From an uncultured Rhodobacterales bacterium (GTDB lineage Bacteria > Pseudomonadota > Alphaproteobacteria > Rhodobacterales > Rhodobacteraceae): a stretch of 32,808 bases of DNA. A program made the translations under genes and the position numbers. Location of the stretch: positions 1 to 32,808 of the forward strand of contig CAIQOV010000029.1 of the NCBI GenBank assembly GCA_903873585.1, written 5' to 3'. The notes under the pieces were generated by a model. That model made no database searches, was not told the DNA's origin, and was given only the letters and a program-made list of their open reading frames with translations. Positions 1 through 32,808 of the stretch are shown here, in pieces; the stretch's first letter is position 1, and every line of letters starts with the position of its first letter.

Positions 1-625
1 CAAGCCTAAACCCGCCACCGCCGCAACCTCCCCGCTTCCACCGCCTTCAAGCAACGTCCGCGTTTCGGTGAGGCCGTATCTAGGCAAACTCACATTTACC
101 CGCAAGAGGAAAAAACACCAACTGTGACGATTTCTTGTCAGAACCCATTGTTGCGATCAAAGTCACAATAACTGACGCTGCGCGCGAGAGATGGTGGAAA
201 GGTCAACAGTGGGAACTCTGTGCGGTGGTGTTCGGCAACACAGGATGCCGGAAAGCCCACTGCGTGAACTGCACTGCTGAAATAGTGCTCATGAACTTCT
301 GGCATTTTCATCATATGCTGGCTTGATGAGGGCCATTTGGTGGATAGACGAGCAAAACCTGCCGGATAGCCAAACTGAGGGAGGTAAGCGGCAAATGGGG
401 GGGGTACCCCCTAGGCGTGGCTCAGCCTTGGTCCATTTTTTCACAGGGGGAGGTATAAACGACCCTTGCGTGAAGAAGATGTTGAGCCATGCCATAGACG
501 CCGCCAAATATCACAGGATCCTACTGTAGGGCATTAAAGCAATCCTGCAGTCTTTCTTCCATTGGGGAGCCATTCTGGGAACAGGCTTGACAATTCACGA
601 ATTATCCAATGATTTCAAAGGGTAT
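1..625. other. Stretch without a recognisable gene
   Basis: No convincing coding sequence is seen on either strand. The open frames at 135-326, 323-529 and 289-507 are short, overlap each other on opposite strands and resemble no family I know. A perfect 12-bp palindrome (GGGGGTACCCCC, 400-411) lies in the middle. The stretch follows the 3' end of the minus-strand tRNA-Ser gene, a common place for integrated DNA, but no integrase or duplicated tRNA end is visible here. Confidence 0.5.
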
Positions 626-715
626 TGGCGGAGGCGGTGGGATTCGAACCCACGAAGGGGTTCCCCCCTTGCTCAGTTAGCAACCGAGTGCTTTCGGCCT
701 CTCAGCCACGCCTCC
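626..715 (-). tRNA. tRNA-Ser (anticodon GCT)
   Basis: On the minus strand the sequence folds as a class II tRNA. It has acceptor stem GGAGGCG/CGCCTCC, an anticodon stem-loop with loop TTGCTAA (anticodon GCT, reading AGC/AGU), a long variable arm (an AAGGGG/CCCCTT-type stem) typical of tRNA-Ser, and the T arm GTGGG-TTCGAAT-CCCAC. The discriminator base is G (629) and the 3' CCA is encoded (626-628). The methyltransferase gene ends about 48 bp upstream. Confidence 0.95.
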
Positions 716-762
716 GACGGGGGTTATTTAAAGGGGTGGGGGCTTGGGGGCAAGGGGGAAAG

Positions 763-2358
763 CTACAGTTCTAGTGACTTCTGTCGGCTCATGTCTTCTT
801 CGCGCGCGGTTTGTTTGAAATTGGCGGTGCGGTTGGGCAGGTTGACGGCGCGGTCGCGTAGGCGCATCGCGTCTTGCACGCTCACGATTTGAATGCGCGG
901 CACGGAATTCCAGTTGGCAAGTTGGCACAGGCCCGCGCCGGCGGCTTCGGTGATCATCGGGCGGGTGGGCGGGGTCAGGGTTAGAAACACGCCCACGCCC
1001 GCCCCTTCGCGTTCGATCACGCCGCGCAGGTCGCGGATCATGGCGACGGTCACATTCTCGCCCGCCTTGACCGACACGATGGCGCGGCCTTCGGATTTGG
1101 GGCCGTAAAACAGGTTGCCGTCGATGCCCTTATCAGCACCCTTTTTGCCCATATTGCCCGGTTGGGCAGCAATCAGGCTAAGCGCCCATTTTTCAAATTC
1201 GTGATACTGGCCGCGCCGTGCCAGATCGCGGGCCCCTTCGATGTCTTGGGGCACGCCGTGGGTGGCGAATTGCACATCGGCAAACGCCTCGCGCAGGCGC
1301 TTTTCGATCAGGCCTATGGCAAGGTGGGTCACATCAATGCCCATCCACTGCCGCCCCAGCTTTTGGGCGGCATGCACCGTGGTGCCACAGCCGCAGAAGG
1401 GGTCAAGCACCACATCATCGGGGTTGGACGAGGCGCTGAGGATACGTTCCAGCAGCGCCACGGGCTTTTGGGTGGGGTAGCCGAGTTTTTCATCGGACAT
1501 TCCAGAAAGCGGCTTAATGTCGGACCAAAGGCTGCCAATAGGGTTGCCGGATTGCTCATCAAGGTATCGCTTTAGACGCGGCACGTTGCCTTGGGCGGAT
1601 TGAACAATCAAACCATCGGCATGGGCTTTCTTCATACGTTCCTTTGTCCAACGCCAAACGCGGGTGACGCCCAAGAACTCGTAGGTAAGGTTAGGACGAT
1701 CAGGATTTGGATTTACGAGATCAGCTAGCTGGTAAAGGCGACCATCTGGGTCTGCGTGCCGATAGAATTTCCGCACGTATTCCGGATCATGCGCCGTGAA
1801 CTGCGGATTCCATTTCCACTTGTCCGACTTCGTATAGCGTAAAATCGTGTCGTGGTTTCGGGCAAAGCGTGTAAACGCCAGCGACTTTGCGTTTGTCCGT
1901 TGCCAGATGATTTCATTGCCATAATTCTCCGCCCCAAACACTGCATCCAGCAAAATCTTCAGGTAGTGGCTCGCCGTAGGGTCGCAGTGCAGATACAGGC
2001 TGCCCGTGGGTTTCAGCACGCGGTGCAGTTCGATCAGGCGCACGGCCATCATCGCCAGATAGGCCATCATGTCATTGTCGCCTAAGAAAGACCGCATGGC
2101 GCGCAGCATGGTGGCTGCGGCCGCATTGCCGCAGCGCATCACGTCGGCATAGGCGGATTCGGCGCTGTCGTTCCAGTGCCAAGTGTCGTCAAACGCCTCT
2201 ATCTGCGCGGCAGAGTTGCCGCCTGCGGGGCCTTTGAACAGGATGTTGTAGCTGGCGTTGGAATTGAACGGCGGGTCTAGGTAAATCAGGTCAACGCTGG
2301 CGTCTTGGATGCTGTCGCGCAGCACCTGTAGATTGTCGCCGTAAAACAGATGGTTCAT
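763..2358 (-). CDS. Site-specific DNA methyltransferase with C-terminal Mrr-like domain
   Basis: Product of 531 aa if started at the ATG at 2358; an in-frame TTG lies upstream at 2409. The chosen start gives MNHLFYGDNLQVL, the usual N-terminus of this family. Catalytic motif IV is DPPF (residues 28-31) and the SAM-binding motif FCGCGTT is at 321-327. Motif IV before motif I makes it a beta-class N6-adenine or N4-cytosine methyltransferase. After residue about 385 there is a second module: an FEKWA start, GADKGIDG (D413), then a beta strand ending SVK (K431) and a VREL-like helix with GVFLTL. This resembles the PD-(D/E)XK fold of Mrr-type restriction enzymes, with Ser in place of the usual Glu or Gln of the E/Q-x-K motif. 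No separate restriction or specificity gene is adjacent. It is not CcrM-like in length or domain layout. The target sequence cannot be told from here. Confidence 0.85.
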   Translation of the reverse strand: MNHLFYGDNLQVLRDSIQDASVDLIYLDPPFNSNASYNILFKGPAGGNSAAQIEAFDDTWHWNDSAESAYADVMRCGNAAAATMLRAMRSFLGDNDMMAYLAMMAVRLIELHRVLKPTGSLYLHCDPTASHYLKILLDAVFGAENYGNEIIWQRTNAKSLAFTRFARNHDTILRYTKSDKWKWNPQFTAHDPEYVRKFYRHADPDGRLYQLADLVNPNPDRPNLTYEFLGVTRVWRWTKERMKKAHADGLIVQSAQGNVPRLKRYLDEQSGNPIGSLWSDIKPLSGMSDEKLGYPTQKPVALLERILSASSNPDDVVLDPFCGCGTTVHAAQKLGRQWMGIDVTHLAIGLIEKRLREAFADVQFATHGVPQDIEGARDLARRGQYHEFEKWALSLIAAQPGNMGKKGADKGIDGNLFYGPKSEGRAIVSVKAGENVTVAMIRDLRGVIEREGAGVGVFLTLTPPTRPMITEAAGAGLCQLANWNSVPRIQIVSVQDAMRLRDRAVNLPNRTANFKQTAREEDMSRQKSLEL

Positions 2359-2470
2359 GGCCCACAGGTCGGGGTTTTGCCCCCACCCCCCTAAAATCAC
2401 TTCGTTCAAATTCTGGCTTAGCTTGGCGGCTAAACCCTTAAGAAACCGTAAAAATTCGTCTAAAATCGTC

Positions 2471-2501
2471 GCGCGGGGCCGTGAAACCCAAGGCCCCGCG
2501 C
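2471..2501 (-). terminator. Rho-independent-type terminator after the FAH gene
   Basis: A perfect 10-bp GC stem (GCGCGGGGCC, 2471-2480, with GGCCCCGCGC, 2492-2501) and an 11-nt loop lies 8 bp past the stop of the FAH-family gene. On the minus strand it is followed by T-rich DNA (GATTTTA, then ATTTTTA) rather than a clean T run. It separates the murA-FAH transcript from the methyltransferase gene. Confidence 0.75.
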
Positions 2502-2509
2502 AAGTTCTG

Positions 2510-3352
2510 TTAGTCTGCGATCACATCTTGGCGTTGTTGGCCCAAGCCTGCAATGCCCAATTCCACCACATCGCCCGCTTTCAGGAACTGTGGCGGCTTC
2601 ATCCCAAGGCCCACGCCGGGCGGGGTTCCGGTGGAGATCACATCGCCCGGATGCAGCGTCATGAACTGCGACAGGTAGCTGACAAGGTGTTTGACGCCGT
2701 AAACCATGGTTTTGGTCGAGCCGTTCTGGCGGGTGACGCCATTGACCGTCAGCCACATGGCCAAATCTTGCGGATCGGCGACTTCATCGCGGGTCACCAG
2801 ATAGGGGCCGATTTGGCCGAAGTTGTCGCAGGATTTGCCCTTGGTCCACTGGCCCGCACGTTCGGCCTGAAAGGCGCGTTCCGAGACGTCATTGGTGATG
2901 GCATAGCCCGCGACGTAATCCAGCGCGTCAGCTTCGGCCACGTATTTGGCCTTTTTGCCGATGATAACGGCCAGCTCCACCTCCCAGTCGGTCTTTTCCG
3001 ATGTGCGGGGGATGATGATGGGGTCGTTCGGGCCGCAGATGGCGGATGTGGCCTTCATAAAGATGATCGGTTCGACAGGCACTTTTGCGCCGGTTTCGGC
3101 GGCGTGGTCGGAATAGTTCAGGCCGATGCAGATGAACTTGCCCGTGCCTGCCACGCAAGGCCCAAGGCGGGTGGTGGCGGGGACGATGGGCAAAGTTGCA
3201 GCGTCCATCGCCCGCAGCATGGCTAGGCCCGCATCAGAAATGACCGCCCCACCAATATCGGGCACAAGGCCGGTCAGGTCGCGGATCGTGCCGTCAGAAT
3301 GCAACAGGCCCGGATGTTCAGCCCCAGACGGGCCGTGGCGCAGAAGTTTCAT
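2510..3352 (-). CDS. Fumarylacetoacetate hydrolase (FAH) family protein, probable 2,4-diketo-3-deoxy-acid hydrolase
   Basis: 280 aa, one FAH catalytic domain. Seen: FICIGLNYSDHAAE, the metal-binding E-x-E in DWEVELAVIIG, ITNDVSERAFQ, the lysine/aspartate stretch WTKGKSCDNFGQIGPYL, and STGTPPGVGLG near the C-terminus; these are the usual divalent-metal and oxyanion elements of the family. The ATG at 3352 follows a GGGGGGAA ribosome site. It lies 12 bp after the stop of a short-chain dehydrogenase gene. That FAH plus SDR pair is typical of the non-phosphorylative L-fucose/L-rhamnose-type pathways, where the SDR makes a 2,4-diketo-3-deoxy acid and the FAH enzyme cleaves it to pyruvate and a hydroxy acid. 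FAH family members are hard to assign by sequence, and other acylpyruvase or hydratase substrates are possible. The upstream sugar dehydrogenase and dehydratase genes are not in the window. Confidence 0.85.
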   Translation of the reverse strand: MKLLRHGPSGAEHPGLLHSDGTIRDLTGLVPDIGGAVISDAGLAMLRAMDAATLPIVPATTRLGPCVAGTGKFICIGLNYSDHAAETGAKVPVEPIIFMKATSAICGPNDPIIIPRTSEKTDWEVELAVIIGKKAKYVAEADALDYVAGYAITNDVSERAFQAERAGQWTKGKSCDNFGQIGPYLVTRDEVADPQDLAMWLTVNGVTRQNGSTKTMVYGVKHLVSYLSQFMTLHPGDVISTGTPPGVGLGMKPPQFLKAGDVVELGIAGLGQQRQDVIAD

Positions 3353-3364
3353 GGTGTTCCCCCC

Positions 3365-4102
3365 TTAAATATTGGCCCAACCGCCGTCGATCACATGGGC
3401 GACGCCGGTGGTATAGCTGGATTCGTCGCTGGCCAGATAAACGACCAGATTGGCAATTTCTTCGGCCTTGGCAATGCGGCCGATGGGTTGGCGGGCGATG
3501 AAGGCGGCTTTGGCGGCTTCATAATCGCCCGTATCGCGCAGGCGCTGGTCAAGCGAGGGGCTTTCCACCGTGCCGGGGCAGATCGCATTGGCGCGGATGC
3601 CCTTGGTGACAAAATCGGCGGCGATGGATTTGGTAAGGCCAATGACGCCGGCCTTGGTCGCGCCGTAGACAAAGCGGTTGGGGGCTGCGATGACCGATCC
3701 TGCCACCGAAGCCATGTTGATGATCGACCCGCCGCCATGGGCGATCATGGCAGGCAGGAAAGCTTTGCACATACGGTACATGGCCGTCATGTTCAGATCC
3801 ATGGAAAAGGCCCATTGATCTTCGTCACAGTCCAAGATCGTGCCAGCGGCCACAAAGCCTGCGCAGTTGAACAAAATGTCCAAGCCGCCGATTTCCGCCG
3901 CAGCATCTTCGACGGCGGCTTTGTTGCGCACATTCAGCAGGCGCGTTTGCAGGCCAAGGCTGGCCAGATGTTCCAGCGACGTGCCGTTGATATCGGCGGC
4001 GATCACCTTTGCCCCCTCACGGTGCATGGCAAGGGCAGAGGCAAGACCAATCCCCTGCCCTGCCGCTGTTACCAAAGCTGTCTTGCCTGTCAGTCTGCCC
4101 AT
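3365..4102 (-). CDS. Short-chain dehydrogenase/reductase, 2-keto-3-deoxy-L-fuconate dehydrogenase-like
   Basis: 245 aa classical SDR. The NAD(P)-binding glycine motif is AAGQGIG (13-19), followed by FNCAG and a catalytic Ser in INMASVAGS with YGATK as the Tyr/Lys pair. PGTVESPSL and the C-terminal VIDGGW are also typical. The ATG at 4102 has a GGGGGA ribosome site; a longer in-frame extension to 4171 would run into the DUF2948 gene and is rejected. An aspartate after the second beta strand (VIAADINGTS) favours NAD over NADP. The close link to an FAH hydrolase suggests oxidation of a 2-keto-3-deoxy sugar acid. The family also includes (R)-3-hydroxybutyrate dehydrogenase type 2, which cannot be excluded. 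The gene starts 13 bp after the DUF2948 gene, so it probably shares a transcript with murA. Confidence 0.85.
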   Translation of the reverse strand: MGRLTGKTALVTAAGQGIGLASALAMHREGAKVIAADINGTSLEHLASLGLQTRLLNVRNKAAVEDAAAEIGGLDILFNCAGFVAAGTILDCDEDQWAFSMDLNMTAMYRMCKAFLPAMIAHGGGSIINMASVAGSVIAAPNRFVYGATKAGVIGLTKSIAADFVTKGIRANAICPGTVESPSLDQRLRDTGDYEAAKAAFIARQPIGRIAKAEEIANLVVYLASDESSYTTGVAHVIDGGWANI

Positions 4103-4115
4103 CGTATCCCCCGTT

Positions 4116-4592
4116 TCAAATGGTATGCGCGGGCGCTTGGCCCGAATTGGCGCGGTAAGGGCGGCTGACATCGGTCAACGTCACCTCAATCGCCTCAACC
4201 TCTAACAAGACGACCCCGCCACCTGACAAAACGATTTCCACCGCTCCGCCTTGGTCACTCGGGGTAAAGCCAACCGACAGCAGCGACAAAACCGCGGCCG
4301 TATCGCCCCGATCAAGGTTCTGGCTGCGCACGCTCAAGACGGTTTCAAACACCAACAGGCTGCGAACGCGTTCAAACGGGCGGCCTGTGCGTGCGGCGGC
4401 GGGGCTATCTTCCCACCGAAAGCGGTTGAGCAGCAGGGCAAAGCGGTGCTGGCGCTTGGCATAGGTCATTTCCGTGATGGGAAAGACCGCATCCTGCGCG
4501 AGAGAGGCTAAAACCTGCAAATCCCGCGCATCTTGCGCCATCAACCGCAGTGGCGCATCGTCGCCGTCTTGAAAGCGGGCGTCTTGGGTCAT
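4116..4592 (-). CDS. DUF2948 family protein
   Basis: 158 aa, soluble, without signal peptide or membrane segments. The pattern ([23 protein letters not shown] near the N-terminus, then [31 protein letters not shown] and [11 protein letters not shown]) matches the DUF2948 family, found almost only in Alphaproteobacteria beside murA. The start codon overlaps the murA stop by four bases (ATGA), so the two are translationally coupled. The function is unknown. In related genomes hisD commonly follows this gene; here an SDR gene does. Confidence 0.85.
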
Positions 4593-5857
4593 TGGCTGAT
4601 CCGCTCAATCTGCGCCCCGCAAGCGCGCAGTTTTTCTTCCAACCGTTCATATCCGCGATCAAGGTGATACACGCGGCTGACCACGGTTTCGCCTTCGGCA
4701 GCCAAAGCCGCCAGAATAAGACTGACCGAAGCGCGCAGATCAGTGGCCATCACCCGCGCGCCTTTCAGACGCGCCACACCGGTGACTTTGGCCGTGCCAC
4801 CATGCACCTCGATCTTGGCGCCCATGCGGGTCAATTCGGGGGCGTGCATGAAGCGGTTTTCAAAAATGCGCTCTTCCAGAACCGAAGTGCCTTCTGCGGT
4901 GCACAAAAGCGCCATCATCTGCGCTTGCAGATCGGTCGGAAAACCGGGGAAGGGTTCTGTCACCACATCCACCGCATGCACACGGCCATTCTTGCGCGAC
5001 ACTTTCAACCCGCGCTCGGTTTGGGTCACCGACACCCCCGCCGCATCCAGCTTTTCGGCAAAGGCCCCGACAAGTTCCAGCGTGCCGCCCAAACATTCTA
5101 CTTCACCACCGCAAATGGCGGGCACCAGCATATAGGTGCCCAGTTCGATGCGGTCTGTGACGACGGGATGGGTGGCCCCGTTTAGGCGGTCAACGCCTTG
5201 GATGGTGATGGTTGATGTCCCCTCACCCTCTATCTGCGCGCCCATTTTGCGCAGGCAGCGGGCCAGATCAACGATCTCAGGTTCGCGCGCGGCGTTTTTC
5301 AGAACCGTCGTGCCCTTGGCCAAAGTGGCCGCCATCAGCGCGTTTTCTGTAGCCCCGACCGAGACGAAGGGAAAGTTCACCACCGCCCCGCGCAACCGCC
5401 CACCGGGGGCCTTGGCGTGCACATAGCCATCGCGCAGATCAAGCTCAGCCCCCATCGCCTCAAACGCCTGCAAATGCAGGTCGACGGGCCGCGCGCCAAT
5501 GGCACAGCCGCCGGGCAAAGACACCACCGCATGGCCATCGCGCGCCAGCATTGGGCCCAAGACAAGGATCGAGGCGCGCATCTTGCGCACAATGTCATAA
5601 TCCGCCGTGTGATTGGCGATGTTGTGCGATGACATGGCCAGCACCAGCCCGTCTTGCAGGCTGGCAACCTCTGCCCCCAACGACTGCAAAAGCTGCGTCA
5701 TGGTGGCGATGTCTGACAGGCGTGGCGCGTTGGTCAGGGTTAACGGTTCTTCCGACAAAAGCGTGGCCGGCATCAGCGTCAGGCAGGCATTCTTCGCCCC
5801 CGCAATCGGAATTGTGCCCGACAATGCGCCGTTGCCTTTGACCAGAATCGAATCCAT
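4589..5857 (-). CDS. murA: UDP-N-acetylglucosamine 1-carboxyvinyltransferase
   Basis: 422 aa, full length. It transfers enolpyruvate from PEP to UDP-GlcNAc, the first committed step of peptidoglycan synthesis, in the cytoplasm. Seen: IAGAKNAC (K22, N23), the active-site loop [15 protein letters not shown] with the reactive Cys at about 118 (so fosfomycin-type inhibition is expected), and [11 protein letters not shown] with the conserved Asp. The C-terminal [21 protein letters not shown] and [14 protein letters not shown] are also hallmarks. It starts 9 bp after a small upstream ORF, with GGCGGG as ribosome site, and overlaps the DUF2948 gene by four bases. It lies outside the main cell wall cluster of this window, as is usual. 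Confidence 0.97.
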
Positions 5858-5866
5858 GTGCCCGCC

Positions 5867-6058
5867 TTACTTTGTTTCTTGTGGTGCCGTGGCGTTGCCA
5901 TTCGGCATATCATTTGGGTCGTCGCCCGCATCTTGCGCCCCGCGCGCACGGGCCTGCGCCTTCCTGCGGCCCATATTGGCCTTCAGGGCGGCTTTCAACC
6001 TGTTCTCACGGGTTAAAGCGGCAGAGTTTTTCGGATTTGAGCCGGTTTCGCGCGTCAT
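5867..6058 (-). CDS. Small basic hypothetical protein upstream of murA
   Basis: 63 aa from the ATG at 6058; in-frame starts at 6076 and 6127 would give 69 or 86 aa, and none has a clear ribosome site. The middle is a lysine/arginine-rich helix (RENRLKAALKANMGRRKAQARAR) and the tail is acidic and polar. I recognise the pattern from small proteins encoded just before murA in Rhodobacterales, but no function is known. The gene probably opens the murA operon. Confidence 0.6.
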   Translation of the reverse strand: MTRETGSNPKNSAALTRENRLKAALKANMGRRKAQARARGAQDAGDDPNDMPNGNATAPQETK

Positions 6059-6182
6059 GGGCGCGTTGTAACGCATGGGGCAGAAAGCGTCCAGTTCCGA
6101 TGCCAATTTGCTCTTGCGCACCCCCAAGTTTGCGTCTAATCACCCGCCACGCAGGCAAAGGCGTTCGCCAGCCCGCACCGGC

Positions 6183-6257
<75 letters not shown>

Positions 6258-6301
6258 TTTCTCCTTTAAAATCAATGACTTACAAATCTCACCCTGCCAA
6301 A

Positions 6302-6328
6302 AGTAGCATACCATAGACATATGCTACT
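6302..6328. promoter_or_regulatory. Perfect inverted repeat upstream of the integrase gene
   Basis: AGTAGCATA (6302-6310) and TATGCTACT (6320-6328) form a perfect 9-bp inverted repeat with a 9-bp spacer, 35 bp before the integrase start and 44 bp after the tRNA-Thr CCA. It could be an operator for integrase expression or an integrase/accessory arm-binding site. It is not followed by a T run, so a terminator role for the tRNA is less likely. Confidence 0.5.
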
Positions 6329-6363
6329 CTTGAGCGCATTGTAGCTGTGGCTTGAGGTGAAAC

Positions 6364-7728
6364 ATGGCACGGCGCATAGCAGCAAACTCAGCAGACTTTG
6401 AGACGGTGATCACGGACAAATTCCGTACAACACCCATTGCAGCGACCATCTCAAAAATCACAGGTCTGCCCACCTCCGCCATCGTCTATCGATGTGCCGC
6501 AAGTTCCTATTGGCAGTTTCGTGTGTTCCTTGAAGGCAAACCGCGCAAACGCTCAACCAAACAAGTTGAGTTACTTAAGGCCAAAGACGCAGCCAAGGTG
6601 ATTTATGCTGAGATGCTGCTGAGTGTGCATGCTGGCGAAACCAAGGCCAAGCCGTCGTCGGCCAAGTCGCTGGAAATCATCGCCAATTCCCTTTGGCTCA
6701 AGAACACCACGCGGATCGCCAACGGCGAATTGCACAAGGACACTGTCAGCAAAGACAAGTATGTCTACGAGCGGCATATCAAGCCGTTCTTTGCCAACAC
6801 GGACGTCAAGAAGATCGACACTGACTTGTTGGACGACTTTAGGACCTACTTGACCAACAAAGGCCTAAAGCCGGGCACGCAGCTGAGCTACATGAACTTG
6901 GTGATGTCCTTGCTCAAGCAAGCGCAGATTAAAAAGCACATCGTGCATGTGCCCGTGAAACCCAAGATCAAAGTAGAAGACGAAACACGCGGCTACTTCG
7001 ATGACGCGGATTATGCCAAGCTGATGAACACAGCCCAATCCGCCGTGGGTCTGCAATTTGGCTTTCCAACCAAAGACGGCACAATCTATCGTCGCATCAC
7101 TCTGTCATCTGAATTGCCGCTGCTGATTGACTTCATGGTCAACACCTATGTGCGCCCCACTGACATTGCCGTGCTGCGCCACAAGCATGTGCACATTGTT
7201 GAGGCGCAAGGCATCAAGTTCATAGAACTGCGCCATCCTGCCACCAAAGAGCACAGCAACCATATGATGGGCAGCGAACAGTCGTATTTCAGCTACTTCG
7301 CCATAAAGGACGTGCAAGAAAAGCTGGGCATGGCCAAGCCCGAAGACTTTGTGTTCGCACCGGATTTGGCAAATCGTGAAACGGCGCTGGACAAGCTGGG
7401 CACACAGTTCACCGCAATTTTGCTGCTAGCGCAGCTGCGCAAGGATGACGAAGGCAAGCCACGGAGCTTGTACAGCCTGCGGCACACGGCCATCGTGCGG
7501 TCAATCCACAAGGGCCTGGCCATCGAACTGATAGCAGCCAACTCGCGCACCAGTTCTGACATGATCCGCAGGTTCTATGGCTCACACGTCAAAAGCGTGC
7601 GCTACATGGGCACAGCTTTTGTGGACAAGGAAGTTGCAGCTCGCGAAAAGCGTGTTGAGCAGCTTAACGCCAAGTACGATATGACACCCGCTAAGCCTGA
7701 CAGTTTGACGGACGAAAAGAGCAAATAA
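6364..7728 (+). CDS. Tyrosine recombinase (phage-type integrase)
   Basis: 454 aa. An N-terminal arm-type region is followed by a core-binding SAM-like domain (about 125-195, YVYERHIKPFF...YLTNKGLKPGTQLSYMNLVMSLL) and a catalytic domain (about 210-410). Catalytic residues seen: Arg264 (TYVRPTDI), a likely Lys at about 295, the SLRHT box (R373, H374; the usual first His is Tyr/Ser here, as in several integrase subfamilies) and nucleophile Tyr405 in RRFYGSH. It would carry out site-specific integration and excision. Its position immediately downstream of tRNA-Thr in the same orientation is classic for a genomic island. The frame is intact. The two genes that follow are convergent with it and strongly AT-rich. 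I found no copy of the tRNA-Thr 3' end downstream to mark the other border. Confidence 0.92.
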   Translation: MARRIAANSADFETVITDKFRTTPIAATISKITGLPTSAIVYRCAASSYWQFRVFLEGKPRKRSTKQVELLKAKDAAKVIYAEMLLSVHAGETKAKPSSAKSLEIIANSLWLKNTTRIANGELHKDTVSKDKYVYERHIKPFFANTDVKKIDTDLLDDFRTYLTNKGLKPGTQLSYMNLVMSLLKQAQIKKHIVHVPVKPKIKVEDETRGYFDDADYAKLMNTAQSAVGLQFGFPTKDGTIYRRITLSSELPLLIDFMVNTYVRPTDIAVLRHKHVHIVEAQGIKFIELRHPATKEHSNHMMGSEQSYFSYFAIKDVQEKLGMAKPEDFVFAPDLANRETALDKLGTQFTAILLLAQLRKDDEGKPRSLYSLRHTAIVRSIHKGLAIELIAANSRTSSDMIRRFYGSHVKSVRYMGTAFVDKEVAAREKRVEQLNAKYDMTPAKPDSLTDEKSK

Positions 7729-7783
7729 GCTGTTTCTGAGTGCGCCATAATGCTGTGAATATTTTCTCGCTAGGCGGTACAGA

Positions 7784-8506
7784 TTAAGAGCATGGGCACC
7801 TATCTTTCATGCGCCAGATTTTTTTTGCATGAGATAAACTTTCCTGCGGCAGTGAAATCGATGCGTGCCGTAGTGATACGTCTAGTTCAAACACCAACTT
7901 TGTTGGATAGGCAATCGCTAAATGCTCATCGAGATATGTATATAGAAATTCATCATCATCCCTGTACACTCTGAAACGCTTTACAAGATCAGACTCACTA
8001 GAAACGAGGCAGTTATGGAAGGCTGGGTCTGTGAAAACATGAGTATAATTTACATTTTCACGATGCTCCCGAAGTTTGCCATAGGCCTCTTGTGAATCAG
8101 ATGAAAAAAACCACTGTTTATCTAGTTGTCCAATTTTTTTGATTTCTGCCCAATTCCAATGGTGGCTCGATGAACCACCTTTCAAGAACTTGCATCTGGG
8201 AATATTAAGCATCATTTGGTTTCCAGAACTGAACGGAACTACCTCATGAATAAGAAGCAATGCACGAATACTATAAAAACAAGAATAGTATAGCCGGACA
8301 ACAGACCAGGAGATAGACCCATGCTGCAGTGCATACATCGCTTCTCCATAAGAAATAATGGCCGCATAAGCAGAGCCGATCACGGCATCTTCAAGAGTTG
8401 CTCCAATTGCCAAAATTTCACCGACACTGGGGCCAAAGCTTGAGAATGGAGTTCCCTGAGGTTTCTTCATGAAAGACAGTTTTGCTAATTTTGCTGCGTC
8501 TGACAT
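7784..8506 (-). CDS. HEPN-like protein, partner of the DGQHR gene
   Basis: 240 aa, no signal peptide or membrane segment. I do not recognise a named family. The segment WSVVRLYYSCFYSIRALLLIHEV (67-89) resembles the first long helices of HEPN-fold proteins, and KLREHRENVNYTHVF (144-158) offers an R-x6-H arrangement (R149, H156) like the HEPN ribonuclease motif. Between them lie small polar loops. The gene is AT-rich compared with the core genes around it and lies 16 bp downstream of the DGQHR gene in the same direction, with only a weak ribosome site, so the pair is probably one transcript. By analogy HEPN proteins in islands are often RNases or their regulators in toxin-antitoxin or anti-phage systems. 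That role is inference; structural prediction would be needed to confirm the fold. Confidence 0.7.
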   Translation of the reverse strand: MSDAAKLAKLSFMKKPQGTPFSSFGPSVGEILAIGATLEDAVIGSAYAAIISYGEAMYALQHGSISWSVVRLYYSCFYSIRALLLIHEVVPFSSGNQMMLNIPRCKFLKGGSSSHHWNWAEIKKIGQLDKQWFFSSDSQEAYGKLREHRENVNYTHVFTDPAFHNCLVSSESDLVKRFRVYRDDDEFLYTYLDEHLAIAYPTKLVFELDVSLRHASISLPQESLSHAKKIWRMKDRCPCS

Positions 8507-8522
8507 TATCGGATCGGAAATT

Positions 8523-9542
8523 TTACACTTTGAACCCAGGCGTAGAACTATTAGGTCTGAAAAAACTGATCAATTTATCTCGGATCACATTTGCAGCTTC
8601 GGCGCCACCGAGACCCTTGACATCTTCTTGCAATACTCTGCTTGTTTCGTCCATAGCCAACGCATCAATTATCGTGGATTTTTCGAATGATGATTGGCCT
8701 TTACAGTAGTCGAACATATGGCTTCTAAAAAATTCAATCGCACCAATAAATCCGGACGCATATATGAATGCGTTTCCTTTGTCATCCCAATGTCGACCAT
8801 ATTTTAATTTCAAAGCCCCGAAGAAATTTGAGAAAATCGCCTTCTGAATTTCTAACTCTGTCGCGCCAATTTGCTCAAGTTGCCCCTTAAGATCGACCAA
8901 AGGCTTTAAAGCATTAACTGCAGTCGATAGAGCCACGCCTCCGCGTTGCCGTTCTTGGTTCGGAAGTTTAATCCAATTCAGATACGGTTGACCCTCAGCG
9001 CCAAGATGAGCAACAATGTCATTAGCACGTATTGCCGCTGGATCCATCAGGTCAGACGCTGTCACCCCATAGAGATCAAAAACTAGGCTTTTAGGTGCTG
9101 GTCGTTGCTCTGTGTTAATCGATATAAAAATTCGCGCACTGTGTGCAGTATCTAAGCCCTCGTAAATCGCAACTGGGATCTGAAAGTCTGCGATAGTTGG
9201 ATCATCGTCAATTGCAGATTTGAGCCCGGCTACTCTATGCTGACCATCGATAATTTGCGCAACTTTAGGCTCATCGAAAATTTCAACCGATCCATTGTTC
9301 GATACCAAGTTTCCGCTTTTCCAGTTCAATACGATCGAGGCAGGAAAATCGCCCATTCTCAAAGCGAAATCCTTTATACCAGCGATCCGAGAAGTATTCA
9401 GAACCCTTTGAACAGCCCCCTCCTCCTCGTCCTTTCTACGAACAGCAGCATAGGAAATCCGCGTTAGTAGTCCTGCTGGCAACGAAACAAGCTTAAAGGA
9501 GTGTTCCTTCTGCTTCACGGGTATAAATTGAAATAGCGGCAT
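8523..9542 (-). CDS. DGQHR domain protein (DndB-like)
   Basis: 339 aa. The diagnostic motif IIDGQHRVAGL (DGQHR at 99-103) is followed by FISINTEQRP (139-148), the conserved pair of the DGQHR/DndB family. An N-terminal region (SLPAGLLTRISYAAVRRKDEEEGAVQRVLN, about 20-50) resembles the start of DndB-type proteins. DndB regulates DNA phosphorothioation operons; other DGQHR proteins sit alone or with unknown partners in defence and mobile islands. No dndCDE, pbe or ssp genes are present in the window, so this is not a complete Dnd system. The start at 9542 has GTGAGGCAAG just upstream. Its stop is 16 bp before the HEPN-like gene. Base composition is clearly lower in GC than the flanking operons, a sign of transfer. 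Confidence 0.85.
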   Translation of the reverse strand: MPLFQFIPVKQKEHSFKLVSLPAGLLTRISYAAVRRKDEEEGAVQRVLNTSRIAGIKDFALRMGDFPASIVLNWKSGNLVSNNGSVEIFDEPKVAQIIDGQHRVAGLKSAIDDDPTIADFQIPVAIYEGLDTAHSARIFISINTEQRPAPKSLVFDLYGVTASDLMDPAAIRANDIVAHLGAEGQPYLNWIKLPNQERQRGGVALSTAVNALKPLVDLKGQLEQIGATELEIQKAIFSNFFGALKLKYGRHWDDKGNAFIYASGFIGAIEFFRSHMFDYCKGQSSFEKSTIIDALAMDETSRVLQEDVKGLGGAEAANVIRDKLISFFRPNSSTPGFKV

Positions 9543-9607
9543 CTTGCCTCACTCACTGTTTTGAAGAACACTAGGCAAACTGCTGCGTTTCGTCTAGTGG
9601 TAAGCAT

Positions 9608-10041
9608 CAGGCTGGGCCGCGTACCTTCCCCAGACCTGCATTCCCGTCGCATCATCGGCTGGGCTGCGAGCCAACCGAATGAAGCGGGATTTGGCGATCC
9701 GGGCTCTGAGGATGGGCATTGCCTTAAGGTCTCCTCCGCGTGGCTGCATCTTCCATAGCGATCGCGGCAGTCAGTATTGTTCGCATGACTATCAAAAAAT
9801 CCTGCGCGCGCATGGGTTCAAAGCGTCAATGAGCGGCAAAGGCAATTGCTATGACAATGCCGCCGTTGAGACGTTCTTCAAAACCATCAAGGCCGAACTG
9901 ATCTGGCGCAGGTCATGGGAAACCCGTCGACACGCGGAAGCCGCCATCTTCCAATATATCAATGGCTTTTATAACTCGCGCCGTCGGCATTCAACATTGG
10001 GAGGGAAAAGCCCCTTGGCCTTCGAACGACAAGTGGCTTAA
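9608..10041 (+). mobile_element. Decayed IS3-family transposase (OrfB) remnant
   Basis: The C-terminal half of an IS3-type integrase core. A first piece reads DLHSRRIIGWAAS (frame of 9561-9758), then an extra base near 9673 moves the match to the frame of 9679-10041, which carries FHSDRGSQY (second catalytic Asp), GNCYDNAAVETFFKTIKAEL (catalytic Glu) and the FYNSRRRHSTLGGKSPLAFE tail. The first catalytic Asp region (TDIT) is missing, and about 7 bases are lost between the YL and DLH codons. The element is dead. It closes the AT-rich accessory segment and lies just before the promoter region of the ABC operon. Confidence 0.9.
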
Positions 10042-10146
10042 ACGAGCATTCGGAGCGGCACGAATACGTGACAGGTCCACCGGCGCATGACCGGCTCGGA
10101 CATGTTCGGGATCATGGTGCGCACAGAGCTACACCACGCTATGGGA

Positions 10147-10163
10147 CACGATCCAAGATCGTG
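10147..10163. repeat. Small inverted repeat after the IS3 remnant
   Basis: CACGATC and GATCGTG (7 bp) are separated by three bases. It may belong to the lost end of the IS3-type element or be an operator; nothing in the sequence decides this. Confidence 0.35.
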
Positions 10164-10240
10164 CCTGAAGCTTGAGAAAAGTGCAGCCGTCAGCAGAAAA
10201 AACTAGCCAAAAAACATTATCTCTGCGCTAAATTCTTTCC

Positions 10241-10256
10241 TGTGAGGAAATTCACA
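10241..10256. promoter_or_regulatory. CRP-type palindrome upstream of the ABC operon
   Basis: TGTGA-GGAAAT-TCACA matches the classical CRP/FNR-superfamily site TGTGA-N6-TCACA in both half-sites. It lies 63 bp before the start of the solute-binding protein gene, a suitable place for an activator or repressor. The regulator is not encoded in the window. Confidence 0.5.
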
Positions 10257-10318
10257 TCCGATCTTTCTGCCTACCTTACGTGCGATTAATCAAACATAAA
10301 CGCGAACAGGGTGAAAAA

Positions 10319-11266
10319 ATGCTGAAATATCTGAACACTGCGCTTGGCGCAGCTGCACTATCGCTGACATTGGGGGGTATGCCGCAAGCGGCTTTTGCCC
10401 AAGACTCAGCCGAACCGATCGTCATCCCGACTCACAACTGGTCCAGCCAAGTGGTGATGGCCTATGTGATCGGGGGTATCTTCCAAAGCATCGGCGATAC
10501 CGTTGAATATGTGCCTGCAGACTCGCAAGCTGTTTATGAAGCCATCCGCAACGGCGACGTGACGATCAGCCACGAAGTCTGGCAGTCGACCTTTGGCGCA
10601 TCGTTCTACAATGCCATGGCACAGGGCGGCATCATCGATGCCGGCAACCACGAAGCCATGACCTTGGAAGAATTGGGTGTGCCCCACTACGTCATTGAGC
10701 AAAACCTTTGCCCCGGTCTGCCGGATTGGGAAGCGCTTAAGAACTGCCCGGAAGTGTTTGCAACCGCTGACTCCGAAGGCAAAGGCCGCATCTTGGAAGG
10801 TCCGCAAGATTGGCACGGCGACTTGATGCCCGATCGTATCAAGGCGCTGGGTTTGGATGACAAATATGTCGTCAAGTTTGCAGGCTCTGCTGATGCAATC
10901 TGGGCAGAACTTGCTTCGGCTAAGAAAGAAGGTCGCGGGATCATCACGTTCAACTGGACCCCGAACTTCACCGATGCCGAAGGCTTCGATTTCATCAAGT
11001 TCCCCGCCTACACCGATGGCTGCCGCAAGGCTGATGGCGGTGATGGCAGCTGTGGCTCGCCCATTGGCTGGCTGAAGAAAGCGGCGAACTACAAGTTCCC
11101 CAAAACCCACCCGAAAGCTTATACGATCTTCACCAAGATTTCGTTCACCACTGCCCAAATCGGGCAAATGGCGGCCTTGGTTGATATCGACAAAATGAGC
11201 CACGAAGACGCCGCCAAAAAGTGGCTGGCTGACAACGAGGCCGTTTGGATGCCTTGGACCAAGTAA
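10319..11266 (+). CDS. ABC transporter solute-binding protein for a quaternary amine or TMAO-type solute
   Basis: 315 aa with a Sec signal peptide (hydrophobic stretch 7-20, cleavage probably after AAFA, residues 24-27). The mature part fits the OpuAC/ProX type II periplasmic binding fold: IVIPTHNWSSQVVMAYVIGGIF at the start, EVWQSTFGASF, and many aromatic residues (W, Y, F) expected for a cation-pi cage. Two Cys pairs (NLCPG...KNCPEV and DGCRK...GSCGS) could form disulfides. The ATG at 10319 has an AGGGTG ribosome site; an upstream in-frame start at 10280 is rejected because it would precede the signal peptide. With the ATPase and fused permease behind it, the operon resembles the TmoX-type trimethylamine N-oxide importers of marine Rhodobacterales. 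Choline, glycine betaine or carnitine are alternatives. Confidence 0.88.
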   Translation: MLKYLNTALGAAALSLTLGGMPQAAFAQDSAEPIVIPTHNWSSQVVMAYVIGGIFQSIGDTVEYVPADSQAVYEAIRNGDVTISHEVWQSTFGASFYNAMAQGGIIDAGNHEAMTLEELGVPHYVIEQNLCPGLPDWEALKNCPEVFATADSEGKGRILEGPQDWHGDLMPDRIKALGLDDKYVVKFAGSADAIWAELASAKKEGRGIITFNWTPNFTDAEGFDFIKFPAYTDGCRKADGGDGSCGSPIGWLKKAANYKFPKTHPKAYTIFTKISFTTAQIGQMAALVDIDKMSHEDAAKKWLADNEAVWMPWTK

Positions 11267-11302
11267 AGTGACGGCCTGTGAAAGCGGGCTTTGCAAGATA
11301 GA

Positions 11303-11334
11303 CCTTACCCCCGTGCATTGCGCTGGGGGTAAGG
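11303..11334 (+). terminator. Intercistronic hairpin between binding-protein and ATPase genes
   Basis: A perfect 10-bp stem, CCTTACCCCC (11303-11312) with GGGGGTAAGG (11325-11334), and a 12-nt loop in the 120-bp gap. There is no T run, so it more likely protects the upstream message or attenuates, letting the binding protein be made in excess of the membrane parts. Confidence 0.55.
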
Positions 11335-11386
11335 CTTTGAAAGGGGCATCCATTCCCCCTGACCAGCCATTTTCGGGAAAGACGCC

Positions 11387-12451
11387 ATGGCCCAAACTGA
11401 CCGTGCTCCCTCGTCTCAGCCAGTCATCAAGTGCGAGGCGGTTTACAAAATTTTTGGCGATAATGCTGCCACAATGATGCGCAGTTCGGGCGGTGTGGTT
11501 GAAACGGCTGCCTTTCAGGCGGCTGGCTGTATCGTTGGTGTCAACAAAGCCACGTTTGAGGTGCAAAAGGGTGAGTTGCTTATTGTCATGGGCCTGTCCG
11601 GCTCTGGCAAGTCAACGCTGTTGCGCTGCATTTCAAGATTAACCGAGCCTACTGCAGGCAAAATTTTCATCGACGGCGAAGATTTAACCGCCATGTCGGG
11701 AAAGCAACTCGTCGAACTTCGGCGCAACAAGATGGGCATGGTGTTCCAAAGCTTTGCCTTGCTGCCGCATAAGACCGTGTTGGAAAACATCGCCTTCCCC
11801 TTATTGATCAAGGGCCAATCCACCGCCGCCGCCATCAAACGCGCGATGGAAATGATGGAACTAGTCAGCCTGAAGGGGCGCGAAAACTACTACCCCCGCC
11901 AACTGTCGGGCGGTCAACAGCAGCGCGTGGGAATCGCCCGATCCTTGGCGGTCGAGCCTGATATCTGGCTGTTAGATGAGCCGTTTTCAGCCCTTGATCC
12001 GCTGATCCGCAAGGAAATGCAGGATGAATTCCTGCGCCTGCAGGGCCTGCTGCAAAAGACCATCCTCTTTGTGACCCATGATTCTGAAGAAGCCCTGCGC
12101 CTAGCCGACCGGATCGCCATCATGAAGGACGGCGTGATCGAACAATTGGATACGCCGGCCAACATCGTCTTGCACCCTGCCACAGACTATGTCGCCAAGT
12201 TCACCCGCGATGTGCCGCGCGAAAAGGTGTTAAGCTGCGCCAATCTGATGGAGCCGCTCAGCGCCGATCCGGTCAGCGCCATGACAGTGCACAAAGACGC
12301 CCTTATCGCCACGGTGGCCGAGGCTGTCTTGAGCGAAGGCAATCCGGTACAGGTGGTGGATGATGCGGGCAGGCCCGTGGGGCTTTTGAACCGTAAAACC
12401 GTCTTGCACGTCTTGTTCGGTGCGCGCGTCCCGCAAGGCTTAGTCGGATAG
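11387..12451 (+). CDS. Quaternary amine-type ABC transporter ATP-binding protein
   Basis: 354 aa. Walker A GLSGSGKST (69-77), Q loop VFQSFALLPH, signature LSGGQQQR (173-180), Walker B IWLLDEP, D loop SALDPL, and H loop FVTHD. The N-terminal stretch before the Walker motif, with the ATMMRSSGGVVETAA insertion, and the C-terminal CBS-like tail (about 280-345, DALIATVAEAVLSEGNPVQVVDDAGRPVGLLNR) are those of ProV/OpuAA-type ATPases. Such CBS tails sense ionic strength in osmolyte importers, but the domain is short here. It energises uptake through the permease encoded 10 bp downstream. The ATG at 11387 is the first good start, with GGGAAAGA upstream. Confidence 0.92.
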   Translation: MAQTDRAPSSQPVIKCEAVYKIFGDNAATMMRSSGGVVETAAFQAAGCIVGVNKATFEVQKGELLIVMGLSGSGKSTLLRCISRLTEPTAGKIFIDGEDLTAMSGKQLVELRRNKMGMVFQSFALLPHKTVLENIAFPLLIKGQSTAAAIKRAMEMMELVSLKGRENYYPRQLSGGQQQRVGIARSLAVEPDIWLLDEPFSALDPLIRKEMQDEFLRLQGLLQKTILFVTHDSEEALRLADRIAIMKDGVIEQLDTPANIVLHPATDYVAKFTRDVPREKVLSCANLMEPLSADPVSAMTVHKDALIATVAEAVLSEGNPVQVVDDAGRPVGLLNRKTVLHVLFGARVPQGLVG

Positions 12452-12461
12452 GGTGGGCAAG

Positions 12462-14521
12462 ATGCGCGCAGACCTTCTCCGCTCTGGCTTTGCAAAGTTT
12501 GCCCTGCTGATTGCGGTTTTTTTGGTGCTGTACTTCGCCATTCCAGCGGTAGAGGGCAATTACCTGTGGCGCTTGCCGCATCTGATCTCTGGCTGGCCCG
12601 AGCAGATCAACAAATTCGTCCGGTTTCTGATGTTCGATTGGCTACCGATCGACATCTATGATCCGGAAATTGAGGAATACGAAGCCTCGCCGCTGATCAA
12701 GGAGGTGACGCGCGCCTTTTCGACGGGCATACTGTTTTGTATCAATTTTCTGCGCGAGTTCTTGTTGGGCGGGGCTAAGACCTTAGCTGCCTTTGCCGGC
12801 TGGGATTATGCGCGCGCCCATCCCGACCTTGTTTGGCCGGCCTTGCCGTGGACGATTGTGGCGGCAGGCGCAGCCCTGCTGGGTTATGCGCTGAAGGGCG
12901 GTGGCTGGCAGCGCTGGCGGCTTGTGCCACGCTTTACATCGCGGTTTTCGGGCAATGGGAACCTGCGATGGAAACCCTGTCGCTGGTCTTGATTGCAGCC
13001 CCCATCGCCTTTGCGCTTGGGTTGCTGTTGGGGGTTTGGGCCTTTCGCTCACGGGCTGTTGAAGCGGTTCTGACCCCGCTTTTGAACGTCGCCCAAACCA
13101 TGCCGCATTTTTCCTATCTGGTGCCTGTCATGGTGATGTTTGGCGTGGGCGACCATGCAGGTGCCATCGCCACCATCATTTTCGCCACCCCGCCCATGGT
13201 GCGTTTGACGATGCTGGGCCTCAAGAAAGTGCCGATTGAAGTGGTTGAAGCCGCTGTGATGAACGGCTGCACCAACCGCCAACTGATGCTGAAAGTGATG
13301 ATCCCTGCCGCGCGGCGCGACATTTTGATCGGCGTCAACCAAATGATCATGCAGTGCTTGGCCCTTGCGGTGATCGCCTCTTTCATCGGGGCAAAGGGCT
13401 TGGGATTCAATTTGCTTTTGGCGCTGAACCAATTGCGGATCGGTCAGGCGTTGGAACTGGGCATCTGCATCGTGCTGATCGCTGTGGTGCTAGATCGCCT
13501 GTCTTTGGCTTGGGCCAACAAAGCGACCGACTACTTTGCCGACCAAAGCTTTGCGGTGCGGCACAAGTATTCCTTGGTCTTTGCCGTTATCGTTCTTGGC
13601 GGCGTCGCTCTGGCCTACCTCGGCCGTTTCATTTTTGCGGACGGCATCAATTACTTTTACATGATCCCCCATAATGAGGGGATCACCACAGAAAACTTCT
13701 GGCAATCGGGCGTCGATTGGATGGTGGAAAACTGGTATCAAGGACTGCAAGGCTTCAACCGTTGGCTGATCACTCAGGTGCTGATCCCGATGAAAACCGC
13801 CTTTTTGGGCATGCCGGTTATTGCGACATTTGTGTTGACGATGGGCACTGGGTTCATCGTGGGCGGCAAGCGGTCGATGGCGACGGTCGGGCTGTTCTTG
13901 CTGTTCATCGCCCTGACCGATTGGTGGGACAGGGCGCTGATCACGGCCTATATGGCGACCTTTGCCGTAATCGTTTCCGTTGCAATCGGGTTTGGCATTG
14001 GTGTCTTGTCTGCGCGCAGCGATAGGGCCAGCAGGATCGTGCTGTTGGTCTGCGACACGCTACAAACCTTTCCCTCCTTTATCTATCTGATCCCGGTCAT
14101 CATGCTCTTTGGCGTAACTGACACCTCGGTTCTGATAGCCGTTATCATTTACGCCACCATCCCCGCCGCGCGCTATACGATTGAGGGGCTGCGCGCTGTG
14201 CCCCTACCCCTGCAGGATTTGGGCCGGATGTCTGGCGCAAATCGTGCCCAAAACTTTTTTAACATAGAACTGCCCCTAGCCCTGCCGCATATCATGCTTG
14301 GCATCAACCAAACCGTGATTTTCGCACTGTTCATGGTGATCATCGGGGCCATGATCGGGACAGATGATTTGGGACAGTATATCCTGAAGGCACTGTCGGA
14401 TAAGAACGGCATAGGCAATGGCTTGATGCTGGGCCTTTGCGTGGCCTTTATGGGGCTTGCGGTGGATCATGTCATCCAAACATGGGCACGAAAGCAGCGC
14501 GAAGCATTGGGCATCACCTGA
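12462..14521 (+). pseudogene. Fused two-domain ABC permease gene with a frameshift
   Basis: The ATG at 12462 follows AGGGTGGG. Reading from there gives membrane segments (FALLIAVFLVLYFAIPAV) and a periplasmic part up to GYALKGGGW near 12910. This frame then loses sense and stops at 12992. The family sequence continues in another frame from LAALAACATLYIAVFGQWEPAMETL (about 12920) to 14521. A single lost base between about 12893 and 12925 explains it. Joined, the product would be about 686 aa with two MetI-like permease modules, each with its EAA loop (EVVEAAVMNGCTNRQLMLKV and the LPLQDLGRMSGANRAQNFFNIELP region). Such fused permeases go with TMAO/glycine betaine ATPases in Rhodobacterales. No slippery heptamer is seen, so programmed frameshifting is unlikely; a true mutation or an assembly error remains. 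Confidence 0.82.
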
Positions 14522-14928
14522 GTGCCACCAAAAGGCCATCAAGATGCAGGACAGTATCGCGAAATTTGACATTCTCATCCCTAAGGGTTTTGTTCCCGAA
14601 GCCTAAAGAGATTTTAGCGTCGCAGGGGAAAGCACCTTTTCCCTAAGACGATTGCCCCAAGCCGGTAAGTCACGCCCCGATACGGCACCCAGCAGACGAA
14701 GAGGTTATCCGTCGACCATCATCCCGACCCCAATCCGCACCTGATAGTCTTTCTTGCTACAGCCCTGAACGGGGGGCATGACAGTGCCGGGGCTCATCGG
14801 GAAGGCGGCCGTGGGCGCATGGTCTGGGGTGCAGGCTTCGCCCATGCTGGTCTTAGAATAGCGAGCGGCGCGGCATCTAAATTGGGTGACATCGTGAATG
14901 CTCGCCCCAAACGCCCTATGTCGCCCAA
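14522..14928. other. Gap between the permease and adhesin loci
   Basis: Convergent gap. An 8-bp hairpin with a G-T pair (AGGGGAAA, 14624-14631; TTTTCCCT, 14637-14644) may end the ABC operon transcript. On the minus strand an open frame of about 65 codons ends at 14705 (tail QVRIGVGMMVDG, with four Cys). It has no clear start or family and may be a fragment of an outer-membrane protein. Nothing else is recognised. Confidence 0.4.
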
Positions 14929-15963
14929 TTAGAACCGATGCTCAAAGCTCAACTGTCCGCTGGTTGTGGTTTGCCCGTCGATCCAGTCCGACAGGAATTG
15001 AACTTTGGCTGTCGTCATTCCGTCTTTGCTTTGATTTTGCAGACCTATTTACGCACCGCTACCGCAGGCAGTGGCGATGTTTGTTGCGCTGGTTTCTTCG
15101 CAAATCAGCCGTGGGGCCAAAGTGATCAAGCGCAGGCTTTTACCTGCGACCGCGCCATCCAATGGCACGCGAAACTCTGGGCGGAAGGTGATATTCGCCA
15201 CCGATACCATGCCGGCATCTAGGCTAATGCTGTCTTCTGCCCCCCCGTTGGCCGTGCCAGTAAAGCCCACAGTGTCAACCCATGTGCGGCCCACGGTCAG
15301 CGCCAATTCGGGCCAGATTTCGTAGCGCTTTGCCTCGATCACGCCGCTGATGGCCAAGCCGAAAGTGGCCGAACGCGTTGTGTAATCACTGTCCAAAGCC
15401 AGCACATCGTCGGACATACTCAGTTGGTTACGCCCCGCACCGATGGACACAAACCCGTCCATATAGACCTGCTTGGTCATCTCGCGCACCGCGTAACCGC
15501 CAAACGACAGGCCCAGATGGGCCTGATCACCGCTTAAACTGCCCGCGATGGTCGACTGACCGACTTCTCCACCGATGAAGTAGCCCAGCAGAGTGCTGTC
15601 TGATACTGACTTTTCCCACGCGATTTTGCCGTTGAATGTGGCGGTAGAGGCGCCACTGTCATCATCGCGCTGCACATCAAAGGTGCCAAAAACCAAGCGC
15701 CGCGCGCCGTTGTCGTCGCTAGATTGCCCAAAGAACGTGCCCATGGTGCTTAGACTTATCGGGGTTGCGCTAAAGCTTCCGTCGACATTCAGGGCGATGC
15801 TGTTATCCGCCCCCGCCACAAAGCGCCCCTTGGCTGCTTGCATCATGCTTTGGTTGGCAGCCAAGGTGCTGTTCAAGCCGCGGGTGGCTTCATCGGTTAG
15901 GGTCTGGCGGACCGAATCCGCTTTGGCGGCAAACTCTGCGGCGAACCCTGTAGGGGCGTTGCC

Positions 15964-16356
15964 CGTGTCAACCACCAAGGCCGCGCTGGCCCCAAGCGAG
16001 CCTGCAGCCCCCGGCGAGGCCAAGGTCAATGTGGCCGCGTTCAAGGCGCTGTCTTTGATTGTTCCAGAGTTTAGAACCAACGCCGCCGTGCTGGTGTAAT
16101 CAAGGTCAGCTGACGTGTCGCCGGCTTGCACGGTGTAAACAAACGTCAGAACCGATGTTGTGCTGCCCGAGGAATAGCTGACAACCCTGTCCGTCGCGCC
16201 GGTTTCCACCGTGATTTGCGGTGTGCCTGTGACGGTGACCGCCTCGCTAAAGGTCACGTCGATGTTGATCGTATCGCCCACCCCGTAGGTGCCATTCACG
16301 GTCGAAGACGCAACCCCCGTGACCGTGGGGGCCGTCGTGTCGAGAATTGGGGCCGT
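15964..16356 (-). repeat. Adhesin tandem repeat, copy 1 (393 bp, 131 codons)
   Basis: Nearly identical to the next copy at an offset of exactly 393 bp; I see about seven or eight single-base differences. It encodes one Ig-like module from DTTAPTVTGVASSTVNG through LVLNSGTIKDSALNAATLTLASPG. The in-frame length means that gain or loss of copies keeps the reading frame. Confidence 0.9.
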
Positions 16357-16725
16357 CGTGTCAACCACCAAGGCCGCGCTGGCCCCAAGTGAGCCTGCAG
16401 CCCCCGGCGAGGCCAAGGTCAATGTGGCCGCGTTCAAGGCGCTGTCTTTGATTGTTCCAGAGTTTAGAACCAACGCCGCCGTGCTGGTGTAATCAAGGTC
16501 GGCTGACGTGTCGCCGGCTTGCACGGTGTAAACAAACGTCAGTACCGATGTTGTGCTGCCCGAGGAATAGCTGACAACCCTGTCCGTCGCGCCGGTTTCC
16601 ACCGTGAATTGCGGTGTGCCTGTGACGGTGACCGCCTCGCTAAAGGTCACGTCGATGTTGATCGTATCGCCCACCCCGTACGTGCCATTCACGGTTGAAG
16701 ACGCAACCCCCGTGACTGTGGGGGC
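16357..16725 (-). repeat. Adhesin tandem repeat, copy 2
   Basis: Second copy of the 393-bp unit. Similarity stops at about 16725, where the module boundary passes into a different repeat ending SSVLVDAVAPTV. Low divergence points to recent duplication or gene conversion. Confidence 0.88.
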
Positions 16726-17058
16726 TACGGCATCGACCAAGACGGAACTGGTCGGGCCGACCGCATTTAGCGAGAGCGTTGCTGGACCGCTTGCCGCGTC
16801 GTTCACACTGCCCCCGTTCAGTTCAACGGTGCTGCCTACGCCAATGCCGTCAGCGTCAACCTTGCCGGCCTGAACCGTGTACCGAAAAACCAGCGCTGAT
16901 GTGCCAGACCCTGAAAGATATGATGCGTAAACGGTGCTGCCGCCGACGTTTAAAGGAATGCGCGGTGTTCCGGTCACCGTAACAGTCCCTGACCAGGTCA
17001 CGGTGAAGTCCAGGTTTTGGCCTGTCCGATAGGTGCCATTGGTGGGCACCGTGACTGA

Positions 17059-19884
17059 TCACACAGTCAAAGACGCCGCATCGACAAGGACCGAACTGGT
17101 CCCCCCGACTGAGTTTAAGGTTAGCTGAACGGCGTTGCCCGCTAGATCACTCAAAGTGCCGCCGTTCAGAGCAATGCTGCTGGCCACGGTTATGCCGTCA
17201 GCGTCGGTCGTGCCGCTGGGAACAACCGCCTCAAATACCAGCGCGGAGCCGGTCCCCGATACATAATTCGCGTAAACGGTGGCGCCGCCCACGTCTAGCG
17301 CAATGCGCGGTGTGCCATTTGTCGTGTCAGCTGTAACATCTTTTGACCAATTCACCGTAAAAATCAGGCTTTGCCCAGCCCCATAAGTCGCATTGCTCGG
17401 CACCGTGACCGATGTCACGACGGGGGCGATCATGTCGACGGCGTAGTTGGCGGTGACAACTGAGCCAACCCCCGCATTTCCGGCTCTATCGGTCAAATTG
17501 GCCATGTTTAGGCTGATAACGTTTGTGGGGCTATTCACGTATCTATTCGGCGTCAATATAGCTGTCCACCGCTTCCCATCAAAACCCAAGCTGCCAAGCC
17601 CATGAAGTGTTCCGTTGGCAACTGTCATGTCATCATAGGAAAAACCCATCACAGGCTCGTCGAAGGTGATGGATACGTTCCCTTCTTGCTCTTTGTTCAA
17701 GGTGGATGGGTTTACACTAATCGTCGCTGTCGGGCGCACGGTATCAACGGCGTAGTTGTTGCTGTTAACTGTGCCGCTGCCGGCACTTGGGCCAGCAAAG
17801 GTCACGCCAGTCATGTCTAGGACAATAACGTTTTCGGTTTCAGAAGTGGCCGCTGCGGGGGTAAAGGTTGCGGTCCATGTGACGTTATCGGCACTGACAA
17901 CATCTGTAAGTGCGCCGCTGGGGATTGTTAGATCATCATTGGTGAAATCTGTCACCGCTGCGGTGAAAGTAAAGGTCACTGTAGATGTTTCGCCAATGCT
18001 TAACACGTTGTCGGCAACTAAAATGCTCGCATCTGGAAGCGCAGTATTGACAGCATAATTGTTGCTCTCGGCTATGCCTGACCCCCGATTGTAATTTACG
18101 TCAAGAATTTCATTCATTAACAATTGAATTACATTGGTGGAGGCCGTAGGTGCTGAATTGATCTCTAGCGTTGATGTCCAAGTCGTTCCGCCGTCCAAGG
18201 AGGAGAAGTCCGTCAATGATCCTCCGGCCGGAACAATGAAGCTCTCTAAATCAGGGGCATAGCCCAAAGGTTCGCTGAAGGTTACGGTCACCAAAGACGA
18301 ATCCCCGTCGTTTAACTGGTTGTCCGCAATGACGATGGTTGCTGTTGGGGCCGTCGTGGATTTGGGCTTTTCTACATAAATACTGACAGTGTCTGCGACT
18401 GGGTCGGTATACTGGCCATGGCCCACAACCAACGAGAAGTTCAGTACCGCGTCGCCATCGACCCAAGCTGGGGCGGTGAATGTTGGCATCGCGGCCGTTG
18501 CGCTGGATAATGTGACGGTAGGGCCTGCGGTTTGGGTCCAAAGATAGGTCAGGCCGCTGCCGGTGGAATCTGCCCCGTTCAGCGTGACGGTCGCCCCTGA
18601 AACGACAGTCTGATCCCAATCTGCGTATGCGTGAACTTCGACGCTGTCTTGAACGATAACGGCACTGGTCGCCCCAACACTGTTAAGGGTAAGCACCGCT
18701 GCATTGCTCTGCCAATCAACGATAGAACCCCCGTTCAAATCAATACTGCCGGCAACGCCGACGCCGCTGCCGGTCGGATCATCAGCACCCGTCTGCACTA
18801 TATATTGAAAAACCAATGCAGCGCTGCCCGAACCTGAGCGATAGGTGGCATAAACGGTGCTGGTGCCCGCGGTCAGGGCAATGCGCGGCGTTCCTGTGAC
18901 TGCAACATTCTCTGACAGATTGACGGTAAAGGTCAGGTTTTGGCCAAGCCAATAGTACCCAGCGCTTGGCACGCTGACCGATGTAACCGTCGGACTTGTG
19001 CCGTCCGTTAGGACAAAATCCTTGTTGTACCCCAGCGATGATGCTGCCCCGAGCGCGGGCAAGACCAAAGCGGCATTCAAGGCGTCGCTGTCTTTGATCG
19101 TTCCCCCGTTCAGCTCCAATGCCGTCGAGCTAGCGTAGTCAAGATCAGCGGTAGAGTCGGCGGCTTGAACGGTGTATCTAAAGGTCAGCACCGAAGTGCC
19201 CGTGCCCGAAAGATAGGTCGCGACCCCGTCGGTTGCCCCGGTTTCCAATTGCAATTGCGGCGTTCCTGTGACGGTAACGGGCCTTTCAAACGTCACGTCA
19301 ATGTCAAACGTATCCCCGGTGCTATAGGTGCCATTTGTTGCCGTAGAGGTGACGCCCGTTATGCCTGCACCGTAATCAATATTGATAGATTGGGGGCTGG
19401 TTTTGCCAGCGATTACGCTAAATGTAATTTTTCCGAACGTCGTTGTGGCTACAAAATCATTATTGGTCGTATAGGGCTCAAACGTTCCGGGGTTATTCAC
19501 ATCAGCACTATACCATTTCGCAGTGATGTTATTTAATTCGGGTATCGAGGGTGTTCCCATAAAGTTATTCCGAGTTGCGCTAACCTGTATATCAGAATTG
19601 TTAACAATACCGTTAATGGATTGTTGATAATATGAAAATTGAAAAGCATTTGAATTACGATAAAAGTAAAGGCGAACGCCATTTTTCGGCAAAGCTGTTG
19701 GACGGCTGTTATTGGCAAAAGAACTGCAGGTTCTTGCATCATAATCTATGACGAACGTCGATCCGTCTTCACTGCTTATGTCACCTGTTCCGGCGCAGGT
19801 GACCGAACTGTGCGTCAAGGTGCCAAACAGAGATAGGAAAGCAGCAATGAAAGCTACATAAGCGGATCGACGAAAGCGTGACAT
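17059..19884 (-). CDS. Large surface adhesin, N-terminal part with Ig-like repeats
   Basis: 941 aa to a TGA at 17059. The ATG at 19884 follows AAAAGGG and begins a signal peptide (AYVAFIAAFLSLFGTLTHS, 8-26). A unique domain with two Cys follows (to about 170), then repeated beta-sandwich modules of about 90-130 residues with the motifs GTYSTGDTFDIDVTFERPVTV, GTPRIAL...TVYATYRSGSGSAALVFQY, and TVTFSEPL...WTSTLEI. One PKD/REJ-like module is recognisable (DQTVVSGATVTLNGADSTGSGLTYLWTQTAGPTVTL). These are typical of secreted or surface-anchored adhesins. The frame does not shift after the TGA: SVTVPTNGTYRTGQN continues directly in the next ORF. So this is the front of one gene of about 1650 codons ending in a beta-barrel. 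As it stands the product lacks its membrane anchor. Confidence 0.85.
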   Translation of the reverse strand: MSRFRRSAYVAFIAAFLSLFGTLTHSSVTCAGTGDISSEDGSTFVIDYDARTCSSFANNSRPTALPKNGVRLYFYRNSNAFQFSYYQQSINGIVNNSDIQVSATRNNFMGTPSIPELNNITAKWYSADVNNPGTFEPYTTNNDFVATTTFGKITFSVIAGKTSPQSINIDYGAGITGVTSTATNGTYSTGDTFDIDVTFERPVTVTGTPQLQLETGATDGVATYLSGTGTSVLTFRYTVQAADSTADLDYASSTALELNGGTIKDSDALNAALVLPALGAASSLGYNKDFVLTDGTSPTVTSVSVPSAGYYWLGQNLTFTVNLSENVAVTGTPRIALTAGTSTVYATYRSGSGSAALVFQYIVQTGADDPTGSGVGVAGSIDLNGGSIVDWQSNAAVLTLNSVGATSAVIVQDSVEVHAYADWDQTVVSGATVTLNGADSTGSGLTYLWTQTAGPTVTLSSATAAMPTFTAPAWVDGDAVLNFSLVVGHGQYTDPVADTVSIYVEKPKSTTAPTATIVIADNQLNDGDSSLVTVTFSEPLGYAPDLESFIVPAGGSLTDFSSLDGGTTWTSTLEINSAPTASTNVIQLLMNEILDVNYNRGSGIAESNNYAVNTALPDASILVADNVLSIGETSTVTFTFTAAVTDFTNDDLTIPSGALTDVVSADNVTWTATFTPAAATSETENVIVLDMTGVTFAGPSAGSGTVNSNNYAVDTVRPTATISVNPSTLNKEQEGNVSITFDEPVMGFSYDDMTVANGTLHGLGSLGFDGKRWTAILTPNRYVNSPTNVISLNMANLTDRAGNAGVGSVVTANYAVDMIAPVVTSVTVPSNATYGAGQSLIFTVNWSKDVTADTTNGTPRIALDVGGATVYANYVSGTGSALVFEAVVPSGTTDADGITVASSIALNGGTLSDLAGNAVQLTLNSVGGTSSVLVDAASLTV

Positions 19885-19902
19885 ACAAAGGCCCTTTTGC
19901 AA

Positions 19903-20107
19903 ACCCTGGGTGAAAGATTTGAACGTCTGGTGAGGATCAAAACAAAGTGTTAGGATTTATTCCTAAATCATTTGCGGAAACAAAAAACCTAAACTTTAGG
20001 ATGATTTTTCTATCTTAAGGATAGAAATCATGTTTCATACGCACCAATCATTACGCTAAAGTCCCAAAAACGCGCTTAGGGTTCTTGTTGGAACGCGGCG
20101 CTTTAGC
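19903..20107. promoter_or_regulatory. Adhesin upstream region with clustered TTAGG/CCTAA palindromes
   Basis: AT-rich DNA before the adhesin start holds a run of dyads: TTAGGA-TTTAT-TCCTAA (19950-19966), CCTAAACTTTAGG (19988-20000) and CTATC-TTAAG-GATAG (20010-20024). All share TTAGG- or TAAGGA-like half-sites, so this looks like a multi-site operator. Confidence 0.5.
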
Positions 20108-20336
20108 CTAAAGGCCGGCACGTTTGCGGGCTTTGAAGGGATCAAAATCGAAGGGCTGCGCGGCGCCAGACTGTTCCCCCGCGATCAGGGCCACTTGCAG
20201 GGCTTTTACCTTTGCCTAGTGCTCTTCCAGCAATCGTAAGCCGGCCCGCATCACTTCGCTGGCAGAGCCGTAACGAGCAGCTTGCACCCAAGCGGGTGAA
20301 GTGATCCCCGAGGGAAACGGATGTATTTCTGCTCAT
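20108..20336 (-). pseudogene. Decayed ParD/CopG-type antitoxin gene
   Basis: From the ATG at 20336 the frame reads MSRNTSVSLGDHFT, the standard ParD start. The sequence then jumps frame (with loss of about ten codons) to ARYGSASEVMRAGLRLLEEH, has a TAG stop, and continues AKVKALQVALIAGEQSGAAQPFDFDPFKARKRAGL to the original stop at 20108. Every block of a ParD antitoxin is there in order, but a deletion/frameshift and a nonsense codon make it inactive. No ParE toxin frame is seen on its downstream side (19903-20107). Confidence 0.85.
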
Positions 20337-20724
20337 AGCTTCGGCCTCTTTGAGTGCCCAAAGAAATACCAATATTTGTTACTTTGGATGGCCTTGCGAG
20401 ACTTAAGGGTCGCAGATCTCTCAAAGCGGCTAATCGGCTGAAAATTCGCGATTGGGTGGTAGCTCATGCAACTGGCCGCTGCGCCTATGTCACCGACATA
20501 ACCGCCGCAGTGGTGTTTCCTATGATCCAAGGGCCAAACTCTCGGGCACTGCTCCAAAGTCTGATCCCAGATGCGGATCTGACAACCGTGAAACGCTGGA
20601 CGTTCACACATGGCCACATTGATGGCACGCGTGTCATGATTTCGCGCACGGGCGTCAGGGGAAATTGGAGTTCGAGCTTTTTGTTCCCGCAGATGAGGCG
20701 GCAGGCGTCTGGAATGCCCTATTC
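20337..20724. other. Unresolved stretch between the parD and IS66 remnants
   Basis: A plus-strand frame starting at 20354 reads RLKIRDWVVAHATGRCAYVT and on through DADLTTVKRWTFTHGHIDGTRVMISRTG to about 20660. Past a possible frameshift another frame gives EFELFVPADEAAGVWNAL. It may be the wreck of an unknown gene. No family is recognised and no good ribosome site is visible. Confidence 0.3.
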
Positions 20725-20935
20725 TGGCGAAGGGCAATGCCGCGCAGCGCGCGCTTGGCAGCGTTGTTGGTCAGGCAGATGCGGCCGTCTTCGCCAAGCA
20801 CCTAGGTGATGGCCTTGGCGACTGGGCTTTGTTGCGACATTCGAGCGCGCTCAGCCCGCATCCAATCGTGCAAGTCATGGACCAACACGCGCGCCTTGCA
20901 TGCAGCAGGTTCGGTGCGTGCGAGCACGCACCCTA
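20725..20935 (-). mobile_element. IS66-family transposase (TnpC) remnant
   Basis: Minus-strand translation gives ACKARVLVHDLHDWMRAERARMS, then SPVAKAIT, a TAG stop, and GEDGRICLTNNAAKRALRGIAL, the conserved order of the IS66 TnpC C-terminal part. Several residues after the stop (the usual Y-x-L-x-R-W segment) are missing. No start, no accessory tnpA/tnpB genes and no ends are seen. It abuts the stop codon of thyX. It is a dead fragment. Confidence 0.85.
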
Positions 20936-21838
20936 CCCCAAAACCTCAATAAACTCGCGCCATTCGCCCTTGCTCATGCCGCTGCTCTCTTGGTCCACAG
21001 CCTCACCTGCCAGCCGCCGTTTTAGCACGGCCAAGGCCTTGGCACTCAACGTCGCGCCGCCCATGCGGTAGTCCTCAAACGCGCCATAAGCCAGCGGCAC
21101 CCAGTCTTTGACCAAGCGGCACATCTCTTCGGCATAGACGCGGATTTCGTATTGGGCGTGGCTGTCGGCCCGCAGGCGCAGGAAGTGGAACAGGTTGTGC
21201 AGATCAACCTTCCAATACCATTGGGTGTAAATGTTCATTGGCAGGTTCATCCGCGCCAATTCGCGCGCCAAGCCCTGCTGGCCTTCTTGCGAAAGCATTT
21301 CTTCATAGTGGTCATACGATGTCGCCGCGTCGCGCTTTAGCATTTCCAGCACGCGGGCGGCTTCTTCGCCCTGCAAAACCTCACCCCGCCCTTGGTTGTT
21401 CACCACCGATTGCGCGGCCAATTGCGCAGGTTCGGGAATGTAAAACTCACGGTCCAAGATAGAATAACGTGCCGAGTATTCGTTCACATTGGCGGTGCGG
21501 TGGCGGATCCACTGGCGCGCCACAAAGACCGGCAATTTGATGTGCAGCTTAATTTCGCACATCTCGAACGGGGTCGAATGCCAATGCCGCATCAGATAGC
21601 GGATCAGCCCTTCGTCGTTTTGCACGTGCTTAGTGCCCGCCCCGTAGCTGACGCGCGCGGCCTGCACGATGGCGGCATCGTCGCCCATATAGTCAATCAC
21701 CCGCACCAGACCGTGATCAAGCACGGGATAGGCTTTGTACAGGTGGCTCTCCATCCCCTCGCTGACAGCGCGCAGGGTTAGGCGGGGGGTGGCGCGAGCG
21801 GCTTCTATTTCGGCGATCTGGTCGGGCGACAGGGGCAT
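20933..21838 (-). CDS. thyX: FAD-dependent thymidylate synthase
   Basis: 301 aa. It makes dTMP from dUMP with methylene-tetrahydrofolate and NADPH, using FAD. The ThyX motif is [14 protein letters not shown] (112-125; RHR-x7-S). Other conserved parts: [33 protein letters not shown], and [19 protein letters not shown] near the C-terminal active-site helix. The length is at the upper end for the family because of the usual alphaproteobacterial N- and C-terminal extensions. The ATG at 21838 has AAAGGCC upstream. It is transcribed divergently from the glyoxalase gene across a 121-bp gap. Confidence 0.97.
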
Positions 21839-21959
21839 AAGTTTGGCCTTTCAGGCGTAAGATGTGGGCAAGATAGCCGCAGGCGCAGCGAATGCAATCG
21901 ACTAGCGCACGCTTGAGCTGATACACTTGCCCCTGCCCCTAAGGATAGGAATCCCCGCG

Positions 21960-22388
21960 ATGAAAGTTCGGTATCTGCACACGATGGTCCGCGTTTTGGA
22001 TCTGGAAAAGTCTTTGGCCTTTTACAAGCTGCTGGGTCTGGAAGAGATCCGCCGCTATGACAACGAAAAGGGCCGCTTCTCGTTGATTTTCCTCGCCGCC
22101 CCCGGCCAGCCCGAAGCGCCGGTTGAGCTGACCTATAACTGGGATGGCGACACGGGCCTGCCCTCAGACGGGCGGCACTTTGGCCATTTGGCTTACGAGT
22201 TTGAAAATATCTACGACATCTGCGCCAAACTGGCGGCGGCGGGTGTCACGATCAACCGCCCGCCGCGCGATGGGCATATGGCCTTTGTGCGCAGCCCCGA
22301 CAATATCTCGATCGAGATTTTGCAGATGGGCGACAGCCTGCCCCCGCAAGAGCCTTGGGCCAGCATGGGCAACACGGGTCACTGGTAA
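21960..22388 (+). CDS. gloA: Lactoylglutathione lyase (glyoxalase I)
   Basis: 142 aa, VOC fold. It isomerises the methylglyoxal-glutathione hemithioacetal to S-lactoylglutathione in the cytoplasm. Metal ligands fit His7 (YLHTMVRV), Glu56 (VELTYNWD), His76 (FGHLAYE) and Glu119 (SIEILQ), the usual H-E-H-E set. RDGHMAFVRSPDNISIEI is a family signature. The ATG at 21960 has AAGGATAGGA about ten bases upstream; the frame is open 33 bp further up but without a better site. It is convergent with mraY and shares its terminator. Confidence 0.95.
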   Translation: MKVRYLHTMVRVLDLEKSLAFYKLLGLEEIRRYDNEKGRFSLIFLAAPGQPEAPVELTYNWDGDTGLPSDGRHFGHLAYEFENIYDICAKLAAAGVTINRPPRDGHMAFVRSPDNISIEILQMGDSLPPQEPWASMGNTGHW

Positions 22389-22394
22389 CCCAAG

Positions 22395-22415
22395 GGGGCG
22401 GGCTAACCCCGCCCC
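22395..22415. terminator. Bidirectional terminator between gloA and mraY
   Basis: GGGGCGGG (22395-22402) pairs with CCCGCCCC (22408-22415) around a 5-nt loop. The hairpin starts 6 bp after the gloA stop and touches the mraY stop, so it can end both convergent transcripts. No T run is present on either side. Confidence 0.6.
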
Positions 22416-23497
22416 TAGCGCACCTTCAGCGTGGCTAGGCCCAGCATCGCCAGAATAAGCGAGATGATCCAGAAGCGGATCACAATTTGCGGTTCTGCCC
22501 AGCCGCGCTTTTCAAAATGGTGGTGGATGGGTGCCATCAGGAAGATGCGCTTCTTGGTGCGCTTGTAGTAAGCGACTTGGATGATCACCGACAGCGCTTC
22601 GACCACGAACAACCCGCCCACAATCGCCAAAACGATTTCATGCTTGATGCAAACCGCAATCGCCCCCAGCGCGCCGCCCAAGGCCAACGATCCTGTGTCA
22701 CCCATGAACACAGCGGCGGGTGGCGCATTGTACCACAAGAACCCTAAGCCCGCCCCGAACAGGGCAGCGGCAAAGACCAAAATCTCGCCCGTGCCCGGCA
22801 CGAAATGCACGCCCAGATATTCGGCGAAGTTAAAGTTGCCCACGACATAGGCGATCACGCCCAAGGTGGCCCCTGCGATCATCACAGGCATAATGGCAAG
22901 CCCGTCTAACCCGTCGGTCAGGTTGACAGCATTGGCAGACCCCACAATCACAAACATCCCGAAGGGCACATAGAACCAGCCCAGATTTACAAGCGCATTC
23001 TTGAAAATGGGCAGGGCCAATTGGCCCGTCAACGCCGCCGGATGAAAGCTGGCGGCGGCATAGGTTGCCAATCCCGCAATCACCAAGCCCAACAGCATCC
23101 GAATGCGCGACGACACGCCCTTGGTGTTTTGCTTGGTCACTTTGGCATAGTCATCGGCAAAGCCAATGCCACCAAAGGCCAGCGTCACCAAAAGCACGAT
23201 CCAGATATAGGGATTGTCCAAGCGCGCCCAGACAAGCGTGGCAAAGACCAGCGCTGACAAGATCAACAGCCCGCCCATCGTGGGCGTGCCCGCTTTGGAA
23301 AAGTGGCTTTGCGGGCCATCGTCGCGGATTGGTTGGCCCTTGCCCTGCTTGCGCCGCAACAGGTCAATCAAGGGGCGGCCGAAGAGAAAGCCAAAGATCA
23401 GTGCTGTGATAAAGGCACAGCCCGCGCGGAAGGTGATGTATTTGAACAGGTTGAAAATGCCACCGCCATCGGCAAATTGCGTCATCCAATACAGCAT
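22415..23497 (-). CDS. mraY: Phospho-N-acetylmuramoyl-pentapeptide-transferase
   Basis: 360 aa polytopic membrane enzyme, about ten hydrophobic segments. It forms lipid I from UDP-MurNAc-pentapeptide and undecaprenyl phosphate at the inner face of the cytoplasmic membrane. Seen: [28 protein letters not shown] (the Asp pair), [31 protein letters not shown] and the [15 protein letters not shown] loop. Its ATG follows the murF stop with no gap (TAAATG), so translation is coupled. It is the last gene of the cell wall run here; murD does not follow. Confidence 0.98.
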
Positions 23498-24958
23498 TTA
23501 ATCCCCTCCAAATATCTGGGCAGCGCTTTGTATCGCAACCGAGTGACCTAGTTTGCGCAATCCGTCAACGAGAAGTGACACTTTGATCCCTTTAGATCCC
23601 TTCACCAGTACCACATCGCCCGCATCAACAAGGCTGCGCAGGCGGGGTAGCAGGTCTTTCGCGTCGGCAACCCACTCACCACGTTGGGCGCGGGGCAAGG
23701 CGGCGTGCAGGGCCTGCATGCGGGGGCCAACGCAGTGGATGGTGGTGATTTGCTCTAAGCCCGCGTGATCCGCGATGGCCAGATGCAAGGCCGCTTCGCT
23801 GACCCCCAGTTCCAGCATGTCACCCAGAATGGCAATGCGGCGGCCTTGGGCGATGCGGCCCGACCCGTCTTGGGGTTGGGTCGCGATCAGCACATCCAAA
23901 GCAGCCGCCATAGAGGCGGGGTTGGCGTTAAAGGCGTCGTCGAACAGGTCAAACCCGTCATCTTCCAGCCGATCCAGCAAAATCCGCTCGCGCGTGCCGC
24001 GTCCGGCGGGTGTGGTCCACAGGCCAAGGTCGGTGGCCGCAATCACAGGGTCTAGCCCCAACGCATCAGCCACAGCCAAAGCCGCCAGCCCGTTAAAGGC
24101 AAAATGCCGCCCTGCCGAGCGGACCTTGAACAAGAACGGCACCCCCGCACGTTCGGCGCGCACGATCGTAGCACCTTCACCGACCGTGGCCGAGGTCAGG
24201 TGGTATTGTGCGTGCGAGCTGGCGCCGAAGCTGCGAATATGCGCGTTGTGGCGGCGCGCGGCGGCTTGCAGGATCGGCGTGGTATCCAGATCGGCGGGCA
24301 ACACAGCGGTTCCGCCAGCCTCTAGCCCCTCAAAGATCGCGGCCTTTTCGTGGGCAATGCCCGCAACATCGCCAAACGCCTCAAGATGGGCCGCCGCCAC
24401 CGTGGTGATTAGGGCCACATGCGGGCGGGCCAAGCGGGCCAGCGGGGCGATTTCTCCGGGGTGGTTCATGCCAATTTCGATCACAGCGAATTGGGCGTCT
24501 TGCGCCATGCGTGCCAGCGTCAAGGGCACGCCCCAATGGTTGTTATAGCTGGCCTCGGCTGCATGAACACGGCCCTGCCCGCCCAAAATCGCTCGGAGCA
24601 TTTCCTTGGTCGAGGTTTTTCCGACCGACCCTGTCACCCCCACCACTTTCGCCGCACTTCGCGCGCGGCCCGCAGCGCCAAGGGCGCTAAGCGCTGCCAA
24701 GACATCGGGCACGATCAACAAGGGGGCCGAAAGGTCAAGCCCGTCGGGAATATGGCTGACAATCGCCGCAGCCGCCCCTTTTGACAGCGCCTGCGCGACA
24801 AACTCATGCCCGTCCCGCACATCTTTCAGCGCCACGAACAAATCCCCCGGTTGCAGGCTGCGCGTGTCGATTGACACACCGCTTGCTGTCCAAGCGCGGG
24901 TGGTGGTGCCCCCCGTCGCCGCCACCGCTTCGGCCGAGGTCCAAAGGGCTTGGGTCAT
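23498..24958 (-). CDS. murF: UDP-N-acetylmuramoyl-tripeptide--D-alanyl-D-alanine ligase
   Basis: 486 aa. It adds D-Ala-D-Ala to the UDP-MurNAc-tripeptide in the cytoplasm using ATP. The N-terminal substrate domain holds SIDTRSLQPGDLFVALK. The ATP loop is VVGVTGSVGKTSTKEML (K114), followed by SYNNHWGVPLTL, IEIGMNHPGEI and FDDAFNANPASMAAAL. It overlaps the murE stop by four bases (ATGA) and ends directly before the mraY start. Confidence 0.97.
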   Translation of the reverse strand: MTQALWTSAEAVAATGGTTTRAWTASGVSIDTRSLQPGDLFVALKDVRDGHEFVAQALSKGAAAAIVSHIPDGLDLSAPLLIVPDVLAALSALGAAGRARSAAKVVGVTGSVGKTSTKEMLRAILGGQGRVHAAEASYNNHWGVPLTLARMAQDAQFAVIEIGMNHPGEIAPLARLARPHVALITTVAAAHLEAFGDVAGIAHEKAAIFEGLEAGGTAVLPADLDTTPILQAAARRHNAHIRSFGASSHAQYHLTSATVGEGATIVRAERAGVPFLFKVRSAGRHFAFNGLAALAVADALGLDPVIAATDLGLWTTPAGRGTRERILLDRLEDDGFDLFDDAFNANPASMAAALDVLIATQPQDGSGRIAQGRRIAILGDMLELGVSEAALHLAIADHAGLEQITTIHCVGPRMQALHAALPRAQRGEWVADAKDLLPRLRSLVDAGDVVLVKGSKGIKVSLLVDGLRKLGHSVAIQSAAQIFGGD

Positions 24959-26439
24959 ATCACACCGTCCAAAGCGGCCACGGCAATGCTGGCCTGTTCC
25001 ACATCGTCAAAGGGGTAAATGTCGCCTTTGATGATCTGACCGGTTTCATGGCCCTTGCCCGCGATCAGCAAAGCATCCCCCGCCCCCAGCGCATCCACGC
25101 CGCGCAAGATGGCTTCGGCGCGGTCGCCTACGTTGGTGGCTTCGGGGCAAGCTTGCAGGATGGCGGCGCGGATCAGGGCCGGATCTTCGCTTCTAGGATT
25201 GTCGTCGGTCACAAAAAGAACGTCAGCGTGATCTTGCGCCGCCTGCCCCATTAACGGGCGCTTGGTGGTGTCACGGTCGCCCCCCGCGCCAAACACAATC
25301 ACAATCCGCCCCATCACATGCGGGCGCAAAGCCTGCAAGGCGGTGGCGATAGCATCAGGCGTGTGGGCGTAATCGACAAAAACCGAAGCCCCGTTCTTGC
25401 GCGTTGCGGCCAGTTGCATCCGCCCGCGCACACCCGTCAGCGCCGGCAGAGTTGCCATAACATCCCCCGCCCGCGCGCCTGCGGCGATCACCAAGCCTGC
25501 GGCAAGGGCGACATTTTCGGCTTGAAACCGACCGATCAGTGACAGGCGCGTTTGATAGGTTACACCCTGAAACGAAAGCCGCAGATCTTGACCCGTGGCA
25601 TCATAGCGGTGCGCCAGAAGGCGCAAATCCGCCTCAACCCCGTGGCCCACGGTGATCAGCTCCTGCCCCTTGTCGCGGGCGATAGCGGCAAGGTCCGCGC
25701 CCTTTGGATCGTCAAGATTGATCACCGCAGTGCCATCGGGCGGCAAAAGGCGGCTGAACAGGCCCGCTTTGGCGGCAAAATACGCCTCGAACGTCTTGTG
25801 ATAATCCAGATGATCTTGGGTAAAGTTGGTGAACCCCGCAGCCTTCAGGCGCACACCGTCCATCCGGCGCTGGTCAAGCCCGTGGCTTGACGCCTCCATC
25901 GCGGCATGGGTCACTCCGGCTTGGGCGGCATTGGCCAACATGTCGTGCAGGGTAAGGGGATCTGGCGTGGTATGCGATGACGGCGCGGCCCAAGCGCCTT
26001 CCACCCCTGTCGTGCCGATGTTTATGGCCGCATGGCCAAGCTGCATCCAAATTTGCCGACAAAACGTCGCGGTCGAGGTTTTGCCGTTGGTGCCCGTCAC
26101 CGCCACCATCGTGGCAGGTTGTGCACCAAACCACAGGGCTGCGGCGCGGGCCAAAGCCTCGCGCGGGTCTTGCGCCACCACAAGGGCAACTGGCGCACCG
26201 TCAAGCGCTGCTTGCGCAAGGCTGGCACCCATAGCGTCGGTCAAGATGGCCGCGGCACCTGCCTCAATCGCTTTGGCGATATAGCTCGCCCCATGCAAAG
26301 CCGATCCGGGCAAGGCCGCAAACAAAAAACCCGGCCGCACGGCGCGGCTATCCGCCGTCAGGCCCGCCAATAGCGGATCACGCCCGCCGCGCGCGGAAAG
26401 GCCCAAGTGCGACAGCGGTTTGGGGTGGGGTGCGGGCAT
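24955..26439 (-). CDS. murE: UDP-N-acetylmuramoyl-L-alanyl-D-glutamate--2,6-diaminopimelate ligase
   Basis: 494 aa. It adds meso-diaminopimelate to the stem peptide. Seen: TADSRAVRPGFLFAAL, the ATP loop VAVTGTNGKTST (K120), TTPDPLTLH, MEASSHGLDQRR, the region of the carbamylated lysine (AKAGLF, K224), FVDYAHTPDA, and DDNPRSEDP at about 412-420. The DNPR motif is the signature for meso-DAP rather than lysine, as expected for a Gram-negative. It starts 3 bp after the ftsI stop. Confidence 0.97.
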   Translation of the reverse strand: MPAPHPKPLSHLGLSARGGRDPLLAGLTADSRAVRPGFLFAALPGSALHGASYIAKAIEAGAAAILTDAMGASLAQAALDGAPVALVVAQDPREALARAAALWFGAQPATMVAVTGTNGKTSTATFCRQIWMQLGHAAINIGTTGVEGAWAAPSSHTTPDPLTLHDMLANAAQAGVTHAAMEASSHGLDQRRMDGVRLKAAGFTNFTQDHLDYHKTFEAYFAAKAGLFSRLLPPDGTAVINLDDPKGADLAAIARDKGQELITVGHGVEADLRLLAHRYDATGQDLRLSFQGVTYQTRLSLIGRFQAENVALAAGLVIAAGARAGDVMATLPALTGVRGRMQLAATRKNGASVFVDYAHTPDAIATALQALRPHVMGRIVIVFGAGGDRDTTKRPLMGQAAQDHADVLFVTDDNPRSEDPALIRAAILQACPEATNVGDRAEAILRGVDALGAGDALLIAGKGHETGQIIKGDIYPFDDVEQASIAVAALDGVI

Positions 26440-26442
26440 CGC

Positions 26443-28239
26443 CTACTCCTGCGCGACGGGCTGTTTGGGCGCTGTTAAGGCCGCATCCTCGATGATCGGG
26501 CGCAGGCCGACCAAAGGCCCGATGCGGCGAATAATCTCTGCCGCCACGGGCACGGCGGTATAGCCTGCGGTGCGCAAGGGCTTGGGGCCGGCCATTTCCA
26601 CCGGTTCGTCCAAGGTCACGATCAAGACATATTGCGGGTCGCTGGCCGGAAAGACCGACGCGAAGGTGTTGATCACCTTCTCTTTGTCATAGCCCCGTCC
26701 GGTTTTCTTGGGCTTTTCGGCGGTTCCGGTCTTACCCGCCACTTGATAGCCCGGAACATTGGCAAAGGTCGCCGTCCCATCGGTCACAACACGGCGCATC
26801 ATGGTGACGCAGGCCCTAGCTGTCGCCTCGGTGATCACGCGCGGGCCTTGGGTGTGGTGATCGGAATGCAACAATGTGGGCGTCACCTTGCTGCCCCCGT
26901 TGCCAATTGTGGCATAGGCGGCGGCAAGGTTCAAAAGGCTGGTGGCAACCCCGTGCCCATACGAGGCGGTGACGGTGGCAATCTCGCCCCATGGCGCTTG
27001 AAACTGGGCCGCGGCGGAATGCGCCTCGAGCAGTTCAATCTGGGGCGGGTCTAGCAAACCCAAACTGGTCAGGAATTGCTTTTGCCGTTCGCCGCCGATC
27101 ATCAATCCGATATGAGCAGCGCCGATGTTAGACGACACTGCGATGACATCCGAAACGCTTTTCGTCGGGCCGTAGTTGTGCCCGTCAAATTCGTTAATCG
27201 GATAGCCTGCAACGCGGAAAGGCTGGGCTGTGTCAATCTGCGTATCGGGTGTTACCAGCCCCAGATCCATCGCCTGCGCTACGGCAAAGATCTTGAAGGT
27301 GGATCCCAACTCGTAAACACCCTGCACCGCGCGGTTGAACAAAGGATTGTCCGACTGATCATGGGTCGCAACCACTGCGCCGCGGTCGTTGGGGTCAAAG
27401 TCGGGCAGGCTGGCCATGGCCAGAACCTCTCCGCTGTGCACATCCATCAAAATGGCGGCAGCGCCTTTGGCATGCAGCGTGGTCATCCCCGCTGACAAGA
27501 CTTCTTCCACAGTGGCTTGCAAGGTCAGGTCAATGGACAACGTCAAAGGCGTTGACGACTGCGCCGGATCGCTTAACCGCGCCTGTTGCGCCGCTTCCAA
27601 TCCCGCCGTACCGATCACCTGCGCCGAGTTCACCCCTTCGGCCCCAAACGCCGTGCCACCCAGAATATGGGCCGCCAAGTTGCCGTTGGGATAAAGGCGC
27701 ATTTCGCGCTGGCCGAAATACAAGCCCGGATCGCCGATCTCATGCACCATTTGCTTTTGCTCGGGCGACAAAACCTTGCGCACCCAAACAAAACTGCGCC
27801 CGTCAGTGAAGCGGCGCAGCAAGTCATTGGCATTCATTTCGGGAAAAATTGCCGCCAAAGCTGCGGCGGCGTGGGCCGGATCAACCAAATCGCGCGGCTG
27901 GGCATAAAGCGCATAAGTCAACATATTCGTGGCCAAAATACGGCCCGAACGATCAACAATATCACCGCGTTGGGCAGAAATCTCAGACCCGCCCGCCGCA
28001 GAGCGCGGCTCTGTCGGGGTCGAGGCGGCAAGCGAGCCCATCCGCGTTCCGATCACCGTAAAAGACGCAAAAAAGCACAGCGCCAGCAAAATCAACCGCT
28101 TTTCAGCCCGTGCCCGCGACCTGTCGCGCAAAGCATCATTGCGCGCTGCAAGGTTCTCTTTTTCGATCACATCCGGGTTTTGACCCTTGGCGCGGGCATC
28201 AAGTATGCGGGCCAAAGGGCGCAGCGGCGTTCGGATCAT
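26443..28239 (-). CDS. ftsI: Septal penicillin-binding protein 3 (peptidoglycan D,D-transpeptidase)
   Basis: 598 aa. A short cytoplasmic tail is followed by one membrane anchor (about 48-66), a pedestal domain starting at QRGDIVDRSGRILATN, and a transpeptidase domain in the periplasm. Active-site motifs: STFK (Ser313, Lys316), SSN (369-371) and KTGT (502-505). It crosslinks septal peptidoglycan together with FtsW. Its start overlaps the ftsL stop by four bases (ATGA). The N-terminal tail is long (about 47 residues), as in other alphaproteobacteria. Confidence 0.97.
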   Translation of the reverse strand: MIRTPLRPLARILDARAKGQNPDVIEKENLAARNDALRDRSRARAEKRLILLALCFFASFTVIGTRMGSLAASTPTEPRSAAGGSEISAQRGDIVDRSGRILATNMLTYALYAQPRDLVDPAHAAAALAAIFPEMNANDLLRRFTDGRSFVWVRKVLSPEQKQMVHEIGDPGLYFGQREMRLYPNGNLAAHILGGTAFGAEGVNSAQVIGTAGLEAAQQARLSDPAQSSTPLTLSIDLTLQATVEEVLSAGMTTLHAKGAAAILMDVHSGEVLAMASLPDFDPNDRGAVVATHDQSDNPLFNRAVQGVYELGSTFKIFAVAQAMDLGLVTPDTQIDTAQPFRVAGYPINEFDGHNYGPTKSVSDVIAVSSNIGAAHIGLMIGGERQKQFLTSLGLLDPPQIELLEAHSAAAQFQAPWGEIATVTASYGHGVATSLLNLAAAYATIGNGGSKVTPTLLHSDHHTQGPRVITEATARACVTMMRRVVTDGTATFANVPGYQVAGKTGTAEKPKKTGRGYDKEKVINTFASVFPASDPQYVLIVTLDEPVEMAGPKPLRTAGYTAVPVAAEIIRRIGPLVGLRPIIEDAALTAPKQPVAQE

Positions 28240-28610
28240 GGAATTTGCGCCCCTTCAGACCCAACCAGAAGCGGGGCCAAAACGCCGTCGCTTTGATCTG
28301 TGCCGGCCATCATCAACGACTGGGCCACAGGCTGGGCCACATCGGCCACAGACGCCAGTTGCAACGGGGCCATCGGCATCAGGCCCAGCCGGTCAAAGTT
28401 CATCGCCGCCAGATCACGCAGCCGTGTCGGGCGGTTCAGATAGGCCCATTCGGCCTTTTGCATCGCAATCTCATCGCGCAGGGCTGCGATTTGGTCTTGG
28501 ACCTTGGCCATCTCTTTCAACTGGGTCTGGGTCGCGTAGTTTTCGCGGTAGGCCCAAAAGGCCAAAGCCATCACCGCGATGAAGGAAAGGGTCGATAGAA
28601 GCGCACGCAT
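28236..28610 (-). CDS. ftsL: Cell division protein FtsL
   Basis: 124 aa. One N-terminal membrane segment (about 4-21, LLSTLSFIAVMALAFWAY) is followed by a coiled-coil heptad region (about 28-62, TQLKEMAKVQDQIAALRDEIAMQKAE) and a LNRPTRLRDLAAMNFD segment typical of FtsL. It would form the FtsQLB-type complex that activates FtsWI at the septum. The sequence is poorly conserved in the family, but position between rsmH and ftsI and topology make the call firm. Its ATG immediately follows the rsmH stop (TGAATG). Confidence 0.92.
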   Translation of the reverse strand: MRALLSTLSFIAVMALAFWAYRENYATQTQLKEMAKVQDQIAALRDEIAMQKAEWAYLNRPTRLRDLAAMNFDRLGLMPMAPLQLASVADVAQPVAQSLMMAGTDQSDGVLAPLLVGSEGAQIP

Positions 28611-29627
28611 TCAGCGGCCTCCTTTGCGGGCAGAGGTGGGCTTTGGGGTCAAGGGAACGTCAATATCGGCCATAGCGACGGCCTGCGGCGCGGCTTCGGT
28701 GCGCCGTGCGATGCGCAGCTTGGCCGACCGCGCACGGGGGTTTTCGGCCAGTTCTTCTTCGTCTGCGTCAATGGCGCGCTTGGTCATCAAGGTGAAGCGC
28801 GCCGTGGTCTCTGCCCGCGCTGGGGCATAGCGGTTGGTATTGGCTTCAGTGCCCGAGGCGAGTTGGAAAAAGCGTTTGACGATGCGGTCTTCAAGGCTGT
28901 GAAAGGTCACAACCGCCAAAATCCCGCCGGGTTTCAGCGCGCGTTCTGCCGCCGCAAGCCCCTGCGCCAGTTCGGTAAACTCGGCGTTGACCGCGATGCG
29001 CAGGGCTTGAAAGCTGCGCGTCGCCGGATGGCTTTGGCCGGGCTTGGGGCGCGGCAGGCAGCGCGCGATCACTTCGGCCAGTTGCAGCGTGGTTTCAAAC
29101 GGCGTTTTCGCGGCGTGCTCGACAATGGCGCGCGCGATGCGGCGCGAGGCACGCTCTTCGCCGTAGTGATACAGAATATCAGCAATTTCGGCTTCCGACC
29201 CGTGGTTCACCAAATCGGCAGCCGAAGGCCCTTTTTGGCTCATCCGCATATCCAGCGGGCCGTCTTTTTGGAAAGAAAAACCGCGCTCCGGCTGGTCGAT
29301 CTGCATCGAGGAGATGCCAAGATCCAAAACCACCCCGTCCAAGGGTTCCCCCGCCAACGTGTCTAAATCCGAAAAGGTGCCCTCTTCCAACCGCAGCCGG
29401 TCGCCAAACTCGCCCGCCCAAGCGGCCGCCATCTGATGCGCCAAAGGGTCGCGGTCGATGCCAATCACCTTGGCCGCGCCCGCCTCTAGCAGGCCGCGCG
29501 CATACCCGCCCGCGCCAAAGGTGCCGTCCAGCCAAACGCCGGAAACAGGCGCAACGGCTGCCAGCAAAGGCCGCAGCAAAACCGGAATATGTGCCTTGCG
29601 ACCGGATGTAGGATCGCTTGTGTGCAC
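28611..29627 (-). CDS. rsmH: 16S rRNA (cytosine(1402)-N(4))-methyltransferase
   Basis: 338 aa, also called MraW. SAM-dependent methylation of C1402 N4 in the ribosomal P site. Seen: [10 protein letters not shown], the SAM loop [49 protein letters not shown] and the C-terminal [14 protein letters not shown]. All family blocks are present. It starts 9 bp after mraZ with GGGGG as ribosome site and is directly followed by ftsL. Confidence 0.97.
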
Positions 29628-29636
29628 ATCGGCCCC

Positions 29637-30143
29637 CTAGACTGTGTTCTTAAGCAGCGAAAGCGGGTCCGCCCCCGCCAAAAGCTTGGTTTCCAAGGCA
29701 CGGATCGCAGGCTTGCGCTCTGCCCGATAGGTATCAGCGCGCCACATCCGGAAAGAGTGCTTCGAGCCGATGAAAACCACCTCGACCTCGTCCTTGGGCA
29801 GGTCAAGCTTTTCGCGCACCTGCGGCGGCGGGCTAAAGCGGCCGTCTTTGTCGGTTTCAACGCCAATGGATTGTTCATAGAAAATCGCATTGGCCAGATC
29901 GTATTCTTCCGATCCCATGGGCAACTGGCTGATCCGGCGATCTAAATCCTCGGCCCCCGCTTGGGTGTAACCTTCGACAAAGGGGCGATCACTGCCGCCG
30001 TAAATCAGCAACATCTGAAAGCCAGCACCGGCAAGGGGTTTGTCTGCAAGATCAAAGACATGACGAAAGGGAGCGGGCAGCATCACGCGGCCCTTGGAAT
30101 CTACCTTCAGGTAGTGTTCGCCCCTGAACGTCTCTGTCGCCAC
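29637..30143 (-). CDS. mraZ: Transcriptional regulator MraZ
   Basis: 168 aa with two AbrB/SpoVT-like half-domains, each with the D-x-K/D-G-R turn (KVDSKGRVMLP at 14-24 and ETDKDGRFSPP at about 95-105). It binds DNA upstream of its own operon and represses or tunes the division/cell wall cluster. The start is a GTG at 30143; GGGAGG lies about 11 bases before it, and no better ATG gives the conserved FRGEHYLKVD start. It is the first gene of the mraZ-rsmH-ftsL-ftsI-murE-murF-mraY run. Confidence 0.96.
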   Translation of the reverse strand: MATETFRGEHYLKVDSKGRVMLPAPFRHVFDLADKPLAGAGFQMLLIYGGSDRPFVEGYTQAGAEDLDRRISQLPMGSEEYDLANAIFYEQSIGVETDKDGRFSPPPQVREKLDLPKDEVEVVFIGSKHSFRMWRADTYRAERKPAIRALETKLLAGADPLSLLKNTV

Positions 30144-30732
30144 GGCGCTGCGCGCCTCCCTTTAACCCATCGCTGGGCGTAAAACAAAAAACGGCGAACC
30201 CTGCCGCTGCCACCGCCGGGTCCGCCGTCTGTCCCATCGCTGGGCGTCCAACTTCGCGCGCCGCCTTGGGGGAGACGTAGGTCGCGCCGCGGGCCGGAAA
30301 CATTTCTTCTTTCGATTTGGGCGCCTGATGAACCTGCCTCTGGCTCTTTATTTTGGGTCGTATCGTCCGCCCTAAAGTGCTGCCCGCATCTTGGGATTAT
30401 GTATGAACGGGATTGGCCGCCATTTCAAGGGAAATTTCGGGAAAACGCCCCACTTTGCGCTAAAGGCGAAAAACTCGCCCGACAAAGCGTTGAGAAATTC
30501 TATATATTGTAGGGTTAGGAAGCGTGACTTCTACATTTAGGAAATGCCAAACACGCTGGCCCAAGACGCAACCGCCTTGAACCAAAGAAAATACCGCTTT
30601 TCCCAACTTTTTCCGCCCTAGTGGAGCGTTTTCCCGAACACTTCGCGCGAATCACCCCATTGAAGGCGACTGCCCTGCCCTTTGCTCTCATCTGCAATCG
30701 TTGGTGCGGCGCGCAAATACCTGCGCGGCGGC
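30144..30732. promoter_or_regulatory. 589-bp regulatory region upstream of mraZ
   Basis: No gene is seen. Near mraZ there are two exact 15-bp direct repeats, CCCATCGCTGGGCGT (30166-30180 and 30233-30247), 67 bp apart, each with the dyad CCCA-N4-TGGG. Further up, TTCGGGAAAACGC (30436-30448) recurs as an exact inverted copy (30626-30638), flanking an AT-rich part (ATTCTATATATTGTAGG, about 30498-30514) that is a likely promoter zone. TGGG units are the core of known MraZ boxes, so the direct repeats are candidate MraZ operators. Confidence 0.5.
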
Positions 30733-31821
30733 TTAGCCCATGCCGCCGTCAATCAACCGGCGCGCTAGGCGGGCATAAGGCTCGCCCAAGGGGCTGTCGG
30801 TCGCGGCAATCGGGGTTCCCGCATCACCCGCCATGCGCACCTCTAGGTTCAGGGGCAGTTCGCCCAAGAACGGCAGGTTCAACTTCATCGCCTCGGCCGC
30901 AACGCCGCCGTGGCCGAAGATATGCGCCTCATGCCCGCAGTTGGGGCAGATATAGGTCGACATATTCTCGATCAGGCCCAGCACCGGCACTTTCAGCTTG
31001 TCAAACATATCCAGCGCCTTGCGCGCATCCAGCAGGGCCACGTCTTGCGGGGTGGATACCACAATGGCCCCTGTCAGATGGGTGCGCTGTGCCAAGGTCA
31101 GTTGCACATCGCCCGTGCCGGGCGGCAGGTCGATCACCAGCACATCCAACCGCCCCCAAGCGACTTGGTTGATCAGTTGTTGCAAAGCGCCCATCAGCAT
31201 CGGGCCGCGCCAGATGACCGCTTCATCCTCTTTCAACATCAGCCCAATCGACATCATCGTCACGCCGTGGGCGTGCAAGGGTTCGATTGTCTTGCCATCG
31301 GGTGACGCAGGGCGCTTTGACACGCCCATCATGCGCGGCTGCGAGGGGCCGTAGATGTCGGCATCCAACAGCCCCACCCTGCGCCCCTGCCGCGCCAAGG
31401 CAACCGCAAGGTTCGACGCCACAGTAGACTTGCCCACCCCCCCCTTACCCGAGGCGATGGCAATGATCCGATCCACCCCAGACACCCGCGCAGGCCCGCC
31501 TTGATGCGGTGTCGGATGGCCGCCAACCTTTAGCGAGGGCGGCTCTGCCGCAGCGGCGGCGGGTTTGGCGGCAGGGCCATGGGCTGTCAGCACGATTTGA
31601 ACCGATGACACCCCCGGCAAAGCCCGCAGCGCCTTTTCGGCGGCTTGCTGTGCTGGACCCATGCTGCGCGCATGGTCGCTTGAAGGCGATTCGATCACAA
31701 AACGCACAGAACCGCTCTCGACCACCAAGGCGCGGATCAGATCATCGCCCACCAGCGTGCCACCGGTCGGGGTGGCAATCTGCGCCAAGGTCGCCATCAC
31801 CAGATCGCGGGTCGGTTCCAT
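30733..31821 (-). CDS. Iron-sulfur cluster carrier protein, Mrp/ApbC family
   Basis: 362 aa. An N-terminal DUF59/MIP18-like domain (about 1-80, [19 protein letters not shown]) is joined by an Ala/Pro-rich linker to a P-loop ATPase with the deviant Walker [11 protein letters not shown] (K131), [31 protein letters not shown] and the CPNC pair (in [14 protein letters not shown]) that holds the bridging cluster in the dimer. It delivers Fe-S clusters to apoproteins in the cytoplasm. The ATG at 31821 has an excellent AGGAGA site. An in-frame extension to 31965 has no such site and is rejected. It is commonly annotated mrp or apbC. Confidence 0.95.
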
Positions 31822-32091
31822 GTCATTCTCCTGCAAATACAGCATAGCTAAGGTGTGGCGCTTTGGGGCAAAGGGCAAGCCTGTCTTCGCATTCCGCCTA
31901 ACAAATAAGCGAGGATATTGATTAACATGAAGATTTTTTGACAGCCAGCCATGCGCTTGGTGCATGGCGGCATTGAGGGATGGGTGTATTGTGCAGGTGC
32001 AGCATTTGCCCCATGTTTGCCCTAACAGCGACGGACCTGATCAAACAGTGACAGACAGGCCCGTCGTGACAGAAAGAATGTGAGGCTGAAA
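31822..32091. promoter_or_regulatory. Divergent promoter region of the mrp and ccaF1 genes
   Basis: 270 bp without a gene. It holds TTGACA (31938-31943) and a 6-bp dyad CCATGC/GCATGG (about 31949-31966), but no convincing -10 box. In Rhodobacter the equivalent sRNA operon is driven by RpoHI/RpoHII heat-shock sigma factors; I cannot place such a promoter with confidence here. Confidence 0.4.
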
Positions 32092-32307
32092 ATGGCATAT
32101 ATGAATACGACCCGCGCGGCGCATGTGAGCTTTTCTGATCGTTTCGTCGCTTTGGTGACCGGCGTGAAAGATCTGATCGCCAACCGCCGCGTCTTCAATC
32201 AGACGCTGTTCGAGCTGAACCAGTTGTCGGACCGTGATCTGTCCGATTTGGGTCTTAGCCGCGCCAATATCGCCGATGTGGCGCGTGAGGCGGCTTACAA
32301 GGTTTAA
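32092..32307 (+). CDS. ccaF1: DUF1127 protein, CcaF1-like RNA-binding protein
   Basis: 71 aa. The C-terminal half reads LFELNQLSDRDLSDLGLSRANIADVA, the DUF1127 signature. The ATG at 32092 has GAGG six bases upstream; an in-frame GTG at 32080 overlaps that site and is rejected. In Rhodobacter sphaeroides a DUF1127 protein of this kind (CcaF1) heads a stress-induced transcript with four CCUCCUCCC-loop sRNAs and affects their maturation. Here the same order is seen: the first sRNA hairpin starts 12 bp after the stop codon. The assignment rests on this context as much as on the short sequence, since DUF1127 proteins are numerous. Confidence 0.85.
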   Translation: MAYMNTTRAAHVSFSDRFVALVTGVKDLIANRRVFNQTLFELNQLSDRDLSDLGLSRANIADVAREAAYKV

Positions 32308-32319
32308 TCTTGCCCCAGA

Positions 32320-32388
32320 CTTGCAACCTCCTCCCTGCAAGTCACTGGTCAAGTGCGGCGGTGCTCTCCTCCTCCCTGGCATCGTCGC
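32320..32388 (+). ncRNA. CcsR/cuckoo sRNA 1
   Basis: Two hairpins. CTTGCA/TGCAAG (32320-32341) holds CCTCCTCCC at 32327-32335 in the loop. A 10-bp stem, 32355-32364 with 32379-32388 (two G-U pairs), holds the second CCTCCTCCC at 32368-32376. The loop is an anti-Shine-Dalgarno sequence. It is probably cut from the ccaF1 transcript. Confidence 0.85.
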
Positions 32389-32420
32389 TTTTCTACACGG
32401 CCCTCAACGGGCCAAACTTC

Positions 32421-32490
32421 GGCGGCCCAAATCTCCTCCCTTGGGCTATCGGACCAGCGGCATCCTCAACCTCCTCCCTGAGGGTGCCGC
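32421..32490 (+). ncRNA. CcsR/cuckoo sRNA 2
   Basis: First hairpin GCCCAA/TTGGGC (32425-32446) with a variant loop, TCTCCTCCC (32432-32440; one base off the motif). Second hairpin a 12-bp stem, 32457-32468 with 32479-32490, with the exact motif at 32470-32478. Confidence 0.83.
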
Positions 32491-32505
32491 TTTCTTCTTC
32501 GCCTG

Positions 32506-32574
32506 ACCCCGACCTCCTCCCCGGGTAAAGGCCAAGTGCGGCGGCGCCCAGCCTCCTCCCCCGGGCACCGTCGC
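32506..32574 (+). ncRNA. CcsR/cuckoo sRNA 3
   Basis: First hairpin has a short stem of about five pairs (ACCC-G with C-GGGT) around the motif at 32513-32521. Second hairpin, GCGGCGGCGCCC with GGGCACCGTCGC (one mismatch), has the motif at 32552-32560. Confidence 0.82.
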
Positions 32575-32612
32575 GGAATTCAGGCGCTGATCTTTGCGCC
32601 TTACGGTGTACG

Positions 32613-32681
32613 CGGGCCTTGTCCTCCTCCCTGAGGCCCCCGGACCAGCGGCGACCTCGACCTCCTCCCCGAGGTCGCCGC
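32613..32681 (+). ncRNA. CcsR/cuckoo sRNA 4
   Basis: First hairpin GGGCCT/AGGCCC with the motif at 32623-32631. Second hairpin a perfect 12-bp stem, GCGGCGACCTCG (32648-32659) with CGAGGTCGCCGC (32670-32681), motif at 32661-32669. It is the last unit before the terminator. Confidence 0.85.
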
Positions 32682-32693
32682 ACCCCTTTGATA

Positions 32694-32735
32694 CCCAGCA
32701 AAAAGCCCGCTGAAATCAGCGGGCTTTTTGCTGGG
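32694..32735 (+). terminator. Rho-independent terminator of the ccaF1-sRNA operon
   Basis: A 20-bp perfect inverted repeat (32694-32713 with 32716-32735) with only two bases at the centre. The GCCCGC/GCGGGC core is flanked by an A run on the left and CTTTTTG on the right, so the stem core plus T run works as a terminator in the plus direction and also in reverse. Confidence 0.92.
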
Positions 32736-32808
32736 CGAAGGCTGGGGGGCTGCGCGCCCCCCAGACCCCCGCGGAGTATTTGCGCCTCGGTGAAACCCTA
32801 GCGGCCGG

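What the first reader, a model, noticed from the sequence alone, without database searches (positions are those of the whole stretch)
7784..9542. Two-gene DGQHR plus HEPN-like unit in a recombinase-borne island: candidate new defence or toxin-antitoxin system
Seen: an AT-rich gene pair, 16 bp apart on one strand, next to an intact tyrosine recombinase at tRNA-Thr. The first gene has DGQHR (99-103) and INTEQRP (142-148). The second has HEPN-like helices (67-89) and an R-x6-H motif (149-156). Known: DGQHR proteins include DndB, the regulator of DNA phosphorothioation, and HEPN proteins are common RNases in defence islands. No dnd, ssp or pbe genes are present. Inference: the DGQHR protein may sense or bind DNA and control a HEPN effector, as a compact system independent of phosphorothioation.
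Basis: partly seen in the sequence, partly recalled or inferred. Interest (0 to 1): 0.72.

Follow-up and report, generated by a model that had tools for sequence, protein, structure and literature searches.

The report
Mobile DGQHR-HEPN gene pair, function untested
Two neighbouring genes, one resembling a nucleotide-driven switch and one a likely RNA-cutting protein, occur side by side in different bacteria and on viral DNA, which makes them a good but untested candidate for a new variant of a two-gene phage-defence or toxin-control system.

Summary
In detail: P0001 (DGQHR, 339 aa) and P0002 (HEPN-like, 240 aa) lie 16 bp apart at the stated coordinates. The pairing is not local. Of the HEPN relatives that scans found, 7 of 7 close ones in species genomes and 9 of 9 in viral contigs have the DGQHR gene directly upstream; 4 of 4 DGQHR hits in viral contigs have the HEPN gene downstream; 0 of 16 ordinary HEPN loci from the same scan have DGQHR. 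Distances correlate (r 0.90, 16 pairs, 0 of 9999 permutations). Some relatives lie near phage or restriction genes. The HEPN assignment rests on profiles: Pfam 20.8 bits against a cut-off of 22, but 96% probability against true PF05168 proteins; structure prediction was off. H156 is kept in 9 of 18 members; H115, R149 and Y154 in 18 of 18, as in HEPN-T proteins. ParB-fold plus HEPN operons were tabulated in 2013, and a review lists the proven antiphage system PD-T4-2 with both domains, so this is a new variant of a known kind. Defence, toxicity and mechanism are untested.

The parts
6183..6257 (+). tRNA-Thr (GGT), likely integration site; in a same-genus genome the matching tRNA-Thr is followed, about 9.5 kb on, by 48 bases identical to the 3' part of this tRNA
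6364..7728 (+). tyrosine recombinase/integrase, 454 aa, open throughout
   Evidence: Phage_int_SAM_5 2.5e-7; PHROG integrase 1.1e-18
7784..8506 (-). HEPN-like protein, 240 aa, second gene of the pair
   Evidence: Pfam HEPN 20.8 bits, cut-off 22; 14 of 18 family members match PF05168 at E<=0.1, none better than this one; hhalign to 13 PF05168 proteins, probability 96.3, E 1.8e-9
8162..8164 (-). codon of H115, the histidine conserved in 18 of 18 members
8039..8062 (-). R149-x6-H156 (RENVNYTH); R149 and Y154 in 18 of 18 members, H156 in 9 of 18
8523..9542 (-). DGQHR (DndB-like, ParB/Srx-type) protein, 339 aa, first gene of the pair
   Evidence: TIGR03187 97.8 bits, cut-off 58.85; Pfam DndB 59.5 bits, cut-off 29.1
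9234..9248 (-). codons of DGQHR, residues 99-103
   Evidence: DGQHR in 17 of 17 members, FxxxN in 17 of 17, QR in 16 of the 16 that reach that far
9679..10041 (+). part of a transposase (rve domains; IS3-type by eye), right-hand decay of the island

Best explanation
It is a mobile two-protein conflict module. The DGQHR protein is a ParB/Srx-fold, NTP-dependent switch that keeps the HEPN protein in check and sets it free when it senses an invader, probably foreign or phage DNA or a changed nucleotide state. The freed HEPN protein then cuts RNA and stops growth, so the phage does not spread. Shown here: the two genes, their fixed order, co-inheritance and co-divergence, mobile settings for some, the DGQHR/QR/FxxxN motifs, and the HEPN-T-type residues H115, R149 and Y154. 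Inferred: NTP binding and hydrolysis, RNase activity, physical contact of the two proteins, the trigger and the defence role.
For: Pairing both ways: 7 of 7 close HEPN hits in genome contigs, 9 of 9 viral HEPN hits and 4 of 4 viral DGQHR hits, and 2 further genomes found by the HEPN profile; 0 of 16 ordinary HEPN loci from the same genome scan carry DGQHR in the held flanks. Distances correlate, r 0.90, 0 of 9999 permutations over 16 pairs. Near the viral-contig pairs lie phage integrase (2 loci), gpA terminase, P2-type replication protein, tail fibre and HsdR genes; one divergent pair sits on a plasmid beside a NotI-family restriction enzyme and a methyltransferase. HEPN by profile, linked to solved UPF0332 protein 2hsb through the PF05168 set. 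By analogy: in DndI, R87 of the DGQQR motif is needed for ATP hydrolysis and for full phage resistance, and the ParB-like N-domain lowers DNA binding by the nuclease domain (PMC11662687, passages); a DndB-like protein binds ATP and GTP (PMC12704722, passages).
Against: The HEPN Pfam score is under the curated cut-off, and no solved structure matches the family profiles meaningfully (best E 0.39 for HEPN, 0.3 for DGQHR). Class II (PF05168) HEPN toxins are reported to lack the RX4H RNase motif (PMC7641770, passages), so catalysis is uncertain. No PADLOC model matches the HEPN family (0 of 18 at E<=1). No record of the 50,697 deposited phages matched either of two HEPN queries, so the phage link rests on IMG/VR contigs, which may be proviruses. 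The pair is rare: P0002 in 1 of 385 class genomes and 2 of 394 family genomes, own genome included.
Confidence: 0.5

Rival explanations
1. A plain toxin-antitoxin module that stabilises its mobile element: HEPN is the toxin and DGQHR its antitoxin and/or autorepressor, with no infection sensing.
For: Two short co-oriented genes, patchily distributed. [quoted passage not shown]
Against: DGQHR is larger than usual antitoxins (recalled), and it is the more conserved partner (68-77% against 47-55% identity). Settings near R-M and phage genes fit defence at least as well.
Confidence: 0.25
2. DGQHR is the effector (NTP depletion or DNA nicking, as proposed for ParB/Srx enzymes) and the HEPN protein is a catalytically dead binding or specificity subunit.
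For: The His of the R-x6-H motif is missing in 9 of 18 members. HEPN domains fused to nucleotidyltransferases are described as potential substrate-binding domains that lost the motif (PMC3710099, passage), and ParB-superfamily proteins are proposed as nucleotide-degrading or nuclease effectors (PMC10853773, passages).
Against: H115, R149 and Y154 are invariant in 18 of 18, which a mere scaffold would not need; in HEPN-T proteins an alternative His with the motif's basic residue may form an active site (PMC3710099, passage).
Confidence: 0.15
3. An accessory pair of the mobile element itself (replication, anti-defence or regulation), not a defence for the host cell.
For: One pair lies 13 bases after a P2-type replication gene and another is near a terminase gene. 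Some ParB-fold fusions are enriched in prophages and anti-defence has been suggested for them (PMC12704722, passage).
Against: Pairs also lie elsewhere: divergent ones on plasmids, and chromosomal ones with no phage gene among the 9 neighbours scanned (most of these 9 had no Pfam match).
Confidence: 0.1

Closest known systems
PD-T4-2 (E. coli antiphage system)
   Same: A review lists it with both a DUF262 (ParB/Srx-type) and a HEPN domain (PMC10952713, passages); its deletion from the native strain strongly raised T4 plaquing (PMC9519451, passage).
   Different: The review assigns DUF262 and PF18735; the window proteins hit PF14072 and, below cut-off, PF05168. In PADLOC the DGQHR proteins match only DndB/DpdB models and the HEPN proteins none. 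Its gene make-up was not read from a primary source here.
HEPN families in operon with ParB genes (RiboL-PSP-HEPN, MAE_28990)
   Same: A ParB-superfamily gene in operon with a HEPN gene, tabulated in 2013 (PMC3710099, passages).
   Different: Other HEPN families. The MAE_28990 operons also hold a DNA methylase, and P0002 has no Pfam hit other than PF05168.
DndB / DpdB
   Same: DGQHR, QR and FxxxN motifs; same Pfam and TIGR03187 domain. [quoted passage not shown]
   Different: Far under the equivalog cut-offs (26.2 of 328 and 32.5 of 300 bits); no dndC or dndD found in the genome.
HEPN/MNT toxin-antitoxin (HepT/MntA; class II PF05168)
   Same: A HEPN protein encoded after a nucleotide-handling partner; class II toxins are PF05168 with a conserved Tyr and no RX4H (PMC7641770, passages).
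   Different: The partner is a DGQHR protein, not an MNT nucleotidyltransferase.
SspE / DndI / GmrSD
   Same: A ParB-like DGQQR NTPase domain controls a nuclease (PMC11662687; PMC10952713; passages).
   Different: There the nuclease is an HNH DNase, mostly in the same polypeptide; here it is a separate HEPN protein.

Membership tests
DGQHR domain family (TIGR03187 / PF14072) | score above the curated cut-off; DGQHR, QR and FxxxN motifs | tested here: met
   97.8 bits (cut-off 58.85) and 59.5 (29.1); DGQHR and FxxxN in 17 of 17, QR in 16 of the 16 that reach it
DndB / DpdB / DGQHR_dnd_1 equivalogs | score above the equivalog cut-offs | tested here: not met
   26.2/328, 32.5/300 and 73.4/450 bits
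Dnd phosphorothioation system | dndC and dndD in the genome | tested here: not met
   no match to TIGR03183 or TIGR03185 at E<=0.001 in the own draft genome, 95% complete; none of the 14 control genomes is over the cut-off either, so there was no true positive control
HEPN superfamily | Pfam PF05168 above its gathering score | tested here: not met
   window protein 20.8 bits against 22; 14 of 18 members match at E<=0.1, the best E being the window protein's own 4.4e-4
HEPN superfamily | profile-profile match to true PF05168 proteins | tested here: met
   probability 96.3, E 1.8e-9, with H115, R149 and Y154 aligned to their His, Arg and Tyr; the 13 comparison proteins are PF05168 but were recruited by a shared YY-helix pattern, so only the His/Arg/Tyr part is independent
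HEPN superfamily | Rx4-6H motif across the family | tested here: inconclusive
   Arg 18 of 18, His at R+7 in 9 of 18, Tyr at R+5 in 18 of 18, a further His (H115) in 18 of 18
HEPN superfamily | HEPN helical fold | not testable with these tools
   structure prediction switched off
HEPN/MNT toxin-antitoxin | MNT nucleotidyltransferase partner | tested here: not met
   partner is DGQHR; no nucleotidyltransferase hit
PD-T4-2 | DUF262 plus PF18735 HEPN; match to defence-library models | tested here: not met
   neither Pfam family hit by the window proteins at E<=10; PADLOC gives only DndB/DpdB for DGQHR (P0001 2.9e-6 and 1.5e-8; 17 of 17 members) and nothing for HEPN (0 of 18)
Antiphage or toxin-antitoxin system | protection, toxicity and neutralisation | not testable with these tools
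   needs bench work

The most novel reading that the evidence does not exclude
A new way to control a HEPN RNase: a ParB/Srx-fold NTPase takes the place of the MNT antitoxin and switches the HEPN partner by an NTP-dependent step, possibly by modifying the invariant Tyr154, which stands at the place of the canonical Rx4H histidine. Sensing of DNA or of nucleotide pools would then be turned into RNA cleavage. The module would be a broad family shared by prophages, plasmids and islands, independent of phosphorothioation.
Probability: 0.12. Interest if true: 0.8.

Novelty: new variant of a known kind. Interest (0 to 1): 0.58.

Why it matters
In the plasmid records seen here, DGQHR proteins mostly bear only the domain name. 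One branch of them has a fixed HEPN partner, which gives it a testable role and two assayable proteins. If the switch works as proposed, it ties ParB-fold NTP sensing to RNA cleavage in trans, explains a set of DGQHR-hypothetical gene pairs, and separates the DndB fold from phosphorothioation.

Tried and rejected
R-x6-H as the family active site: rejected as a universal signature (9 of 18). Single-sequence HEPN searches in plasmids, viral contigs and phages gave nothing, as did a relative's HEPN protein in phages and plasmids and a DNA search of that relative's pair in E. coli genomes. A two-sequence DGQHR alignment also failed in viral contigs; larger alignments worked. Solved-structure searches with the two proteins and with the two family profiles gave only noise. 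A right att copy for the window island was sought and not found. Membership in Dnd, Dpd, HEPN/MNT and PD-T4-2 was considered and not accepted. HEPN partners for all DGQHR proteins: rejected; 10 of the 14 plasmid loci looked at (14 of 54 matching records, 40 of which were listed) have none by profile. Of the 4 that do, two are weak on first search (L055 E 0.044, L058 E 0.41; a gene next to DGQHR in L063 that I do not count scored 0.48), and they separate from L063 only in a second round with L005 and L006 added to the profile (1.5e-4, 2.7e-4, against 1.9). None of the 7 divergent partners given to Pfam hits HEPN.

Rows dropped: L010 (N-terminus cut by the contig end) and L038 (near copy of L037) from the distance test. 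A9 took 13 of the 16 ordinary HEPN loci. Neighbours given to Pfam were 19 ORFs that I picked by hand, not every neighbour.

Full report
OBSERVATION. P0001 (339 aa, minus strand 9542 to 8523) has DGQHR at 99-103 and INTEQRP at 142-148. P0002 (240 aa, 8506 to 7784) follows after 16 bases and has R149-x6-H156. The stretch has GC 0.43-0.45, against 0.60-0.62 at 2501-6000 and 0.53-0.58 at 10001-14000. It lies behind tRNA-Thr (6183-6257) and an open tyrosine-recombinase gene (6364-7728; PHROG integrase 1.1e-18). A transposase remnant at 9679-10041 (rve domains) follows, and then genes that read by eye as a choline-type ABC transporter. No 13-mer of the tRNA recurs in the window, which is the whole contig (contig length), so the island is a remnant or its right end is lost. 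In a genome of the same genus the matching tRNA-Thr (89% identical) is followed about 9.5 kb on by 48 bases identical to the 3' part of the window's tRNA, with other genes between, among them one that reads by eye as an integrase; what lies beyond does not match the window's right flank. This suggests that the tRNA is used as an integration site.

FAMILIES. P0001 is a DGQHR-domain protein: TIGR03187 97.8 bits over a cut-off of 58.85, and Pfam DndB 59.5 over 29.1. It is not DndB, DpdB or DGQHR_dnd_1, being far under those equivalog cut-offs. The genome has no match to dndC or dndD. P0002 hits Pfam HEPN PF05168 with 20.8 bits, cut-off 22.

THE PAIR IS CONSERVED. In 385 genomes of the class P0002 is found only in the own genome; in 394 genomes of the family, in the own genome and in one other. 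That one carries the same two genes (77% and 55% identity) in another setting, with a tRNA-Ala about 3 kb away and, by eye, an IS gene after it. One pattern-based scan of genome contigs with the two-row HEPN alignment gave 23 loci. Seven are close relatives (48-55%): by record title a Rhodobacterales and a Rhodobacteraceae genome, Nguyenibacter, Gluconacetobacter, Caulobacter, Rhizobium and another Rhizobiales genome. The Rhodobacteraceae one is the family relative just named. All 7 have the DGQHR gene directly upstream (in L010 it is cut by the contig end), with 10-19 bases between the genes. The other 16 are ordinary short HEPN proteins, and 0 of 16 have a DGQHR gene in the held flanks, which are short on one side for some. 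In viral contigs, 4 of 4 DGQHR hits have the HEPN gene next to them, and 9 of 9 HEPN hits have the DGQHR gene next to them. One contig is in both lists (L036, L045), four are near copies (L037-L040), and in L040 the HEPN gene runs off the contig. Two more genomes found by the HEPN profile have the pair as well: G1048, where the HEPN frame is broken, and G1435. Counts in wide samples are low: HEPN profile 2 of 398 genomes of the phylum, own included, and 2 of 390 of the order of G1048. The DGQHR profile at E<=1e-20 is in 6 of 398, of which 4 (own included) have the HEPN partner and 2 do not. The distances of the two proteins correlate over 16 pairs, r 0.90, 0 of 9999 permutations. This is co-divergence, and shared descent alone also yields it for linked genes.

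WIDER CIRCLE. I looked at 14 plasmid DGQHR loci, of 54 records that matched. In 4 the downstream gene fits the HEPN profile: Acinetobacter pTR3_4 next to a NotI-family restriction enzyme (3.8e-7), Leptospira (0.002), Providencia (0.044) and Burkholderia glumae (0.41). The last two reach 1.5e-4 and 2.7e-4 only after the first two had been added to the profile; a gene in L063 that scored 0.48 in the first round fell to 1.9. Two chromosomal loci, L051 and L052, score 7.2e-8 and 2.5e-5 before that. All six carry R-N-x-x-N-Y and, by eye, an upstream His. None hits Pfam HEPN, so the weaker ones are tentative. The other 10 plasmid loci have other neighbours, for example dnd genes, a GIY-YIG nuclease, or a small protein upstream that looks membrane-bound.

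SETTING. I gave 19 hand-picked neighbours to Pfam. In the viral-contig loci they include phage integrase (L033, L041), gpA terminase (L035), P2-type gpA replication protein 13 bases upstream (L044), tail-collar fibre (L043, about 4 kb away) and HsdR (L034). In chromosomal loci they include a polyphosphate kinase, an FtsH-type protease and a ParB_N protein; most of those 9 had no match. This fits an accessory unit that moves between elements. Whether the viral contigs are active phages is not known, and no deposited phage record matched two HEPN queries.

IS IT HEPN? No model could be made. The evidence is: 14 of 18 family members match PF05168 singly at E<=0.1; the best is the window protein, itself under the cut-off. 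The family profile matches a profile of 13 HEPN proteins with probability 96.3 and E 1.8e-9. Those 13 are PF05168 (13 of 13) and match the solved UPF0332 protein 2hsb and two deposited HEPN proteins. The 13 were recruited by a shared YY-helix pattern, so that part of the match is biased. The His, Arg and Tyr that line up beyond it are not. In the 18 members H115, R149 and Y154 are invariant, while H156 is kept in 9 (8 alphaproteobacterial members and L043). A 2013 analysis describes HEPN-T proteins such as 2hsb, and AbiV, which typically lack the motif His but have another conserved His before it (PMC3710099, passages). I place this family there. That source regards such proteins as possibly catalytic; another finds no RX4H motif in class II PF05168 toxins (PMC7641770, passages). 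RNase activity is thus likely but open.

MECHANISM. DGQHR domains are related to GmrS, for which a ParB/Srx fold is predicted and whose DGQQR motif is proposed as the NTP site (PMC4619093, passages). A DndB-like protein binds ATP and GTP (PMC12704722, passages). In DndI the motif Arg is required for ATP hydrolysis and full defence, and the N-domain lowers DNA binding by the nuclease domain (PMC11662687, passages). In PD-T4-2, DUF262 and HEPN are listed together (PMC10952713, passages), and the system protects its native strain (PMC9519451, passage). From this I infer an NTP-dependent switch (DGQHR) that restrains a HEPN effector and releases it on infection. Rivals are a plain toxin-antitoxin pair, DGQHR as the effector, and an element-serving function. 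Prophage-borne HEPN defence as such is known: Tha of staphylococcal prophages, with its inhibitor Ith (PMC11087260, passages).

NOVELTY. Full-text searches: 'DGQHR' 6 papers (passages read in 2, listing only for 4); 'HEPN' with 'DndB' 4 papers (passages read in all 4); at least two of DndB, ATPase, DUF262, ParB 1,072 papers, 25 listed; at least two of HEPN, ParB, 'phage defence' 79 papers, 20 listed (passages read in 8 of the 20); 'PD-T4-2' 4 papers (passages in 2). No paper was read whole. Nothing that I read describes a DGQHR-HEPN pair, though a 2012 paper ties DndB's N-terminal domain to the HEPN-bearing AIPR family (PMC3506569, passage). The library lacks most subscription papers, and DefenseFinder could not be searched, so a named system cannot be excluded. 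With the 2013 operons and PD-T4-2 as precedents, I rate it a new variant of a known kind.

Noticed in passing
L069 897-972 and 10492-10539 (unnamed same-genus genome G459): About 9.5 kb of other genes, with an integrase by eye (9131-10330, minus), lies between the matching tRNA-Thr and 48 bases identical to the window's tRNA 3' part; the site looks like an integration hotspot.
   Followed up: partly
L004 3277-5051, L007 4399-6104, L057 2317-4205: Other plasmid DGQHR genes have a small protein directly upstream that looks membrane-bound by eye, instead of a HEPN gene downstream; two of them are near BglII/BstYI-family restriction genes. Perhaps a second kind of DGQHR pair.
   Followed up: no
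   Followed up: no
window 9679-10041: Remnant of a transposase (rve domains) at the right end of the island; by eye an IS3-type gene also follows the pair in the related genome (L003, about 2799-3065).
   Followed up: partly
L037, L038, L039: By ORF coordinates (not aligned) three viral contigs share the region upstream of the pair but differ soon after it, as if the pair marks the edge of a variable cargo segment.
   Followed up: no
window 19001-20500: A second stretch of low GC (about 0.47) in the window, not examined.
   Followed up: no
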